Source: Acetomicrobium thermoterrenum DSM 13490
GTDB taxonomy: Bacteria; Synergistota; Synergistia; Synergistales; Acetomicrobiaceae
Direction: 5' to 3'
DNA length: 64,000 nucleotides
Assembly: GCF_900107215.1 (NCBI RefSeq)
Contig: NZ_FNPD01000010.1
Coordinates: forward strand, 1 to 64,000
Positions 1 through 64,000 of this stretch are shown one piece after another. The notes beneath the pieces are model-generated. The model worked only from the letters and a program-made list of their open reading frames with translations, did not search any database and had not been told where the DNA came from. Each line of letters opens with the position of its first letter. Position 1 is the stretch's first letter. Both the position numbers and the translations under genes were made by a program.

Positions 1-291
1 GTATATAGAGCGAAGGAGAAGAACGAGGCAGCCAAGCTTTTAGACCTGATCATCATGAACCTGAAGGCTTCTGACGATGCCGAGTTGTACAGGTGGGGCA
101 ATACCCTAAAACGGTGGCGACAGCCTATATTAAACTACTTCGACAACAAAACTACCAATGCCTATACCGAAGGATGTAATACGAAGGTGAAGATGCTAAA
201 ACGAATCTCCTTTGGTCTTAGAAACGTAGAGGTCTACACAAAAAAGATAATGTTGGGATTCTTACCACCGGAGTGTTTCCACACTATTTGA
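1..291 (+). CDS. ISL3-family transposase, C-terminal fragment
   Basis: The reading frame is already open at base 1 and ends at a TGA at 289-291, so only the last 96 codons or so of a transposase are visible. The tail contains the pattern typical of the end of ISL3-type DDE transposases: an 'ILNYFD' segment, then 'TNAYTEGCNTKVKMLKR', then a Phe-Gly-Leu-Arg-Asn motif; the Glu in 'TEG' would be the last acidic catalytic residue. The protein would cut and paste its element. Whether the copy is intact upstream cannot be judged. The family call is by motif recognition only, and another DDE family with a similar tail is possible. Confidence 0.8.
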   Translation, partial: VYRAKEKNEAAKLLDLIIMNLKASDDAELYRWGNTLKRWRQPILNYFDNKTTNAYTEGCNTKVKMLKRISFGLRNVEVYTKKIMLGFLPPECFHTI

Positions 292-292
292 A

Positions 293-300
293 ATAGAGCC
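293..300. mobile_element. possible right end of the ISL3-type element
   Basis: Just after the transposase stop the sequence reads ATAGAGCC. ISL3 elements usually begin with GGCTCT and end with its complement, so the element probably ends at about base 300. The next eight bases (301-308) would then be a target duplication, but the left end is outside the window and cannot be compared. This is an inference from family habit. Confidence 0.4.
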
Positions 301-309
301 CGAAAAATG

Positions 310-336
310 TTGACTATTTCTTCGACCTGTGATAAT
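310..336 (+). promoter_or_regulatory. candidate promoter of the tRNA cluster
   Basis: A TTGACT hexamer at 310-315 is followed after 15 bases by GATAAT at 331-336, with an upstream TG (328-329) that gives an extended -10 form. It lies about 45 bases before tRNA-Lys and just outside the presumed insertion sequence end. The spacer is shorter than the usual 17, so the call is tentative. Confidence 0.45.
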
Positions 337-381
337 TTCCTATTGCTCGCTCGGAGCAGTCTGAGGTAATTTGAATGAGGG

Positions 382-457
382 GGGCCGTTAGCTCAGGTGG
401 CAGAGCACCGGACTTTTAATCCGGGTGTCGCAGGTTCGAATCCTGCACGGCTCACCA
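382..457 (+). tRNA. tRNA-Lys (anticodon TTT)
   Basis: A full cloverleaf can be folded by eye. The acceptor stem pairs 382-388 (GGGCCGT) with ACGGCTC near the 3' end. The D arm is GCTC/GAGC, the anticodon stem CCGGA/TCCGG encloses the loop CTTTTAA with anticodon TTT, and the T arm carries GGTTCGAATCC. The 3' CCA is encoded (455-457). It is the first of three closely spaced tRNA genes. Confidence 0.97.
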
Positions 458-485
458 TTACAAAATTTAAGCAGTTCATTGAAGC

Positions 486-561
486 GGTCCCATCGTCTAG
501 AGGCCTAGGACACCGCCCTTTCAAGGCGGCGGCACGGGTTCGAATCCCGTTGGGACCGCCA
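486..561 (+). tRNA. tRNA-Glu (anticodon TTC)
   Basis: The acceptor stem GGTCCCA (486-492) pairs with TGGGACC (551-557). The anticodon stem CCGCC/GGCGG surrounds the loop CTTTCAA, giving anticodon TTC. The T arm has GGTTCGAATCC and CCA is encoded at 559-561. It lies 28 bases after tRNA-Lys, so the two are probably co-transcribed. Confidence 0.97.
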
Positions 562-575
562 TTGTATAGTTGTAG

Positions 576-651
576 GCCGGTGTAGCTCAACAGGCAGAGC
601 AGCGCACTCGTAATGCGCAGGTTGGCGGTTCAAGTCCGCCCGCCGGCTCCA
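576..651 (+). tRNA. tRNA-Thr (anticodon CGT)
   Basis: The acceptor stem GCCGGTG (576-582) pairs with CGCCGGC (641-647) with one G-U. The anticodon stem GCGCA/TGCGC surrounds CTCGTAA, giving anticodon CGT (threonine ACG codons). The T arm has GGTTCAAGTCC and CCA is encoded at 649-651. It is the last gene of the Lys-Glu-Thr cluster. Confidence 0.96.
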
Positions 652-695
652 GTTTTTATGTTATGTTCAATATGCCAAAATCGGAGGCATTTCTT

Positions 696-1187
696 ATGAC
701 AAAGCTTCAAACCCCGAGGTTCGGGCCCCTCGAGTCTCAAGAGGGAGATGTTATCTTTTTTCCAAAAGGCATTCCCGGCTTCGAAGATCACAGGAAGTGG
801 ATATTGGTAGGGGATGATGAAAACCCTATAAAATAGCTTCAAAGCCTAGACGATGAAGACGTTGCCCTTCCCGTTTTACACCCAAGTCTGGTCAGTTCCG
901 ATTACGACCCCCAACTATTAGAAGCTGACGTGAGAGAATTGAAAGCGACTGCGAAGGATTTACACCTCTTCGTAGTGGTGTCCGTACCGGAGGATGCCCC
1001 TTGGGATGCCACGGTGAATCTGGGGGCTCCGATTCGTTTGGGCATCAGGGCGCCAAAGGATGTCTTGATTTTGCGCAAGGAGCTTGCCGAGGAGGTAGCC
1101 CTTTCAAATAAACTTTCGGCTAAAACTAAAGATCTGGGCGTTTTGGGATCTTTGATGAAAAAGTCCCACCCGAATAATGATAGTTGA
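696..1187 (+). pseudogene. fliW: fliW, flagellar assembly factor, interrupted by an in-frame TAG
   Basis: Starting from the ATG at 696, with GGAGG eight bases upstream, the frame reads as a complete FliW of 163 codons except for one TAG at 834-836 (codon 47). Before the stop are the family hallmarks 'FPKGIPGFEDHRKW' and 'LVGDDENP'; after it the frame continues with 'LQSLDDEDVALPV' and the conserved 'NLGAPI'. In relatives the interrupted position is usually Trp in 'WLQSL', so a single TGG to TAG change explains the break. FliW normally binds flagellin and sequesters CsrA. No csrA and no flagellar gene is adjacent, although FliW and CsrA are often neighbours. Either the gene is dead, the base is a sequencing error, or the codon is read through. 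Confidence 0.85.
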
Positions 1188-1211
1188 AGCCTTTTTTGTA
1201 AAAGAAGTATA

Positions 1212-1245
1212 AAAACAGGCCTCCCGATATCGGGAGGCCTGTTTT
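1212..1245. terminator. perfect palindromic terminator after fliW
   Basis: A perfect 17-bp inverted repeat with almost no loop runs from an A-tract through a GC-rich core (CAGGCCTCCCGAT and its complement) to TTTT. Because the A- and T-tracts are symmetric it could terminate transcription in both directions. It separates the tRNA-fliW unit from the next operon. Confidence 0.85.
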
Positions 1246-1313
1246 CTTGGATGAATTTACGAAGACTTTTGACGTAAAAATCCTTATAATAACAAGCAAT
1301 GAGGTGATGCATC

Positions 1314-1961
1314 GTGAGGCGTCTCATATTTTTGCGCCATGGCAAGACAGAGTGGAACGGGCAATTTCGATATCAGGGCAAAACCGATGTTCCTCTTAAC
1401 GACGAAGGTCGCATGCAGGCCGACCGGACGGCGTTGAGATTGAATTCCCTAAAGGTTGACGTCATATATGCAAGCGTGCTTTCCCGTGCAAGAGAGACTG
1501 CCGAAAGAGTATCAAGGCATTTAGGCGCTCCTTTGGGCGGTTTGCTGGAAGAACTGGTGGAAATGGATTTTGGTAATTGGGAAGGGATGCAGGTAACAGA
1601 AGTAGAAAATGCCTACAAAGAAGTTTACGCTCAGTGGAGAAAGTTCCCCGAAAAGGTCAAAATCCCCGGCGGGGAAAGCTTCGTTGAAGTTGTAGAGCGC
1701 GTTAATCGGGGAATGAAGAAAATTTTGGACGATGGAGGCGAAAACGTCTTGGTCGTTGCCCACGGAGGTTCCATAAGGGCTGCCCTAACAGGATTTTTTG
1801 CGATGGATGCCTCTGCGGCCTGGAGGACAAGGATCGACAACTGCAGTTTGACCTCCCTTGAGCTCTGGAGGGATCGGGTAATGTTGAGCTTTACAAATGA
1901 CACACTTCACCTTCTCGTCGAAGACCCCGATTTCGTTCGCAATCTTCCCGTTTTGATTTAA
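1314..1961 (+). CDS. histidine phosphatase (phosphoglycerate mutase-like)
   Basis: This 215-residue protein belongs to the histidine phosphatase superfamily. The phospho-acceptor motif is 'LRHGKTEWN' with His9, a 'VDVIYASVLSRARETAE' segment follows as in the family, and the second catalytic His lies in 'VVAHGGS' (His150). Members include cobalamin-pathway alpha-ribazole phosphatase, small-molecule phosphatases and cofactor-dependent mutases; the exact substrate cannot be read from the sequence. The GTG start at 1314 is supported by GAGGTGAT seven bases upstream. It heads a plus-strand run with the sigma factor gene 22 bases later. A second protein of the same superfamily lies at 33838-34491 on the minus strand. 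Confidence 0.85.
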   Translation: MRRLIFLRHGKTEWNGQFRYQGKTDVPLNDEGRMQADRTALRLNSLKVDVIYASVLSRARETAERVSRHLGAPLGGLLEELVEMDFGNWEGMQVTEVENAYKEVYAQWRKFPEKVKIPGGESFVEVVERVNRGMKKILDDGGENVLVVAHGGSIRAALTGFFAMDASAAWRTRIDNCSLTSLELWRDRVMLSFTNDTLHLLVEDPDFVRNLPVLI

Positions 1962-1983
1962 CCTTCAAGAGGGGGATTTTACG

Positions 1984-2553
1984 ATGGATGGTTACGAGCC
2001 AATTTATCCCGAAGGTGAAGCAACTTCCGAAGAAAAATTGTGGCAAAGGATAAAATTCGGTGACGAAAAAGCTAGGGAAGAAGTGATAATTTCTTATAGA
2101 CCTATGGTTTTTTGGCTTGCCAAGAAGTTTTACGTACCTTCCGATTCCTATCAGGACTTGATACAGGAGGGAATGGTGGCACTAATCGAGGCAGTCGATA
2201 GATACGATGTCAAAAGAGGTGCTAAATTCATCACCTACGCCTATTATCGCATTAAGGGGCGTATGGTGAATTTTCTCGAAAGATCGGAAGCAAGAGCACC
2301 CGAGCCCGTCGATATCGACGACCATCTCTACGAAAGCAACATGGCCAGTTACGACGATGAGGGTTGGTTGATCGATCTTGAGGCGGCTATTCGATCTTTG
2401 AGCGAAAGAGAAGCTGAGATAGTAAAAGCCATAGACTTAAACGGGTTATCCGTAAAGGAAGTTGCCCGGAAAAAGGGTGTCGATATAAGCTACATCTACA
2501 AGTTGAGGAGAAGGGCCATAGCGAAGCTAAAAAAGGTTTTGGGAGCAACTTAA
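1984..2553 (+). CDS. short sigma-70 family RNA polymerase sigma factor
   Basis: The protein has 189 residues. Residues about 35-105 form sigma region 2, with 'DSYQDLIQEGMVALIEAV' and 'FITYAYYRIKGRMVNFLE' matching the core-binding and -10-recognition helices. Residues about 135-185 form region 4, a helix-turn-helix with 'LSVKEVARKKGVD' and 'LRRRAIAKLKK'. Region 1 and most of region 3 are missing, so it is an alternative sigma factor rather than the housekeeping one. It resembles the FliA/SigH-like short factors, but which class is unclear. A GAGGGGG ribosome binding site precedes the ATG. It lies immediately upstream of the outer-membrane biogenesis operon, which makes a role in envelope gene expression possible but unproven. 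Confidence 0.85.
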   Translation: MDGYEPIYPEGEATSEEKLWQRIKFGDEKAREEVIISYRPMVFWLAKKFYVPSDSYQDLIQEGMVALIEAVDRYDVKRGAKFITYAYYRIKGRMVNFLERSEARAPEPVDIDDHLYESNMASYDDEGWLIDLEAAIRSLSEREAEIVKAIDLNGLSVKEVARKKGVDISYIYKLRRRAIAKLKKVLGAT

Positions 2554-2585
2554 GCGGTTTTTATTTTTATTTGGGGGGACTTACC

Positions 2586-3236
2586 GTGGAGAGACGTCTT
2601 TTGAGGATAAGGCGTTGGATCGACAGAAGCATAGAGGCCTGCAGGCGAGGCAGGCCAAGGGATGTGTTAGTCGAACTTGAATGTGCCGAGGCGGAGATGC
2701 GAATCGCCAGGGAAGAAATTCTGACCCTCATCTCAGGTTCAAAGAGCCATCGCATCTTTTTGCCGTTGAAACAGGCCTTCGTGTCTGTACTAGTGGCAGC
2801 TGTCTTTTTAGTGGCGCTGGCTTTGCCGACCTCTATGGAGGTGATCGGAAGCAGCGGCGAAAGAGCGCAGGCTTCAAGGCCGAGAGATGTCGAATCCCTT
2901 CGTTTGAGTCTGATAACCGATGAAGAGGAAAGGCTTATCATGGCTTTGCGAAAAAGTTTAAGCGATACAAACCTGGGGCGCTTCTACGATCCGGGAGAAG
3001 CTTCCGTGGCTGAGGCGAAGTCCGGGGAAAGGGAAACCTTAAAGGGCAAAAAGGATGACCTTGGCAGAAAAGATTTTGCGAAAAACGTAAAAAATGAGTC
3101 AAAGGACTTACCCGAAGAGAAAAAGAGTGGTGTATCATTTGAGGAAGCCATGTTGGAGGATTTCTTGAGGTTGGTTCGCCTTGGAGAGAAAGCCCTCAAG
3201 GGTCAAGAGGAGGCTGCCGTAGAGTTTTCAAATTGA
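2586..3236 (+). CDS. unknown protein with one central membrane helix
   Basis: No known family was recognised. The product is about 216 residues: a basic, helical N-terminal part rich in Arg and Glu (about 1-55), one hydrophobic segment 'AFVSVLVAAVFLVALALP' (about 65-83), then a charged Lys/Glu-rich tail. The layout fits a single-pass membrane protein, perhaps an anti-sigma-like or scaffold partner of the sigma factor encoded 32 bases upstream, but this is guesswork from position. I chose GTG 2586 because GGGGGG lies seven bases before it; the TTG at 2571 overlaps that ribosome binding site and is less likely. bamA follows closely, so it probably belongs to the same transcript. Confidence 0.7.
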   Translation: MERRLLRIRRWIDRSIEACRRGRPRDVLVELECAEAEMRIAREEILTLISGSKSHRIFLPLKQAFVSVLVAAVFLVALALPTSMEVIGSSGERAQASRPRDVESLRLSLITDEEERLIMALRKSLSDTNLGRFYDPGEASVAEAKSGERETLKGKKDDLGRKDFAKNVKNESKDLPEEKKSGVSFEEAMLEDFLRLVRLGEKALKGQEEAAVEFSN

Positions 3237-3252
3237 AGGAGTGATCTCGGGG

Positions 3253-5127
3253 ATGAAATTTTTCATTAGAATTGTGATATTCAGCTTAGTTTTCATGCTT
3301 GTAAATTCACCCCTTGCTTTTGCCCAGACGATGCCCAACGTTGTGGCCGTAGAGGTAGAGGGCAATCGGCAGGTGGACACCAACTACATACTGTCAATAG
3401 TCGGCACAAAAGCAGGCCAACCGGCAGAGCGGGAACAGATCGATAAGGATGTAGAGGCCATATATAATTTGGGCTTTTTCTCCTATGTCGACGTCAGAGT
3501 CGAGCCTGTAGCGGATGGCATCAAGGTAGTTTACGTGGTACAGGAAAACCCTGTCGTAAAGGAAATAAGGTTTGAAGGAAACGAAGTATATAGCGAGGAT
3601 GAACTTAAAGAGCTTGTCTTTACGAAGCCGGGCAACATCTTCAACTCCGTCTTCTTCAGGCACGACCTCGAGAGGATCAGAAACAAATACCAGGAAGACG
3701 GCTATGCGATGATGCGAGTGCGGGATGTGCAAATTGAAGAAGGCATCATTACGGTAAAGATACTTGAACCCAAGGTCGGAGAAATTGCCGTGCAGGGAAA
3801 CGAAAAAACTAAGACTTACGTTATAGAGCGGGAGATAAAGCTAAAACCGGGAGATCATTTCAACGCCAATGTGCTGAGACACTCCCTCAACAAGCTTCAG
3901 AGGATGGGATACTTCGAGACGGTGAACGTCGGTTTCGAGCCCACTCAGGACCCCGCCTTCGTAAACATCATAGTCTCAGTGGAGGAGCAGAGAACCGGAA
4001 GGATTGGCCTTACCATAGGTCACGGCTCAAGCAGCGGATGGAGCGGTGGCTTGTCTTACGAGGACACCAACTGGAAGGGGTTGGGCCATATCGCGTCTGT
4101 CGGATTTGAGACGGGTAAACGGGACCAATATTGGATCAGCTATGAAGAGCCCTTTATGGATGTCGATTATTACTCTTGGAGAGTAAACCTCTATAGGTGG
4201 GAGTGGGACGACATAGAAAACTACATAGGTGGGGAATCGGTCTTCGAGTACGAAGAAACCAGGACCGGCATATCCGTGGGAGCGGGCAAGAAGTTCAAAC
4301 GCGACCCCAGGTTTAGCTGGTATGCAACGCTTGATTGGCACGATTCGGATATATCCTACGATGATATACGCTGGTACAGTGATTTCGAGAGCGCGGCGAG
4401 GGAAGTTAGCCAGAGTGATACCACCGGGAAATATACAGACAAGAGTGTGGAAGAAATTCAAAGGATATACTTCGACGAACACATGCAATCGGGGAAGACC
4501 TTCTCCATCACGGGCAGGCTGCAACGTTCTACTTTGGACGAGTATTTGAGCTATCCAAAGGGAGATGTCGTCAGCTTAAACGTAGAACAAGCGCTGGATT
4601 TCCTGGGCAGCGACTGGGACTTCACCAAATACTGGCTCGAAGCCAGATATTACACGCCAGTAACCAGAATAGGGGAGGTCTTCGATATCGACCTTGGGAC
4701 GGAAGACACGCCCGTGATTTTCGCCGCCCGCGTGAGGGCAGGCTTTTCAAGCGGCGAAATTCCATTCATGGATCAGTATTTTTTGGGTGGAGACAGGGAC
4801 CTTCGTGGTTATGAAGAGGACGAGTTTTACGGTACTGAGATGTTTTTGGCCAACTTCGAGTTGAGGATACCCTTAGAGCAGGCTTTTGGGCTAGTCTTTT
4901 TCTACGACGCCGGAAACGCCTGGGGGGATAGCGATCCTTTGATAGATTATCTTTATAAGACCGTAGGCCATGGCGAAAGCCGATCTTCCAGCTTCGATAT
5001 TTCGGATCTGCATGATTCTTACGGCATAGGAGTTCGCGTGAGAACACCCCTCGGCAACTTGCGCATAGATCTGGCCGAAGGAGAATACGAAACCTATACG
5101 CACTTCGGGTTCGGCGAGCTCTTTTAA
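3253..5127 (+). CDS. bamA: BamA/Omp85 outer-membrane protein assembly factor
   Basis: This 624-residue precursor begins with a clear signal peptide ending near 'PLAFAQ'. Three POTRA domains follow (roughly residues 30-100, 100-175 and 175-250), recognisable by 'VEVEGNRQVDTNYIL', 'IRFEGNEVYSEDELKE' and 'IAVQGNEKTKTYVIE'. The C-terminal half is an Omp85 beta-barrel, with 'FLGGDRDLRGYEEDEF' carrying the conserved [V/L]RG[F/Y] motif and a terminal Phe. It inserts beta-barrel proteins into the outer membrane. Three POTRA repeats instead of the five of E. coli BamA is a real difference. The ATG at 3253 is preferred over the upstream GTG at 3241 because it starts the signal peptide and has AAGGAG 11 bases upstream. 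It heads the lipid A gene run, a common diderm arrangement. Confidence 0.95.
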   Translation: MKFFIRIVIFSLVFMLVNSPLAFAQTMPNVVAVEVEGNRQVDTNYILSIVGTKAGQPAEREQIDKDVEAIYNLGFFSYVDVRVEPVADGIKVVYVVQENPVVKEIRFEGNEVYSEDELKELVFTKPGNIFNSVFFRHDLERIRNKYQEDGYAMMRVRDVQIEEGIITVKILEPKVGEIAVQGNEKTKTYVIEREIKLKPGDHFNANVLRHSLNKLQRMGYFETVNVGFEPTQDPAFVNIIVSVEEQRTGRIGLTIGHGSSSGWSGGLSYEDTNWKGLGHIASVGFETGKRDQYWISYEEPFMDVDYYSWRVNLYRWEWDDIENYIGGESVFEYEETRTGISVGAGKKFKRDPRFSWYATLDWHDSDISYDDIRWYSDFESAAREVSQSDTTGKYTDKSVEEIQRIYFDEHMQSGKTFSITGRLQRSTLDEYLSYPKGDVVSLNVEQALDFLGSDWDFTKYWLEARYYTPVTRIGEVFDIDLGTEDTPVIFAARVRAGFSSGEIPFMDQYFLGGDRDLRGYEEDEFYGTEMFLANFELRIPLEQAFGLVFFYDAGNAWGDSDPLIDYLYKTVGHGESRSSSFDISDLHDSYGIGVRVRTPLGNLRIDLAEGEYETYTHFGFGELF

Positions 5128-5136
5128 AGATAGGTC

Positions 5137-6384
5137 ATGAGGCAGCTTAGGGGGGCGACAAAAGGGATCTTTTTTCTCCTTCTTTGGGCGAGCTTTTTCT
5201 GCGGGACCGCTCATGGGGATGTGAAAGTCTCTTTGATGGGTCCTCCCGATTGGCTTGTTGCGGCAATGAGAGAAAGCGTCATTGCCGTCATGAATGAGAT
5301 GCCCGACTACGAAGTGAGCCGACAGGAAAGACTTCTTCGCATGGTATCGGAGAGGATCTTCGAGGGATATGAAATAAAGCGTGTGAACATAACGGGAGAA
5401 AGAGAGGTATTTATGGACTTTGTGTCAAAGGCAAAGCCCAAATGGAAGGTTGCCATCTCCGCTCCCAGACTAAGACAACCCTGTGACGGCTGGTTTTTAA
5501 AGGATATTTCTGGGGTTGATGAAGAAGTTCTAAATATGCTGAAAGACGTTCCCGTAGAGGCTTTAAAGTGGGCTGACGAGGTGTTTTTGAGGGAAGTTAA
5601 TGGGATCGTCTCCTCCCGCCTTCCCGGTTGGGAGCCCCACGTTTTGGTGAGCCGAGAGGGCGATTTTCACGTTGTTAACATATCCTTCACGGCGACTCAG
5701 GATCTGATATTGACCTTCGATGCTCACATTTTTTCCAGGTCCCTGCCCTCCTTTTGGCAGTATGACATGCGCGAGAAGATGGCCGAAGGCCTGTCCCCCT
5801 TCGTCGGGATTCCAGTTAGCTGGGCTGCCAAGCACGAGAGGGATATAGAGCTTATTGTCGAGGAAAAATTGAAAGATATGTCATTTGCCGATACAGCAAA
5901 GATAGAAGTAGACACCAAATTTATGTCCTCGAGGATTGCAAGGGTCGAAACGAACGTAGAAAGCAAAAGATATGCATTCTACGTTTGGGGGGCAGCTTAC
6001 GGCGGAACGGAGGACAAATCCACTGAACTGGGATTGCACTTCGGACGTAAGGCACAACCTTTTCCATCCTGGGATGTGGAACTTTACGGAGAGGCCATCC
6101 TTTCTTTAGATGACGGAGACAGCGAAGAGAGGTTGGGGTTGAGGTGGTCTCCCTACAGAGATATTTGGGTGGGCACCGAGAGAGAGCTTGAGGAAGATAA
6201 GACTTGGTATAGACTGTGGATAGAGGGCGGCATCAAGGCCTTTTACGCTTGGTGGCGCTATTCCGAGGACAGCGAAAACAATGCTGCATTGGGCTACCGC
6301 TTTACTGAACATCTTTCCTTGGAGATCTACCTGGACGAGCGAGACGATGACGAGGTCAGCGTGCGAGCGGTAGGCAATTTTTGA
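5137..6384 (+). CDS. unknown exported, probably outer-membrane protein
   Basis: The product has 415 residues with an N-terminal signal peptide (hydrophobic core 'GIFFLLLWASFF', likely cleavage after 'GTAHG'). The middle shows a weak repeat-like, POTRA-sized organisation. The last 150 residues alternate hydrophobic and polar positions with many Trp and Tyr, and the chain ends in Phe, as in beta-barrel proteins. No family was recognised. The gene sits nine bases after bamA and 22 before lpxD, where many diderms carry skp/ompH; no Skp-like sequence is present. A role in outer-membrane assembly is therefore plausible from context alone. Only a weak ribosome binding site precedes the ATG, suggesting translational coupling to bamA. 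Confidence 0.75.
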   Translation: MRQLRGATKGIFFLLLWASFFCGTAHGDVKVSLMGPPDWLVAAMRESVIAVMNEMPDYEVSRQERLLRMVSERIFEGYEIKRVNITGEREVFMDFVSKAKPKWKVAISAPRLRQPCDGWFLKDISGVDEEVLNMLKDVPVEALKWADEVFLREVNGIVSSRLPGWEPHVLVSREGDFHVVNISFTATQDLILTFDAHIFSRSLPSFWQYDMREKMAEGLSPFVGIPVSWAAKHERDIELIVEEKLKDMSFADTAKIEVDTKFMSSRIARVETNVESKRYAFYVWGAAYGGTEDKSTELGLHFGRKAQPFPSWDVELYGEAILSLDDGDSEERLGLRWSPYRDIWVGTERELEEDKTWYRLWIEGGIKAFYAWWRYSEDSENNAALGYRFTEHLSLEIYLDERDDDEVSVRAVGNF

Positions 6385-6406
6385 GGTTTTTGAAAGGAAG
6401 AGAGCT

Positions 6407-7474
6407 ATGAAGAATTTCGATAGGGCCTGGAGTCTTTCCAAAGTTGCGACTTATTTGGAGGGCAGGTTGGCGGGAGATCCGGAAGAAGTCGTTTTGGGGA
6501 TTGCTTCCCCCGAGGAGGCCGCCCCAAATTATCTATGCGTCGTGTGGGAAAAGAAGTGGCTTCAGAAGCTGGGGGAGAGGGTTTTTGTGATAGCTCCCGT
6601 GAATTGGCTGAGTCCAGGTCAAAGGGGAGTGGAAATCGAAGATCCGAAGAAGGCTTTGATTAAGTTGCTCTCCCTTTTCGAAAGGCCGCGTTCCTCGCAA
6701 GGGGGCGTTCACCCCTCAGCCGTCGTACATGAAAGAGCTTCAGTGGATCCTTCCGCATATGTAGGTCCTTTGTGTGTTGTGGATGAGGGGGCCGTGATAT
6801 CTGCTAACGCCATCCTTGAGGCACACGTTTATGTAGGAAAAAACGTCTTTATTGGCGAAGGAACTGTAATTGAACCAAATGCGAGTATATACCACGATGT
6901 AACCTTGAAAAAAAGGTGTCTCATCCATACAGGCGCTTCCCTTGGTTGCGAAGGGTTCGGATTTTACAACGACAAGGAAGGTCTTATAAAGATCCCTCAA
7001 GTGGGAGGTTTATTGGTGGAAGACGACGTCGAGATCGGTGCCCTGACGAGCATAGACAGGGGAACAATTGGGGATACCCATATAGGTCCAGGCACCAAGA
7101 TAGGAGACTGCGTCCATATAGGTCATAACGCAAAAATAGGCTCAAACTGCATAATAGTAGCCATGACCGGAATCGCCGGAAGCGCGGTAATAGAAGATAA
7201 CGTGATTATGGCCGCCCAAAGCGGTGTCAAGGATCACGTAAAGGTAGGGAGAGGAACGATAGTGGCGGCCAAATCGGGGGTGACCAAGGACATTCCTCCG
7301 GGAATGATGGTCTCCGGTTTTCCGGCGAGAGACCACAGGGAAGAATTAAAGATTCAGGCGTTAATGCAGAAGTTGCCCGAAATATACGAAAGGCTCGTGC
7401 ATCTGGAACGAAAATTAGGAGTGAAAGATCGCGATGGCAAAAAGAACGACCCTTCGAAGAACAATAGAAGTTAA
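6407..7474 (+). CDS. lpxD: LpxD, UDP-3-O-acylglucosamine N-acyltransferase
   Basis: LpxD adds the second acyl chain to UDP-3-O-acyl-glucosamine in lipid A synthesis, in the cytoplasm, using acyl-ACP. The 355-residue protein has an N-terminal uridine-binding region (about 1-100), then a long left-handed beta-helix of hexapeptide repeats such as 'IGPGTKIGDCVHIGHNAKIG', which includes the family's conserved His-containing turn. The segment 'GEGTVIEPNASIY' and the 'SIDRGTIGDT' loop are typical of LpxD. A GGAAGAG site precedes the ATG. Its last 41 bases overlap lpxC in another frame, which points to translational coupling. Confidence 0.95.
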   Translation: MKNFDRAWSLSKVATYLEGRLAGDPEEVVLGIASPEEAAPNYLCVVWEKKWLQKLGERVFVIAPVNWLSPGQRGVEIEDPKKALIKLLSLFERPRSSQGGVHPSAVVHERASVDPSAYVGPLCVVDEGAVISANAILEAHVYVGKNVFIGEGTVIEPNASIYHDVTLKKRCLIHTGASLGCEGFGFYNDKEGLIKIPQVGGLLVEDDVEIGALTSIDRGTIGDTHIGPGTKIGDCVHIGHNAKIGSNCIIVAMTGIAGSAVIEDNVIMAAQSGVKDHVKVGRGTIVAAKSGVTKDIPPGMMVSGFPARDHREELKIQALMQKLPEIYERLVHLERKLGVKDRDGKKNDPSKNNRS

Positions 7475-8285
7475 GGGCAAAGGGCTTCACAGCGGAAGGG
7501 AGAGCGCTATTGCCTTGATTCCTTCCTATCGGGAAAGTGGTATAATGATCTGCGCTTCGAAGGGGAAAAATCTTTATCCCATCGGAGATTGTGAGCTTTT
7601 CTCGCCCGGCAGGTCTACCTGTCTGGTTTTGCCCGATGGCGAGATAATTTATACCGTGGAACATCTTCTGGCATCCCTTTATGGTATGGGTGTAGATGAT
7701 GCAGTTGTAGTTGTAGAGGGAGGAGAAGTCCCCATATTTGACGGCAGCGCCTTGCCATGGGCGGAGCGCATAAAAGATGTCGGTCTGGCGGAAAAGGATG
7801 ACGGCGAAGAAAGGCCCATAAATTTGTCATCTCCCCTGCTTGTGGAAGACGACGAGACTGGGGCGTGGGTTGCCTGCTTTCCCTCCGATGTTCTAAAAGT
7901 GAGCTATATAATATCCTTTGATAACGACTTCATAGGGACGCAGGTCTTTTCTTCAGTCGTAACGGAGGAGACTTTCCTTAAAGATTTTGCTCCTGCCAGG
8001 ACTTTCGTAAGGCTTGAAGATGTGGATGAGCTAAAAAAGCAGGGTTTGGCCTTAGGCGGTAGCCTGGACAATGCATTGGTGTTCGATGATAAGGGATTGG
8101 TAAACGATACTTTCTTGCGCTTTGAAAACGAATGCGTCAGGCACAAGGCGGTGGATCTGCTGGGGGATCTGTCTTTAGTGGGCAAGTTCCTTTGTGCTCA
8201 CGTCGTTGGGTTTAAGGCTGGCCACAGGCTGCATTTGCGGATGGTGGAACGTTTAAAACGGTTGTGCAGAGGTGATATGAGTTGA
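7434..8285 (+). CDS. lpxC: LpxC, UDP-3-O-acyl-N-acetylglucosamine deacetylase
   Basis: LpxC is the zinc-dependent deacetylase that commits UDP-GlcNAc to lipid A synthesis. In this 283-residue protein the zinc ligands are visible: His77 in 'TVEHLL', and His237 and Asp241 in '[10 protein letters not shown]'. The C-terminal catalytic His (264) lies in 'GHRLHLR'. Length is slightly below the E. coli enzyme, mainly at the C-terminus. It is a true LpxC without the FabZ domain found in LpxC-FabZ fusions, since fabZ follows as a separate gene with a 4-base overlap. The order lpxD-lpxC-fabZ-lpxA places all early lipid A steps together. Confidence 0.97.
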
Positions 8286-8749
8286 CGATTGACGAGGATA
8301 AAATTGTTGATATTGATATCCATAAAATAATGAAGTGCCTTCCCCATCGCTATCCCTTTTTGCTTGTAGACAGGATTTTGGAGCTCGGCGAAGGGAAAAT
8401 AGTAGGGCTAAAAAATGTCACCATCAACGAGCCCTTCTTTCAGGGACATTTCCCCGATGAGCCTGTCATGCCGGGCGTGCTTGTCTTAGAGGCCATGGGT
8501 CAGGTCGCTGCCATGATGATAGTGCTCCGTCCGGACATGCAGGGGATGGTCACCTATTTGACGGGAGTGGATAAGGCCAGGTTCCGCAGGCCCGTGTGTC
8601 CTGGCGATCAGTTGATCACGGAAGCGCTGGTGTGTAAGCTAGGAGGGCGCGTTGGACAGGTTAAGGCCACGGCCAGGGTTAATGACGAAATGGCAGCCGA
8701 GGCGACGTTTAGCTTCGTGGTGGCCAAGAATTTATTACAGAAGGGGTAA
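8282..8749 (+). CDS. fabZ: FabZ, 3-hydroxyacyl-ACP dehydratase
   Basis: FabZ dehydrates beta-hydroxyacyl-ACP in fatty acid elongation and competes with LpxA/LpxD for the same hydroxyacyl-ACP. The 155-residue protein shows the single hot-dog fold with the catalytic His in '[13 protein letters not shown]' and the Glu-bearing helix in '[12 protein letters not shown]', plus the '[11 protein letters not shown]' signature. The start is a TTG at 8282 overlapping the lpxC stop in TTGA, with GAGGTGAT about a dozen bases upstream. Overlapping lpxC and adjoining lpxA ties fatty acid and lipid A synthesis in one transcript. Confidence 0.96.
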
Positions 8750-8751
8750 CT

Positions 8752-9570
8752 ATGAGAGTGACAATACATCCAACGGCAATAGTCTCTCCCGAAGCGGAGT
8801 TGGGGGAAGGAGTGGTGATTGGGCCCTATAGCATAATAGAGCCCAAAGTTCGTATAGGGAGAAATACATACATTGGATCCTATGTCAGGATTCTAAGCAA
8901 CGTCGAAATAGGTAGCGACTGCAGGATATACGAAAACACCATACTTGGCGGCGAACCTCAGGATCACTCCTTCAAAGGCGAGATGACTAAGGTCATCATC
9001 GGCGATCGAACGATTATAAGAGAGAACGTTACCGTGCATCGTGCCACGGGAAAGAGCAATGTGACACGAATAGGTGACGACGTATTTTTGATGGAAGGCG
9101 TCCATGTCGGGCATAACGTTAAAATAGGAAACTACGTTACGGTGGCAAATAAAAGCGGACTTGCAGGGCATTGCGAAGTCGAAGATAACGCCAATTTGGG
9201 CGGAATGGTAGGTGTTCATCAGTTCGTAAAGATTGGTAAGTTGTGCATGGTTGGAGGCTTGTCAAAGGTCGTGAAGGATATTCCTCCCTTTACCCTGGCA
9301 GACGGGCGCCCGGCGAGGCTTTATGGTATAAACAGGATCGGTTTGCAGAGGGCCGGTTTCAATTCGACCCAGAGGGATCACGTAAAGAAAATATATAAAA
9401 GGCTTTACCATAACGATATTCCCTTGCGGCAGGCGCTGGATTTGATTCGCAGCGAAGACGTCGAGGATCCGATAGTCAGGGAAATCGTGAGCTTTTTCGA
9501 GAGATCGCGCAGAGGATTGGCGCCCTGGCCGAGAGTGCGTCCTACGTGGGAGATGTCGAATGATGATTAA
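8752..9570 (+). CDS. lpxA: LpxA, UDP-N-acetylglucosamine acyltransferase
   Basis: LpxA performs the first lipid A step, moving a hydroxyacyl chain from ACP to the 3-OH of UDP-GlcNAc. The 272-residue protein begins with hexapeptide repeats of the left-handed beta-helix ('IHPTAIVSPEAELGEG'). It contains the family loop 'GGEPQDHSFKGE', the catalytic His pair in 'EGVHVGHNVKIGN', and 'GGMVGVHQFVKIG'. A helical C-terminal domain with 'NRIGLQRAGF' follows, as in all LpxA. Its end overlaps kdsC by 11 bases. Confidence 0.97.
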   Translation: MRVTIHPTAIVSPEAELGEGVVIGPYSIIEPKVRIGRNTYIGSYVRILSNVEIGSDCRIYENTILGGEPQDHSFKGEMTKVIIGDRTIIRENVTVHRATGKSNVTRIGDDVFLMEGVHVGHNVKIGNYVTVANKSGLAGHCEVEDNANLGGMVGVHQFVKIGKLCMVGGLSKVVKDIPPFTLADGRPARLYGINRIGLQRAGFNSTQRDHVKKIYKRLYHNDIPLRQALDLIRSEDVEDPIVREIVSFFERSRRGLAPWPRVRPTWEMSNDD

Positions 9571-10027
9571 GCTTTTGGCCATGGACGTGGATGGTACCCT
9601 GACCGACGGATCGGTATATATGGACGGAGAGGGACACGAATTCAAGCGCTTCGATATCCAGGATGGAATGGGCATTGCTCTCTTAAGGCGCGAGGGCATA
9701 GAAATAGCTTTAATAAGCGGCCGTTTTTCAGCGTCGACGGATCAGCGGGCCAAGGATCTGGGGATTTCTTTGGTCTTTAACGGCGTAAGGGATAAATTAG
9801 GCACCTTGAAGTCCTTAACCGAAAAATTGGGCTTGAGAGATGAGGAGGTAGCCTATATAGGTGACGACGTAAACGACATAGACTGTATCAAGTGGGCAGG
9901 CCTTGGCATTGCCGTTGCTAACGCGAGGCCTGAAGTCCTGGAAGCGGCCGGCTATATTACCAGGTCTTCTGGCGGCATGGGAGCTGTGAGGGAAGTGGCC
10001 GATTTATTGCTGAAAGAAGGAGTGTAG
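9560..10027 (+). CDS. kdsC: KdsC, Kdo-8-phosphate phosphatase
   Basis: KdsC releases phosphate from Kdo-8-phosphate to give Kdo, between KdsA and KdsB. The 155-residue protein is a C0-type HAD phosphatase without cap: the nucleophile motif is 'MDVDGTLTDG', the second motif 'LISGR', and the Mg-binding motif 'IGDDVNDID'. The length matches the YrbI/KdsC family. It lies in the lipid A operon rather than with the other Kdo genes, which are 10 kb downstream. The start is one of two ATGs at 9560/9563 inside the lpxA end. Confidence 0.93.
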   Translation: MMIKLLAMDVDGTLTDGSVYMDGEGHEFKRFDIQDGMGIALLRREGIEIALISGRFSASTDQRAKDLGISLVFNGVRDKLGTLKSLTEKLGLRDEEVAYIGDDVNDIDCIKWAGLGIAVANARPEVLEAAGYITRSSGGMGAVREVADLLLKEGV

Positions 10028-10036
10028 TTAGAGGTT

Positions 10037-11146
10037 ATGGCTGAATTTCGCCTGAAATTTAGGTTATTGGATAAATTCATAATAACCGAATTTTATCCTA
10101 CTTTCGTTTTTGGAGTAATGGTCTTTACCGTGCTTTTGGTTGCCGGCGACTTGCTTTTTGATATCGCCGATTTGCTCATCCAAAGCAGGGTTCCCTTCAG
10201 CATAGTAACCAGGCTTTTCGTATACCGCCTGCCCGGCGTAATAGTTCTCACCTTGCCTATGGCGGCTTTGCTTGCCACGATACTGAGCTTCGGAAAGCTG
10301 GCAACGCAATCGGAGCTCACAGCCCTCAGGGCTTCGGGGATTAGTTTTTATCGCATACTGCGCCCTGTATTCCTTGCAAGTATTTTAATTGGCGGCTTTG
10401 CCCTCCTTCTCAACGAAACCTTGGTGCCTTTGGCCGATAGGGCTGCCGATAATATAATGCGATACGAAGTTGCCAGGCAGAAACCATCCCTGCTCAAGGA
10501 GCAGATGTTTTTAAAGGAGGAGAGGGATGGCGCTCTGTCGAGAGTGATCTATATAGGCAAGCTGTTTCCCCAGGAGGGCAACATGGATGACGTCCTCATC
10601 CAGGAGTTTGAGTCGGGAGAAATTACCCGCATCATGACGGCCAAAAACGGAGACTGGAAGGAGGGCCAATGGTGGCTTTACAACGGTCAGGTTTTTAATG
10701 TCACCAAGGAAGGATTCGTAGAGCCGCTCTTCAGTTTTGAAAAACAACAGCTGTCTCTGCCCCTGTCGCCTTCTCAAGTTGTAACGAGTTCGCAGGATCC
10801 GAAAAAAATGAGCGCCTTTGAACTGTATAACTATATAAAGCTCATGAATGTACAGGGTTCTGACGTGAATTCACTGTGGGTGCTGTTACACCTTAGGTTG
10901 GCCGTGCCCTGGGCAAGCGTGGTGCTGGCTTTGGTGGGAGCGTCCGTAGGAGCTGGAACAAGGAGGTCGGGCTCAGGAATGGGCATAGGGGTTTCTATCT
11001 TATTGGTTTTTGCCTACTATGTGTTCATGTCCTTCTGCCGTTCTCTGGGTCAGGGCGGTTATATTCCTCCCTTGTTGGCTGCCTGGATGCCCAACTTGAT
11101 TTTCCTTGCGTGTGGCGCCTTTATGGTTAAAGGGGCTAACAGGTGA
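10037..11146 (+). CDS. LptF/LptG-type permease of the lipopolysaccharide exporter
   Basis: The 369-residue protein matches the YjgP/YjgQ family. Three N-terminal membrane helices contain 'LLDKFIITEFYPTFVFG' and the cytoplasmic coupling region 'ELTALRASGISFYRILRP'. A periplasmic domain of about 170 residues (beta-jellyroll in the family) follows, then three C-terminal helices. LptF and LptG pull lipopolysaccharide from the inner membrane with the LptB ATPase. Only one such gene is present here and neither lptB nor lptA/lptC is nearby. It could be LptF, LptG or a homodimeric version; the sequence does not decide. Confidence 0.88.
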   Translation: MAEFRLKFRLLDKFIITEFYPTFVFGVMVFTVLLVAGDLLFDIADLLIQSRVPFSIVTRLFVYRLPGVIVLTLPMAALLATILSFGKLATQSELTALRASGISFYRILRPVFLASILIGGFALLLNETLVPLADRAADNIMRYEVARQKPSLLKEQMFLKEERDGALSRVIYIGKLFPQEGNMDDVLIQEFESGEITRIMTAKNGDWKEGQWWLYNGQVFNVTKEGFVEPLFSFEKQQLSLPLSPSQVVTSSQDPKKMSAFELYNYIKLMNVQGSDVNSLWVLLHLRLAVPWASVVLALVGASVGAGTRRSGSGMGIGVSILLVFAYYVFMSFCRSLGQGGYIPPLLAAWMPNLIFLACGAFMVKGANR

Positions 11147-11151
11147 AGACG

Positions 11152-11958
11152 ATGGACTGTAAAACTATAGCTCTTATAGCTGGAGACGGACAACTGCCAT
11201 TGGAAATTGCCCGCCGCCTTACCTGCAAAGGCTGCCCCCCTGTCGTATATTCTTTTGGAGAACATGCGGGGCGTCTTTCCAAGTATGCCCTGGAGTTGGT
11301 GAGGTTATCGGGGTTAAGTCTCGGCTTTTTGTTCGACGATATGAGATCTAGGGGTATTAAAGAAATAATAATGGCCGGGGTCGTTCCCAAAACGCTGATG
11401 TACCATCAGGGGCTACAGGATTCGAAGCTAAGGCAGCTGCTTAAAAAATTGCATTCCAGGGACGATCACAATCTTTTGGCCAATATCGTCTCCGCCTTCG
11501 AGGCCAGCGGTTTTCTCGTCGTCGGGTATAGGGATCTCATATCTGACTGGTTGGCGACGGAAGGGCACATAGCAGGCAGATATGTTACGGAGGAGGAGTT
11601 GGATGACGTAGATTACGGCAGGAAAGTCGCAAAAGCGCTTCTTCCCCTGTCGTTCGGCCAAACCCTGGTGATCCACAAAAGAGCTGTTGTTGCCGTAGAG
11701 GCCATGGAAGGGACGGACGCCATGCTGCTTCGAGCCGGCAGTTTGACAAGGGGCGGAATAGTTCTTAAAATGATGCGTCCCGATCAGGACGAACGTTACG
11801 ATTTGCCCACCGTGGGCATAAAAACCTTGCAGAACATGTCGAATGCCGGGCTCAAGTGTTTGGCAATCGAAGCGGACAGGACGATTATCATCGAACCCAA
11901 TGAGTTCAAACGTTATGCAGAAAGCTTCGATATCGCGGTTTTGGGGGTTAGACATTGA
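11152..11958 (+). CDS. lpxI: LpxI, UDP-2,3-diacylglucosamine pyrophosphatase
   Basis: LpxI hydrolyses UDP-2,3-diacylglucosamine to lipid X and UMP, replacing LpxH in bacteria that lack it. The 268-residue protein has the N-terminal 'LIAGDGQLPLEIAR', a central 'EIIMAGVVPK' and the C-terminal family signature 'RPDQDERYDLPTVGIKTLQN' that includes the catalytic region. No LpxH-like calcineurin phosphoesterase is seen in the window, so LpxI is the likely enzyme for this step. The ATG at 11152 fits the ribosome binding site AGGTGA at 11141; the GTG at 11143 overlaps the previous stop and is less likely. lpxB overlaps its end. Confidence 0.93.
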   Translation: MDCKTIALIAGDGQLPLEIARRLTCKGCPPVVYSFGEHAGRLSKYALELVRLSGLSLGFLFDDMRSRGIKEIIMAGVVPKTLMYHQGLQDSKLRQLLKKLHSRDDHNLLANIVSAFEASGFLVVGYRDLISDWLATEGHIAGRYVTEEELDDVDYGRKVAKALLPLSFGQTLVIHKRAVVAVEAMEGTDAMLLRAGSLTRGGIVLKMMRPDQDERYDLPTVGIKTLQNMSNAGLKCLAIEADRTIIIEPNEFKRYAESFDIAVLGVRH

Positions 11959-13058
11959 GTCTTTTTTTAAGTTGCGGCGAAGCCTCCGGAGACCATTATG
12001 CCGGGAGGCTTATAGAGGCCATTAAAAGCAAAATTGTCCCTGTCTGGGGTATGTTCGGCCCCGAAGGAACGATGGCCGGAGGCCATGCCCTGTGGGGTCT
12101 GGAGGAACTCCAGGTAATGGGCATCTCGGAAGCCTTTAGGGAGATTCCTAGGCTCATGCGTTTAAAAAACGCAATGGCCGATAGAGTCTTGAGTGAAATG
12201 CCTTCATGCGTGGTAGTTATAGATAGCCCTGATTATCATATCCCCCTGATTAAGGCCTTGAGGAAGAGGGGGTACGCTAAGCCCGTATTTTATGTCTCGC
12301 CTCCCACTGCCTGGGCCTGGCGAAGGGGCAGAGCCTCTGCGTTGAGGGATTTAAAGGTCGTTTGTCTTCCCCTCTTCGAGATGGAACACCTTTTTTATAA
12401 ACAAAGGGGCGTGGAAAGTCATTGGACAGGCCATCCCCTCCTCGACGACCTGTCGGGCTACGTTCCAAAGGAAAGGGTGTTGAAAAATACTGACGCTTCG
12501 CCCATAGCGGCACTTTTGCCGGGAAGCAGGTCAAGCGAAACGAGGCGTCTTGCTCCTGTTTTAAAGGATGCCGGTTTAATGCTTCAAGAGATGGGATATC
12601 ATCCGGTAATTTCCATAGCGAAAAACCTATCTGCTCGAGACAGGGAAATGATAAAAAGCATATGCCATCCTCTGACTTTCTTTGAGGGCAAAGGGGTGGA
12701 TTTAATTTCCCAATCACAAATTGTTGTCGGAGCTTGCGGCACTGCTGCGGTAGAAGCGATGATGTTCGATAAGTTCATGGTGGTCCTATATAAGGCGTCG
12801 CTTTTGAGTTATATAGTTTTTAAGGTCATGGTTAAGACAAAGTGGGTGTCCATGCCAAACGTTTTGCTCCGGCGGGAGGTATATCCAGAATTGTTGCAGG
12901 GCAAGGCAAATGTAGGTGCGATAAAAAGGGCGATATGTATGTACCTGGAAAATTCCGCAAAAATACATACGGATTTGCTAGAAGCGAAAAATAAAATGGG
13001 AAGAAGGGGAGCTTATCGGCTCTGGGCCGATGTCATTCTCGAAAGGGTAGGAAGATGA
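11955..13058 (+). CDS. lpxB: LpxB, lipid-A-disaccharide synthase
   Basis: LpxB joins lipid X to UDP-diacylglucosamine to make the tetra-acyl disaccharide. The 367-residue GT-B protein (family GT19) starts with the hallmark 'SCGEASGDHYAG', has 'VSPPTAWAWRRGR' and 'WTGHPLLDD', the phosphate-binding 'LLPGSRSSE', and 'VGACGTAAVEAM' in the C-terminal Rossmann domain. The TTG start overlaps the lpxI stop in TTGA. This protein carries the canonical LpxB motifs, so the two other LpxB-like proteins in this window (next gene and the LpxK fusion) are additional rather than replacements. Confidence 0.95.
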   Translation: MSLFLSCGEASGDHYAGRLIEAIKSKIVPVWGMFGPEGTMAGGHALWGLEELQVMGISEAFREIPRLMRLKNAMADRVLSEMPSCVVVIDSPDYHIPLIKALRKRGYAKPVFYVSPPTAWAWRRGRASALRDLKVVCLPLFEMEHLFYKQRGVESHWTGHPLLDDLSGYVPKERVLKNTDASPIAALLPGSRSSETRRLAPVLKDAGLMLQEMGYHPVISIAKNLSARDREMIKSICHPLTFFEGKGVDLISQSQIVVGACGTAAVEAMMFDKFMVVLYKASLLSYIVFKVMVKTKWVSMPNVLLRREVYPELLQGKANVGAIKRAICMYLENSAKIHTDLLEAKNKMGRRGAYRLWADVILERVGR

Positions 13059-14161
13059 AGTACGTATATATACTCAGCAACGGACCTGGAGAGCTGTGGG
13101 ATTGGGCCAGACCTGTGGCATATGAATTGGCAAAAAACGAAATTAAGCCCCTTCTTTGGTTGTTGCCCTGTCAGTACGCTTCGGGTATGGAGCGCGCTTG
13201 CGCCGAGTTAATTCCCTTTCATGACGTTATAGGTCCCTACAATTGGGCGAAGACCTTTGCCGAGATGAGGAAGGCGAAGGACGTGGGCCTGGTAATGCAG
13301 TTAGGCGGTGACCTAATGTTTGGAAGGTTTTTGTCTAAGACCTCAGGGGCCAAGCTTTTTTGTTATACCTACGGTAAGAAAAGAGGTTTGCCAAAATGTT
13401 CTAAGGTGTTCACCGCCTACCAGGTAATGGCAAGGAGCATCAAGGGCGATGGAGTATGCCCCCATGTCATCGGAGACCTGGTCGCCGATTCTTTGAAGTT
13501 AAATTCCGTGCCGTTTGGCGGGGATGAATTGTCGCCCAAGGGATCGTCATCCTCAAGAAGGGTGGCCTTTTTCCCCGGAAGCAGATTCTCCATAAGAAGG
13601 AAAGCGTTGCCTTTCCTGCATGAGGTTTGCTTGTACCTTAAGTCCGTCATGGACGTGGAAGTAGTGACGTTGCTTTCGCCCTTTTCATTGAACGATGAAG
13701 TGTATGCTTGGAAGGAAGCGGGGTTAAACCCAAGAAGACAGCCCGCATCTACAGTATTGAAAGGCGTAGATTTGGCATTGACGCAACCGGGCACTAATAC
13801 TCTGGAGCTTCTTTATTTGAAAGTCCCCACATTGGTGGCCGTTCCGTACGCATTTTTGAGCGATATACCCTTTAGCGGATTTAAGGGGGCACTGCTTCGC
13901 TTGCCTTGGATCAAAGGCAGGGTTTTCGATCTTTTATCGAAAAAGAGAGGCATGCTTTCCTGGCCCAACAAGATACTGGGAAGAGAATTAATGCCCGAGC
14001 TGGTCGGAGATTTTACGCCAAAGCAGATTGCAGAGGCCATGGCTCGTTTTTTAAAGGACGACACCTGGCTTAAAGAAACTTCTGCATCTATGGACAGATT
14101 TTCGCCCGCGAGGGGGGCTTCTAAAAAATTGGTCGAGGAGATAAAACAATGTCTCGTTTGA
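13055..14161 (+). CDS. LpxB-like GT-B protein of unknown function
   Basis: The 368-residue protein has a GT-B layout similar to LpxB but different motifs. The N-terminus reads 'YILSNGPGELWDWARP' where LpxB has its GEASGD loop. The second half has 'FFPGSRFSIRR' and 'LTQPGTNTLELLYLKVP', corresponding to the GSR phosphate loop and the 'GTATLE' nucleotide-binding turn. It probably uses or binds a UDP-sugar or a lipid A intermediate, but substrate and product are unknown. It overlaps lpxB by 4 bases and msbA by 13, so it is made together with the enzyme before and the flippase after it. A modification of the lipid A disaccharide before export is a reasonable inference. Confidence 0.8.
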   Translation: MKYVYILSNGPGELWDWARPVAYELAKNEIKPLLWLLPCQYASGMERACAELIPFHDVIGPYNWAKTFAEMRKAKDVGLVMQLGGDLMFGRFLSKTSGAKLFCYTYGKKRGLPKCSKVFTAYQVMARSIKGDGVCPHVIGDLVADSLKLNSVPFGGDELSPKGSSSSRRVAFFPGSRFSIRRKALPFLHEVCLYLKSVMDVEVVTLLSPFSLNDEVYAWKEAGLNPRRQPASTVLKGVDLALTQPGTNTLELLYLKVPTLVAVPYAFLSDIPFSGFKGALLRLPWIKGRVFDLLSKKRGMLSWPNKILGRELMPELVGDFTPKQIAEAMARFLKDDTWLKETSASMDRFSPARGASKKLVEEIKQCLV

Positions 14162-15921
14162 AGGATAAATTCTTGAACGTTGCTTCTGGAAATACCTATT
14201 TGCGCTTGGTGCGATACTTAAGGCCATACCTTGGGAGACTGTTTGCTGCCATAGCGTGCATGACCTTATCTTCCATTATGGCTGTGCTGCCTCCTTGGCT
14301 GTTGAAGAACATCGTCGATGACGTCTTGATACGAAAAGACCTCTTTATGCTAAACTTTCTTGCCTTGGGGATAGTATTAATCTACCTTTGCAAGGCAGTC
14401 TTTTCTTACGGGCAGACTTATCTGATGAACTGGGTAGGGCAGAAGGTGATAATGGATATTAGGGTCCAACTTTACGACCACATGCAGAAAATGTCCTTTC
14501 GCTATCTCTACAAGTCGCGGATCGGCGATTTGATTTCCCGAATCACCAATGACGTTATGATACTCCAAAACTTGGTAACTAACGTTATTATCGATTTGGT
14601 CGTTCATAGCATAACCTTCGTTGCCGTGATAATATTTTTACTCATTTTGAACTGGCGACTTGCAGTGATTACCTTTGTAGTCCTGCCCATCACGGCCTAT
14701 GTTTTAAACGTGGCCTCGAAAAAGTTGCGCGTGGTAGGTTACGAGATACAGGAAGAGCTGGGTAGAGTGGTTGCCATAGCCCAGGAAGCGCTCTCTGCGA
14801 TAAGGATAGTCAGATCCTTCGCCACTGAAGACGAGGAGCTGGATAAGTTTAAGGGGCAAAATAAATCGAACTTTAGGGCGCTCATGCATGGCATGCAAAT
14901 TCATGCTTTTTTGGAAGGAGCTGTCGAGGTCATATTGATAGGAGCCCTTGCCCTGATTTTATGGATCGGCGGAAGGGACGTAGTGGCGGGAAGGGCCACG
15001 CCGGGTGAGCTGATTGCCTTCATCGGTTATCTTGGCCTGTTAGTGCAGCCTGTCAGAGTGTTGAGCAAAGTGGTCTCGGGAGTGCAGAGGGGTCTGGCGG
15101 CCGCCGACAGGATATTTGAAGTTCTGAACGTTTCGACGGAGGTACGCCCCCCCAGGTCGCCTGCCGTGTTAAAGGATGTCAAGGGCATGATCGATTTTGA
15201 GGATATCTATTTTGCCTACGAGGATGAAAATTGGATTTTAAGGGGCATAAATCTTCACATCTGTCCGGGGGAAAAAGTGGCGATCGTGGGTCATACGGGG
15301 GCCGGGAAGTCCACCTTGGTCGACCTGATACCCAGGTTTTACGACCCGAATCAGGGATGCGTCAGGATAGATGGTCATGATGTAAGACAGCTCGATTTGA
15401 AGACCCTTAGAAGGCACATTGGAATAGTACCGCAAGATCCCGTTCTCCTTAAAGGTTCCATAGCCTACAACATTGCTTACGGATGCCCCTGGGCCTCCCG
15501 CGAAGACATCGTGGAGGCGGCGGACAGGGCAGGCATACTCGACTTCGTCAAGAGCTTGCCAAGGGGCTTCGATACCGAGGTCGGAGAGCGGGGGGTCACT
15601 TTAAGTGGCGGGCAACGTCAGCGCATCGCTATTGCGAGGGCCATCGTGAGAAATCCCAGAATACTCATAATGGATGAAGCGACATCTTCTTTGGATGCCG
15701 CTATGGAACAGCATATTCATGAATCCATGCAAAGGGCTATGGAGGGGAGGACTTCTCTGATCATTGCACACAGGCTCTCTACGGTCAGAAACGCCGATCG
15801 CATCATAGTGTTGGAGAAAGGCGAAATTGTCGAAGAAGGCGACCACGATACCCTGCTCAAACGGGAAGGAGTGTACGCAAATCTCTACTCTCTCCAAATG
15901 GGCGAAAAATCCAGAGCTTAA
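14149..15921 (+). CDS. msbA: MsbA-type lipid A flippase, ABC exporter
   Basis: This 590-residue half-transporter has six N-terminal membrane helices (residues about 20-320) and a C-terminal ATPase. The Walker A is 'GHTGAGKST' (about residue 380), the signature 'LSGGQRQRIAIARA', the Walker B 'ILIMDEATSSLD', and the H-loop 'IIAHRLSTV'. As a homodimer it would flip core lipid A to the periplasmic face of the inner membrane. The position at the end of the lipid A operon supports MsbA rather than a drug exporter. Its stop lies 7 bases from the end of a convergent gene. Confidence 0.9.
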   Translation: MSRLKDKFLNVASGNTYLRLVRYLRPYLGRLFAAIACMTLSSIMAVLPPWLLKNIVDDVLIRKDLFMLNFLALGIVLIYLCKAVFSYGQTYLMNWVGQKVIMDIRVQLYDHMQKMSFRYLYKSRIGDLISRITNDVMILQNLVTNVIIDLVVHSITFVAVIIFLLILNWRLAVITFVVLPITAYVLNVASKKLRVVGYEIQEELGRVVAIAQEALSAIRIVRSFATEDEELDKFKGQNKSNFRALMHGMQIHAFLEGAVEVILIGALALILWIGGRDVVAGRATPGELIAFIGYLGLLVQPVRVLSKVVSGVQRGLAAADRIFEVLNVSTEVRPPRSPAVLKDVKGMIDFEDIYFAYEDENWILRGINLHICPGEKVAIVGHTGAGKSTLVDLIPRFYDPNQGCVRIDGHDVRQLDLKTLRRHIGIVPQDPVLLKGSIAYNIAYGCPWASREDIVEAADRAGILDFVKSLPRGFDTEVGERGVTLSGGQRQRIAIARAIVRNPRILIMDEATSSLDAAMEQHIHESMQRAMEGRTSLIIAHRLSTVRNADRIIVLEKGEIVEEGDHDTLLKREGVYANLYSLQMGEKSRA

Positions 15922-15928
15922 TTGATCC

Positions 15929-17542
15929 TTAGGAAGCCATTATTTCTCCTGCAATGTTAACCGCATGGTCTCCTATTCTCTCTAGGTGGCTTAGCATGTC
16001 AAGAAATACGACGCCCGAGGCGGGATAACATATTCCTTGGTTCAATCTCTTTATGTGTCCTGCGCGGAGCGTTCGTTCCAAATCATCGAGTACGTCGTCC
16101 ATGGCAATGATGCTGGCCGCCTTTTGCTTGTCGTCCTTCTCAAGGGCTTCGACCACTGTTTTCACGGATTCGACAGCTTTGTTCATCATCTCGTCTAGCT
16201 CCTCTACCGCTTGTTGCGAAAAGGGGAGGTTGTGTTTCTCGCGATAGTCGGCGAGCTCTACTATGGCTGTGGCGTGATCGCCGATCCGTTCTAGGTCGGC
16301 GGATATGCTTATTGCTGAAGTGAGGATTTTCGCTTGCGCACTGTTAACATCCTGTTGAAATATCTTCGCGACGTAGTAACTTATGGCCTCTTCGATCTCA
16401 TCGATTACTTCCTCGATGTTGTTGAAGCGCTTTCGATCTGCTTTGGGATCTCCTCTAAATATGGCGATGGCCGTTTCCAGGTTATCGAGGCACAGGTTTG
16501 CCATTCTCACGACTTCTTTTTGGGTCTGTACGACAGCCATGAAGGGAACGGAGACCAGCTTCGCATCCAGATATTTTGGCCCATGCTCTATAGTCATCTC
16601 CGATCCCTTGACTAGCCTGCATACTAAGGCGATAAATCGAGGGGCAAAGGGGAGCAATACAAGAGTGGTCGTAACGTTAAATATGGTGTGAGCGTTGGCT
16701 ATTTGCCTTGCAGCATCGAACCCGGAGCGTACAACTGCACTTTCAAGAGGCTTCAGAAAGGGCAGGAAAATCAGCACCCCAATGACGTTGAAGAGCAGGT
16801 GGGCGTAGGCCGTCCTTCTTGCGGCTAAGGAAGTATTGATGGATGCCAGCAGGGCAGTTGAAGTAGTGCCGATGTTAGCGCCGAGTACCATGGGCAGTGC
16901 AGCGCTTATGTCTACGACGTTTCTTGCAGCCAATGCTACCAGAAGGCCGGTCATCGCAGAGGAAGACTGTAATAGTGTTGTCAAAGCCGCCCCGGCAATT
17001 ATGCCGATTAGGGGGTGGGTTTGTCCGATGCACAGAAAATTGACGAAAGGCGCGTAGGACTGGAGGGACGACATGGCATCGCCGGCGATGGAGAGGCCCA
17101 AAAATAATAGGCCGAATCCGAGAAAACAATCGGCCCATCCTTCTTTTATGCTCTTTCTCTTTCCCAAAAGCATCAGAGCCATTCCAAGAGCTATTGCAGG
17201 CAGGGCAGTTCTTTCGAGCTTAAAGGCTACCATTTGTGCTGTTACGGTGGTACCTATGTTGGCGCCCATTATAACTCCAATCGCCTGTTCGAGCCTCATT
17301 ATCCCTGCGTTTACAAAACTTACACACATGACCGAAGTGGCGCTGGAGGATTGAATTATAGCGGTAACTATTATACCTACGATCACGCCCGAGAATCGAT
17401 TCGATGTAAGCTTCTCGAGAAACCTTCTCAAGCGATCCGCCGCTATCTTTTGCAGCCCTTCCCCCATTTTCGACATTCCGTATAAAAACAGAGCTATACC
17501 GCCTAAAGCAACAAGTGCCGTTTCCAAATCAAAATCCCCCAC
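15929..17542 (-). CDS. Na+/phosphate cotransporter family protein (NptA/PhoU type)
   Basis: The 537-residue protein has an N-terminal membrane domain with two Na/Pi cotransporter repeats. These are marked by 'TAIIQSSSATSVMCVSFV' and 'TTLLQSSSAMTGLLV', each followed by a 'GANIGTT' motif. The C-terminal 200 residues are PhoU-like helices with 'ERIGDHATAIVEL' and 'HLERIGDHAVNIA'. Such proteins carry or regulate phosphate at the inner membrane. The predicted start is a GTG at 17542; a TTG at 17527, with GGGGG eight bases upstream, is an alternative. It faces the lipid A operon and splits msbA from the lpxK fusion. Confidence 0.9.
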   Translation of the reverse strand: MGDFDLETALVALGGIALFLYGMSKMGEGLQKIAADRLRRFLEKLTSNRFSGVIVGIIVTAIIQSSSATSVMCVSFVNAGIMRLEQAIGVIMGANIGTTVTAQMVAFKLERTALPAIALGMALMLLGKRKSIKEGWADCFLGFGLLFLGLSIAGDAMSSLQSYAPFVNFLCIGQTHPLIGIIAGAALTTLLQSSSAMTGLLVALAARNVVDISAALPMVLGANIGTTSTALLASINTSLAARRTAYAHLLFNVIGVLIFLPFLKPLESAVVRSGFDAARQIANAHTIFNVTTTLVLLPFAPRFIALVCRLVKGSEMTIEHGPKYLDAKLVSVPFMAVVQTQKEVVRMANLCLDNLETAIAIFRGDPKADRKRFNNIEEVIDEIEEAISYYVAKIFQQDVNSAQAKILTSAISISADLERIGDHATAIVELADYREKHNLPFSQQAVEELDEMMNKAVESVKTVVEALEKDDKQKAASIIAMDDVLDDLERTLRAGHIKRLNQGICYPASGVVFLDMLSHLERIGDHAVNIAGEIMAS

Positions 17543-17564
17543 TTTTGAGATTTTGTTCCCTTAT

Positions 17565-17573
17565 GTTATAGCA
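17565..17573 (-). promoter_or_regulatory. candidate extended -10 promoter of the Na/Pi transporter gene
   Basis: On the minus strand the bases read TGCTATAAC, a TGnTATAAT-like extended -10 element about 23 bases before the GTG start. No good -35 hexamer was seen. It lies back to back with the candidate promoter of the lpxK fusion gene. Confidence 0.4.
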
Positions 17574-17591
17574 TAATTTTGGCCTCTTGGG

Positions 17592-17600
17592 TGATATAAT
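17592..17600 (+). promoter_or_regulatory. candidate extended -10 promoter of the lpxK-kds-kdn operon
   Basis: The bases TGATATAAT match an extended -10 element exactly (TGnTATAAT), about 70 bases before the lpxK fusion start. The -35 region is poor (ATAATT), which extended -10 promoters tolerate. It would drive the second envelope operon, from lpxK to kdnA. Confidence 0.5.
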
Positions 17601-17671
17601 GAACGATATCTTCCGCGTTTGGCCGAGGGTTTCATGAAAAGAAAAATTTCCTATTGCACATGGTGATTAAA

Positions 17672-19972
17672 ATGAAAGGATTTCTCAATAAATATTTGGA
17701 GTATACGAGGGGGAGGGCCAAAAACTTCCTCTTCGGCCTTATTTTTACCCCCTTGGGATACATATACAGCCTTGGGGTGGTCTTTCGCAATTTCTCCTTT
17801 GATCATGGATTCAGAAGCTCACACGAACCGCCTCTGCCGGTTATAAGCGTCGGTAATATAACTATGGGAGGTACCAATAAGACCCCCTTCGTGGAGATGC
17901 TTGCAAGAAAATTCATGGGATTGGGGTTACGTCCAGGGATCATTACCAGAGGTTATGGCGGAAAACAAAAAGGCAAAGCTCCTGTCCTCATAATGAACGG
18001 CAAAGGGGATCGTAACGAAGTGGGCGACGAATCCCTGCTTCTTTCTTCCAGGTTGCCCGGCGTTCCCGTGTCAGTTTCGTTGGACAGGCTTGCGGCCCTG
18101 GAAAAGCTGTCATCCGAGGGTAACGTCGACATTGTTATATCCGACGATACCTTTCAACACAGGCGAATGGTGCGAGATGCGGATGTTGTTTTAGTCGATG
18201 CAACCTGTCCTTTTGGCAACGGGAAGCTCTTTCCTGCCGGTATTTTGAGGGAATCGCCGGAAAACCTAAAAAGAGCCCACATTTTAGTAATAACCAAGGC
18301 CGATCAGGTTAAGGCTGAAAAGCTGGATGCCTTGATAGAAGAGGTGCGTAAATATGTCCCGGACAAGCCGATTTTTACATCTAGGCTGGCACTTGAAAAG
18401 TGGAAACGATGGGATGGAAGCAGGCTGATCGATGCAGAACCCTTGACTTCGGGGACTCCTGTAGTAATATTTTCTGCCATCGGAAACCCGCCAAGCTTTC
18501 GCAGCTTTGTCGAAAAGATGGGGTTGGATGTCAGGGGGGAATTGCGTTACAGAGATCATCACCTGTACTCTGGGAAAGATCTAATCGACATAAAGAACTA
18601 TTGTGGCGCTTTGGGAGCTAAAGCTGCCATATGCACCGAAAAGGACGTCTATAACCTTCCAGGAGGTTTCGATATGGGCTTTCCGATCCTCATTCCAAGC
18701 GTGGTGACTGCCATGGGCGAGGAGAGAAGTTTCTTTGAAAGCCTTGTAGAAACGTTACGACCTAAGATAGTGGTATCTTCCAACGGACATGGCGAAGATT
18801 CCATGGCCTGTATGTTGATCGAGCGGATCAAAAAGGACCTGCCTGAAGCGAAAATATATGCTTTTCCCCTGGTAGGCAAAGGCAAGCCTTTTCAGGATTC
18901 CGGCATAGAGATCTATCCCCCACCGCTTGATACTCCAAGCGGTGGGGTCATCAAATACAGCTTCCTCGAGCTCTTGAGGGACATAAGAGCAGGATTGCTC
19001 GGCCACGTCAAAAGACAGCTGGATGCCTGGGGCAGGCTGAGGGGGAAGATCAGGACCCCCCTCTGTGTTGGCGATGTATATCTTTTACTGCACGCTTTGT
19101 ATGGCCAGGGAATTCCGCCCATGCTTTTGGCGACGGCCAAGACCGTCTATTTAAGAGGTCATTTCTTTATAGAGAAGTTGATCTTAAAAAAGAAGTCCAG
19201 GATAGTTTGGACGAGGGACGAACATACTGCCCGCGAACTGAAAAAAAGCTCCGTCAATGCCGTTTACTCGGGAAATCCAATAATGGATCTGGCAAGTGAT
19301 AATAATAATTGGACCTTAGAAGATCCTTGGCCTAAGGCCGAGGGATACCGGGTGCTTCTATTGCCTGGAAGCAGACAGAACGCCTATAGAGATGTAAGGT
19401 TGTTATTAAATGCTGCAGAGTTGATAAGGGAACAAGTAAGAGCAAATTTTTTAATGGTTATAGCTCCAAGCATCGAGTGGGACAGGATGGCGTCGAGTCT
19501 TGACGGTTATTCATTGGAAAATGGATTTGTAAAAAAGGGGGAAATGGAAGTCCTCGTATCCTTTTGTCCCGTTCCGGCTGCTGCCAGAAGAGCTGACATA
19601 CTGCTCGGTTTGGGCGGCACGGCCAATCAGGTGTGTGCGGGATTGGGCGTTCCCGTCGTTTCCATCGATGACAAGGGAAAAAGGGTCCAAAAAAGGCTCT
19701 TGGGAGAGGCGGAAGTCCTCCTTAAAAGGGATCCCAAAACCCTTGCTTACGAAGCAATATCGATTCTTAGGGATAGGGAAAGATACGAAGCCATGTCTTC
19801 GGCAGGAAAGTTGAGAATGGGCAAACCGGGTGCGATAGAGGAAATATCGAGATACGTCCTATTCGAGTTAGGATGGAAACATAGGCATGACCTATATTGC
19901 GCCCTGCGAAGCAGATTTCACGGTTATCATGAAACGCTCGAAAAGAAGGAGGTTAAATCAGGCGTTGAATAA
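17672..19972 (+). CDS. lpxK: LpxK tetraacyldisaccharide 4'-kinase fused to an LpxB-related GT-B domain
   Basis: The 766-residue product joins two proteins. Residues about 1-360 are LpxK, the lipid A 4'-kinase: N-terminal membrane-associated helix, 'VISVGNITMGGTNKTP' at the P-loop (61-72), 'TRGYGGKQKGKA', and the 'DDTFQHRRM' catalytic motif (Asp158, Asp159, His163). Residues about 365-750 match the lipid-A-disaccharide synthase-related family (COG4370/TIGR03492 type), with 'SSNGHGEDSMA', 'PLVGKGKPFQ', 'TPSGGVIKYS', 'YSGNPIMD' and 'LLPGSRQNAYRD'. LpxK normally stands alone at about 320-360 residues. Two motif changes are odd: P-loop Gly to Asn (GGTNKT) and DDGFQH to DDTFQH. The ATG at 17672 is chosen for its GGTGAT site; TTG 17654 and ATG 17660 also lie in frame. 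Confidence 0.9.
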   Translation: MKGFLNKYLEYTRGRAKNFLFGLIFTPLGYIYSLGVVFRNFSFDHGFRSSHEPPLPVISVGNITMGGTNKTPFVEMLARKFMGLGLRPGIITRGYGGKQKGKAPVLIMNGKGDRNEVGDESLLLSSRLPGVPVSVSLDRLAALEKLSSEGNVDIVISDDTFQHRRMVRDADVVLVDATCPFGNGKLFPAGILRESPENLKRAHILVITKADQVKAEKLDALIEEVRKYVPDKPIFTSRLALEKWKRWDGSRLIDAEPLTSGTPVVIFSAIGNPPSFRSFVEKMGLDVRGELRYRDHHLYSGKDLIDIKNYCGALGAKAAICTEKDVYNLPGGFDMGFPILIPSVVTAMGEERSFFESLVETLRPKIVVSSNGHGEDSMACMLIERIKKDLPEAKIYAFPLVGKGKPFQDSGIEIYPPPLDTPSGGVIKYSFLELLRDIRAGLLGHVKRQLDAWGRLRGKIRTPLCVGDVYLLLHALYGQGIPPMLLATAKTVYLRGHFFIEKLILKKKSRIVWTRDEHTARELKKSSVNAVYSGNPIMDLASDNNNWTLEDPWPKAEGYRVLLLPGSRQNAYRDVRLLLNAAELIREQVRANFLMVIAPSIEWDRMASSLDGYSLENGFVKKGEMEVLVSFCPVPAAARRADILLGLGGTANQVCAGLGVPVVSIDDKGKRVQKRLLGEAEVLLKRDPKTLAYEAISILRDRERYEAMSSAGKLRMGKPGAIEEISRYVLFELGWKHRHDLYCALRSRFHGYHETLEKKEVKSGVE

Positions 19973-20717
19973 AGATGTTTTAGCGGTAGTCCCAGCAAGA
20001 TACGGCAGCACTCGATTGCCATGCAAGCCCCTCGTAAATATTTGCGGCAAACCTTTACTTTACTGGGTGTTAAAGGGACTGTCGGCATGTAATGTAGACG
20101 AGATAGTAGTTGCTACCGATCATAAGGAGATTGCCGATTACGCCATAGAGGAAGGCTATGAGGCGGTGATGACCCCCTTGGATCTGCCCTCTGGAAGCAA
20201 CAGGACAGCCTGGGTTGCAAGAGAAAGAGATGCCGATATAGTTTTAAATGTGCAAGTAGATGACCCTATGGTAGGTCCTGATATGATCGACCCCTTGATA
20301 GCGGCACTCGGTAAATCAGAAGAAATAGATATTGCCCTCCTAGTGAAACGGATTGAGAAGGAAGAGGAAATTCCAAACCCCAATATCGTCAAGGTGGTAT
20401 TCGACCAAAGGTGGCGTGCCCTTTACTTCAGTAGATCTCCCATTCCTTACGAGAGGAACAAGGGAGCGACGTATTATAAACATATTGGCCCTTATTGTTA
20501 CAGGAAAAGTTTTCTGCTTGAATTCGATTCGTGGCCCCAGACTCCCCTGGAGAGGATCGAGAGCTTGGAGATGTTGCGCATTTTGGAGAGGGGCTACGAT
20601 ATTTTGTGCCTTGAGACCGAGAGAGACACCATAGAGATAGATACGCCCGATGATGTTTCAGCCTTCGAGAGATATTTAAGAGAACATGGAGATGATCTGC
20701 CTTGGTTAAAAAAATAA
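19965..20717 (+). CDS. kdsB: KdsB, CMP-Kdo synthetase (possibly CMP-8-amino-Kdo type)
   Basis: KdsB activates Kdo with CTP before transfer to lipid A. The 250-residue protein has the N-terminal 'VVPARYGSTRLPCKPLV', the 'EIVVATDHKEI' strand and 'YCYRKSFLLEF', and ends with 'TIEIDTPDD', all typical. The conserved 'QGDEP' metal/CTP motif reads 'QVDDP' here. Because kdnA and kdnB lie in the same operon, the enzyme may prefer 8-amino-3,8-dideoxy-Kdo, as reported for Shewanella; that is inference. The TTG at 19965, 12 bases after AAGGAGG and overlapping the previous stop, gives the family's usual length; longer in-frame starts inside lpxK are rejected. Confidence 0.92.
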   Translation: MNKDVLAVVPARYGSTRLPCKPLVNICGKPLLYWVLKGLSACNVDEIVVATDHKEIADYAIEEGYEAVMTPLDLPSGSNRTAWVARERDADIVLNVQVDDPMVGPDMIDPLIAALGKSEEIDIALLVKRIEKEEEIPNPNIVKVVFDQRWRALYFSRSPIPYERNKGATYYKHIGPYCYRKSFLLEFDSWPQTPLERIESLEMLRILERGYDILCLETERDTIEIDTPDDVSAFERYLREHGDDLPWLKK

Positions 20718-21550
20718 CAATTGACGGCATGACAATAGGGGAGGGGCGGTTTGTTTTGGTTGCCGGCCCTTGTGTGCTGGAGAGCTTGGAGCTGGCTCTT
20801 GAAGTCGCCTGCGAAGTGAAGAAAATATGTGACGGTTTGGGCCTGGGTTATATATTCAAATCTTCTTTCGATAAGGCGAATCGCACTTCTATATATTCCT
20901 TTCGCGGTCCCGGGCTGGAGGTGGGTCTGCGGTGGTTGGAAGAGGTCAAAACTAAAGTGGGGGTTCCCGTCCTCACCGACATTCACGAGCCGAACCAGGC
21001 CGATATGGTTTCAAGCGTCGTTGACATCATTCAGATCCCCGCCTTTCTCTGCAGGCAGACCGACCTGATAATGTCGGCTGCCAAAACGGGCAAACCCCTG
21101 AACATCAAAAAGGCACAATTTTTGAGCCCCTATGATATGCGTTTTGTTCTTGAAAAGGCGAAGGAATCGGGCAACGATCAGGTTATTTTGTGCGAAAGAG
21201 GCACCACCTTCGGATATAAGCAGCTGGTAGTGGATTTTCGTTCTCTTTCCATAATGCGTTCCTTCGGTTGCCCCGTGATGTTCGATGCCACCCACAGCGT
21301 TCAGATGCCAGGCGGTCAGGGAGCCTCCAGCGGCGGGAAGAGACAGTTCGTCTTACCTCTTTCGCGTGCCGCGGTATCGGTGGGCATAGATGCTCTTTTC
21401 ATGGAGGTCCATCCCGACCCCGACAACGCTAAAAGCGATGGCCCGAACATGGTGGCTCTTTCGAATTTGAGGGGGCTTCTCGAGGAATTGATTGCCCTTG
21501 ACGACTTGGTCAAAAACAAGCTGGGTTGTGTCGAGATCGAGGAGGCGTAA
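20702..21550 (+). CDS. kdsA: KdsA, Kdo-8-phosphate synthase
   Basis: KdsA condenses arabinose-5-phosphate with phosphoenolpyruvate to Kdo-8-phosphate. The 282-residue TIM-barrel protein shows 'LVAGPCVLES', 'FKSSFDKANRTS', 'GVPVLTDIHEPNQ', 'IPAFLCRQTDLI', 'NIKKAQFLSP', 'MFDATHSVQMPG' and 'MEVHPDPDNAKSDGPN'. The length and every motif fit the family. The Cys in 'AGPCVLES' and the context suit a metal-dependent class II enzyme, but this is not certain. The TTG start at 20702 lies inside the end of kdsB (16-base overlap), which implies coupled translation. Confidence 0.96.
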   Translation: MVKKITIDGMTIGEGRFVLVAGPCVLESLELALEVACEVKKICDGLGLGYIFKSSFDKANRTSIYSFRGPGLEVGLRWLEEVKTKVGVPVLTDIHEPNQADMVSSVVDIIQIPAFLCRQTDLIMSAAKTGKPLNIKKAQFLSPYDMRFVLEKAKESGNDQVILCERGTTFGYKQLVVDFRSLSIMRSFGCPVMFDATHSVQMPGGQGASSGGKRQFVLPLSRAAVSVGIDALFMEVHPDPDNAKSDGPNMVALSNLRGLLEELIALDDLVKNKLGCVEIEEA

Positions 21551-21555
21551 CCGAT

Positions 21556-22575
21556 ATGGAAAAGGCGATATATAAAGACAACAGAGAGCTTACCTTGTCT
21601 CGAGAGGACGAAGAGTTGCTCGAGGTCGGCAAAAGGGTATTAAAGCAGGAAGCGAAGGAATTGACCAATGCGTCATCGCGTCTCGGGAGGGAAATCATAG
21701 AGGCGGCGAAGTTGATATTTGACTGCAAGGGTCGCGTTGTGGTATGCGGCCTGGGAAAGTCGGGCATCATAGCCAAAAAGATTGCCGCCACCTTTGCATC
21801 TCTAGGTACGCCCTCCATCTTCCTTCATGCCACGGAAGGGGTGCACGGAGATCTGGGAATGGTATGCCGTGGCGATGTAGGGATTTTTTTGAGCAACAGC
21901 GGGCAAACCAACGAGGTGCTGGAAGTGGTTCCCTATTTTAAGCGATTCGGTATTCCCATAATAGCGATAACCGGCAACGTTTCATCTAGGCTGGGAAAAG
22001 AGGCGGATCTCGTTATTGATGCGAGCGTGGAAAGGGAGGCCGATCCGCTGGGATTGGCTCCTACCAGCAGCGCCGTGGTTCAGCTTGCCATCGGAGATGC
22101 TCTTGCAGTTATGGTCGCGGACTTGAGAAAGCTGAAAAGAGAGGATTTTGCGCTTTTTCATCCGGGAGGTTCCCTAGGGAAAAAACTGCTTTTAAAGGTA
22201 AGAGATGTCATGGGCAGTGAGGATAAACTTCCCTCAGTATCCCATAGGGCCACGGTGAGAGAGGCTCTCTTCGAGATAACAAGCAAAGGATATGGGGCTA
22301 CGGTTGTCGTGGACGATGAGGGCAAGCTGAAGGGGATATTTACAGATGGCGACCTGCGCAGATTAATAGAGGATCGAGGAGAGGGTGGCGTCCTTTCTCT
22401 TCCCATTGCAGAGGTGATGACGAAAAATCCTAAGACCATAGACGCTGACGAGCTTGCCGCCAAAGGCGTCCTTCTAATGGAAAAACATGAAGTTAGCGTC
22501 TTGATAGTGGAAAAAGATGGATTGCCCATAGGCATGGTGCATCTACACGATATGCTCAAGGCGGGGGTGGCTTAA
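21556..22575 (+). CDS. kdsD: KdsD, arabinose-5-phosphate isomerase
   Basis: KdsD interconverts ribulose-5-phosphate and arabinose-5-phosphate, the entry to Kdo. The 339-residue protein has an N-terminal SIS sugar-isomerase domain with 'VCGLGKSGIIAKKIAATF', 'HGDLGMV' and 'FLSNSGQTNEVLEVVPYF', followed by 'FHPGGSLGKKL'. Two CBS domains follow ('VMGSEDKLPSVS' and 'VMTKNPKTI'), the arrangement of KdsD/KpsF/GutQ. The ATG at 21556, preceded by GAGGAGG, is preferred over an upstream TTG at 21526 within kdsA. It lies 5 bases after kdsA. Confidence 0.95.
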   Translation: MEKAIYKDNRELTLSREDEELLEVGKRVLKQEAKELTNASSRLGREIIEAAKLIFDCKGRVVVCGLGKSGIIAKKIAATFASLGTPSIFLHATEGVHGDLGMVCRGDVGIFLSNSGQTNEVLEVVPYFKRFGIPIIAITGNVSSRLGKEADLVIDASVEREADPLGLAPTSSAVVQLAIGDALAVMVADLRKLKREDFALFHPGGSLGKKLLLKVRDVMGSEDKLPSVSHRATVREALFEITSKGYGATVVVDDEGKLKGIFTDGDLRRLIEDRGEGGVLSLPIAEVMTKNPKTIDADELAAKGVLLMEKHEVSVLIVEKDGLPIGMVHLHDMLKAGVA

Positions 22576-23832
22576 CTGAACCTGAAGTCCTATTCTTTGT
22601 TGATCAGCCTTGCCTATTTGGGGCTTTTCCCCTATTTGAGAATACGTTATAGAGAGGGGTTTCATCAGAGAATAGGCAAGCTTGCAAAAGGGCAATTTAA
22701 TAATACAAAGGACAGCCCAATTTGGGTTCACGGCGTTTCCGTAGGGGAAGTTCAGGCTGCCTTCCCTCTCATATATGAGGCCCGAAAAGGCGGCTGCTCT
22801 CTTCCTATATTCTTATCAACCGTGACTTGTACGGGAAAAAAGATGGCCGAAAAGCTGCTTTCGGAGCTCGTAGACGGGCATTTTTATTTTCCCTGGGATG
22901 TGCCTTGGATTATAAGGCGTTTTCTCGATGACCTCACTCCCAGGATTTATGTGGGGCTGGAGACGGAGATATGGCCTTGTCTGCTTCATGAGTTAAAAAA
23001 AAGGGAGATACCCTCTTTTTTGGTAAACGGCAGGTTTTCGGAGCGGTCCTTTAAGAAGGCCTGCAGATCCCGCGAGTTTTGGAAAGAGACCCTCGAGTGT
23101 TTTTCCAGGATATTGGTCCGTTCCTCCGATGACGCCGATAAACTCTACTATTTGGGCGTTAGTCCGGATAAAATAAAGATCATCGGCGACGTTAAAATTG
23201 ATGCCTTGCTTTTAAGGCGTGATAGGGTCGACTCCGGCGCCTTAAGGGATAAATTGCATATAAGTGAGGAAGAACAGTGTCTGATAGCCGGTAGCACCCA
23301 TAATGGGGAAGAAGCCGTTGTCCTCGAGGCTTTTGATTTGGTGAAAAAACAATTTCCAAAAGCCAAGCTGATCTTGGTGCCCAGGCACCCCGAGAGAGCT
23401 CGTGATGTATGCGCTTTGATCGGCGAAAAATTCGGAGTATCATTATATTCCGGATTGAAGGAAAATTGGGACATTTTGGTGATCGACGAAGTCGGTCTTT
23501 TGTTCGAGCTTTATTCTTTGGCCGATGCGGCCTTCGTCGGCGGGAGTTTGGTTCCTAAAGGAGGTCAAAACGTGCTCGAGCCGGCCTGTTTTGGCGTGCC
23601 CATAGCCTTTGGCCCCCACATGGAGGATTTTTCGATGCACGCCTCTGAGCTCGGCAAGATCGGTATTGCTCAAGTGGTGGAAGACAGCGCAAGTTTGGCT
23701 CGCTTATGGCTGAGTTCCCTGAAAATGAAGACCGAAAGCAGGAAAAGAGCCGTTGAATATGCGGAGAGCTTGGGCGGAGCAGCTGGACTTGCTATAAAAG
23801 AGATACTGGATTGCTTGAAAGGTAGAATTTAA
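22576..23832 (+). CDS. waaA: WaaA (KdtA), Kdo transferase
   Basis: WaaA transfers Kdo from CMP-Kdo to the lipid A precursor at the inner face of the cytoplasmic membrane. The protein has a hydrophobic N-terminal anchor, then 'WVHGVSVGEVQAA' with the catalytic Glu, 'FFPWDVP'-like 'YFPWDVPWI', 'ETEIWPCLLHELKKR', 'VGGSLVPKGGQNVLEPA' and 'FGPHMEDF'. How many Kdo residues it adds cannot be told. The start is uncertain: no ATG/GTG exists in a sensible place. A CTG at 22576, right after the kdsD stop and five bases after GGGGGTGG, gives 418 residues and a full membrane anchor; a TTG at 22597 gives 411 but has no ribosome binding site. Confidence 0.92.
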   Translation: MNLKSYSLLISLAYLGLFPYLRIRYREGFHQRIGKLAKGQFNNTKDSPIWVHGVSVGEVQAAFPLIYEARKGGCSLPIFLSTVTCTGKKMAEKLLSELVDGHFYFPWDVPWIIRRFLDDLTPRIYVGLETEIWPCLLHELKKREIPSFLVNGRFSERSFKKACRSREFWKETLECFSRILVRSSDDADKLYYLGVSPDKIKIIGDVKIDALLLRRDRVDSGALRDKLHISEEEQCLIAGSTHNGEEAVVLEAFDLVKKQFPKAKLILVPRHPERARDVCALIGEKFGVSLYSGLKENWDILVIDEVGLLFELYSLADAAFVGGSLVPKGGQNVLEPACFGVPIAFGPHMEDFSMHASELGKIGIAQVVEDSASLARLWLSSLKMKTESRKRAVEYAESLGGAAGLAIKEILDCLKGRI

Positions 23833-23854
23833 CGCATTAACAGGAGGGGTTACT

Positions 23855-25018
23855 TTGTCTTTTGAGATGTTCGTTCCGGGAAAGGCGTTTTTTGGAATCG
23901 GCAGCGTTTCTAAGGTAGGGAATTTGATGGGGGATGGCATGAAAAAGGCCATTATAGTCACGGATAAGAATTTGGCGAAGCACGGTACGGCGAAAAAGGT
24001 CGAGCAAATTCTTACAGCCAGAGGGGTAGATACGGTAATTTTCGATTCGGTGGAACCTGAGCCGTCTGTCGAAACTACCGACGAAGCTGCTTCCTTGGCC
24101 AAAAAATTTGGCGCCCAGGCTGTGGTGGGTTTGGGGGGAGGAAGCTGTTTGGACGTGGCAAAGGCCGTAAGCATCCTTTTAACGAATGAAGGGTCGGCTG
24201 CCAACTACCAGGGCTTGGGACTGGTCAAAAAGCCCGGTGTTTTAAAGGTAATGATACCTACCACTGCAGGTACTGGTTCGGAAGTGACTTTCACCGCCGT
24301 TTTGATCAGAAAAAGCGACGGTTTCAAAGGCGGCATCAACGACGAAAAATTGTTTGCCGATTACGCCATATTGGACCCCGAGCTCACGGTGACGGCACCT
24401 CCAAAAGTTACAGCCTCCTCTGGGATGGACGCCCTCATACATGCTTTGGAAGCCTATACCAGCAGGTATGCGACTTGGTTCAGCGACATGTTCGCCGAAG
24501 AAGCCCTAAGAAGAATAGGAAAATGGATCAGGGTGGCCACCTGGAATGGCAGAAACCTGGAGGCTAGAAGCCAGATGCAATACGCAGCCTATATGGCAGG
24601 ATTGGCCTTGGTCCATGCGGGGGTGGGGGCCTGCCATTCCCTTTCGTATCCCTTGGGGGGGATGTTTGGGGTCGGGCATGGAGTGGCAAACGCCCTGTTA
24701 ATCCCCCATGTGGTACGGGCCAATGCCTTGTGCTGTCCCGAGCGTTACACTGACGTTCTGAGATGGTTGGGATACATTGACGAAGAAGCCAATATTAATC
24801 CAAGGGATGGTGCCTTGCTTTGTGCGGAGGCCCTGGAGGAACTGCTCGAGGATTTAGAGCTGCCTACAACTTTAGAGTCTCTCGGCGTGGGCATCACAGA
24901 AAAACATTTTCCTGAGATGGCAGAAAAAGCTTTAGCAGTCAGCAGGCCAATGGAGAATAATCCAAGAGTTTTCGACAAGGATCTTTGTATCAAAATTTAT
25001 GAGGAGGCGATGAAGTAA
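23855..25018 (+). CDS. kdnB: KdnB-like Kdo 8-oxidase (iron-containing alcohol dehydrogenase family)
   Basis: The 387-residue protein is a group III metal-dependent alcohol dehydrogenase. It has the NAD(P)-binding 'VVGLGGGSCLDVAKAV', 'IPTTAGTGSEVT', and metal-binding His residues in 'MDALIHALEAYTS' and 'GVGHGVANALLIPH'. On its own this family is promiscuous. The call as KdnB, which oxidises C8 of Kdo, rests on the one-base overlap with a KdnA-like aminotransferase and the position directly after waaA, matching the two-gene Kdo8N system described in Shewanella. The TTG start has AGGAGGGG nine bases upstream. A simple fermentative alcohol dehydrogenase is the alternative. Confidence 0.82.
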   Translation: MSFEMFVPGKAFFGIGSVSKVGNLMGDGMKKAIIVTDKNLAKHGTAKKVEQILTARGVDTVIFDSVEPEPSVETTDEAASLAKKFGAQAVVGLGGGSCLDVAKAVSILLTNEGSAANYQGLGLVKKPGVLKVMIPTTAGTGSEVTFTAVLIRKSDGFKGGINDEKLFADYAILDPELTVTAPPKVTASSGMDALIHALEAYTSRYATWFSDMFAEEALRRIGKWIRVATWNGRNLEARSQMQYAAYMAGLALVHAGVGACHSLSYPLGGMFGVGHGVANALLIPHVVRANALCCPERYTDVLRWLGYIDEEANINPRDGALLCAEALEELLEDLELPTTLESLGVGITEKHFPEMAEKALAVSRPMENNPRVFDKDLCIKIYEEAMK

Positions 25019-26223
25019 TGCCGGGTTTTGAGCTGTTCGATCAGAAGGAAATAGACGCTCTGGCTGACGTAATTAAAAGAAAAGTGGTCCATAGGTATTC
25101 CTTTCAGGGCGTCAGAGAAGGGATTTACAGGGTGGCCGAATTTGAGGATGCTTTTGCTAAACGCGTTGGAGCTAAATACGCTTTGGGAGTAAGTAGCGGT
25201 TCAGCAGCTTTATATGTGGGGCTTAAGGCATTGGGGATAGGGCCGGGTGATGAAATAATAACCAGTGCCTTTACGTTCATAGCCAGCATCGAAGCCATTT
25301 TGGAGTGCGGCGCCGTCCCTGTTTTGGGCGATATAGATGAGAGCCTGAACTTGGATCCCACATCCGTGGAAAGCCTGATCACCGATAGGACTAAGGCCAT
25401 AATGCCCGTACACATGTTCGGTGCGGCTGCCGATATGGATGCCTTCAGGGAAATTTGCGATCTTCACGGTCTTTACCTGATAGAAGATGCCTGTCAGGCA
25501 GTGGGGGCTAAGTATAAAGGAAAAGCCTGCGGAGGTTTGGGGATGTGGGGTGCATTCAGCTTCGATCCCTATAAGGTGATTACCGTCGGCGAAGGCGGAA
25601 TGATCTTCACCGACGACGAAGAGCTTTACAAAAAGATGGAGTATTATCATGACCATGGCCACATTCATAATGCGAGCATAGAAAGGGGAGCCGAGGGGAA
25701 GGCCTGTCTCGGGTTCAACTTCAGGATGAGCGAGCTCCAGGGGGCCTTGGGATTGGTTCAGCTTTCGAAGCTCGATCTCGCCATCGAATCCCAGAAAAAG
25801 AATAAGAGAAAGATATTGGAAGCCATTGGCGACGTCGAAGGGGTTTCTTTGCGGGATCTTCCCGATCGTGACGGCGAGATCGCTTCCCATCTGGTGCTGA
25901 TTTTGCCCGACGGCGATGCTGCTAAGCGGTTCAAAAAAGCCTGCATTGATGCAGGAGCGGGCTGTTCTATTTTGTCCGACAACACATGGCATTACGCCAA
26001 ACATTGGGTTACTCTCAGAGAGGGCAAATATTATTCCAGGACGCGATGTCCCTTCGATTGTCCCTATGCCGAGGACATGCCTTTGTATCGTCCTATCGAG
26101 TGGACTCAAACCGAAGAAATTTTGACGCGGTCGGTTATGTTCCCCATCGATGTTGTCGTGGACGATGCCAGGATCGAAAGGCTTGTATCGGCCATTAACG
26201 CAGGAATAAAGGCGGCACTATAG
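25018..26223 (+). CDS. kdnA: KdnA-like 8-amino-3,8-dideoxy-Kdo aminotransferase
   Basis: The 401-residue protein is a DegT/DnrJ/EryC1-type PLP aminotransferase. It starts 'MPGFELFDQKEIDALADV', has 'GVSSGSAALYVGLKALGIGP', 'LIEDACQAVGAKY' and the PLP Lys in 'FDPYKVITVGEGGMI'. The start and the unusual middle ('YHDHGHIHNAS') resemble KdnA, which aminates the 8-oxo-Kdo made by KdnB with glutamate as amino donor. Adjacent kdnB, kdsB, kdsA, kdsD and waaA strongly support a Kdo role over other sugar aminotransferase roles. The ATG overlaps the last base of the kdnB stop. It ends the operon, with a hairpin terminator 20 bases on. Confidence 0.85.
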   Translation: MPGFELFDQKEIDALADVIKRKVVHRYSFQGVREGIYRVAEFEDAFAKRVGAKYALGVSSGSAALYVGLKALGIGPGDEIITSAFTFIASIEAILECGAVPVLGDIDESLNLDPTSVESLITDRTKAIMPVHMFGAAADMDAFREICDLHGLYLIEDACQAVGAKYKGKACGGLGMWGAFSFDPYKVITVGEGGMIFTDDEELYKKMEYYHDHGHIHNASIERGAEGKACLGFNFRMSELQGALGLVQLSKLDLAIESQKKNKRKILEAIGDVEGVSLRDLPDRDGEIASHLVLILPDGDAAKRFKKACIDAGAGCSILSDNTWHYAKHWVTLREGKYYSRTRCPFDCPYAEDMPLYRPIEWTQTEEILTRSVMFPIDVVVDDARIERLVSAINAGIKAAL

Positions 26224-26243
26224 GATTTTCTGTGGTCCGCTTG

Positions 26244-26277
26244 GGTGATCCGGCCTTTTACGGTCGGATCGCCTTTT
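26244..26277 (+). terminator. terminator of the lpxK-kdnA operon
   Basis: A 12-bp stem with two G-U pairs (GGTGATCCGGCC at 26244-26255 with its partner at 26262-26273) and a six-base loop is followed by TTTT. It lies directly after kdnA, before the convergent rimI gene. Confidence 0.8.
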
Positions 26278-26282
26278 CGCAT

Positions 26283-26768
26283 TTATGCATCGACACTTTC
26301 CTCTGCTTTGACCCCTGGAAACGGAAGAGGTGAAGTCATTAGATAGGCGTCCTCTCCGTCTTCGTAATAACGGGAGAGGACGCGCAATTTCTTGAATCCA
26401 AATTGCTCGTAAAGCGTTATGGCCGGACGGTTGGTAACCCTCACCTCCAGGAGTACCTTTTTGCAGGCAAGCTCTAACCCTACTTCGCCCATGGCAAGTA
26501 GTAGCTGAGAGGCCACCTTGTGGCGCCTGAACTCGGGGAGGACTGCCAGGTTCATTATTTTGAGAGCCCTCCCCTCCTGGCGGCATACGCCAAAACCGCA
26601 CAGTTTTCCCCTCCACCGTGCCCCAAGGTAAAAGATGCTACTGCTTCTATATTTCAAATCGGTTTCGAAGACATCGTAGGGCCAGGGGTTGATGTGTGCC
26701 TCCTTTTCTATCGAATAAATATCGTCCAGATCATGAAAATCGCAAAACTCAATATCGACTAACAACAT
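26283..26768 (-). CDS. rimI: RimI-like GNAT N-acetyltransferase
   Basis: The 161-residue protein is a GNAT acetyltransferase. Motif A reads 'NLAVLPEFRRHKVASQLL' with the acetyl-CoA-binding R-x-x-x-x-[GA] turn. 'LEVRVTNRPAITLYEQFGF' is the RimI/TsaD-associated signature, followed by 'YYEDGEDAYLM' as in RimI. RimI acetylates the N-terminus of ribosomal protein S18, whose gene (rpsR) is also in this window. It stands alone between the kdn operon and a divergent unit. The ATG has only a weak upstream GGAG. Confidence 0.88.
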   Translation of the reverse strand: MLLVDIEFCDFHDLDDIYSIEKEAHINPWPYDVFETDLKYRSSSIFYLGARWRGKLCGFGVCRQEGRALKIMNLAVLPEFRRHKVASQLLLAMGEVGLELACKKVLLEVRVTNRPAITLYEQFGFKKLRVLSRYYEDGEDAYLMTSPLPFPGVKAEESVDA

Positions 26769-26867
26769 CTCAGAAGGACTCCAATCGTTATTCTCGAAGT
26801 TTACCTCTGTTTTTAATTATAAGCGAATTGGCAAACCTTTAAATATTACGATAGATTGTCGAAGGGG

Positions 26868-26896
26868 TGGAGAATAGATGACCTTGCTTATATAAT
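26868..26896 (+). promoter_or_regulatory. candidate promoter upstream of the 26973 gene and cstA
   Basis: A perfect TATAAT at 26891-26896 is preceded at 17 bases by TGGAGA (four of six matches to TTGACA). A second weak pair, TTGGCA at 26828 and TAGATT at 26852, lies upstream. The interval between rimI and the 26973 gene is AT-rich and holds nothing else visible. Confidence 0.4.
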
Positions 26897-26972
26897 CTAG
26901 GTGTAGAATATATAAAAATTTATAATTGACGCCTTCGCTACCTTTCAGCGAGTTGGCAAGAGGTGTTCGGCT

Positions 26973-27506
26973 TTGGATAAAGTATCTTATTTAGCCATGT
27001 TGGAGCAAAGACACAGGCATTATTTCGATGTCTTCAAAGATTATAAAATAGAAAAGATGACCTTTGATCTATATGCGGAGTGCCACGTAAAGACGGAACG
27101 CACTGTCTTGGGTTTTCCTCTCGATTCCTACGAGAGTCACGATTACAGGATGGTTAAATGTTACGACAGGCCTCTTTTAAGGGAGATAGAAGGGCTGTGC
27201 AGTTGGGTTACATCGCACTATGATATTTGGGTTAATCCAAGGGACGATCATATGTGCACTTTTCTCACCTTAGTGGTAATATTAAGCGAAAAGCCTGCTA
27301 GCGATGTCATCAGCTTTTCAAAAAAAGTAAAACATAATCGTTATTTCAGATTCGGCCTCAGGGGTTGGTGCGAATTGAGGTTTTTACTGGTGGATTTGAC
27401 GAGCGGCAGGATTTGGTGTAACGGCAGCGGCAAAGGAGTGAAAGAAGACTTTGAGGTTAAACCGGCATCGAGCGGTTTCCTTGAAAAAATACTGTTTTGG
27501 AGGTGA
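26973..27506 (+). CDS. unknown 177-residue protein upstream of cstA
   Basis: No family was recognised. The protein is soluble-looking with no signal or membrane helix, rich in Tyr, His and Trp, with three pairs of aromatic-charged strands such as 'ESHDYRMVKCYDRPLL'. The TTG start has AGAGGTG seven bases upstream. The stop is six bases before cstA, whose ribosome binding site lies within the end of this gene, so the two are co-transcribed. A regulatory or accessory role for the CstA peptide/pyruvate transporter is possible only by association. Confidence 0.7.
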   Translation: MDKVSYLAMLEQRHRHYFDVFKDYKIEKMTFDLYAECHVKTERTVLGFPLDSYESHDYRMVKCYDRPLLREIEGLCSWVTSHYDIWVNPRDDHMCTFLTLVVILSEKPASDVISFSKKVKHNRYFRFGLRGWCELRFLLVDLTSGRIWCNGSGKGVKEDFEVKPASSGFLEKILFWR

Positions 27507-27512
27507 AGTAAT

Positions 27513-29153
27513 ATGAGTGGTGTTTTATTGCTTTTGGTTACCTTTGTGCTTTTTATTTTGGCTTACATATTTTACGGCGGTTGGCTAGCGAAGCAGTGGG
27601 GTTTGAACCCTCAAGGGAAGACCCCTGCCCATGAGCTTTACGACGGAGTTGATTATGTTCCCGCAAAGGCACCGGTGCTGCTGGGTCACCATTTTGCTTC
27701 GATAGCCGGAGCAGGTCCCATCAACGGTCCCGTTTTGGCCGCCGTCTTTGGATGGTTGCCGGTCACGATTTGGATAGTCATCGGCAATATATTTATGGGA
27801 GCCGTTCACGATTTTGGATCTTTAATGGCTTCCATCAGGCATAAGGGACTGTCCATTGGAGGTATCATCGATGCAAACGTTGGCAAAGGGGCCAAAAGGC
27901 TCTTTCTGCTCTTCTCCTGGCTTACCCTGGTCCTCATCATTGCTGCCTTTGCTAATATCGTGGCAGATACCTTTGTGGCCACACCGCAGACTGCTACGGC
28001 GTCGCTTTTGTTCATACCGCTGGCTATGGTATTTGGATTTTCCATATACAGGAGAAACGCTCCCCTGCTGGTGAGCACTCTTGCTGGGCTAGCAGTGTTG
28101 GCCCTTTGCATATGGCTTGGGCTTAGTTTTCCGATCAAGCTCACCAAAACGACATGGCTGGTTTTGATATCCTTCTATATCATAGGTGCTTCGGTCATGC
28201 CCGTGTGGATATTGCTTCAGCCAAGGGATTACCTCAATTCCTTCCTGCTCTATGCCATGATATTGGGAGGTTTTATAGGAGTGATTTTGTATCATCCGAC
28301 CATTGCCATGCCGGCGGTAACGACCTTCAAACATCCGGCTCAGGGGTATCTTTTCCCTATGCTTTTTATAACGATAGCCTGTGGAGCCATCTCGGGGTTC
28401 CATTCGCTGGTGGCCTCAGGTACCACGGCAAAACAGCTTGATAAGGAGGGGGATGCAAAGGTTATAGGTTACGGCGGCATGCTCATCGAGGGAGCATTGG
28501 CGATTTTGGCGACACTTTCGGCCGTCTACCTCACGACGGATGGTTATGCTACGCTGTTGAAGGGCGGTCCCGTAAACGTATTTTCAACGGGCCTGGCCAC
28601 TTTCATGACCAGTTTCGGCATTGAGGCTACGGCAGGAAAAACCTTCGTGGCATTGGCCGTGTCGGCCTTTGCCCTGACCACCCTGGATACCGCTGCCCGC
28701 CTCGGCAGGTTTGCCTTCCAGGAGTTTTTCCAGGAGACTACAACGGCCGAAGCCAGCAGTAGCGGCAGTTCTTCTTCCCCAATGTCCTTTTTGGCGAACA
28801 GATACGTAGCTTCCGTTATAACCATAGGCATCTCGATTTATCTTGCCTTCACAAGTTGGAGTGTTATTTGGCCCATGTTCGGATCGGCAAACCAGCTTTT
28901 AGCTGCTGTAGCCTTGCTGGCAGTAGCTACATGGCTGGCGAACAAGGGTATGAATAACAAGATGTTGATCGCCCCAATGATCTTTATGTTTATCGTTACC
29001 CTGACGGCCCTGGTCTTTTTAGTCCAATCCAACATTGCAAAGGGTAATTTCATATTAGTATTCTTCGCGGGGTTGCTTTTCGTCCTGGCAATCGTTCTGA
29101 TCGTATTGAGCTATAACGTGCTTTCGAGGAAGAGAAAAAGACAGGAAGCGTAG
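27513..29153 (+). CDS. cstA: CstA family transporter
   Basis: The 546-residue polytopic membrane protein matches the carbon starvation family: 'LLGHHFASIAGAGPINGPVLAAVFGW' region near the N-terminus (motif GHHFASIAGAGPI), 'GAVHDFGSLMASIRHKG', 'ISGFHSLVASGTTAKQL' and 'WPMFGSANQLLAA'. It is close to the shorter Gram-positive CstA length rather than the 700-residue E. coli form. Family members take up peptides or pyruvate under carbon limitation. A GGAGGTGA site precedes the ATG. It shares a transcript with the unknown gene before it. Confidence 0.93.
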   Translation: MSGVLLLLVTFVLFILAYIFYGGWLAKQWGLNPQGKTPAHELYDGVDYVPAKAPVLLGHHFASIAGAGPINGPVLAAVFGWLPVTIWIVIGNIFMGAVHDFGSLMASIRHKGLSIGGIIDANVGKGAKRLFLLFSWLTLVLIIAAFANIVADTFVATPQTATASLLFIPLAMVFGFSIYRRNAPLLVSTLAGLAVLALCIWLGLSFPIKLTKTTWLVLISFYIIGASVMPVWILLQPRDYLNSFLLYAMILGGFIGVILYHPTIAMPAVTTFKHPAQGYLFPMLFITIACGAISGFHSLVASGTTAKQLDKEGDAKVIGYGGMLIEGALAILATLSAVYLTTDGYATLLKGGPVNVFSTGLATFMTSFGIEATAGKTFVALAVSAFALTTLDTAARLGRFAFQEFFQETTTAEASSSGSSSSPMSFLANRYVASVITIGISIYLAFTSWSVIWPMFGSANQLLAAVALLAVATWLANKGMNNKMLIAPMIFMFIVTLTALVFLVQSNIAKGNFILVFFAGLLFVLAIVLIVLSYNVLSRKRKRQEA

Positions 29154-29170
29154 AAAATAAAAGGCAAATG

Positions 29171-29213
29171 GAGGGGTCGAAGGGATGACTTCGAGGTCTT
29201 CCTTCGACCCCTC
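29171..29213. terminator. hairpin after cstA
   Basis: A perfect 13-bp stem (GAGGGGTCGAAGG at 29171-29183 with its complement at 29201-29213) encloses a 17-base loop. It sits between cstA and the next gene. The trailing ATTTAT is a poor T-tract, so it may be a weak terminator or an mRNA-stabilising structure. Confidence 0.6.
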
Positions 29214-29249
29214 ATTTATCGGCTCAGTTACTAAGGGAGGTGAAAGGTG

Positions 29250-29525
29250 ATGTTCGAAAAAGCCTCGGCATTTTTGAAGGATTTCTTTGCCACTTTGTTG
29301 CGGCCCATCGACAGGACTCACCCTATGGTCATGAAAGAGGCATATGCAGCTAATGATGCCTTCATGCTGCTTCTATTCGGAGATCTCCTGGGTATACCCA
29401 ACCCTGCATCCTATTACACCTTAGAGTTATTGCCCTATTTGGCTGACGAAATAGAGGGCTGGCAACAGCGGATGGCGATCAAAGGAACGGTGCTCGAGGA
29501 GAAGGCCGCTCAATTCGATTTCTGA
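29250..29525 (+). CDS. unknown 91-residue protein next to an ArsA-like ATPase
   Basis: No known domain was recognised. The protein starts amphipathic ('FEKASAFLKDFFATLLRP') and contains 'ANDAFMLLLFGDLLGIPNPASYY', which could be membrane-associating, followed by an acidic helix. AGGGAGGTGA lies six bases before the ATG at 29250; the GTG at 29247 is an alternative. It is 66 bases upstream of the ArsA-like ATPase gene and likely forms a two-gene unit with it. A substrate or membrane adaptor of that ATPase is a reasonable guess, not a finding. Confidence 0.7.
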   Translation: MFEKASAFLKDFFATLLRPIDRTHPMVMKEAYAANDAFMLLLFGDLLGIPNPASYYTLELLPYLADEIEGWQQRMAIKGTVLEEKAAQFDF

Positions 29526-29591
29526 TGTTAATGATTCGCTCCGTGTGAGCGATATGGGTTATATTAAGCAACCGGAAGGGTGTGAATTTTA

Positions 29592-30518
29592 TTGAATATG
29601 GCTGCCTTATTCGACAAAAAATATGTTTTCTTTGGCGGCAAGGGCGGCACTGGTAAGACTACCTGTGCCGCTGCCTTTTCTCTTAAAGCCTCGGAGATGA
29701 AAAAAAAGGTTTTGCTCGTTTCGACAGACCCGGCCCATTCCTTGTCGGACATCTACGACACATCCATCGGTCCTAAGGGAGCGCAACTTTCTGACAACTT
29801 GTTTGCCGTCGAAATAGACCCGGAAGTAGAGGCTAAAAAGTACATCGAAGGCATAAAACGACAACTTTCCGGCGTCGTAAGCAATGTTGTCATAGAGGCA
29901 CTTCAAAAACAAATTGATGCTGCATACATGTCCCCAGGCTCCGAGGAGGCTGCGATTTTCGATAAATTCCTTGAGATAATGGAAAGTTCGGAGAAAAAAT
30001 TCGACGTGGTGGTCTTCGATACCGCGCCGACAGGACATACTCTAAGGCTTTTGTCTTTGCCCAAGCTTTTAGGGCTATGGATCAATAGCCTGATCGAAAA
30101 GCGGAAAAATGCCGTAAAGCTTTTGGAAAAAGCCTCGGGGGTCAAAAACGATGATCCTGTTTTGCGAATACTTCAAAATAGGAAGAACATGTTTGAAAAG
30201 GCTTGGAATATTTTAAGCGATTTCCGGCAGACGGCTTTTGTGTTCGTATTGACGCCGGAGAGGTTGCCCATCTTCGAGACGGAAAGGGCCATACAATATC
30301 TAGAGCATTCAGGCATAAAAGTCGCAGGTGTTGTCGTAAATGGCGTTATACCGCAAGCGGCGGAGGGCGCCTTTATGAATAAGCGCAGGGAGGTCCAAAA
30401 CAGGTATATAAGGGAAATCCACGGTAAATTTAAAGAAAAGGTATTGGCGGAAATCGATTTGCTCGATGAAGACATCTGGGGAATGGACAATCTAAGACGA
30501 ATTGCCGAAATGTTGTGA
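29592..30518 (+). CDS. ArsA/Get3-family ATPase
   Basis: The 308-residue protein is a single-domain ArsA-type ATPase of the SIMIBI P-loop class. The deviant Walker A is 'GGKGGTGKTTCAAAF' with the intradimer Lys, switch I is 'STDPAHSLSDIY', and switch II 'DTAPTGHTLRLL'. Eukaryotic and archaeal relatives (Get3) target tail-anchored membrane proteins, and bacterial ArsA drives arsenite pumps. No arsB, arsR or arsenic gene is nearby, so a targeting or metal-handling role is as likely. The TTG start at 29592 lies eight bases after a GGAAGGGTG site. It ends at a very strong bidirectional hairpin. Confidence 0.85.
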   Translation: MNMAALFDKKYVFFGGKGGTGKTTCAAAFSLKASEMKKKVLLVSTDPAHSLSDIYDTSIGPKGAQLSDNLFAVEIDPEVEAKKYIEGIKRQLSGVVSNVVIEALQKQIDAAYMSPGSEEAAIFDKFLEIMESSEKKFDVVVFDTAPTGHTLRLLSLPKLLGLWINSLIEKRKNAVKLLEKASGVKNDDPVLRILQNRKNMFEKAWNILSDFRQTAFVFVLTPERLPIFETERAIQYLEHSGIKVAGVVVNGVIPQAAEGAFMNKRREVQNRYIREIHGKFKEKVLAEIDLLDEDIWGMDNLRRIAEML

Positions 30519-30519
30519 T

Positions 30520-30567
30520 AACATAAAAGCAGTAGGGGTATTAGAATACCCCTACTGCTTTTATGTT
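30520..30567. terminator. bidirectional terminator between convergent units
   Basis: A perfect 23-bp inverted repeat (30520-30542 and 30545-30567) with a two-base loop has core AGCAGTAGGGGTATT. Each strand presents a run of Ts after the stem, so it can end transcription both of the ArsA-like gene (+) and of the zinc-ribbon gene (-). Confidence 0.9.
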
Positions 30568-30592
30568 AAAACCGAATTCACTTGAAAGGGCT

Positions 30593-30754
30593 CTAACGTA
30601 CGCTGAAGGTCTTGCTGCTCCAAGGCTTGCCTTTAAGCGGTTCCCCTTCTACCAATTCCACAAAGCGAGAGTAACATTTCGGACACTTCATTACTGGGGG
30701 GACGTCTTCTGTCTCAAATTCATGTTTACAAACGAGGCAACGAAATTTTCTCAT
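30593..30754 (-). CDS. small zinc-ribbon / rubredoxin-like protein
   Basis: The product is 53 residues with two Cys pairs: 'CLVCKHEFE' and 'CPKCYSRF', spaced 17 residues apart. This binds one zinc or iron, as in FmdB/rubredoxin-like small proteins. I chose the ATG at 30754 because GGGAGGTG lies seven bases upstream; the longer frame would start 13 codons earlier without a ribosome binding site. The specific partner is unknown. It is transcribed on the minus strand away from the DUF554 gene. Confidence 0.75.
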   Translation of the reverse strand: MRKFRCLVCKHEFETEDVPPVMKCPKCYSRFVELVEGEPLKGKPWSSKTFSVR

Positions 30755-30812
30755 GATGACACCTCCCATCTTACCTTTGCCTATATTATACATGACTTCG
30801 AGAATTTATGTT

Positions 30813-31529
30813 TTACAAAAAAAGAGAAAATATTACCACTAAGAGCAGGGAAGGTATCATATTAAATACCTTGAAATGCTTTAAATGAAGCAGGGAAAAA
30901 CCTAACCCCAAAAGCAGCACCCCACCCACTGCCGTTATTTCGTCTATCAAAGCGTTGGATATGAAGCTGTTGAGATAAAAGGCGCCAAGCGTTAAACCTC
31001 CCTGATATAACAGTAGCGGTATGGCTGAAAAGAGTACTCCAATCCCTAAAGTAGATGCCAACGCTATGGAGGACACCAGGTCCATCATGGATTTTACCAA
31101 AAGCAGGTTGGGCGGTTTCCCCACGCCCTCTTCAAAGGCTCCCAAGATTGCCATCGATCCCATGCAGAAGAGCAGGAAGGCTGTTAAAAAACCTTCCACC
31201 AGATGATCTCCTCCGAATTGCCAACCCCTTTCTATCATCCTGGTCCTAAGACCCTTTAGCCCGTTTTGTAACCTATCCTCCAATTCCAAAGCCTCTCCCA
31301 GTATTGCTCCAAGAAGCAGGCTCAATATCATTATTAGGACATTTTTGCTCTGCAAAGTCATCTGAATCCCCAGGGCCAATACAGAGAGCCCGATGACTTG
31401 AAATGCTACCATTGTGATGCGCTCAGGCAACCTTTTCTTGATAATTAATCCTATTAAGCTGCCCGCAATAACGGCTAAGGCGTTTATGACAGAACCGGCC
31501 GCAGGAATGGCGCTGATGAAGTCGAACAT
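30813..31529 (-). CDS. DUF554 family membrane protein
   Basis: The 238-residue protein is almost entirely hydrophobic with about seven predicted helices. It starts with 'GSVINALAVIAGSLIGLIIKKR', whose 'NALAVIAGSLIG' is typical of the DUF554 (YdfK) family. The segments 'EDRLQNGLKGL', 'GFLTAFLLFCMGSMAILGA' and 'LVKSMMDLVSSIALAS' agree. The function of the family is unknown. A GAGGAGG site precedes the ATG. It precedes the zinc-ribbon gene on the same strand with a 58-base gap. Confidence 0.87.
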   Translation of the reverse strand: MFDFISAIPAAGSVINALAVIAGSLIGLIIKKRLPERITMVAFQVIGLSVLALGIQMTLQSKNVLIMILSLLLGAILGEALELEDRLQNGLKGLRTRMIERGWQFGGDHLVEGFLTAFLLFCMGSMAILGAFEEGVGKPPNLLLVKSMMDLVSSIALASTLGIGVLFSAIPLLLYQGGLTLGAFYLNSFISNALIDEITAVGGVLLLGLGFSLLHLKHFKVFNMIPSLLLVVIFSLFL

Positions 31530-31658
31530 TTAAAAGCCTCCTCTTGCTCGAAAGGTACATGCAAGAAATTTTACATGGAAGACGGAATTTATTCTATACT
31601 CAACAATAACCCCTGGTAAATCCCCTATTCAGCGATGGCAAATACGGTATCGTGAAGC

Positions 31659-31689
31659 GATTGAGCTTTGGTGATCACAAAGCTCAATC
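31659..31689. terminator. hairpin downstream of the folP-folK unit
   Basis: A 12-bp stem (GATTGAGCTTTG at 31659-31670 and its complement at 31678-31689) with a seven-base loop containing TGATCA lies 48 bases after the last gene of the minus-strand fol unit. No T-tract follows on either strand, so termination is likely but weak. Confidence 0.5.
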
Positions 31690-31737
31690 CTCCGATCGCA
31701 GAGGCAGAAATAGGGCTCGAAGTTTTTGAAGTTATGT

Positions 31738-32460
31738 TTACCACGTGATTTTGAAGTCCTTCTTCAGGCTTAAGGTTTTTGCTATATTATCGGCGTTCTC
31801 GCCTTGGGCGAGCTGCGTAAATATTCCGATCGTCCTTTGAACCTTCTCCTGTTCGAATATGTCCTTTGATTGAGCGAACGTTATGGCCAAAGGAATGATC
31901 TGTTCGTAAACTTTAGGCATAGGTGCGAAGGATAATCCCTTTTGCGATAGGATAATAGTGAAAACGCATGGCAATGCCTGTTCCCCTGCTAAGGGATCGT
32001 AGGAGGGAAACAGAAAGACGCCCTCGGGCAAAGGGAGCTTAGAGACGATCCTGGTCCAGTCGTTATTTATCGTTTTGCCGCTTGCTACCTCTATTATTTG
32101 CTCATTGGGAAGATAGGCTATCCATAGCTGCATCGTTTCATTGGAGCTGTCTCCTTTAACGAAGTGCAACCTCCATAAATATCTTGGAGATTGCCCCTTG
32201 TTTTTCAAGGTGAAAATCTCATGGCGAGATAAGAGATAGCCCTCTATAGTTTTAATTGGGTAGGAACCGGCCGGCGTGCCAAGATGAGCTTGAGCGATTA
32301 CGCCGTTTTTAACGTCAGCAACTAAATAAAGAGGACACTTTTTTGCGGTCGTAACGGTAAGTGCCCAAGCACCAGTTTCGGCCAAAGGCATGAACAGGAA
32401 GAAAAAGACAACGAAAATAGAAAGAAGTGCTTTTTTCACCGGCAAAATCTCCCTTCGCAT
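31738..32460 (-). CDS. unknown exported protein in the fol operon
   Basis: The 240-residue protein has an N-terminal signal sequence with hydrophobic core 'ALLSIFVVFFFLFMPLA' and a likely cleavage after 'GAWA'. The mature part is mixed alpha/beta with 'EGYLLSRHEIFTLKNKG' and 'LPLPEGVFLFPSYDPLAGE', and has no recognised domain. The ATG overlaps the folK stop in TAATG, so it is translated with folK and folP. A link to folate synthesis is not obvious for an exported protein; co-transcription may be incidental. Confidence 0.72.
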   Translation of the reverse strand: MRREILPVKKALLSIFVVFFFLFMPLAETGAWALTVTTAKKCPLYLVADVKNGVIAQAHLGTPAGSYPIKTIEGYLLSRHEIFTLKNKGQSPRYLWRLHFVKGDSSNETMQLWIAYLPNEQIIEVASGKTINNDWTRIVSKLPLPEGVFLFPSYDPLAGEQALPCVFTIILSQKGLSFAPMPKVYEQIIPLAITFAQSKDIFEQEKVQRTIGIFTQLAQGENADNIAKTLSLKKDFKITW

Positions 32461-32951
32461 TAGAGGTTCGTTATTTTAACGATCTCGGATATATTTACGC
32501 TTCTATAAAGATCTTCTACGGTAACTCCCAGCAAAGGATGCTTCCATTTGGGACATATTTGAAATAACGGTACTATTATGAAAGGTCTTTCTTGAAGACG
32601 CGGATGGGGTATCGCCAATTCGTCGTCTCTATAGATCAAATTGTCCATAAATAAAATATCAAGATCTATTTCCCTTGGCCCCCATCGCATCCGTCGCTTC
32701 CTTCCCATCTTTAACTCTATGCTTTTAAGAAGTCGTAGAATTTTTTTTGGCTCCATGTCGCTTTCAGCCAGAAGGCATGCATTTAAAAAATATGGTTGTT
32801 CCTTTACGCCAAAAGGGGGCGTTTCGAAGACATCGCTTTGTTTTTTTACTATAAAACCAGCGTTTTTAAGCAGCTGTACCGCCGTGCGCAGGTTGTTCAA
32901 ACGATCTCCCATGTTGCTGCCAAGGCCGATTCCTACCGCTTCCATGTCCAT
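32460..32951 (-). CDS. folK: FolK, 6-hydroxymethyl-7,8-dihydropterin pyrophosphokinase
   Basis: FolK transfers pyrophosphate from ATP to hydroxymethyl-dihydropterin, the substrate of FolP. The 163-residue protein has 'IGLGSNMGDRLNNL', 'FLNACLLAES', 'RWGPREIDLDILFMDN' with the two Mg-binding Asp residues, and 'IPHPRLQERPFIIVPL'. All match the family. The ATG at 32951 overlaps the folP stop in TGATG; an ATG two codons later (32945) is the alternative. It sits directly downstream of folP. Confidence 0.95.
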   Translation of the reverse strand: MDMEAVGIGLGSNMGDRLNNLRTAVQLLKNAGFIVKKQSDVFETPPFGVKEQPYFLNACLLAESDMEPKKILRLLKSIELKMGRKRRMRWGPREIDLDILFMDNLIYRDDELAIPHPRLQERPFIIVPLFQICPKWKHPLLGVTVEDLYRSVNISEIVKITNL

Positions 32952-33799
32952 CAAGCCCTTTGAATGGCGCTTATCATGGTAACGACTTGTTTGTTTTCCA
33001 GCACATCATGAACTCTAAGAATCTCTACGCCATTTAAAGCACAATATGCTGAAATAGCCAAAGTGCCATAGAGCGCCTCCTCAGGTCCCTTGCATCCCAA
33101 TACTTTACTAATGGTTCCCTTTCTCGAATGCCCTATTAAAATTGGTCTTCCCAGAGACCTGAACTCCCTGATGTTTTTCAATATGCACAGATTATCCTCG
33201 TTTCTTTTACCGAACCCCAACCCGGGATCCAGGACGATCTGTTCTCTTTTTATCCCAGATTTTGCGGCCAATGCCATCTTATCCTCAAGAAATTCCTTTA
33301 TTTCTCCTATTACGTCGTCATATCTCGGGTCTTTTTGCATGTCCTTCGGCGTGCCCTTTATGTGCATTATTATTACGGGAACCCCAAGACGGGCAATTGT
33401 ATCCGCCATGTTGGAATCAAAGGATAGTCCCGATATGTCGTTTATTATATCAGCTCCTGCCTCGACGGCGGCCTCGGCTACTGCAGCTTTATAGGTGTCG
33501 ACGGATATTACTGCCTCGGGAAAGTTTTTTCTGAGGCATTCTACGCCGGGGATCAATCTTCTCATTTCCTCTTCGAGGGATAGAGGTTCGGCTCCAGGGC
33601 GGGTCGATTCTGCTCCGATGTCTAAAATATCTGCTCCGTCTTCTATCATTTTCTCCGCCCTTTGAAGTAGGGTCTCTTTATCGTCTCCTATCCTGCTTTG
33701 GGGGTAAAAAGAATCGAAAGTCAAATTTAAGATGCCCATAATCATGGGTCTTTCCCCCAGGTTCAACTTGCGGTTTCCCGGTAGCATTAAAGTTTCCAC
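32951..33799 (-). CDS. folP: FolP, dihydropteroate synthase
   Basis: FolP joins p-aminobenzoate to dihydropterin pyrophosphate to form dihydropteroate, the sulfonamide target. The 282-residue TIM barrel shows 'MGILNLTFDSFYPQS', 'DILDIGAESTRPGAEPL', 'ISVDTYKAAVAEAA', 'IINDISGLSFD', 'IIMHIKGTPKDMQ', 'VLDPGLGFGKRNEDN' and 'LIGHSRKGTI'. Loop 1 normally reads N-x-T-P-D-S-F-S-D-G-G; here Pro is Phe and the DGG is replaced by 'YPQSR'. The GTG start has GGGAGG six bases upstream. Confidence 0.95.
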   Translation of the reverse strand: METLMLPGNRKLNLGERPMIMGILNLTFDSFYPQSRIGDDKETLLQRAEKMIEDGADILDIGAESTRPGAEPLSLEEEMRRLIPGVECLRKNFPEAVISVDTYKAAVAEAAVEAGADIINDISGLSFDSNMADTIARLGVPVIIMHIKGTPKDMQKDPRYDDVIGEIKEFLEDKMALAAKSGIKREQIVLDPGLGFGKRNEDNLCILKNIREFRSLGRPILIGHSRKGTISKVLGCKGPEEALYGTLAISAYCALNGVEILRVHDVLENKQVVTMISAIQRA

Positions 33800-33837
33800 G
33801 ATTTTGACCTCCCTGCTGTGTATTTTTTATAAAAGGT

Positions 33838-34491
33838 TTACACCCATTCGCTCGTGAAGTTTTCTAAATGTTTCGTTTGATTGAGCAGGGTTAAGCAATA
33901 GCCTCTAGCTTCGTCGTGTACGATTATACTGTATGAAGCTGTATCGACGTGTATCCGCCAAAAATAGGGATCGGATATTTGAATACACGCTGCTATCAAA
34001 GGTTTAAGTACGGCACGATGGCTGACGATTAATAAAGTCTTTTCTCTGTGCTTTTGTACCAAAAATTCCAAAGTGGAGAAAGCTCTCTTTTGTACGTCTG
34101 AAATGCTCTCGGCGTTTGGAAGTTTGAGGCGTTCCGGAGATTTTATCCACAGGCTCCATTCTTCTGGGTATTCCTGCATTATCTCCTTCTTTTTTCTCCC
34201 TTCCCAAGGGCCAAGAGATATATTGGTAAAGCCCTGCAGTGCCGTTACGGGTATATTACCCATTCTTTGGGAAATTATTTGAGCGGTTTCCAGGGCTCTT
34301 TTCAGGGGGCTTGTGAATATGAAGTCCACCCTTTCCAAATTTGCGATCTCCTCTGCCAAAGATTGAGCTTGTCTGACTCCATTTTTGTTTAAAGGAAAGT
34401 CGCTTCGCCCTCTGAATAAACCCTCTACATTTCCTTCACATTCTCCGTGTCGGACGAGTATAATTTTGGTTGTTTCAGCCGGATTTGCCAT
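33838..34491 (-). CDS. histidine phosphatase, alpha-ribazole phosphatase-like
   Basis: The 217-residue protein carries the histidine phosphatase motif 'LVRHGECEGNVEGLFRG', the 'FIFTSPLKRALETAQII' segment, 'LGPWEGRKKKEI' and a second catalytic His in 'LIVSHRAVLKPLIA'. CobC-like and GpmB-like enzymes share this pattern and the substrate is undetermined. GGAGGATG precedes the ATG. Lying 38 bases upstream of folP on the same strand, it probably leads the folP-folK transcript; a role in pterin dephosphorylation is conceivable but unsupported. Confidence 0.83.
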   Translation of the reverse strand: MANPAETTKIILVRHGECEGNVEGLFRGRSDFPLNKNGVRQAQSLAEEIANLERVDFIFTSPLKRALETAQIISQRMGNIPVTALQGFTNISLGPWEGRKKKEIMQEYPEEWSLWIKSPERLKLPNAESISDVQKRAFSTLEFLVQKHREKTLLIVSHRAVLKPLIAACIQISDPYFWRIHVDTASYSIIVHDEARGYCLTLLNQTKHLENFTSEWV

Positions 34492-34625
34492 TCTATCATC
34501 CTCCAGGGTACGGGTCTTCGTTTAGATAATTTTACACCTAAATTCAGCCAAAACGCAGGATAGGGATGTCGTAAAACTTGCGCAATTCATCGGGGTTGCC
34601 CAAAGAGAGCTTTATTTGACCTGTC

Positions 34626-34655
34626 TTGACAATTGGCATATAAAGTTGCTAATCT
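34626..34655 (+). promoter_or_regulatory. promoter of the hrcA-grpE-dnaK-dnaJ operon
   Basis: A perfect TTGACA at 34626-34631 is followed after 18 bases by TAATCT at 34650-34655. The CIRCE operator begins 13 bases downstream, placing it at or just after the transcription start, as expected for HrcA repression. Confidence 0.8.
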
Positions 34656-34668
34656 ATCTTGCGGACAA

Positions 34669-34695
34669 TTAGCACTTAAAGGGTGTAAGTGCTAA
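34669..34695. promoter_or_regulatory. CIRCE operator for HrcA
   Basis: The bases TTAGCACTT and AAGTGCTAA form a perfect 9-bp inverted repeat with exactly nine bases between them, the CIRCE arrangement (TTAGCACTC-N9-GAGTGCTAA). One symmetrical base differs from consensus in each arm. It lies between the promoter and hrcA, so HrcA represses its own operon until heat stress. Confidence 0.97.
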
Positions 34696-34724
34696 TTCGG
34701 TTCCCGGCTCCGGGGGGTGATAAG

Positions 34725-35732
34725 ATGTTGACGGAGCGACAGTTGGAAATATTGTATTCTGTAGTTCACGAATATATACGGACAGGAGAGTCCGTAGGCT
34801 CGAGGACTATATCTAAAAAATACCTTACCAATAGAAGCGCTGCGACAATCCGCAACGAAATGGCAGATTTGGAGGAAGCGGGTTTTTTACACCAGCCTTA
34901 TACATCGGCGGGACGTGTGCCGACGTCTAAGGCCTATAGGGTATATGTGGACATGATACTTCAAAGAGATTCGCTCCAGGTTCCCGCAACTGCCCGAGAG
35001 AAACTCAGTTCTTTAAAGGAAGAGAAAAGAAGCATAGAGAACATGCTATCCTATCTGACTCAACTATTGGGCAGCATTACCCATTATATATCGCTTGCAG
35101 GCATAACCGTGCTAAACGATGCAACTTTAAGCAGATTGGATCTGGTCAAAGTCGACAGTCATTACGTGCTCCTCGTTATAATACTAGAAGGCGGGCTCGT
35201 GCATCACGACATAATCAGGACGGAGCGCGATGTCTCACAGGAAGAACTAAATGACTTGACTTCCTATCTCAATGGGGTTATAGCTGGGCGTACCTGGCTT
35301 GAAGCGCGGGATCTCATTAGAGAAAGGGTTTTCAGGGAGCTGGTTCATTATGCTGAGATATGTATGCAGACCCTGGATGAGGTAGATTATGTGTTAAAAA
35401 AGTCCCGTTACAGGTTTTTTACGGGAGGAACCAGCAATATACTGTTGTTGCCCGACTTCAGGGATACGGAGAAGCTGCGCTCCCTGCTAGTCCTCCTTGA
35501 AAATGAGGAGGAATTTGCGAAGATCGTCGATGCCTGCGCTACCGATGAACCTATTTCCGTTATAATCGGGGACGAAAATCCCGTCAATGCTATGAAAGAT
35601 TGCTCTCTGGTCCTGGCCAGTGCCGAAAGCGGAGTTAAAAGGACGATTATAGGAGTTATAGGGCCGGTCAGGATGGACTACGAGGGGACGATTGGAGTGC
35701 TGGAGCTTCTCTGTGAACAGCTTTTAAACTAA
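34725..35732 (+). CDS. hrcA: HrcA, heat-inducible transcription repressor
   Basis: HrcA binds CIRCE and represses the chaperone genes; its activity depends on GroEL in relatives. The 335-residue protein has the N-terminal winged helix 'LTERQLEILYSVVHEYIRTG' (20 residues), 'SRTISKKYLTNRSAATIRNE' and 'GFLHQPYTSAGRVPTSKAYR', which are family signatures. The GAF-like and dimerisation parts follow. I chose the ATG at 34725, preceded by GGGGGGTGA; the upstream frame overlaps the CIRCE element and is rejected. It is the first gene of the chaperone operon. Confidence 0.96.
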   Translation: MLTERQLEILYSVVHEYIRTGESVGSRTISKKYLTNRSAATIRNEMADLEEAGFLHQPYTSAGRVPTSKAYRVYVDMILQRDSLQVPATAREKLSSLKEEKRSIENMLSYLTQLLGSITHYISLAGITVLNDATLSRLDLVKVDSHYVLLVIILEGGLVHHDIIRTERDVSQEELNDLTSYLNGVIAGRTWLEARDLIRERVFRELVHYAEICMQTLDEVDYVLKKSRYRFFTGGTSNILLLPDFRDTEKLRSLLVLLENEEEFAKIVDACATDEPISVIIGDENPVNAMKDCSLVLASAESGVKRTIIGVIGPVRMDYEGTIGVLELLCEQLLN

Positions 35733-35757
35733 GATTGCAAGAAGGGGGAATTGCGAG

Positions 35758-36399
35758 TTGTGCTGTGAAAATTCGAAGACAAAGCCCTGCGAAGAGGTTT
35801 CGCAGGAAGAGCTTTGCTGTAAAGATCAACACGATGAAATCGAAGATATCATCGATATGGCCTACGAAGGCGACTTTAATGTAGAAGAGCTTATGAAGGA
35901 AAAGGCTGCCCTGGAAGGTGAGCTGGCCGATTTAAAGAGACAATACGAGGCCCTGTACAGCGAAGCGGCTAGAATAAAAGCCGACTTTCACAATTATAAA
36001 AGAAGGACGGAGTCCAATGTCGAAAGGCTAAGGAATTCGGCTCTAACCGAGATTATGCTTGAGCTATTGCCCGTAGTCGATAATTTCGAACGGGCATTAA
36101 ACTCTGAGGAGGACAAGGATACGCCCCTTTATAAAGGCGTTTCCTTGATCTATCGACAGCTTTTGAGCGTTATTGAAAAATTTGATATGGCTCCAATTAA
36201 AAGCATCGGGGAGGCCTTTGATCCATCTTTGCACGAAGCCGTCGCCGTAGAGGAGATATCTGATACAGAACTGGACGGAAAGATCGTCAAAGAGATTCAG
36301 CGAGGATATGTCTTAAAGGGAGAAGTCATCAGACCGGCAAAGGTTATAGTTGGCAAATTGACCGATGAAACAGAAGAAGAGGTGGGTAAAGATGAGTAA
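35758..36399 (+). CDS. grpE: GrpE, nucleotide exchange factor of DnaK
   Basis: GrpE releases ADP from DnaK in the cytoplasm. The 213-residue protein has a long coiled coil (about 45-95, '[19 protein letters not shown]'), the signature '[17 protein letters not shown]', '[11 protein letters not shown]', and a C-terminal beta domain with '[18 protein letters not shown]'. Unusually, the first 24 residues contain five Cys (C2, C3, C11, C20, C21). The TTG start has a GAAGGGGG site upstream. Its end overlaps the dnaK start by eight bases. Confidence 0.95.
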
Positions 36400-38227
36400 A
36401 GTCGTAGGAATTGACCTGGGAACGACTAACAGCGTAGTTGCAGTTAAAGAAGGAGATAATATAACAGTTATTCCAAGTGCCGAGGGAAGTAGGCTAACGC
36501 CTTCGGTAGTAGCTTTTACCAAGGACGGAGAGCGCCTTGTTGGTCAGTTGGCCAAAAGACAGGCGGTTATAAATCCGGAACGTACTATTATGTCGATAAA
36601 ACGGAAAATGGGTAGCGATTATAAAGTCAAAATTGACGACAAAGAATACACTCCACAAGAGATCTCGGCCATGATCCTTCAGAAGATGAAAAAGGACGCC
36701 GAGGATTATTTGGGCGAGGAGGTAACAAAGGCAGTCATAACGGTTCCGGCTTATTTTACCGATGCCCAAAGACAGGCAACGAAGGACGCAGGTAAGATCG
36801 CCGGTCTGGAGGTTCTTAGAATAATTAACGAACCCACGGCAGCCTGTTTGGCCTACGGTATGGATAGGGGCGGAGAGTTCAAGGTGCTAGTCTTCGACCT
36901 GGGCGGAGGTACCTTTGACGTCTCCATCCTGGACGTAGGAGAGGGAGTTTATGAGGTCATGGCCACCAGCGGCGACAACCATTTGGGTGGAGATGACTGG
37001 GATCAGCGGTTGGTGGAATGGATGATCGCCGAGTTTAAGCGTAAAGAGAGTGTCGACTTAAGCAAGGACAAGATGGCCCTTCAGAGGCTTCGTGAGGCGG
37101 CGGAAAAGGCAAAGATAGAGTTGTCTTCCATGTCGGAGACGACAATATCGCTTCCTTACATCACTGCCGATCAGAATGGACCCAAACACCTGGAGCTTGA
37201 AATAACCAGGGCTAAATTCGAGGAAATGACGGCAGACTTGCTGGAAAGGGTTGTCGGTCCGGTACAAAAGGCCCTATCCGACGCTGGCCTTACACCAGAT
37301 CAGGTGGACAAAATATTGTTGGTCGGAGGTTCCACGCGCATGCCTATGGTGCAACGCAAGATAAAGGAACTTCTGGGCAAAGAGCCGACGAAGGGAATAA
37401 ATCCCGACGAGTGCGTGGCCATAGGCGCGGCCATTCAAGGTGCCATATTGGCGGGCGAACATAAAGACATCGTTTTAGTGGATGTCACTCCTCTGTCCTT
37501 GGGTGTCGAAACCTTGGGAGGCGTCTTTACGAAGATCATCGAAAGAAATACGGCTATTCCCGTGTCGAAGAGCCAAATATTTACTACTGCAGTGGATAAC
37601 CAGACGCAGGTAGAGATACATGTTTTGCAGGGAGAAAGGCCGATGGCAGCGGATAACGTTTCTTTGGGCAGGTTCTTCCTTGACGGCATACCTCCTGCAC
37701 CTCGTGGAGTGCCTCAGATAGAAGTAACATTTAACATAGACGTCAACGGTATCCTAAATGTTACGGCAAAAGATCTCGCCACAGGAAAGGCGCAGCACAT
37801 TACCATTCAGTCATCCAGGCTGTCGGAGGACGAGATAGAGCGCATGCGAAGGGAAGCGGAGGCCAACGAAGAGGCCGACAGAAGAAAAAGAGAACTTGCC
37901 GATGCGAGAAACGAAGCCGACAGTGCAGTCTATAACGCCGAAAAACTGCTCAAAGAGCTGGGAGATAAAGTAACCCAAGAAGAAAAGGACAAGGTGGGGT
38001 CCAAGATAGAAGCTGTCAGACAGGCCTTAAGCAAGGATGACGTATTAGCGATCAAGTCCGCCTGCGAGGAACTTACGAAAGATCTCAACGAGTTGGCTGT
38101 CAGGCTCTATTCCCAGGCTTCGCAGGGAAAAGCAGGAGTTGGAACAGCCGAAGAAGGCCCACAGCAGAGCGGTTCCGGTGATGGTTCGACTGTAGATGCT
38201 CAATATAAAGACCATGGGCAGGCTTAA
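36392..38227 (+). CDS. dnaK: DnaK, Hsp70 chaperone
   Basis: The 611-residue protein is a canonical DnaK: '[17 protein letters not shown]', '[17 protein letters not shown]', '[14 protein letters not shown]', '[12 protein letters not shown]' and the linker plus substrate domain starting '[14 protein letters not shown]'. It binds unfolded segments and cycles with DnaJ and GrpE. The ATG at 36392 follows GAGGTGGG. The C-terminal tail is Gly/Ser-rich and ends 'KDHGQA' instead of the common EEVDK-type ending. A broken second Hsp70 start lies at 43509. Confidence 0.98.
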
Positions 38228-38240
38228 GAGGTGACCAAAA

Positions 38241-39374
38241 TTGGCAGGTCCCTCTAAGGGGAAGGATTATTATGAAATATTAGGCGTAGGACGGGATGCA
38301 TCGCAAGAGGAGATAAAGAGGGCGTACAGAAAGCTGGTGCGTCAATACCATCCTGACGCCAATCCCGGAAATAAAGAGGCGGAGGAAAGGTTCAAGCTCA
38401 TTAACGAAGCTTATGAGGTTTTGAGCGATCCGCAAAAAAAGGCCCAATATGATCAATTTGGCTTTGTGGGCGACGTGCCGCCTCAGGGCGGCGAGGGCCC
38501 CTGGGATTTTGGCGGATTTGGAGACCTTTTCGGAGACCTCTTTGGTGATTTTTTTGGAGGATTCGGGTCAAGGAGAGACGCCAGATCACCGCAAAGGGGC
38601 ATGGATCTGGAGATGCCCCTTACCGTTACGTTGAGGGAGGCGGCTTTTGGTGCGTCTAAAGTGGTGTATATCCCCAGATGGGAGAACTGCAGGACCTGTG
38701 GCGGCAGTGGAGCGGCTCCCGGAACTTCTCCGGAACGTTGTCCCCACTGCGGTGGAAAGGGGCAGGTGGAGTCCAGGTCTAGGAGTCCCTTTGGAGAGTT
38801 TGTAACCGTAAGGACCTGTCCCCATTGCGGTGGTTCGGGGAAAGTCATCAAAAACCCTTGCAAGGAATGTGGTGGCCGGGGCAAGACAAGAGTCAGGCAT
38901 AAAGTGGAAGTTAACATTCCCCCTGGCATCGATACTGGCATGCGCCTCAGGATAAGGGGGGAGGGCGAGGAAGGCAGAAACGGCGGACCGCCGGGAGACC
39001 TCTATTTGGTGATAGAAGTGGAGGAGGATCCCGTCTTCAAGAGGCAGGGAGACGATCTCCATGTGAGGGTGGAGGTCCCCTTTCCCATAGCGGCCTTAGG
39101 AGGTAAGATATCCGTTCCCACTCTTGAAGGAGAAGAGGAGATGGAGATAAATCCAGGCACGCAGTCGGGCTCCATTAAAAGGTTGAAGGGTCTGGGCATG
39201 CCTCGACAGAGGGGCAGCGGGAGAGGTGATCTAATAGCTCACATAAACATTGCCGTTCCCCGTAATCTCACCGACAAACAAAGGGCATTAATTGAGGCCT
39301 TGGCCATGGAGATGGACGTACCAATAAAGGCCTCAGGGCTGTTCGATAAGATTAAGGGCCTTTTTGCCCAGTAA
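38241..39374 (+). CDS. dnaJ: DnaJ, Hsp40 co-chaperone
   Basis: The 377-residue type I DnaJ has the J domain with 'YHPDANPGN' (HPD motif), a Gly/Phe-rich segment with repeating '[15 protein letters not shown]', four zinc-binding CxxCxGxG repeats ([32 protein letters not shown]), and C-terminal substrate domains. It stimulates the DnaK ATPase. The TTG start lies seven bases after AGAGGTGA. It ends the operon at a strong terminator. Confidence 0.98.
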
Positions 39375-39410
39375 CTTCTTCAAAGTGGACGATAGATTCC
39401 GTTAAAATCG

Positions 39411-39443
39411 ACTCAAGGGGAGCGAATGCTCCCCTTGAGTTTT
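39411..39443 (+). terminator. terminator of the hrcA-dnaJ operon
   Basis: A perfect 13-bp stem (ACTCAAGGGGAGC at 39411-39423 and its complement at 39428-39440) with a four-base loop GAAT ends in TTTT. Confidence 0.9.
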
Positions 39444-39480
39444 CGGAAAATGCACATTGATGACTACGGAGATGATACTT

Positions 39481-40347
39481 ATGGGTAATGAATCCTTCTG
39501 GTGGTATATTATTTTACGATCTAAATCTGATTGCGAGGAACTCTTTTACTACATCGCCCAAATATCGGATAGCATGGGGGCCGAAGTTTACGAAAAACAA
39601 AATTGTATCGAGGCTAAGATATATTATCGATCCGATATAAGCATTGAAGATTGTGTTAGAAAAGTATCGTCGTTGCTGGAAGGATTTGAAGGGGTAGATA
39701 TCATTGAAGTGGGCGAAGCAAGATGGCACCCCTGGCTTAAGAAGCACTTGGAGGCCTTCCCTCCACTTCCCATCGGGAAGGGTTTGGTCGTATTGGCGCC
39801 GTGGCACAAAGAAGATGCCCCAAAGGACAGAGTTCACATTTATATAGAACCTGGAACTGCCTTTGGAACGGGTTATCACGCAAGCACCCAAATTGCTCTG
39901 GAGCTTCTTGAGAGAAACTTGAAGTCGGGATGGAAAGTTTTGGATGTGGGAACAGGTTCGGGCATACTTGCCTTAGCTGCGCTCAAACTTGGGGCCTCTG
40001 AGGTCGTGGCAAGGGATGTTGATCCGGCCGTTAGGGAGGAAGTCGAAAAGAACATGATTTTAAATGACATAACCTCCGGGCTTAAGCTTGATATTGGGGA
40101 TGGAGTCAAGGGATTGAAGGAGAAAGTTGATCTTATAACGGCAAATATACTATACGAGCCCTTGGTTTCTATGTTAACTTCGTTTAGTAGGTTGATCTGC
40201 GACTATGGCCTTATAATACTATCGGGCCTGCTGTTTAAGGAACGGGACTCTTTCATCGATGAAATGGCCAAGGCAGGACTTACGATGGTTGAGGAACTTT
40301 CAAAGGAGGAATGGTGGGGTGTCGTTGCCTCGCGCCAGGTTAGATAG
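39481..40347 (+). CDS. prmA: PrmA, ribosomal protein L11 methyltransferase
   Basis: PrmA methylates Lys residues and the N-terminus of ribosomal protein L11 with S-adenosylmethionine. The 288-residue protein has the family stretch 'EPGTAFGTGYHASTQIALEL', the SAM-binding 'VLDVGTGSGILALAALKLGA' (20 residues) and the catalytic 'ANILYEPLVSML'. The N-terminal substrate domain is about 90 residues. I chose ATG 39481, nine bases after GGAG; in-frame starts at 39457-39472 overlap that site. It is followed, with overlap, by rsmE, a frequent pairing. Confidence 0.93.
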   Translation: MGNESFWWYIILRSKSDCEELFYYIAQISDSMGAEVYEKQNCIEAKIYYRSDISIEDCVRKVSSLLEGFEGVDIIEVGEARWHPWLKKHLEAFPPLPIGKGLVVLAPWHKEDAPKDRVHIYIEPGTAFGTGYHASTQIALELLERNLKSGWKVLDVGTGSGILALAALKLGASEVVARDVDPAVREEVEKNMILNDITSGLKLDIGDGVKGLKEKVDLITANILYEPLVSMLTSFSRLICDYGLIILSGLLFKERDSFIDEMAKAGLTMVEELSKEEWWGVVASRQVR

Positions 40348-41047
40348 GGCGGAAAAGATTTCCGACAATATGTGGTCCTTGGATTTGAAGGAATCCCATC
40401 ATCTCGTTCACGTAAAAAGATGTCGAATTGGTGAGGAATTCGAAGGGCTACTGGAGGGAAGGAAACTTCTTCTTAAAATAGAAGGCTACGAGCAGGGGAG
40501 GGTAATCGCCAAGGAAAGGGGCAAACTTCCGATATACGAGAGATCAAGACATATCTCTCTGTTGATAGCCCTTGTTAAAAACAATGCCTTCGAAGACATA
40601 TTGAACCATGCCACGGAGTTAGGCGTTGCGGAAATTATTCCTATTCTTGCGGAACGATCCGTGGTGCAGCTTAAAGGACAATTCACGAAAAAGATGGAAA
40701 GATGGCGCAGGATAATCGCTGAGGCCACTAAAATAAGCGGTATAGGTAATCCGCCACTTTTAAACACTCCCTTGAAGGTTCAGGATTTAAGGGATGAGAG
40801 CTTACCCTCGTTGCGCCTGTTGGGCGCTTTGACCGACGATGCGAAACCGCTGGGAAGCGTCAATATCAAACAACAGGATGATGTTGTCTTTGCCGTTGGC
40901 CCTGAAGGAGACTGGACGGAAGGGGAAATGGCGTATTTTGCGAGGTTGAAATTCCTTCCCGTCTCCCTTGGTCCCAACATATTGCGTGCCAATACCGCTG
41001 CCATAGCCGGTTTGTCTTATATTATTTTATGCACAGAGGGTGTTTAG
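40319..41047 (+). CDS. rsmE: RsmE, 16S rRNA m3U1498 methyltransferase
   Basis: RsmE methylates U1498 of 16S rRNA. The 242-residue SPOUT protein has an N-terminal PUA-like part, 'ALVKNNAFEDILNHATELGV', 'PILAERSVVQLKG', 'GPEGDWTEGEMAYF' and the trefoil-knot 'VSLGPNILRANTAAIAGL'. The GTG at 40319 lies nine bases after AGGAGG inside prmA; the longer frame from 40259 would destroy that site. Overlaps on both sides suggest coupled translation of prmA, rsmE and mtaB. Confidence 0.94.
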   Translation: MSLPRARLDRAEKISDNMWSLDLKESHHLVHVKRCRIGEEFEGLLEGRKLLLKIEGYEQGRVIAKERGKLPIYERSRHISLLIALVKNNAFEDILNHATELGVAEIIPILAERSVVQLKGQFTKKMERWRRIIAEATKISGIGNPPLLNTPLKVQDLRDESLPSLRLLGALTDDAKPLGSVNIKQQDDVVFAVGPEGDWTEGEMAYFARLKFLPVSLGPNILRANTAAIAGLSYIILCTEGV

Positions 41048-41048
41048 T

Positions 41049-42431
41049 TTGACTTCGCTGAAGGGCATCAGGGTAAAGATCAAGACGTTAGGATGCAGAA
41101 CGAATATCTACGAGGCAGAGGCTATCGCCGACTCCTTTCGCAGAGAGGGAGCTGTGATATCCGAAGACCTGTTCGATGTAGGCATTTTGGTAAGTTGTGC
41201 CGTGACAAAAACTGCTGAGAAAAAATGCAGACAATTTCTTCGTCAGCTGAAGAGAGAATCGCCCAACGCCCTGATCGTTTTATGCGGTTGCTACGTGCAA
41301 GCTCTTACCGAGGAAGAGCTTGCGCCGCTGGGGGCTGATCTTTATGTGGGAAACAGGCTGAAGTCGGATCTTCCCGGGATCGTAGCCAAGAAACTTAACG
41401 ATCCCATCGAGAGGCCTCTTTTTTTAAAAAAGGACGTGTTGAGCAACGACAAGTGGGATGCTTTGGAGTTATCACGGGTTACCTTTCACACCAGGTCTTT
41501 TGTGAAGGTGCAAGACGGCTGCAATCGTTTCTGTTCTTATTGCATAGTTCCCTTTTTGAGAGGTCGTCCGACGAGCCGTAGCGTGGAGGAAGTGGCGAAA
41601 GAAGTAAAGAGGTTGGTCGACCATGGCTGTAAAGAGGTAGTGCTTACGGGGATACACCTGGGATTGTATGGATATGGATGCGATTTCGACCTTGGAGACC
41701 TGATTAATGCCTTATCTAGGATCGAAGGTTTGAGAAGGCTTCGTTTTGGTTCGATAGAGCCCCATGCTTTAAGCGACAGGCTGATCGACGTTTTGGCTGA
41801 AAGTGATATCTTTTGCCGCCACCTTCATGTGCCGCTTCAAAGCGGGGACGATAGAATCTTGAGCTTGATGCAGAGGGGCTACAGGGTCGAGGATTTTATT
41901 AACATAATTCGAAAGATAAGGCGCAAACTGGGGGACGATGTTCATATAAGCACCGATATAATAGTAGGGTTTCCTGGAGAAGACGAAGATGCCTTCCAAA
42001 ACACCCTAAACCTCGTTGACGCACTGGGCATTGGAAGAGTCCATGTCTTTCCTTTTTCTCCCCGCCCCGGAACGAAGGCTTACGATATGCCCGGACGACT
42101 GGAGGGACAAACGATCAAATCGAGGGTCGTAAGGGCTACTGAAAGGGGAAGGCTGTCTTTACAGCGCTATGCTCAAAGGTGGTTAAATCGTAAGGTCGAC
42201 ATATTGGTCGAACATAACGACGGCGAAAAAGTTAAGGGTCTTTCCAGGCATTTTTTGGAAGTAGAATCGTCGCTGGATCAGACACTGTCGCCCTCTGTCG
42301 AGGCCTTTCAAAATGGGGGAATCGGTTTTGAGTGCGAAGTTTGTGTATTAGAGGCAAAGCATGGTATCTTATACGGTGTCTCATCCGTCGAGAAAGATCT
42401 GTTATCTGAAAGGGGAGTTAATCGTGAATAA
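41049..42431 (+). CDS. mtaB: MtaB-type tRNA methylthiotransferase
   Basis: MtaB converts t6A37 of tRNA to ms2t6A. The 460-residue radical-SAM protein has the three Cys of the UPF0004 domain ('TLGCRTNIYEAEAI', 'VSCAVT', 'CGCYVQAL'), the radical-SAM cluster 'CNRFCSYCIVPFLRGR', 'HVPLQSGDDRIL' and 'IIVGFPGEDEDAF', and a C-terminal TRAM domain. 'TLGCRTN..E' favours MtaB over MiaB. The start is TTG 41049 seven bases after AGAGGGTG; GTG 41040 is an alternative. It ends 8 bases inside the bpsA start. Confidence 0.92.
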   Translation: MTSLKGIRVKIKTLGCRTNIYEAEAIADSFRREGAVISEDLFDVGILVSCAVTKTAEKKCRQFLRQLKRESPNALIVLCGCYVQALTEEELAPLGADLYVGNRLKSDLPGIVAKKLNDPIERPLFLKKDVLSNDKWDALELSRVTFHTRSFVKVQDGCNRFCSYCIVPFLRGRPTSRSVEEVAKEVKRLVDHGCKEVVLTGIHLGLYGYGCDFDLGDLINALSRIEGLRRLRFGSIEPHALSDRLIDVLAESDIFCRHLHVPLQSGDDRILSLMQRGYRVEDFINIIRKIRRKLGDDVHISTDIIVGFPGEDEDAFQNTLNLVDALGIGRVHVFPFSPRPGTKAYDMPGRLEGQTIKSRVVRATERGRLSLQRYAQRWLNRKVDILVEHNDGEKVKGLSRHFLEVESSLDQTLSPSVEAFQNGGIGFECEVCVLEAKHGILYGVSSVEKDLLSERGVNRE

Positions 42432-43476
42432 AGACGATTTAGCGAGCATCGTAACTAAAATTACGAATATTCCATGGAACGCTCGTAATGTAGAAAGAGT
42501 CCTGTCGGCTCTATTGGTGTCGAGCAACTTTTGGGATATCGTTTCCTTCAGTTTTGAACCGTTGCCCGCTGTGGCGGCTGTCTTGAGGACTTTGGCCGAG
42601 GAGGGTATCGTCTCCTTTTCCGAGCTTGGGGTTGAGCTGACCGATAGAGGGCGCAGGTTTATAGAAAGGGAAAAGATATCCCCACTTCACTCTCACGCCT
42701 GTCCCCGTTGCGAAGGAAGAACAGTTGTTATAGACGAATTCAAAGAGGCCTTTGACAAGTTCGCGAAGATTCAGCTCGACAGGCCTGAAGCGATCAGAAA
42801 GTTCGATCAGGGATACGTGACGCCTGATACTACCTTCGCCCGCATAGCCCTTGCCGACAGCAGGGGCGACTTGAGGGGCAAGAAGGCTTTGGTATTGGGC
42901 GATGACGACCTCGTTGGCATAGCCCTGGGGCTTACAGGGTTGGTTGAAGATATCGTGGTCTTGGAACTAGACGAACGCATCATAGACTTCGAACAAGGGG
43001 TGGCATCTCAATACAGTTTGCCTCTAAAGGCGTTAAAACATGACTTGAGGAAGCCTCTGCCCGAAGAGTTGTTGGGAAATTTCGACGTTTTTTTCTGCGA
43101 TCCCCCAGAGACGGTAGAGGCATTGGATGCCTTTGTTGGTCGGGGCGTAGTGGGGCTTAAGGGCCTTGGTGGTGCGGGCTATTTCGGGGTCACTCATGCC
43201 GAAAGCTCTTTTTACAAATGGCGCTTGCTCGAGATGGCTTTGCTGCAGAGAGGCTTGGTGATCAGCGATATAATCACTGATTTTAACGTATACATGAACT
43301 GGGAATACGTCGACGAGATGTTGGCCTGGGATTTGGCGCCGGTCAAACAGCCTCCCCATCGTAATTGGTATAAGTCATCGATGATCAGAGTGGAGGTTGT
43401 GGAGAAGGTCGAAGTGCCCAACGAAGACCTTACTGATCGCGATATCTACAACGATCCGGAAAGTTCCACTACCTAG
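42424..43476 (+). CDS. bpsA: BpsA-like N4-bis(aminopropyl)spermidine synthase
   Basis: The 350-residue protein matches the branched-polyamine synthase of thermophiles. An N-terminal winged-helix-like part with a Cys pair ('CPRCEG', residues about 98-103) precedes the aminopropyltransferase core. The core shows 'LGDDDLVGIALGLTG', 'VVLELDERIIDF', the catalytic 'DVFFCDPPETVEALDAF' and 'GAGYFGVTHAESS'. The enzyme adds aminopropyl groups from decarboxylated SAM to spermidine, giving branched polyamines that stabilise nucleic acids at high temperature. GTG 42424 follows AGGGGAG. No other polyamine gene is adjacent. Confidence 0.87.
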   Translation: MNKDDLASIVTKITNIPWNARNVERVLSALLVSSNFWDIVSFSFEPLPAVAAVLRTLAEEGIVSFSELGVELTDRGRRFIEREKISPLHSHACPRCEGRTVVIDEFKEAFDKFAKIQLDRPEAIRKFDQGYVTPDTTFARIALADSRGDLRGKKALVLGDDDLVGIALGLTGLVEDIVVLELDERIIDFEQGVASQYSLPLKALKHDLRKPLPEELLGNFDVFFCDPPETVEALDAFVGRGVVGLKGLGGAGYFGVTHAESSFYKWRLLEMALLQRGLVISDIITDFNVYMNWEYVDEMLAWDLAPVKQPPHRNWYKSSMIRVEVVEKVEVPNEDLTDRDIYNDPESSTT

Positions 43477-43508
43477 CAAGTTTTTCTCTGCTCGATGGAG
43501 GTGTCCCT

Positions 43509-43589
43509 TTGGAGGGTGCTATCTTAGGAATCGACCTTGGGACGAGGTATTCCATCATGGCCGTCGTTGACAAAACAGGCCGTCCTTAA
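43509..43589 (+). pseudogene. remnant N-terminus of a second Hsp70 (DnaK-like) gene
   Basis: A 26-codon frame from a TTG, with GGAGGTG upstream (43497-43503), encodes a peptide starting 'MEGAILGIDLGTRYSIMAVV' (20 residues), the phosphate-1 motif of Hsp70 ATPases, then 'DKTGRP' and a TAA. The rest of the ATPase is absent: the next gene begins 80 bases later. Internal deletion of an Hsp70 gene is the simplest explanation. The peptide is too short to fold as Hsp70. It differs from the true dnaK N-terminus, so it derives from a different paralogue. Confidence 0.7.
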
Positions 43590-43669
43590 GCGTTCGAGCC
43601 TGGGCAAATTGGGTTGTAGATAAGGGAAATGTAAGGTAAAATATATCGAAAGATGCGGAGGAATGACGG

Positions 43670-44011
43670 GTGGCAGGTGAATGCGTTTTTTGCAAGATAG
43701 CGAGGGGCGAGATGAAAAGCGATGTGGTTTACGAGACGGCCGATGTCATGGCGATCAGGGACATAGCACCGCAAGCGCCCCATCATTATTTGGTAATTCC
43801 TAAAATGCACATACCGACCTCTCAAGATGTCAGCGACCCTACCCTGTGGGCCAACTTAATGGATGCCATCACTTCGGTTGCATCCATGATGGGTTTGAGT
43901 GAGTTGGGGTATAGGGTTGTAATAAATTGTGGGAGCCAAGCGTGTCAGAGCATATTTCATCTTCACCTCCATCTTCTATCAGGACGTAAATTCGGATGGC
44001 CCCCCGGGTAG
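43670..44011 (+). CDS. HIT-family nucleotide hydrolase (HinT-like)
   Basis: The 113-residue protein is a HinT-type purine nucleoside phosphoramidase: '[18 protein letters not shown]', '[10 protein letters not shown]' and the histidine triad 'HLHLHLL'. The usual 'NxGxxxGQ' before the triad reads 'NCGSQACQ', with Cys in place of the second Gly. GTG 43670 follows GGAGG. It is 31 bases before rpsU, a common pairing in Firmicutes-like genomes. Confidence 0.92.
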
Positions 44012-44042
44012 TTTTGTTTTGGTGGCGAAAGGGGGGATAAAG

Positions 44043-44216
44043 ATGACTACGGTTTACAGAAGAGAAAACGAGTCCATAGATGATACTTTACGTCGCTTTA
44101 AAAAAGAAGTAAAAAAGGTTGGAGTTCTTCGAGATGCCAGGAAGCATGAGCATTATGAAAAGCCTAGCGAAATCAGGAAGAAAAAGAAGTCAAGCCCCAA
44201 GAGACGCAGGCCATAA
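44043..44216 (+). CDS. rpsU: ribosomal protein S21
   Basis: The 57-residue basic protein has '[19 protein letters not shown]' and '[17 protein letters not shown]', the S21 signature. It binds the small subunit platform near the anti-Shine-Dalgarno region. ATG 44043 follows AAAGGGGGG; a longer frame starting inside the HIT gene is rejected. A strong palindromic terminator follows. Confidence 0.95.
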
Positions 44217-44236
44217 GTTCTGATTAAGCGTTGAAT

Positions 44237-44280
44237 AAAATCAAAAGAGGAAGGCCAATTGGCCTTCCTCTTTTGATTTT
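44237..44280. terminator. perfect palindromic terminator after rpsU
   Basis: A 22-bp perfect inverted repeat with no loop has core AAAAGAGGAAGGCCAA and is flanked by A- and T-tracts on both sides, so it works in either direction. Confidence 0.9.
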
Positions 44281-44397
44281 ATCTCATAGAGAGCAGTGAT
44301 TGCTCTCCCCTTTGTTTTTTAGAAGATGATGCAAAAAGACCAAGCCTTAGGTGCAATTTTAATCTTCCAGACCTCTTGGCTTTTTAAAAAAACCATT

Positions 44398-44411
44398 ACA
44401 CTATATATAGA
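44398..44411. promoter_or_regulatory. NrdR box upstream of nrdR-nrdD-nrdG
   Basis: The bases ACACTATATATAGA fit the NrdR box consensus (acaCwAtATaTwGt). The site is 40 bases before nrdR, so the repressor probably regulates its own operon with the ribonucleotide reductase genes. A second box at the usual spacing of about 31 bases is not convincing (CCATATAGG near 44430). Confidence 0.75.
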
Positions 44412-44450
44412 GATATTCAATAACATAAACCATATAGGTAGGGTGTCTCG

Positions 44451-44930
44451 ATGCGTTGTCCTAAATGTAACTACGAAGACAGCAGGGTCATAGAGACTCG
44501 ATCGGTAGAAAATGGCGGGGTTATACGGAGAAGAAGGGAGTGTCCTGGTTGCGGGAATCGCTTTACCACTTACGAAAGACTTGAGAGGAATAAAGTGCTT
44601 CTGGTGGTGAAGAAGGACGGTCGAAGGGAGGTTTTCGACAAACAAAAGGTTTTAAGGGGCATGGTGCGCGCCTGCGAGAAACTTCCCGTTTCGCTCGAAA
44701 CGCTGGAAAACGCCGCTTCGTCAATAGAAGAAGAGCTTTTCGGCATGAGCGTTGGCGAGGTGCCGAGCTCCTTGATCGGCGATATGGTTGCCAATTCTCT
44801 AAAAGAAATCGATCATGTCGCTTACGTCAGGTTTGCCTCCGTGTACCGAGAGTTTACCGATCTGCAAAATTTTATCGAGGAGATATCTAAGCTGTTGAGA
44901 AAAGAAGAAGGAGGGAAAGATAGGCAATGA
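44451..44930 (+). CDS. nrdR: NrdR, ribonucleotide reductase repressor
   Basis: The 159-residue protein has an N-terminal zinc ribbon (CPKCNYEDSRVIETR and CPGCGNRFTTYER) and an ATP-cone domain ('VVKKDGRREVFDKQKVLRGM'), the NrdR architecture. It senses ATP/dATP and represses nrd genes. The next gene, nrdD, overlaps by 4 bases, and an NrdR box lies upstream, showing autoregulation. Confidence 0.97.
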   Translation: MRCPKCNYEDSRVIETRSVENGGVIRRRRECPGCGNRFTTYERLERNKVLLVVKKDGRREVFDKQKVLRGMVRACEKLPVSLETLENAASSIEEELFGMSVGEVPSSLIGDMVANSLKEIDHVAYVRFASVYREFTDLQNFIEEISKLLRKEEGGKDRQ

Positions 44931-47050
44931 CTTTAACCGTTAGGTCAGATCATAGCAGGAACATAGGATATGGAAAGCAGCAATTACTCTTCGATCGGGG
45001 GGAGTCCACCGATTTAGCTTTGATGGTGGAGACTCATTCCAAGGACGAGAGATGCCCCTGGGATGCCGCCAAAATAAGGGACGCACTTATCAGGGAGGCG
45101 GGTGTAGATCCGGATACAGCTTTTTCCATAGCGGCGGAGATAGAGGAAGAGGTCTTGCGTTGCGGTAAGGATAAGCTTAATACCTCGATCATAAGGGAGA
45201 TGGCAAATGTAAAGCTATTCCAAAGGGGATTGGACGTTTCCTTGGTTGATCATTCGAGGGTTGGGATACCCCTTTACGATCTGGAGGCTATGCTGTTTTC
45301 CCCAAACAAGGAAAACAGCAACACCGCCTATAACCCCGAGTCCATAAACCTGACCATTGCCGAAAGGATAATAAAGGATTATGCCCTTAGCAAGCTCTTT
45401 TCTTCGGACGTGGCGTCAGCTCATTTGGCCGGAGATATTCATATTCATGATCTTGGGATGGTGATAAGACCTTACTGTAGCGGGCAAAGTCCTGCCTACG
45501 TTGCCAAGTTCGGATTGAACCTTCCCTCCATAACGAGCGTTTCTTCGCCAGCAAAACACCCCGACGTTTTTCTGGCACATATTTTGAAAATGACGTCGGT
45601 ACTGCAAAACAATTTCGCCGGTGCCATTGGCTGGGATGCCATGAATATGTTTTTCGCTCCCTATCTTGAGGGGTTGAGCGACGAGGATATACGACAGCTT
45701 GCTCAGATGTTGATATTCGAGTTTAATCAGCTGGCAGGCGGGAGGGGCGGACAGGTCGCCTTTACCGACATCAATCTGTACTACGAAATACCGAAGCACT
45801 TCCGTGATGTGCCGGCCATTGGGCCTGGGGGAGAGTATACTGGAAAGACCTATGGCGACTACGCCTCCCTTTCTAAGCGCTTTTTGAAGGCTTTATTTGA
45901 AGTTTATCTGGAAGGGGACAGTAGGGGGCAGCCTTTCTTTTTTCCAAAACCACTTCTTCACATCACGGACGCCTTTTTCGAAGAAGCCGGATGGGAGGAG
46001 ATGTTGGAGCTAGCCTCTCTTGTAGCCGCGGAAAAGGGAAATACCTATTTCGTATTTGATCGGGGAGGGGTTACTAAGCTTAGCGAATGTTGTCGTTTAT
46101 CCTTTGAACTTACCGAGGAGGATTTACTGGAAGCCAAGATCCCCTGGAGGATGCGATATTCGGCATTGCAGAACGTTACCATAAACCTACCCCGCATCGC
46201 CTACCGGTCTCAAGGAGACACGAGGACCTTCTTTGGTTTATTAGAGGAGTTTATGGAGCTTGCCCTAAAGGCACACGTCCAAAAGAGAAACTTCATCAAG
46301 AATTTGCTCGATTTAAAGGATAAAGGTCCTTTGTCGCTTTTGAGCGTGGCCTACGATGGCGAGAGCTATTTGAGGATGGAAAAGGCAAGCCACTTGATCG
46401 GATTGCTTGGGCTTAACGAGACGGTACAGGTCTTGGCGGGAAAACAGCTTCACGAAGGCAAGACGGCCGAAGAGCTGGGCCTTGCCATTGTTAAGTTTAT
46501 GGAGCTTAAATGTCAGGAGTTGACTGAAAGGGCAGGTTTTAAGGTGGTGCTTGAGCAGACTCCGGCCGAAAGCGCGGCCCACAGACTCGCGAGGCTGGAT
46601 CTCAAGGAGTTTTCGGTGGCCAGGGATGTGGTCAAAGGTAACCTGGAAACCAACGAGGTGTTTTATACCAACAGCACGCACATCCCTTATGATGCTCCTG
46701 TTGATCCCATAGACAGGGTCGTGAGGGAAGGTCGTTTCCATCCCCTGATCAAGGCCGGCGCCATAACACATGTGTGGATGGGCGAGCATAAACCACATCC
46801 TCGGGCGCTAGCGTCATTTGTGCGTAAAATTTATGAGCATTCCGAAAATGCCCAGCTGACCTTCAGCCCCGAGTTCACCATATGTAACGACTGCGGCAAA
46901 GTGGAAAGGGGCTTGCGATCATCTTGTGTCAGATGCCAGTCGTCTAACGTGGACGGCGTGACTAGGATAACGGGGTACTTTACTAAGATATCTTCCTGGA
47001 ATGCCGGCAAAAGGGCCGAGCTGGCGGGGAGGAAGAGATGGGCAATATAG
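44927..47050 (+). CDS. nrdD: NrdD, anaerobic (class III) ribonucleotide reductase
   Basis: NrdD reduces ribonucleoside triphosphates to deoxy forms using a glycyl radical. The 707-residue protein has an N-terminal ATP-cone-like part (about 40-105), 'AGDIHIHDLGMV', 'QNNFAGAIGWDAMN', 'PKPLLHITD', and a C-terminal zinc site ('CNDCGK' and 'CVRCQ') before the glycyl-radical loop 'RITGYF' (the Gly). It is the only ribonucleotide reductase in the window, consistent with anaerobic life. It overlaps nrdG by 13 bases. Confidence 0.96.
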   Translation: MTLTVRSDHSRNIGYGKQQLLFDRGESTDLALMVETHSKDERCPWDAAKIRDALIREAGVDPDTAFSIAAEIEEEVLRCGKDKLNTSIIREMANVKLFQRGLDVSLVDHSRVGIPLYDLEAMLFSPNKENSNTAYNPESINLTIAERIIKDYALSKLFSSDVASAHLAGDIHIHDLGMVIRPYCSGQSPAYVAKFGLNLPSITSVSSPAKHPDVFLAHILKMTSVLQNNFAGAIGWDAMNMFFAPYLEGLSDEDIRQLAQMLIFEFNQLAGGRGGQVAFTDINLYYEIPKHFRDVPAIGPGGEYTGKTYGDYASLSKRFLKALFEVYLEGDSRGQPFFFPKPLLHITDAFFEEAGWEEMLELASLVAAEKGNTYFVFDRGGVTKLSECCRLSFELTEEDLLEAKIPWRMRYSALQNVTINLPRIAYRSQGDTRTFFGLLEEFMELALKAHVQKRNFIKNLLDLKDKGPLSLLSVAYDGESYLRMEKASHLIGLLGLNETVQVLAGKQLHEGKTAEELGLAIVKFMELKCQELTERAGFKVVLEQTPAESAAHRLARLDLKEFSVARDVVKGNLETNEVFYTNSTHIPYDAPVDPIDRVVREGRFHPLIKAGAITHVWMGEHKPHPRALASFVRKIYEHSENAQLTFSPEFTICNDCGKVERGLRSSCVRCQSSNVDGVTRITGYFTKISSWNAGKRAELAGRKRWAI

Positions 47051-47715
47051 GTGAAATAGGGAACTATATCCCGTCATCTTTTATAGATTGGGATAGCCGC
47101 GTGTCGGCTGTCATTTTTCTGACGGGATGTAATTTCAGGTGTCCTTTTTGTCACAATGGCCTTCTGGTAAATGAGCAAGTGCCAGCTTTAAACGACATAA
47201 AAGTCATCGAGCACATAAAATCTAGGATAATTTTTTTAGATGGAGTTGTGATTAGCGGAGGCGAGCCGACTCTTGATATTAAAAGATTAGAGAAGATATT
47301 GTTTCAACTGAAAGAAGTCGGGTTGCCCGTAAAGCTAGATACCAACGGCAGTAACCCTCTTGCCTTGGAGATGCTGATATCGGAAGGGTTGATCGATGCA
47401 GTTGCCATGGACATTAAGGGGCCATGGGAAAAGTACGATATGCTGTGCGGCTGCAGCGTTGACAAAAAATCTATAAAAAGATCGATCGATCTTCTCATTT
47501 CATCTGAAATCGAAGTGGAGTTTCGCACCACCTTCGTGCCCGCTCTCATGGACTACGATGATCTTTCGAAGATAGAAAGATTCTTGGGCGGTAAGGCCCC
47601 ATGGATTGTGCAATGCTTTAAATCGGAAAACGCCATGGACGAGACTTTGAGAAATACCAAGGGGCCTTCGCGTGAAATTTTGCGCGAAAAGTTTCCCGGT
47701 GCTATCATTAGATAG
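47038..47715 (+). CDS. nrdG: NrdG-like radical-SAM activating enzyme of NrdD
   Basis: The 225-residue protein has the radical-SAM cluster '[10 protein letters not shown]' (CxxxCxxC), '[11 protein letters not shown]' and '[14 protein letters not shown]', the pattern of NrdG/PflA activases. Its overlap with nrdD shows it activates the glycyl radical there. It resembles the longer PflA-like NrdG2 type rather than the E. coli 154-residue form. Confidence 0.92.
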
Positions 47716-47747
47716 AAAACAACAATCTCAAGGAGGGGTTCGAAAGC

Positions 47748-48938
47748 ATGGCTTCCAATTCAAATAAGATGAGTTTTGTGACGGAGGAGCTAAAGCGCCT
47801 TAAAAACGAAGGGCTGTATGTGAATATCAGGGTAATAGAAAGCCCTCAGGGACCTTGGGTTCAGATTGAGGGAAGACGGGTTTTAAACTTGTGTTCCAAC
47901 AACTATCTGGGACTTTGCAATGACCCCAGGTTATGTGCTAAGGCGAAGGAATACATAGATAAGTGCGGAGTGGGTCCCGGAGCTGTTCGTACGATAGCAG
48001 GTACCATGTCGATACATGTAGAGCTGGAGAAAAAGCTCGCTGCCTTTAAAGGTGCAGAAGCAGCCCTTGTGGTGCAATCCGGTTTTTGTGCCAACCTTTC
48101 GGCCATTCCTCCTCTTGTGGGAAAGGGCGATTTGATCTTCAGCGATGAACTGAATCACGCCTCCATAATAGACGGTTGCAGGCTCAGCAGGGCCGAGATC
48201 ATCCGATATTCTCACTGCGATGTGAGGGATCTTGAGGCGAAGTTAAAGGAGTATGCCGATAGAGATTGCCGCAAGCTGGTCGTAACCGACGGTGTCTTCT
48301 CCATGGATGGTGACATAGCTCCGCTTCCTGAGATTGTCGAGGTTGCAGAAAAATACGGAGCCATGGTAATGGTCGATGATGCTCATGGCGAAGGGGTTTT
48401 GGGGCGCGGAGGCAGAGGCATTGTAGATCATTTCGGTCTTGGCGACAGAGTTGACGTGGAAGTGGGCACACTCTCCAAGGCCTTTGGGGTCGTGGGGGGA
48501 TTTGTGGCGGGAAGCAAGGAGCTTGTCGAGTATCTGCGTCAAAAAGCTCGTCCAAACCTTTTCAGCAGTGCCCTTACCGTTCCCGATGTTGCTGCCAACA
48601 TTGCGGCCGTTGACATCTTGGAGAAAAGCGACGACCTGGTAAAGAAGCTTTGGGAGAATGGCGACTACCTCAAGAAGTCTTTAAAGGAAAGAGGTTTTGA
48701 TGTGGGCAGATCCCAGACACCCATCACTCCTGTCATGATAGGTGATGCAAATAAGGCAAAGGAGTTCAGCCTTAGACTCTTTGATGAAGGTATCTTTATA
48801 CAGTCTATTGCCTTTCCGACCGTTCCCGTCGGGACGGCGAGGCTCAGAGCTATGGTCTCTGCTGCTCATGCCAGAGAAGACTTGGATTTTGCCGTAGATA
48901 AGTTCGCGAAAGTCGGAAAGGCGCTGGGCATAATTTAA
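47748..48938 (+). CDS. kbl: 2-amino-3-ketobutyrate CoA ligase / AONS-family enzyme
   Basis: The 396-residue PLP enzyme belongs to the alpha-oxoamine synthases: '[15 protein letters not shown]', '[19 protein letters not shown]', '[13 protein letters not shown]', '[16 protein letters not shown]', '[11 protein letters not shown]' and the PLP Lys in '[13 protein letters not shown]'. Kbl makes or cleaves 2-amino-3-oxobutanoate in threonine/glycine metabolism. BioF shares all these motifs, and no tdh or bio gene is nearby, so the exact substrate is open. AAGGAGGGG precedes the ATG. It ends at a terminator. Confidence 0.85.
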
Positions 48939-48968
48939 ATTCCTTCAAAACCGTTTTAAACTCGTAAC

Positions 48969-49011
48969 AAAGGGGCCTTCACATGGAAAGGGAAGGCTCC
49001 TTTTGATTTTT
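48969..49011 (+). terminator. terminator after the kbl-like gene
   Basis: A 12-bp stem with one G-U pair (AAAGGGGCCTTC at 48969-48980 and its partner at 48992-49003) is followed by a T-rich run. Confidence 0.85.
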
Positions 49012-49056
49012 GCCTCCTCGAATAGCAGGGATATTACTTTCCCTGGGTTGTCTTTT

Positions 49057-49066
49057 TGTATATAAT
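49057..49066 (+). promoter_or_regulatory. candidate promoter of the liv operon
   Basis: A perfect TATAAT at 49061-49066 with an upstream TG lies 58 bases before livK. No convincing -35 hexamer sits 17 bases upstream, so the call is weak. Confidence 0.4.
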
Positions 49067-49124
49067 TATGACGATTGAGAATGTTTTTTGAGTTTACATT
49101 TTAACAGTTGGAGGAGGGGATTAG

Positions 49125-50267
49125 ATGAAAGGCGTTGGGCGTATTTTAGTTGCAGGCTTGATTTTGCTTTTGTTGGGAACGGGTGCCTATGCTGCAGAAG
49201 ACGTCATCAAAATCGGAGTATATGAGCCTTTGACGGGTCAAAATGCCTTTGGCGGTCAGCTCACTGTTGAGGGTATTCAGCTCGCCCACGAACAAGCCCC
49301 GGAGGTATTGGGCAAGAAGGTTGAGCTCGTCATCGTGGACAACAAGTCCGACAAGGTTGAAGCCGCTAATGCCGTTAAAAGGCTCATCGAGAGGGATAAG
49401 GTCGTGGCTATAATCGGTAGCTACGGTTCTTCTCTCAGTATGGCCGGAGGTGAGGTTGCCGAGCAATATGGTATACCATGTATCACCGATTCGGCTACGA
49501 ATCCCTTGGTAACCCAGGGCAAGAAATATTATTTCCGCATGTGTTTTATCGATCCCTTTCAAGGGGCTGCTGCGGCTAAATACGCTTACGAGCAGCTGGG
49601 CGTCAGGAAGGCAGCCATACTAAAGGACGTTGCCCAGGACTATTGCGTTGGCCTTGCGGCCTTCTTTAGGAGGGCTTTCTTGGACCTGGGCGGCGAGGTT
49701 GTAGCCGATCTTAACTATCAATCGGGAGATCAGGACTTCACTGCCCAACTTACAGAGATAATAAGCAAAGGGCCGGAGCTTCTTTACATACCTTCCTACT
49801 TTGCCGAGGGTGCCATAATAATGAAACAGACAAGAGAACTTGGCGGAAACTTCCATATCATGGGCGGGGATGCCATGGACAACCCCGACATGATAAAGAT
49901 TGGAGGAGAAGCCGTCGAGGGATTCATATATACCACCTTCCCCTATGCTCCGGAAATGCCCGATATGAATCCAATAGCCCAGGAATTTACCAAGGCCTTC
50001 AGGGAAAAATACAAAAAGGAACCAAATGCCAATGCGGCATTAGGGTATGATTGCTATATGCTGTTAATCGATTGCATACAAAGGGCCGGTAAGGCAGACC
50101 CAGATGCAATCAGAGATCAGCTCGAAAAGACCAAGGATTGGGTGGGCGTTACGGGTTCAACGACGATCGACGAAAACCACAATGCCATAAAGGCCGTCGG
50201 AATAAAGATGGTAAAGGACGGGCAGCAAGTTTACGTCGCAACAGTTCAGCCCGAAGGCAGTAAGTAA
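49125..50267 (+). CDS. livK: LivK-type branched-chain amino acid binding protein
   Basis: The 380-residue precursor has a signal peptide ('ILVAGLILLLLGTGAYA') and the periplasmic ligand-binding fold: 'IKIGVYEPLTGQNAFGGQ', 'VIVDNKSDKVEAANAVKRLI', 'GIPCITDSATNPLVT' and 'GYDCYMLLIDCI'. It delivers leucine, isoleucine, valine or related amides to the permease. GGAGGAGGGG precedes the ATG. A terminator hairpin separates it from livH, so it is made in excess. Confidence 0.92.
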   Translation: MKGVGRILVAGLILLLLGTGAYAAEDVIKIGVYEPLTGQNAFGGQLTVEGIQLAHEQAPEVLGKKVELVIVDNKSDKVEAANAVKRLIERDKVVAIIGSYGSSLSMAGGEVAEQYGIPCITDSATNPLVTQGKKYYFRMCFIDPFQGAAAAKYAYEQLGVRKAAILKDVAQDYCVGLAAFFRRAFLDLGGEVVADLNYQSGDQDFTAQLTEIISKGPELLYIPSYFAEGAIIMKQTRELGGNFHIMGGDAMDNPDMIKIGGEAVEGFIYTTFPYAPEMPDMNPIAQEFTKAFREKYKKEPNANAALGYDCYMLLIDCIQRAGKADPDAIRDQLEKTKDWVGVTGSTTIDENHNAIKAVGIKMVKDGQQVYVATVQPEGSK

Positions 50268-50306
50268 AAGGGGAAGCTCTTTTTAAAGGTGTGCTGATAA
50301 TTAACC

Positions 50307-50340
50307 AAATCAGGGGGAGTATTGTCTCCCCCTGATTTTT
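50307..50340 (+). terminator. intrinsic terminator between livK and livH (attenuation)
   Basis: A perfect 13-bp stem (AAATCAGGGGGAG at 50307-50319 and its complement at 50326-50338) with a six-base loop ends in TTTTT, 26 bases before livH. Partial termination here would leave more binding protein than membrane parts. Confidence 0.88.
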
Positions 50341-50365
50341 AAGACCGTCGAAGAGGGGGAATTAT

Positions 50366-51259
50366 ATGTCTTATCAAATGTTTATCCAACACTTTTTGAA
50401 CGCCGTTACCCTTGGAAGTCTTTATGCCTTGATAGCAATCGGTTATTCGATGGTTTATGGCATTTTGAGGCTGATAAACTTCGCTCATGGAGAAATATTC
50501 ATGCTGGGAGCCTATTTCGTTTTTTGGGGAACTACCCTTCTGCACCTCCCCTGGTTGGTGGCTGTCCCTACTGCAATTGCGGTCACAGCTCTCTGCGGTG
50601 TTTTGGTGGACAGGTGCGCCTACAGACCCTTAAGGGATGCACCTAGAATTTCTGCTTTGATCAGTGCTATCGGAGTTTCCTTCTTCTTGCAAAACTTCGC
50701 AATAGTGGTCTTTTCTGCCATACCCAGACCCGTCTATCGGCCGGGATGGCTGGTAACGCCAATATTGATACAGGGAGTGCATTTTTTACCCCTCACCCTG
50801 GTAGTTCCCTTTATATCCTTTGTTTTAATGTTGGTGGTGCTTTATATCGTATATAAAACGAAGCCGGGGTTGGCGATGCGCGCCATATCCAAGGATATCG
50901 AAACGAGTCGTTTGATGGGCGTCTCAGTGGACCAGATAGTAGCCATCACCTTTATGATCGGTTCGGCTTTGGCGGCAGCATCAGGCATTATGTGGTCATT
51001 GAGGTATCCTCAAGTTCATCCGATGATGGGCATGATCCCAGGGTTTAAGGCCTTTATAGCGGCTGTGGTTGGAGGCATCGGCTCCATACAGGGGGCCGTC
51101 ATCGGAGGCATGTTGCTTGGATTTATAGAAATAATGATAGTTGCCTTTTTCCCCAACCTATCGGGTTTTAAAGATGCCTTTGCTTTCGTGTTGCTCATAT
51201 TTCTCTTACTTCTGAGGCCTACGGGCATTATGGGTGAACGACTGGAGGAAAAGGTATGA
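50366..51259 (+). CDS. livH: LivH, branched-chain amino acid permease
   Basis: The 297-residue membrane protein has about eight helices and the motifs 'LYALIAIGYSMVYGILRLINF' (region 18-38), 'KTKPGLAMRAISKDIETSRL' and 'GGIGSIQGAVIGGMLLG', typical of LivH. It forms the channel with LivM. The ATG has GAGGGGG upstream. Four bases overlap livM. Confidence 0.95.
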   Translation: MSYQMFIQHFLNAVTLGSLYALIAIGYSMVYGILRLINFAHGEIFMLGAYFVFWGTTLLHLPWLVAVPTAIAVTALCGVLVDRCAYRPLRDAPRISALISAIGVSFFLQNFAIVVFSAIPRPVYRPGWLVTPILIQGVHFLPLTLVVPFISFVLMLVVLYIVYKTKPGLAMRAISKDIETSRLMGVSVDQIVAITFMIGSALAAASGIMWSLRYPQVHPMMGMIPGFKAFIAAVVGGIGSIQGAVIGGMLLGFIEIMIVAFFPNLSGFKDAFAFVLLIFLLLLRPTGIMGERLEEKV

Positions 51260-52302
51260 TGTCTTCCAGGAGAAACTTAATTTTAAATATTTTGGCGGTC
51301 CTCTGTTTCGGCATGTTTTTGTGGTGGGCGGAAGGCCACCTAAGCGGCTATCAAATTCAAATCATGAACTTGATAGCCATAAATACCATCTTGGCGTTGG
51401 GCCTTAATTTGATCTATGGCTTTGGCGGTATGTTTTCCTTGGGACACGCGGGGTTCATGGCCATTGGCGCTTATACCTGTGCACTTTTAATATTGCCTCC
51501 CTTGCAGAAGGAAATGATTTTCATACTTCAGCCTCTGAGATGGCCCTTTTCGGTGCTTCACGCTCCCTTTTTGGTTGCCGTCGTGTTGGGTGGAGCGATG
51601 GCCGCAGTCTTTGGAATATTGGTGGGAATTCCCATTTTAAGGCTCGGCGGAGATTATCTTGGCATAGCGACTTTAGGTTTTGCCGAGATAGTGAGGGTTG
51701 TTGCCAACAACATTCCGAGCATTACCAACGGAGCTCTTGGATTGAAGGGAATTCCTCCCTATGCCAATATATGGTGGAATTACGGTTTCCTCTTAGTAGT
51801 ATTATACTCTATGGTTAGGGTAGTCAACAGTAATTACGGCAATGTCTTAAAGGCCATAAGGGACGACGAGATGGCAGCGAAGGCCATGGGAATTGACGTA
51901 TTCAGATACAAGATTCAGGTCTTTGCAATGGGTACTTTTCTTGCCGGCATAGGAGGGGCATTGCAGGCCAGCTTCATCACGACCATTGACCCCAGGATGT
52001 ACATGTTTACGATGACATTTAACGTTCTAATGATGGTTGTGGCCGGCGGTCTCGGTTCAATAACGGGAACATGCATAGCAAGCGCAATAATAACCATATT
52101 GTTGGAGTGGTTGAGGATAGTAGAAAGCCCCATGGACTTTGGGCCCGTACATATACCGGGAATTCCGGGCATGAGGATGGTCATCTTTTCCTTGGCGCTT
52201 ATATTCATAATACTCTTCAGGCGAGAAGGCATAATGGGCATGAAAGAGTTAACTTGGGATGCGATATTTGGTCGTATGGGGAGGGCAGGAAAAGATGAAT
52301 GA
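51256..52302 (+). CDS. livM: LivM, branched-chain amino acid permease
   Basis: The 348-residue membrane protein is the LivH partner: 'LALGLNLIYGFGGMFSLGHAG', 'ILRLGGDYLGIATLGFAEIV' (20 residues) and 'AIRDDEMAAKAMGIDVFRYK' match LivM. The ATG lies within the livH end (ATGATG). Its end overlaps livG. Confidence 0.94.
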   Translation: MMSSRRNLILNILAVLCFGMFLWWAEGHLSGYQIQIMNLIAINTILALGLNLIYGFGGMFSLGHAGFMAIGAYTCALLILPPLQKEMIFILQPLRWPFSVLHAPFLVAVVLGGAMAAVFGILVGIPILRLGGDYLGIATLGFAEIVRVVANNIPSITNGALGLKGIPPYANIWWNYGFLLVVLYSMVRVVNSNYGNVLKAIRDDEMAAKAMGIDVFRYKIQVFAMGTFLAGIGGALQASFITTIDPRMYMFTMTFNVLMMVVAGGLGSITGTCIASAIITILLEWLRIVESPMDFGPVHIPGIPGMRMVIFSLALIFIILFRREGIMGMKELTWDAIFGRMGRAGKDE

Positions 52303-53083
52303 TTATATTATGAGACTGGAAGGCATGACTATGCGATTTGGCGGCTTAACGGCCGTTAAAGACCTATCACTAAATGTGCCTAAAGACTCCATCGTAGGCC
52401 TTATAGGACCTAATGGGGCTGGAAAGACTACAGTTTTTAACGTAATAACGGGATTTTACAAGCCCACGTCGGGAAAAGTCTTTTTCAAGGACAGGGACAT
52501 CTCGGGGAAACAACCTCATGAGGTATGTTCCTTAGGAATCGCGCGCACTTTTCAAAACATCAGGTTATTTGGAAATGAGACTGTGCTGCAAAACGTGATG
52601 ATAGCATGTAATGTTAGACTGCCGATAAGGTGGTGGGAACCTCCTTTGCTCTTGCCCTCGGTTTTTAAGAAGGAGCGCACCATCAAGGATAAGGCCATGG
52701 ATTTATTGTGCAAGGTTGGGCTCGAGGACTTGGCCGACGAAGCGGCAACCTCTCTCCCCTACGGTCAGCAGAGACGATTGGAGATAGCTCGCGCTCTTGC
52801 TACGGACCCCGAGCTGCTCCTTCTTGACGAGCCGGCTGCCGGCATGAATCCTAGAGAAACGCATGCATTGATGGAGTTTATCAAAAATATCAGAGATCTC
52901 TTCGGCTTGACCATCATGTTGATAGAACATGATATGCGCGTCGTTATGGGCATTTGCGAGCATATATGGGTTTTGGACTATGGTGTTCTTATAGCGGAAG
53001 GCCCTCCCTCTTTCATCCAATCCGACAAAAAGGTCATTGAAGCTTACCTTGGAGAGGAGTATGCTCGTTATGTTAACGGTTAA
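52295..53083 (+). CDS. livG: LivG, ABC ATPase
   Basis: The 262-residue ATPase has Walker A 'GPNGAGKTT', signature 'LPYGQQRRLEIARAL', Walker B 'LLLLDEPAAGMNP' and the LivG-specific insertion ('RTFQNIRLFGNETVLQNVMI'). It drives the permease together with LivF. The ATG at 52295 overlaps the livM stop by 8 bases; the longer frame from 52259 is rejected. Confidence 0.95.
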   Translation: MNDYIMRLEGMTMRFGGLTAVKDLSLNVPKDSIVGLIGPNGAGKTTVFNVITGFYKPTSGKVFFKDRDISGKQPHEVCSLGIARTFQNIRLFGNETVLQNVMIACNVRLPIRWWEPPLLLPSVFKKERTIKDKAMDLLCKVGLEDLADEAATSLPYGQQRRLEIARALATDPELLLLDEPAAGMNPRETHALMEFIKNIRDLFGLTIMLIEHDMRVVMGICEHIWVLDYGVLIAEGPPSFIQSDKKVIEAYLGEEYARYVNG

Positions 53084-53774
53084 GGACCTTCACGTTTACT
53101 ACGGAGGAATTCATGCCATAAAGGGCATTTCCATCGAGGTCCCGCAGGGAGTTATCATTACCTTGATTGGAGCTAACGGAGCTGGCAAAAGCAGCACTTT
53201 GAGATCTATAGCGGGATTGGTAAGACAAAAGAACGGGATAATATCTTATAATGACGAGGATATCTCGAGATTATCTCCGGAAAAAATAGTTGAAAAGGGC
53301 ATCGTTTTGGTTCCCGAGGGCAGAAAGATCTTTCCGAACCTGACCGTTATGGAAAATTTGATGCTGGGAGCTTATTTGAGAAAGGATGAAGAGGGAATAA
53401 AAAGGGATCTAGAGTGGGTATTTGAACTTTTCCCGAGGCTTAAAGAGAGAACTTGGCAAAAGGGAGGGACTCTATCGGGAGGGGAACAGCAGATGCTTGC
53501 CCTCGGCAGGGCGCTCATGGGCAATCCGCAACTTGTCATGATGGATGAACCTTCCTTGGGACTTGCGCCCATCTTGGTTAAGGAAGTGTTTGATATAATA
53601 AAAGAGATAAATGCTCAGGGCAAGACCATACTTCTCGTCGAGCAAAACGCCTTTGCCGCGTTAAATATAGCTCATTACGCTTACGTCTTGGAAGTGGGCC
53701 AAATAGTTCTCCAAGGTCCAGGCGAGGAGTTGATAAAAAATCCACAAGTGAGGGAGGCATATCTAGGTGTCTGA
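53070..53774 (+). CDS. livF: LivF, ABC ATPase
   Basis: The 234-residue ATPase has Walker A 'GANGAGKSS', 'LVPEGRKIFPNLTVMENL', signature 'LSGGEQQMLALGRAL' and Walker B 'LVMMDEPSLGLAP', as in LivF. ATG 53070 gives the family start ('MLTVKDLHVYYGG') and lies ten bases after GAGGAG; ATG 53061 is an alternative. It overlaps livG by 14 bases and ends the transporter. Confidence 0.95.
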   Translation: MLTVKDLHVYYGGIHAIKGISIEVPQGVIITLIGANGAGKSSTLRSIAGLVRQKNGIISYNDEDISRLSPEKIVEKGIVLVPEGRKIFPNLTVMENLMLGAYLRKDEEGIKRDLEWVFELFPRLKERTWQKGGTLSGGEQQMLALGRALMGNPQLVMMDEPSLGLAPILVKEVFDIIKEINAQGKTILLVEQNAFAALNIAHYAYVLEVGQIVLQGPGEELIKNPQVREAYLGV

Positions 53775-53817
53775 AGGGCCTGTTCGAGGTGGCAACTTAA
53801 AGGGAGGCGTTACCAAG

Positions 53818-54339
53818 ATGGGCAGCATAAATCTTCCGAACGCGTTAAGTCTTTCGAGGGTCTTTTTGGTTCCCTTGATGCTGGTATTCTTGAGCCTGGG
53901 GATCAAGTACGGCGATATTTTGGCCGGCGTGGTGTTCATGGTGGCCGCTTTCACCGACATGGCCGATGGATATATCGCCAGAAAGCATGGCATGGTCACG
54001 AATTTGGGCAAGTTTATAGACCCTCTGGCGGATAAAATTTTGGTGATGGCAGCGTTAGTTGCCTTAGTGGAGCTTCAAAGACTGCCGGCATGGATAGTGG
54101 TGGTCATCCTGTCCAGGGAGTTCATAGTTACGGGATTAAGGATGGTCGCCGCGGCTGACGGCGAAGTCATTGCTGCTTCTAAGGGCGGCAAAGCCAAGAC
54201 TGTGAGTCAGATCATAGCAATATTTATGATCATGTTCGGTTTGCCAGGCGGCATGATCATGATGTGGGTGGCGATGATACTGACAATCTGGTCAGGGATG
54301 GATTACTTAATTAAAGGCAGGGAATTTCTTTTTAAGTGA
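53818..54339 (+). CDS. pgsA: PgsA, phosphatidylglycerophosphate synthase
   Basis: PgsA makes phosphatidylglycerol phosphate from CDP-diacylglycerol and glycerol-3-phosphate in the inner membrane. The 173-residue protein has the CDP-alcohol motif 'DMADGYIARKHGMVTNLGKF' continuing into 'IDPLADK', and starts 'INLPNALSLSRVFLVPL'. ATG 53818 lies eight bases after GGGAGG; the upstream frame within livF's end is rejected. Confidence 0.95.
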   Translation: MGSINLPNALSLSRVFLVPLMLVFLSLGIKYGDILAGVVFMVAAFTDMADGYIARKHGMVTNLGKFIDPLADKILVMAALVALVELQRLPAWIVVVILSREFIVTGLRMVAAADGEVIAASKGGKAKTVSQIIAIFMIMFGLPGGMIMMWVAMILTIWSGMDYLIKGREFLFK

Positions 54340-54366
54340 TGCAAAAGTTAAGGAGGATATGTTTTG

Positions 54367-55578
54367 ATGAAAGACCTCTCTGATGTTTTGGATTCCATGG
54401 AGGAGGATATGACTCGCCTCCTCTGCGATTTGGTGTCTATACCCGCCGTTTCCCCGGAGAGCGGAGGTAAAGGCGAGGCCGAGAAGGCAGCCTTTTTAAG
54501 CCAGTTTATAAGAAAAATTGGATTGGGTTCTCCCGAACGTTTTGACGCGAGCGATCCCGATGCAGAGGGAGGATTAAGGCCAAATATAGTCGTCAGAATC
54601 CCAGGAACATCGAAAGAGCGCCTATGGATAGTTGCCCATATGGACGTAGTTCCCGAAGGAGACCGGTCTTTATGGGATACCGATCCCTTTGTTCCCGTCG
54701 TTAAAGACGGCAAAGTCTACGGCAGAGGGGCCAATGACAATGGTCAAGAGATCGTCGCTTCTCTCTTTGCGGCATATGCTCTAAAGAAATTGGGTTTAAA
54801 GCCAGCAAGAGAAGTGTGTCTCTGTTATGTGGCCGATGAGGAGTTGGGAAGTAAGCACGGCATTCAATACTTGCTCAATAATGACCTCTTTTTGCCCGAG
54901 GATATGGTAGTCGTCCCCGATGGGGGAACTGAACGTGGGGATTTTATAGAAATAGCCGAGAAGTCGATACTGTGGTTCGAGGTTAAGGTCCTGGGCAAAC
55001 AAGTTCATGCAAGCAAACCCCATGAGGGATTGAACGCTTGCAGGATAGCCAATGAGCTGGCCGTGGAATTGGATAGAGCTTTGCATTCTGCTTTCCCGGA
55101 ACAGGATGACATTTTCGCCCCACCAATTTCCACCTTTGAACCTACGAAAAGGGATGCAAATGTAGCTAACGTCAATACCGTGCCCGGAAGGGAAACCTTT
55201 GCCTTCGATTGCAGGATCTTGCCTGACACTTCTTTGGACGATGTCTTGAAGGTCATAGATGAGGTATGCAGGCGAAAATCCGGCGTAAGCGGAGCTGTAA
55301 TAGAATATCGAATTCTCCAAAGAAACGATGCCGCCCCTCCGACGGATGCCGAAGCTCCCGTAGTGCAGCTGTTGAAAAGAGCTGTCAATGATGTCTTGGG
55401 GGTAGATCCTGTCGTCGGAGGAATTGGAGGCGGTACCTGCGCAGCCTTTTTCAGGTCTCAAGGTATTCCTGCAGCCGTATGGGCCCAGGAGGTCGATACA
55501 GCCCATATGCCAAACGAATATGCTGTAATAGAACACATGGTAAACGAAGCGAAGGTCTTCGCTCATCTGATGCTTTAA
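54367..55578 (+). CDS. M20-family metallopeptidase/deacylase (DapE/ArgE-like)
   Basis: The 403-residue protein has the two-metal M20 pattern: 'VAHMDVVPEG' (His, Asp), 'GRGANDNGQEIVASL' (Asp), 'VADEELGS' (Glu pair), and a late His in 'DTAHMPNEYA'. A lid domain lies between, with 'GKQVHASKPHEGLNA'. Family members deacylate amino acids or cleave dipeptides; DapE, ArgE and peptidases cannot be separated here. AAGGAGGAT precedes ATG 54367. It starts 27 bases after pgsA. Confidence 0.87.
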   Translation: MKDLSDVLDSMEEDMTRLLCDLVSIPAVSPESGGKGEAEKAAFLSQFIRKIGLGSPERFDASDPDAEGGLRPNIVVRIPGTSKERLWIVAHMDVVPEGDRSLWDTDPFVPVVKDGKVYGRGANDNGQEIVASLFAAYALKKLGLKPAREVCLCYVADEELGSKHGIQYLLNNDLFLPEDMVVVPDGGTERGDFIEIAEKSILWFEVKVLGKQVHASKPHEGLNACRIANELAVELDRALHSAFPEQDDIFAPPISTFEPTKRDANVANVNTVPGRETFAFDCRILPDTSLDDVLKVIDEVCRRKSGVSGAVIEYRILQRNDAAPPTDAEAPVVQLLKRAVNDVLGVDPVVGGIGGGTCAAFFRSQGIPAAVWAQEVDTAHMPNEYAVIEHMVNEAKVFAHLML

Positions 55579-55668
55579 GCTCTTTGATCGACCCGTTACC
55601 GGTCGCATATAAGCCATATCATGATGCAGGGGATTTTGCTGCTTAAGTCGAAAGGCGGATCCCCTTAT

Positions 55669-55699
55669 TTGCGTTTCCGGGTTATAAAAGTGATATTAT
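55669..55699 (+). promoter_or_regulatory. candidate promoter of secA
   Basis: TTGCGT at 55669-55674 is followed after 19 bases by an extended -10, TGATATTAT (55691-55699), 37 bases before the secA start. Confidence 0.5.
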
Positions 55700-55735
55700 T
55701 CTACGAATTTCAGGTTCTTTATGAGGTGAATAGGT

Positions 55736-58405
55736 ATGTTAAACGGTTTAAAAAAGATTTTGGGATTGGACGCCAACGACAGGGCGTTGAAAAGATATTC
55801 CCAAACAGTAAATGAGATAAATGCTCTTGAAGAAGAAGTTGCTGTTTTAAGCGACGATGACCTCGCGAGGGAAATTGCGGAGATGCGCCGAAGGGTTGTC
55901 GAGGGAGGGCAACCTCTCGACGAAGTGATGTGCCGAGTATTTGCAATAGTCAGAGAAGCTGCGAAGAGGACTTTAGGGATGAGGCATTTCGACGTGCAGG
56001 TCACGGGAGCGATTGCCTTGCACGAGGGAAAGATAGCGGAGATGAAGACAGGCGAAGGAAAGACGTTAGTTGCCACAATGCCCGTCGTATTGAACGCTTT
56101 GAAGGGCAAAGGCGTTCATGTCGTGACGGTAAATGATTACTTGGCTAAACGTGATGCCGAGTGGATGGGCAAAGTATATCGTTTCCTCGGGTTGTCTGTC
56201 GGGGTAATTTACCCCTTTATGAGCATTGAAGAGAGAAGAGAAGCCTACGAAGCGGATATCACTTATGGTACCAACAGCGAATTCGGCTTCGATTATTTGA
56301 GGGACAATATGGCAATTTCGCCCTCTCAGTTGGTGCAAAGGGGACATCACTATGCAATAGTGGACGAGGTCGATTCCATTTTGATAGATGAGGCTAGAAC
56401 TCCTCTTATAATATCAGGCCCATCAGAGGAGTCTGTTGAACCCTACAAAGTTGCCGACAGGATAGCGAAGTCCTTGACCGTTAACGAGGATTTCGAGATA
56501 GATGAAAAGGAAAAGAATGTGGCTTTGACCGAGGTAGGAATTAAGCGATGCGAAAAAATTCTGGGCATCGAAGATATATATGCTGAGGTGGAAACCTCGG
56601 AATTGCTTCATAAGATTGTGCAGGCCCTTAAGGCCAGATATCTTTTTAAGCGCGACGTCCATTACGTCATAAAGGACGGAGAAGTTGTGATCGTCGACGA
56701 GTTTACGGGGAGGTTGATGTACGGGCGGCGCTATTCCGATGGCCTTCATCAAGCAATCGAAGCCAAGGAGGGCGTCCGAATAGGAAGGGAAAATCAAACC
56801 CTTGCGACCATTACACTGCAAAACTACTTCAGGATGTATGAAAAATTGGCTGGCATGACAGGGACTGCCGCCACCGAGGCCGAGGAGTTTAATGAGATTT
56901 ATGGCCTGGAAGTCGTCGTAATCCCAACCCATAAGCCGATGATCCGCCGCGATTTCCCCGATATCATTTACAGAAGCAAACGGGAAAAATTCGCAGCTGT
57001 CGCTGATGAGATCAAAGAATGCTACGAAAGGCGTCAGCCCGTGTTGATCGGCACAACATCGATAGAGAATTCAGAAAAACTAAGTAAATTGCTTTCAGCG
57101 CGCCACGTCCCTCATCAGGTCTTGAACGCAAAATATCATGAAAAGGAAGCAAAGATCATTGCCCAAGCCGGCCGTGTGGGTGCTGTCACGGTTGCCACAA
57201 ATATGGCCGGGAGGGGGACGGATATCCTTCTCGGCGGCAATCCAGAGTTTCTTGCTCTGGAAGAGGCGGAAAAGAGGGGCGTAGATGTGGAAGGCGACAG
57301 GAAAGCCTATGAGGCCATATTAGAAGAATATAAAAGTCTATGCGACGAGGAGCACAAAAAAGTTGTATCCCTGGGAGGACTGCACGTCATTGGTACTGAG
57401 CGGCACGAATCTAGAAGGATAGATAATCAGTTGAGAGGGCGAAGCGGCCGCCAAGGCGACCCAGGATCATCGAGGTTTTATCTTTCCCTGGAGGATGATT
57501 TGCTTCGTCTCTTTGGATCGGACAGGATACAGGGCATAATGGAAAAGCTGGGCATGCAGGAAGGCGAGGCCATCGATCACCCTCTTTTGAGCAGGGCCAT
57601 AGAGTCGGCCCAGAAAAAGGTAGAACAATATCACTTCGACATCAGGAAACAATTATTACAATATGATAGCGTTATGAATCAACAAAGAATAGCCATATAC
57701 GACGAGAGGAAACGAATTCTTTTCGCCGACGATTTGATCGAACATACGTGGCAAATAATAACGGATACTTTAGACGAAATACTCGAGTCATATTACCCTG
57801 AAGGACAGGAAGCGGATCAGAGGGGAGCCGTTTTAAAGGTTAAAGCCCTTTTCAACGGGAGAGTTGCTGAATGCCTAACCGGCGTGGACGATCGCTCCCT
57901 TTTGCCCGAGGCCAGGGAAAAGATGGTTTCCCTTTTAAGAGACGAGTTTGAGGCAAAACTTGAGGAGCTTGGAAGGGAGACGGCCAATACGATATTTAAG
58001 ATGATCCTGCTGCACGTTGTTGACTCCTACTGGAAAGAACATCTGCTGGCAATGGACGATCTGAGACGCGGTATAGGGCTTCGTGCCTTAGGTCAAAAGG
58101 ATCCGTTGTTAGAATATCAGTTTGAATCATACAACTTATTTCAGCAGATGCTTGGCAGCATTCGCGAGGGTGTGGCCCGTTTGGCTCTAAAGGTTTCGGT
58201 GGCACGTGAGGGGAAGACTCCTCAGCCTCAAAATAGGAGAGAAATCAGGGATCTCGCTTTGGTCGGGTCTGCTGGCAAAGCAAGCAGCGAAAGAAACATT
58301 GAACCTACGCAAGGTCCAAGGCGGACCCAAAAGGTGGGGCGAAACGACCCCTGCCCCTGCGGTAGTGGCAAGAAGTACAAATACTGTTGCGGAAGGAATG
58401 CATAG
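55736..58405 (+). CDS. secA: SecA, preprotein translocase ATPase
   Basis: The 889-residue motor drives export through SecYEG. It has Walker A '[15 protein letters not shown]', '[15 protein letters not shown]', Walker B '[20 protein letters not shown]' (20 residues), 'MAGRGTDI', '[10 protein letters not shown]' and a complete C-terminal zinc finger '[16 protein letters not shown]'. Length and motifs are normal. GAGGTGA lies ten bases before the ATG. Confidence 0.98.
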
Positions 58406-58408
58406 TTC

Positions 58409-60271
58409 ATGTTCTTTGCCATGAGGATCGAAAGAGCTTTCTTTATTAAAGCTGCAATTTTGCTTTCTATAATGCTTTTTTTCTTTGCAGCTCCTGCCGT
58501 AGCCTTTGCGGGAGACGAGGAGAATTTGAAGCTTATTCGGGATTATGTCAAGCAGGTTCCTCCTCTGACTGCTTACGGCAAAGATACCAGGGCAATGGTA
58601 TGGCAGAGAAGCTACGAGTATAAACTGCTTGCCGACGGAAGCATGCTGGTCCGGACAAAATGGCTCATATACTCTGAGTCCCCGCTATCGGAAAGCTGGA
58701 GAAATTGGAAGTTTCCCTTCGTTGGCGACGAAAGGGTAACGATCGATGAGGCCAAGATTTACGATCCCCTTAGCTTCGAACTCTATGCCCCTTTGTCCCC
58801 GAAAAAGGTAGAAAGTGGGGGCTTGTCCTGGTACGAGGTAAACGTCCCTCTTTTGGACGTCCCAAACGTTTTGGTCATTTCCTACCAAAAGGAATACCCT
58901 GGCAGATGGAACGTCGATGATGCAATACCCATAGGGCTCGATCTTCCGCAATGGAGGGTCGAAATAGCGGTATCCGTTCCCCACGGCTCCAGCTTGACAT
59001 GGACAATGCCTAAGGATCGACAAGTTTCCCATAGACTTGCAAGAGGAGTGGAAGACACGTATATCTGGGAATTTATAAACCAATTCCCTCAAGGGGTAAA
59101 TGCACTGGAAGAAGGAAACGATAACTTTCTCGTCTTCAGTATGCGTAGCGGTTGGCTCAACGCTATTAAGCCGCTTGAGGATTGGGCATCGGGCTTGAAG
59201 TCAATTGTTCCTGAAGCTGTCGGGAAATTTATTGGCAACAACAAACAGAGCGCTGGCACAGAGATATTACAATGGGTTGGAAGAGAAGATCTTTTGCTGC
59301 AGGATTTCAAAATGTCCGATGTAAGAAGGAGCCCTGAAGCTATCCCCGGGGAAGGTCCCTGGACGCCATGGGAAAGGACAGTTCTTACAGCCCATTGGCT
59401 TTCCATGGCGGGTTGGGATGTGCGAATCAATTGGCTGCCCTTCGTCGTTCCCGAAGAAGACGTCCCTGGAACGCCGAAAATGATATCTCGTCCAATTCTG
59501 GAAGCTAGAACTCCCGGAAGTAGCATCTATAGGATTTATGATTTGAGATCTCCCATGACAGGAGGTGCCACAGTACCAGATTCTCTGTGGGGAGAGACTC
59601 TTTGCTTCTACGATGGCAATGGCGTGCAGTTGAAACAAATCGATCGCGGAAGCGTCGGCGATCATCGATTGCGAGTAAAATGGAATCTGGAATTGACAGA
59701 ATTGGGAGAGGCCAAAGGTACGCTTGAATTGAACCTCAACGGGGGCTGGCCTTACGTCGTATTTGGTGGGCAAAGTCCCTTTTTAGACCTGTCGTCTTCC
59801 ATGCGCGTCTACCCGACTCAAATCGTGGTGAGGTGGAACGAGGGGGAGATATCGGAAAGACAGGGGGGCGTGAGGATTGTGTATCCCGTATCGGGTATAT
59901 TGGGAATTCCCAGCGACAGCCAGATGCTTTTGAGGTTCCCGATGACGGCCTTCAATTTTCTCGAAGCCTTGGGTTCAATGGATGTAGGGTCGAAATTGAA
60001 GTTCCCCTTCTTGGTCGAAGGCATTGTGACGCTTAGATTGCCCCAGGGTTTTGAGGCCTTCTCGATGCCTTCGTTGCAGTCTAAAAAAGACGGCAAAATT
60101 CAATGGGAACAGAAAATCGACAAAAGAAGTCGTGGTAGAATTGTGGAGGCTAACTGGCGTTTATTGGTGAATGAAACATCCATAAACGAAGAAACTTTTT
60201 TGACATTGCGTGCAGGCTTTAAAGCCTTGCAACAGTGGAACAATTTGGCTATTCCTATCCGCAAGAAATGA
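58409..60271 (+). CDS. unknown exported protein, possibly DUF3857/transglutaminase-related
   Basis: The 620-residue protein has a signal peptide ('AAILLSIMLFFFAAPAVAFA'). Residues about 60-260 resemble the DUF3857 beta domain ('KLLADGSMLVRTKWLIY', 'YEVNVPLLDVPNVLVISYQ'). A helical middle with 'TVLTAHWLSMAGWDVRINWL' recalls the transglutaminase-like fold, but without the catalytic Cys-His-Asp. The C-terminal 200 residues are beta-rich. The DUF3857 assignment is tentative. It follows secA by 3 bases, with GGAAGGA about 12 bases before the ATG, and probably shares its transcript with argS 15 bases on. Confidence 0.7.
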   Translation: MFFAMRIERAFFIKAAILLSIMLFFFAAPAVAFAGDEENLKLIRDYVKQVPPLTAYGKDTRAMVWQRSYEYKLLADGSMLVRTKWLIYSESPLSESWRNWKFPFVGDERVTIDEAKIYDPLSFELYAPLSPKKVESGGLSWYEVNVPLLDVPNVLVISYQKEYPGRWNVDDAIPIGLDLPQWRVEIAVSVPHGSSLTWTMPKDRQVSHRLARGVEDTYIWEFINQFPQGVNALEEGNDNFLVFSMRSGWLNAIKPLEDWASGLKSIVPEAVGKFIGNNKQSAGTEILQWVGREDLLLQDFKMSDVRRSPEAIPGEGPWTPWERTVLTAHWLSMAGWDVRINWLPFVVPEEDVPGTPKMISRPILEARTPGSSIYRIYDLRSPMTGGATVPDSLWGETLCFYDGNGVQLKQIDRGSVGDHRLRVKWNLELTELGEAKGTLELNLNGGWPYVVFGGQSPFLDLSSSMRVYPTQIVVRWNEGEISERQGGVRIVYPVSGILGIPSDSQMLLRFPMTAFNFLEALGSMDVGSKLKFPFLVEGIVTLRLPQGFEAFSMPSLQSKKDGKIQWEQKIDKRSRGRIVEANWRLLVNETSINEETFLTLRAGFKALQQWNNLAIPIRKK

Positions 60272-60286
60272 TGGAGGGTTGGTTTT

Positions 60287-61963
60287 ATGATTGACGTAGA
60301 ATCCCACATTAAGGACCTTTTGAATGATGCCATAATTTCGGCTGCGAAAGACGAAAACCTAGTTTACCCTGAGGACCTGGAGATAATCATAGAAAGGCCT
60401 CGTCGCGAAAATCAAGGCGATTACGCCACAAATGTAGCTATGCTTATGGCTCGCCACTGGGAAATGAAGCCGAGGGACATCGCTCAAGTAATCATTTCCC
60501 ATTTAAAGAAAAGCGAATACGTGGAAAAGGTCGAAGTAGCAGGACCGGGTTTCATAAATTTCTTCCTGTCGGACCTTTGGATGTCAGAGCTTATCAGGGA
60601 AATAATCGCTAAAGGGGAAGACTACGGCAAAAGGGACTTGGGGGAGGGGAAGCGTGCTCAAATCGAATTTGTCAGCGCAAATCCAACGGGACCTTTGCAC
60701 ATAGGCCACGGCCGCGGAGCTGCCGTGGGAGATGTTATGGCCAACATACTTTCCTTTGCTGGATGGCATGTGGAAAGGGAATATTACATTAACGATGCCG
60801 GTCTTCAAATGAAGTTGCTCGGGAGATCGGTTCAGGCCCGTTACTTTGAGTTGCTTGGGAGGTCGGAGGCTGCCCCCTTCCCTGAGGACGGGTACAAAGG
60901 GGACTATATTTACGAGATAGCTCAGGAGATCATAGACAGAGAAGGAGATAAATTTCTAGACCTGTCCATCGAAGAGACATTGGATTATTTTAAGGATTAT
61001 GCCGTGAAGGTGATCTTAAATGGAATTAAGAAGGACCTGGAGGACTTTAGAGTACTTTTCGACGTTTGGTTTTCCGAAAAAACGCTTCATGAACGGGGCC
61101 TCATTCGCGAAATGGTCGATTTTTTGATGAAACGGGGGCTTGCCTATGAAAAAGAGGGGGCCATATGGTATAGATCGACTCAATTTGGCGATGAGAAAGA
61201 TAGGGTGCTGATCAGGTCAAACGGAGAACCTACGTATTTTGCTTCCGATGTCGCTTATCATAAGGATAAATTCGACAGAGGATTTGATCTTGTCATCGAC
61301 GTATGGGGCGCGGATCACCACGGATATGTTCCGCGCATGAAAGCTGCAGTTCAGGCCCTGGGAAGATCGCCTGATGACCTTCAAGTTTTATTAATACAAT
61401 TCGTTAGTTTAATTAAACAGGGCATGATGGTCTCCATGTCCACCAGAGCGGGGGAGTTCGTAACCCTCCGGGAGATGATGGATGAAGTGGGAGTAGATGC
61501 GATGCGATATTTCTTCCTGATGAGGAAGTGCGATTCCCATCTCGATTTCGATATAGATTTGGCGAAGAGCACTTCGACGGATAACCCCGTCTATTACGTC
61601 CAATACGCCAGTGCCAGGTTGCACAGCATATTTAAAGAGGCGTCCTCTAGAGGCATAAAGTTACCTACACCGGAGAAAGTCGACATCTCTTTATTGAAGA
61701 CGGAGGAGGAAAAAGCCCTAATTAAATGTCTTGGCAAATTTCCCGAGGAAGTTGCCAAGGCGGCAAAGGAACTTTCACCTCACTTGATCGTTTTTTACGC
61801 CTATGAATTGGCTAAAGTCTTTCATTCTTTTTATAACGCCCACAGGGTTTTGGGCGAGGAAAAATCTTTGTCGGATGCCAGGCTGATTTTGGTGCGTGCA
61901 GTACAGGTAGTGTTGCTGAATGTCTTGGGGTTGCTAAAAATTAACGCTCCGGAAGTGATGTAA
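60287..61963 (+). CDS. argS: ArgS, arginyl-tRNA synthetase
   Basis: The 558-residue class I synthetase has the N-terminal tRNA-binding domain (about 1-110, 'PRRENQGDYATNVAMLMA'), HIGH motif 'NPTGPLHIGHGRGAAVGD', 'VWGADHHGYVPRMKAA', a KMSK-equivalent 'VSMSTRAGEFVTL', and the DALR anticodon domain ('YVQYASARLHSI', 'FYNAHRVLG'). Its last codon abuts the next gene. Confidence 0.97.
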   Translation: MIDVESHIKDLLNDAIISAAKDENLVYPEDLEIIIERPRRENQGDYATNVAMLMARHWEMKPRDIAQVIISHLKKSEYVEKVEVAGPGFINFFLSDLWMSELIREIIAKGEDYGKRDLGEGKRAQIEFVSANPTGPLHIGHGRGAAVGDVMANILSFAGWHVEREYYINDAGLQMKLLGRSVQARYFELLGRSEAAPFPEDGYKGDYIYEIAQEIIDREGDKFLDLSIEETLDYFKDYAVKVILNGIKKDLEDFRVLFDVWFSEKTLHERGLIREMVDFLMKRGLAYEKEGAIWYRSTQFGDEKDRVLIRSNGEPTYFASDVAYHKDKFDRGFDLVIDVWGADHHGYVPRMKAAVQALGRSPDDLQVLLIQFVSLIKQGMMVSMSTRAGEFVTLREMMDEVGVDAMRYFFLMRKCDSHLDFDIDLAKSTSTDNPVYYVQYASARLHSIFKEASSRGIKLPTPEKVDISLLKTEEEKALIKCLGKFPEEVAKAAKELSPHLIVFYAYELAKVFHSFYNAHRVLGEEKSLSDARLILVRAVQVVLLNVLGLLKINAPEVM

Positions 61964-62266
61964 GTGCCGAGGCTTAGGTGGATAGTTGTTTCTCTTTGTT
62001 CAATTCTCCTGTTTTTAATGCTCTTTAACGGTTACCTGCGGGAGCTTAAAAAGTTGAACGAGCTATCCAACCGCATAGACGAGCACGTTCAAACCCTGGT
62101 AAGGTTGAAGCTGGATATCGAGGATAAAAACGAGAAAATAAACTATTACAATACTCCCGATGGAATTGCCAAGTTGGCGCGACAGGAGTTCAATCTCGTG
62201 CTTCCTGGAGAAAAGATCTATATTTTAGAATATTATACTACCGAGGAAGGACCTCAAAAAAAATAA
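61964..62266 (+). CDS. FtsB/DivIC-like septum formation protein
   Basis: The 100-residue protein has one membrane helix ('WIVVSLCSILLFLMLFNGYL', 20 residues), a coiled coil to about residue 70 and the conserved tail 'IAKLARQEFNLVLPGEKIYI', all as in FtsB/DivIC proteins of the division machinery. GTG 61964 directly follows the argS stop with no gap, so translation is coupled. Confidence 0.85.
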   Translation: MPRLRWIVVSLCSILLFLMLFNGYLRELKKLNELSNRIDEHVQTLVRLKLDIEDKNEKINYYNTPDGIAKLARQEFNLVLPGEKIYILEYYTTEEGPQKK

Positions 62267-62298
62267 CAGCAATCCCTTTGGTCTGTTTAGAAGAGATG

Positions 62299-62327
62299 TT
62301 GTTAAATTTCGCGTTTCTGTTTATAAT
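62299..62327 (+). promoter_or_regulatory. promoter of the rpsF-ssb-rpsR operon
   Basis: TTGTTA at 62299-62304 is followed after exactly 17 bases by TATAAT at 62322-62327, 74 bases before rpsF. The leader contains a CCCC/GGGG hairpin (about 62351-62369). Confidence 0.8.
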
Positions 62328-62401
62328 GCTTTGTCGTTGGTGTATCCCTGTCCCCTTTTCGGTGAGGGGATCTTTTAAGGCCAAAGGGAGGAGGTGTAGA
62401 A

Positions 62402-62686
62402 ATGCGACCCTATGAATTAATGGTGCTCATTCATCCCGATGTCGAAGAAGTCAAGGCTCAGGTCGATGAAATTTCCGAGGTAATCAAAGGTTTGGGCGGA
62501 GAGTTCCACAAATCCGACATATGGGGCAAGAGGAGGCTGGCCTATCCTGTGGAAAAACAGGTGGAAGGTTATTATGCTTTGATCGAATTTGACCTGGAGC
62601 CTTCTCAAATAGGTGAAGTCGATCGCTTGCTGAAATTGCGCGATCAGGTCTTGAGGCATTTGATTGTTCGTCTCGACGAGAAGTAG
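62402..62686 (+). CDS. rpsF: ribosomal protein S6
   Basis: The 94-residue protein has 'YELMVLIHPDVEE' and 'DIWGKRRLAYPVEKQVEGYY' (20 residues) with the RNA-binding face of S6. It pairs with S18 on the small subunit. GGGAGGAGGTG precedes the ATG. rpsF-ssb-rpsR is the classical order. Confidence 0.97.
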   Translation: MRPYELMVLIHPDVEEVKAQVDEISEVIKGLGGEFHKSDIWGKRRLAYPVEKQVEGYYALIEFDLEPSQIGEVDRLLKLRDQVLRHLIVRLDEK

Positions 62687-62698
62687 GAGAAGGTTAAG

Positions 62699-63178
62699 AT
62701 GGTTAGAGGATATAACAGGATTATATTGATGGGCAATCTCGCACGCGATCCCGAGATGAGGTATACGGCCTCGAAACAGGCAGTAGCAAGGCTGACCGTC
62801 GCTGTGGGGCGTACCTGGAGGGATCACGAAGGCAATCAGCAGGAGCATACCGATTTCATCCCTGTAGTTGTCTGGGGAAATCAGGCAGAAAATTGCGAGA
62901 AATACCTGCGAAAGGGTCGCCCAATATTGGTTGAGGGCAGGCTTCAGATCAGAAATTACGAGACCCAGGGTGGGGATAAGCGCTGGGTTACCGAAGTGGT
63001 GGCCCAAAACGTAGTCTTTCTCGGCAGCGGCTCTCGCGATTCACAAGTTAGCAGTTTCAAAGGATATCAGGAACCCTCTTCTACTATCGGAAGCCTGAGG
63101 GACGAATTTCCCGACGAATTTCCAACTGACATATCGGAGATGGAGGATGGCGGAGAAGAGGCCGATATCCCGTTCTAG
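62699..63178 (+). CDS. ssb: single-stranded DNA-binding protein
   Basis: The 159-residue protein has the OB fold ('NRIILMGNLARDPEMRYT', 'VARLTVAVGRTW', 'RPILVEGRLQIRNYE') and the acidic tail ending 'EEADIPF', which recruits partner proteins. It sits between rpsF and rpsR. Confidence 0.96.
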   Translation: MVRGYNRIILMGNLARDPEMRYTASKQAVARLTVAVGRTWRDHEGNQQEHTDFIPVVVWGNQAENCEKYLRKGRPILVEGRLQIRNYETQGGDKRWVTEVVAQNVVFLGSGSRDSQVSSFKGYQEPSSTIGSLRDEFPDEFPTDISEMEDGGEEADIPF

Positions 63179-63208
63179 TTTATTTATTGAAGAAGGAGGT
63201 CGATAGCC

Positions 63209-63439
63209 ATGGCGGATTTTAAACGTCGCAAACGTCGCCCAAAGGTATGTACCTTTTGCTCGAACAAGATAGAATATGTTGACTATAAAAATGTTGAGCA
63301 GCTTAAGAGATTCCTGACTGAAAGAGGCAAAATATTGCCCCATAGAGTCACGGGAAATTGCGCCAAACATCAAAGACAACTTGCCAGAGCCATTAAGAGA
63401 GCCAGGTTTATGGCTCTGTTGCCCTTCACTGTGGAATAG
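63209..63439 (+). CDS. rpsR: ribosomal protein S18
   Basis: The 76-residue protein has '[19 protein letters not shown]' and '[20 protein letters not shown]' (20 residues), the S18 signature, including three Cys of a zinc-binding (C+) form. GAAGGAGGT precedes the ATG. A strong terminator follows. Confidence 0.97.
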
Positions 63440-63468
63440 CGTCGTATTAACGTTTATTGATATACTTT

Positions 63469-63498
63469 GGGGAGAGAATACGCTCTCCCCCTTTTTTT
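63469..63498 (+). terminator. terminator after rpsR
   Basis: An 8-bp GC-rich stem (GGGGAGAG with CTCTCCCC) and a six-base loop are followed by seven Ts. Confidence 0.9.
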
Positions 63499-63514
63499 AC
63501 CGGGAGGTATTTTA

Positions 63515-64000
63515 ATGCAAGATACTCGAAGTCTAGTCGAGTCATCTCTGTTGGTGGCGCTATCGGTCGTACTTTTTATGGCAAGCCACTTCTTGCCCCT
63601 GGTGGGCATTGTAATTTCCTTCTTCTGTCCTGTGCCTCTTGTGATCTTGGGGCTAAAAGTCCCCGTCGAGAAGGCGCTGTTGGGAGCTTTTGTCGCCGCT
63701 GTATTGATCACAATGTTCATGGGACTGTTAGGAGGGGTCTTCTTTCTATTCGGTTTTGCCATAATGGGCGTTGCTCTTGGTATGTTTGGTCGGCGTATTC
63801 AAAAGGCATCTGATATTATCTTTTACGGATTTCTCGTTTCGCTGTCTTGCAAACTGGTCCTTATGGCATTGGTAAAGCTTCTGACGGGAATCAACCCCTT
63901 TGCGATAGATCCCGATCTTCTCACGAAAAGCCTGGATAACGCTTTAGCGGTCTTTTCCGATGGCTACGGAGAGACCTTTTTGGAAAGCATGAAGGCACAA
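63515..64000 (+). CDS. YybS-like DUF2232 membrane protein, N-terminal part
   Basis: The frame is open to the end of the window (162 codons), so the gene is cut. It encodes several membrane helices, starting 'SLLVALSVVLFMASHFLPLV', then 'LGAFVAAVLITMFMGLLGG' and 'FYGFLVSLSCKLVLMALV'. The hydrophobic pattern and the position after rpsR match YybS/DUF2232 proteins, which in Bacillus lie between rpsR and gdpP-rplI. The function is unknown. GGGAGGT lies six bases before the ATG. Confidence 0.75.
   Translation, partial: MQDTRSLVESSLLVALSVVLFMASHFLPLVGIVISFFCPVPLVILGLKVPVEKALLGAFVAAVLITMFMGLLGGVFFLFGFAIMGVALGMFGRRIQKASDIIFYGFLVSLSCKLVLMALVKLLTGINPFAIDPDLLTKSLDNALAVFSDGYGETFLESMKAQ

Follow-up and report, generated by a model that had tools for sequence, protein, structure and literature searches.

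The Kdo operon of Acetomicrobium thermoterrenum DSM 13490 very probably belongs to a complete 8-amino-Kdo (Kdo8N) pathway of the Shewanella kind, in which the first enzyme is not orthologous to its Shewanella counterpart and KdsB is co-adapted; I put the probability of this reading at about 0.8. The analysed stretch of DNA is 64,000 nucleotides long and is called the window below. The reading builds on observed gene content, operon structure, phylogeny, co-occurrence, and conserved residues, from which the substrate, the carbon position, the cofactor, the role of a Glu residue in KdsB, and incorporation into lipopolysaccharide are inferred.

Two genes after waaA in the Kdo operon

On the forward strand, the operon runs from a gene for an LpxK-LpxB-like fusion through kdsB, kdsA, kdsD, and waaA to an Fe-ADH (iron-containing alcohol dehydrogenase) gene and kdnA, with gaps or overlaps of at most about 45 bases between the genes. 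The first gene (17654-19972) encodes LpxK fused to a lipid-A-disaccharide-synthase-related domain, the two parts matching TIGR00682 (residues 34-334) and TIGR03492 (residues 376-735), both above the cut-off. It is followed by kdsB for CMP-Kdo synthetase (19929-20717; the start codon, the M of MKRSKRR, was my choice), kdsA for Kdo-8-phosphate synthase (20702-21550; TIGR01362 and NF003543 above the cut-off), kdsD/kpsF for arabinose-5-phosphate isomerase (21526-22575; start uncertain; TIGR00393 above the cut-off), and waaA for Kdo transferase (22597-23832; a match to PF04413, with the NCBIfam WaaA models under their cut-offs). The Fe-ADH gene (23855-25018, 387 aa) begins 22 bases after the end of waaA, and its stop codon has one base in common with the start codon of the aminotransferase gene (25018-26223, 401 aa). 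Both ORFs thus lie in one operon with kdsB, kdsA, and kdsD, as an earlier note on this DNA had claimed, and the clustering of a transaminase gene and a dehydrogenase gene with Kdo genes, by which a Kdo8N system is recognised, is present in the window. Scans for a promoter and a terminator of the operon gave nothing clear.

Since lpxD, lpxC, fabZ, lpxA, kdsC, lptF/G, lpxI, lpxB, and msbA lie upstream on the same strand of the window, the genes of the Kdo-lipid A pathway are available nearby. The kdsC gene for Kdo-8-phosphate phosphatase (9560-10027, forward strand; TIGR01670 at 165 bits, cut-off 107) is the only one above the cut-off in the whole genome. Besides the fusion gene, the window has a separate lpxB at 11955-13058. 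A gene of 368 aa at 13055-14161, between lpxB and msbA, is matched by no NCBIfam model.

Is this arrangement common in Synergistota? Wherever the contig continues, the loci that were read have kdnA beside an Fe-ADH gene and/or kdsB and waaA, with the exception of one genome (G105). The adjacency of kdnA to Fe-ADH or Kdo genes is conserved well beyond chance.

The aminotransferase is of the KdnA type

The best solved structure for the window aminotransferase, a DegT-type PLP enzyme, is KdnA of S. oneidensis (5k8b), with 318 bits over residues 1-392. The next one is a perosamine synthetase, with 196 bits over the core only (39-257). When 66 collected KdnAs were put into one tree with 16 other DegT enzymes of these and further genomes, KdnA came out as one side of a branch (100). 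When perosamine synthase and further samples were added in a more careful tree, a KdnA superclade was recovered (100/100), which also includes one Bacteroidota DegT enzyme (L290) of unsure function. Residues found in at least 95% of KdnAs and in none of the other DegT enzymes include R33, M133, D183, H215, H217, R279, W324, and W330 of the window protein, and its catalytic PLP lysine is K186 by alignment. Thus, the KdnA-type assignment of the earlier note held against placement with other DegT sugar aminotransferases, in the structure ranking as well as in the trees. By sequence, the window aminotransferase is assigned to the KdnA clade, and transamination of 8-oxo-Kdo is predicted for it. It sits in its own Synergistota lineage, not beside Shewanella, and is about 41% identical to S. 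oneidensis KdnA, so that substrate drift is possible. In NCBIfam, no KdnA or KdnB model matches the window aminotransferase or the window ADH above the cut-off.

Another KdnA lineage of Synergistota (L057-L060) branches from within Bacteroidota, a position suggestive of horizontal gene transfer. KdnA of a Flavobacteriaceae type stands alone in a conserved context at four loci (L089, L095, L106, and L139), with neither kdsB nor an Fe-ADH gene within about 3 kb. The L290 gene of a Bacteroidota genome (G395) has a weakly KdsB-like cytidylyltransferase gene nearby, and its product branches beside the KdnA relatives found in a Prochlorococcus single-cell genome and an Actinomycetota-labelled MAG (L088 and L135). 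The latter MAG carries a KdnB-type ADH too, and its label may be a binning error.

The dehydrogenase is not an orthologue of KdnB

The earlier note had also named the dehydrogenase KdnB-type. In the strict sense, this does not stand. The solved structures closest to the window ADH are methanol and 1,3-propanediol dehydrogenases (242-212 bits), while KdnB of S. oneidensis (5k8c) scores 133 bits against the best of 242 and ranks 27th among solved structures. KdnB belongs to its own Fe-ADH subfamily, FeADH3 or cd08184 (PMC5125639). In a careful ADH tree, a KdnB-type clade (100/100) and a clade of unlinked metabolic ADHs (100/99) were recovered, and the kdnA-linked ADHs of the window type, from Synergistota and Desulfobacterota-type genomes, stand between the two. 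Orthology of the window ADH to KdnB was rejected by the score, the rank, and the placement outside the KdnB clade. Phylogeny against Shewanella has thus borne out the aminotransferase as a member of the KdnA superclade but not the dehydrogenase. All the kdnA-linked ADHs are separated from the unlinked ADHs by one branch (100/99.9), the unlinked set having been collected by similarity to the window ADH and so not being a full sample of the family. The window-type ADHs were also considered as one clade; the best tree gives a grade, though a single clade is not rejected (p-AU 0.195). The claim is therefore limited to their standing apart from both KdnB and the metabolic ADHs.

The window ADH has the ligands D192, H196, H261, and H275 and a GGGS nucleotide motif, as expected of a group III ADH, and the metal ligands and nucleotide motif are preserved in 43 of the 43 window-type ADHs. 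Copies with at least 55% identity to the window ADH were found only in KdnA-positive Synergistota; the loci of the apparent exceptions (G039, G178, and G181) end at contig ends. In sister Synergistota, the same slot is occupied by an ADH closest to the Shewanella KdnBs (168 and 158 bits, the next 66), and these genomes appear to use a distant KdnB there. Two further Fe-ADHs are encoded in the genome studied; one (L039) groups with the metabolic enzymes, and the other (L041) is very divergent.

KdsB type and a signature Glu residue

The Synergistota have two KdsB types, a window-like one of at least about 49% identity to the window KdsB and another that is mostly 40-47% identical to it. With the border between them set by my choice at E 1e-65 and one partial match (G008) assigned to the window-like type, this type was found in 89 of the 90 KdnA-positive Synergistota genomes with a scored KdsB versus eight of the 80 without a KdnA match; the other 72 of the 80 have the other KdsB type only. 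Four of the eight are cut at contig ends (G039, G120, G177, and G181), and the remaining four (G019, G034, G145, and G156) have the KdnA-associated KdsB type with no KdnA found. Many KdnA-positive genomes carry two arrangements, a housekeeping operon of the order kdsA-kdsD-waaA-X-kdsB and, apart from it, a kdsB-dehydrogenase-kdnA cassette.

A tree of 60 KdsBs places every KdnA-associated one on the same side of a branch (SH-aLRT 91); these come from genomes of Synergistota, Bacteroidota, the Desulfobacterota type, Sulfurivirga, and Shewanella. It was found that the residue two positions before the catalytic Asp is Glu in 38 of 38 KdnA-associated KdsBs and in none of the 22 plain ones of this tree. 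When samples of two more groups were added, Glu was present in 42 of 45 KdnA-associated KdsBs, including Shewanella, versus six of 102 others; because the genomes are related, such counts overstate the statistics, and with only about 10 changes of this residue on the tree, a phylogenetically paired test (3:0) was not significant, the events being too few. KdsBs without KdnA association mostly have Gly, Ser, Ala, or Asn at this position. In the Bacteroidota sample, the Glu-type KdsBs are in genomes with KdnA, whereas in genomes without KdnA, KdsBs that are 48-63% identical to Chitinophaga KdsB carry Gly or Ala. The single KdsB of the genome studied carries the Glu (GAG codon at 20634-20636, forward strand). 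The catalytic Asp is E. coli D235 by alignment and was equated with A. aeolicus D219, which binds Mg (PMC3149649). The passages of that paper on the KdsB structure give the metal ligands, and contacts to C8 of Kdo were not found in these passages.

The window KdsB is assigned by sequence to the KdnA-associated type, which appears to be a new and strong indicator of Kdo8N. As a working hypothesis, the Glu residue may contact the 8-ammonium group of Kdo8N. As a perfect marker of KdnA, the Glu was rejected, there being nine exceptions. The clearest exception to the rule is a Bacteroidota operon (L307 in G396, 2427-9374) with the order kdnA-kdnB-kdsA-kdsD-like-HAD-kdsB, whose KdsB has Cys for Glu. 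Three genomes of Shewanella's class (L224 in G270, L242 in G287, and L247 in G251) have a Glu-type KdsB with no KdnA found. One Synergistota genome (L170 in G019, 4443-9572) has this Kdo operon with a window-type ADH that has diverged; no KdnA was found there, and its KdsB has Ser for Glu, a state that looks like loss of the pathway. In KdnA-negative Synergistota, a gene of about 410 aa lies between waaA and kdsB (L183, 5076-6296; L184, 3061-4320).

Distribution of KdnA

Kdo8N, which gives a C8 NMR signal near 44.8 ppm, has been called a 'hallmark of Shewanella species' (PMC6357163), and no report of it outside Shewanella was found in the literature searched, which covers few subscription papers. 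KdnA was detected in 93 of 188 Synergistota genomes (54 of the 116 of high quality), in five of 114 evenly drawn genomes of Shewanella's class, and, on a strict reading, in four of 99 evenly drawn Bacteroidota, a count that leaves out 21 further matches (E 1e-71 to 1e-78), L290 being the one of them that was placed. A scan of the collection also yielded KdnA in Desulfobacterota-type, Bacteroidota, Pseudomonadota, Prochlorococcus, and other records. The idea of the earlier note that this locus broadens the Shewanella system is right in that KdnA is present in this Synergistota genome, but the system is far wider than Shewanella plus one genome.

Proposed pathway and alternative explanations

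KdsD, KdsA, and KdsC would supply free Kdo. The Fe-ADH would then oxidise Kdo at C8, from alcohol to aldehyde, with NAD+ as the probable cofactor, and the KdnA-type transaminase would convert the aldehyde to an amine, with glutamate by analogy with KdnA. The co-adapted KdsB would form CMP-Kdo8N, its Glu near the catalytic Asp perhaps recognising the 8-ammonium group, and WaaA would transfer Kdo8N to lipid A. Since the window ADH is not KdnB, it is linkage only that points to oxidation at C8. The first description of the Shewanella dehydrogenase reportedly had it depend on O2, and tightly bound NAD(H) was reported later; NAD is the likely oxidant here because a strict anaerobe cannot rely on O2.

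Could the two enzymes make a different amino sugar, such as a nucleotide-linked 4-amino sugar of the core or O-chain, and not act on Kdo? The usual substrates of DegT aminotransferases are nucleotide-linked keto sugars, and the NCBIfam families that match the window aminotransferase are all of that kind, though far under their cut-offs. This is nevertheless improbable, given the placement in the KdnA superclade with the KdnA-only residues, the constant presence of Kdo genes next to it across many genomes, the association of KdnA with a KdsB type and its Glu, and an operon in which no nucleotide-sugar dehydratase was seen. That the KdsB type and the Glu go with KdnA strengthens the Kdo8N reading.

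KdnA may instead act as in Shewanella beside an Fe-ADH that is a metabolic alcohol dehydrogenase, with some other enzyme oxidising Kdo, as the closeness to methanol and propanediol dehydrogenases and the two additional Fe-ADHs of the genome might suggest. The linked ADHs are, however, separate from all the sampled unlinked metabolic ones, their adjacency to kdnA holds across Synergistota and Desulfobacterota-type genomes, and in sister genomes this slot is filled by a KdnB-like ADH; of the additional Fe-ADHs, it is the second that groups with metabolic enzymes, the third being very divergent. I regard this explanation as quite improbable. A related ulosonic acid as the product, either N-acylated Kdo8N or an 8-amino sugar of another configuration, is very improbable. 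Stereochemistry and later acylation are beyond what sequence can settle, and the window KdnA belongs to a separate lineage; against this, kdsA, kdsC, and kdsD encode ordinary Kdo enzymes, kdsB is single, and no sugar N-acyltransferase was noted among the operon genes; rimI (26283-26768) is on the opposite strand and scores as RimI.

A broader proposal has about even odds: in anaerobic diderms (Synergistota and Desulfobacterota-type), the non-KdnB Fe-ADH lineage serves as an NAD-linked Kdo 8-dehydrogenase, and one Glu of KdsB selects Kdo8N over Kdo. If so, the lipopolysaccharide of this organism, whose single KdsB is of the Glu type, and of its close relatives would be anchored with Kdo8N alone. 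Judging by the genes, roughly every second Synergistota genome should provide for Kdo8N, as should members of several other phyla. With a charged amine where lipid A joins the core, cationic peptides and bile salts would meet such envelopes differently, and the polymyxin or acid behaviour predicted by the earlier note may follow for this lipopolysaccharide. The Glu of KdsB offers a one-residue marker for the genome-based prediction of Kdo8N and a point-mutation handle on sugar selection. Because of the dehydrogenase swap, strict anaerobes can serve to test whether O2 or NAD is the oxidant in Kdo oxidation.

Comparison with known systems

As in the kdnA-kdnB-kdsB cluster of Shewanella oneidensis, the window has a KdnA-clade transaminase, a dehydrogenase of the Fe-ADH family, and a Glu-type KdsB encoded together. 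In contrast to Shewanella, the dehydrogenase comes from another Fe-ADH lineage, KdnA is only about 41% identical, the genes form part of the main Kdo operon, where they follow waaA, and the phylum is strictly anaerobic. With the KdnB subfamily (FeADH3), the window ADH shares the superfamily, the metal ligands, the GGGS motif, and the place beside kdnA, but it lies outside the KdnB clade and scores 133 bits there versus 242 for methanol dehydrogenase. The metabolic Fe-ADHs (methanol, 1,3-propanediol, and lactaldehyde) include its closest solved structures by sequence; unlike the window ADH, they are unlinked to Kdo genes and form a separate clade (100/99). Perosamine synthetase and other DegT sugar aminotransferases have the core fold and the PLP residues in common with the window KdnA, but they match over the core only (196 bits), lack the KdnA residues, and fall outside the KdnA superclade.
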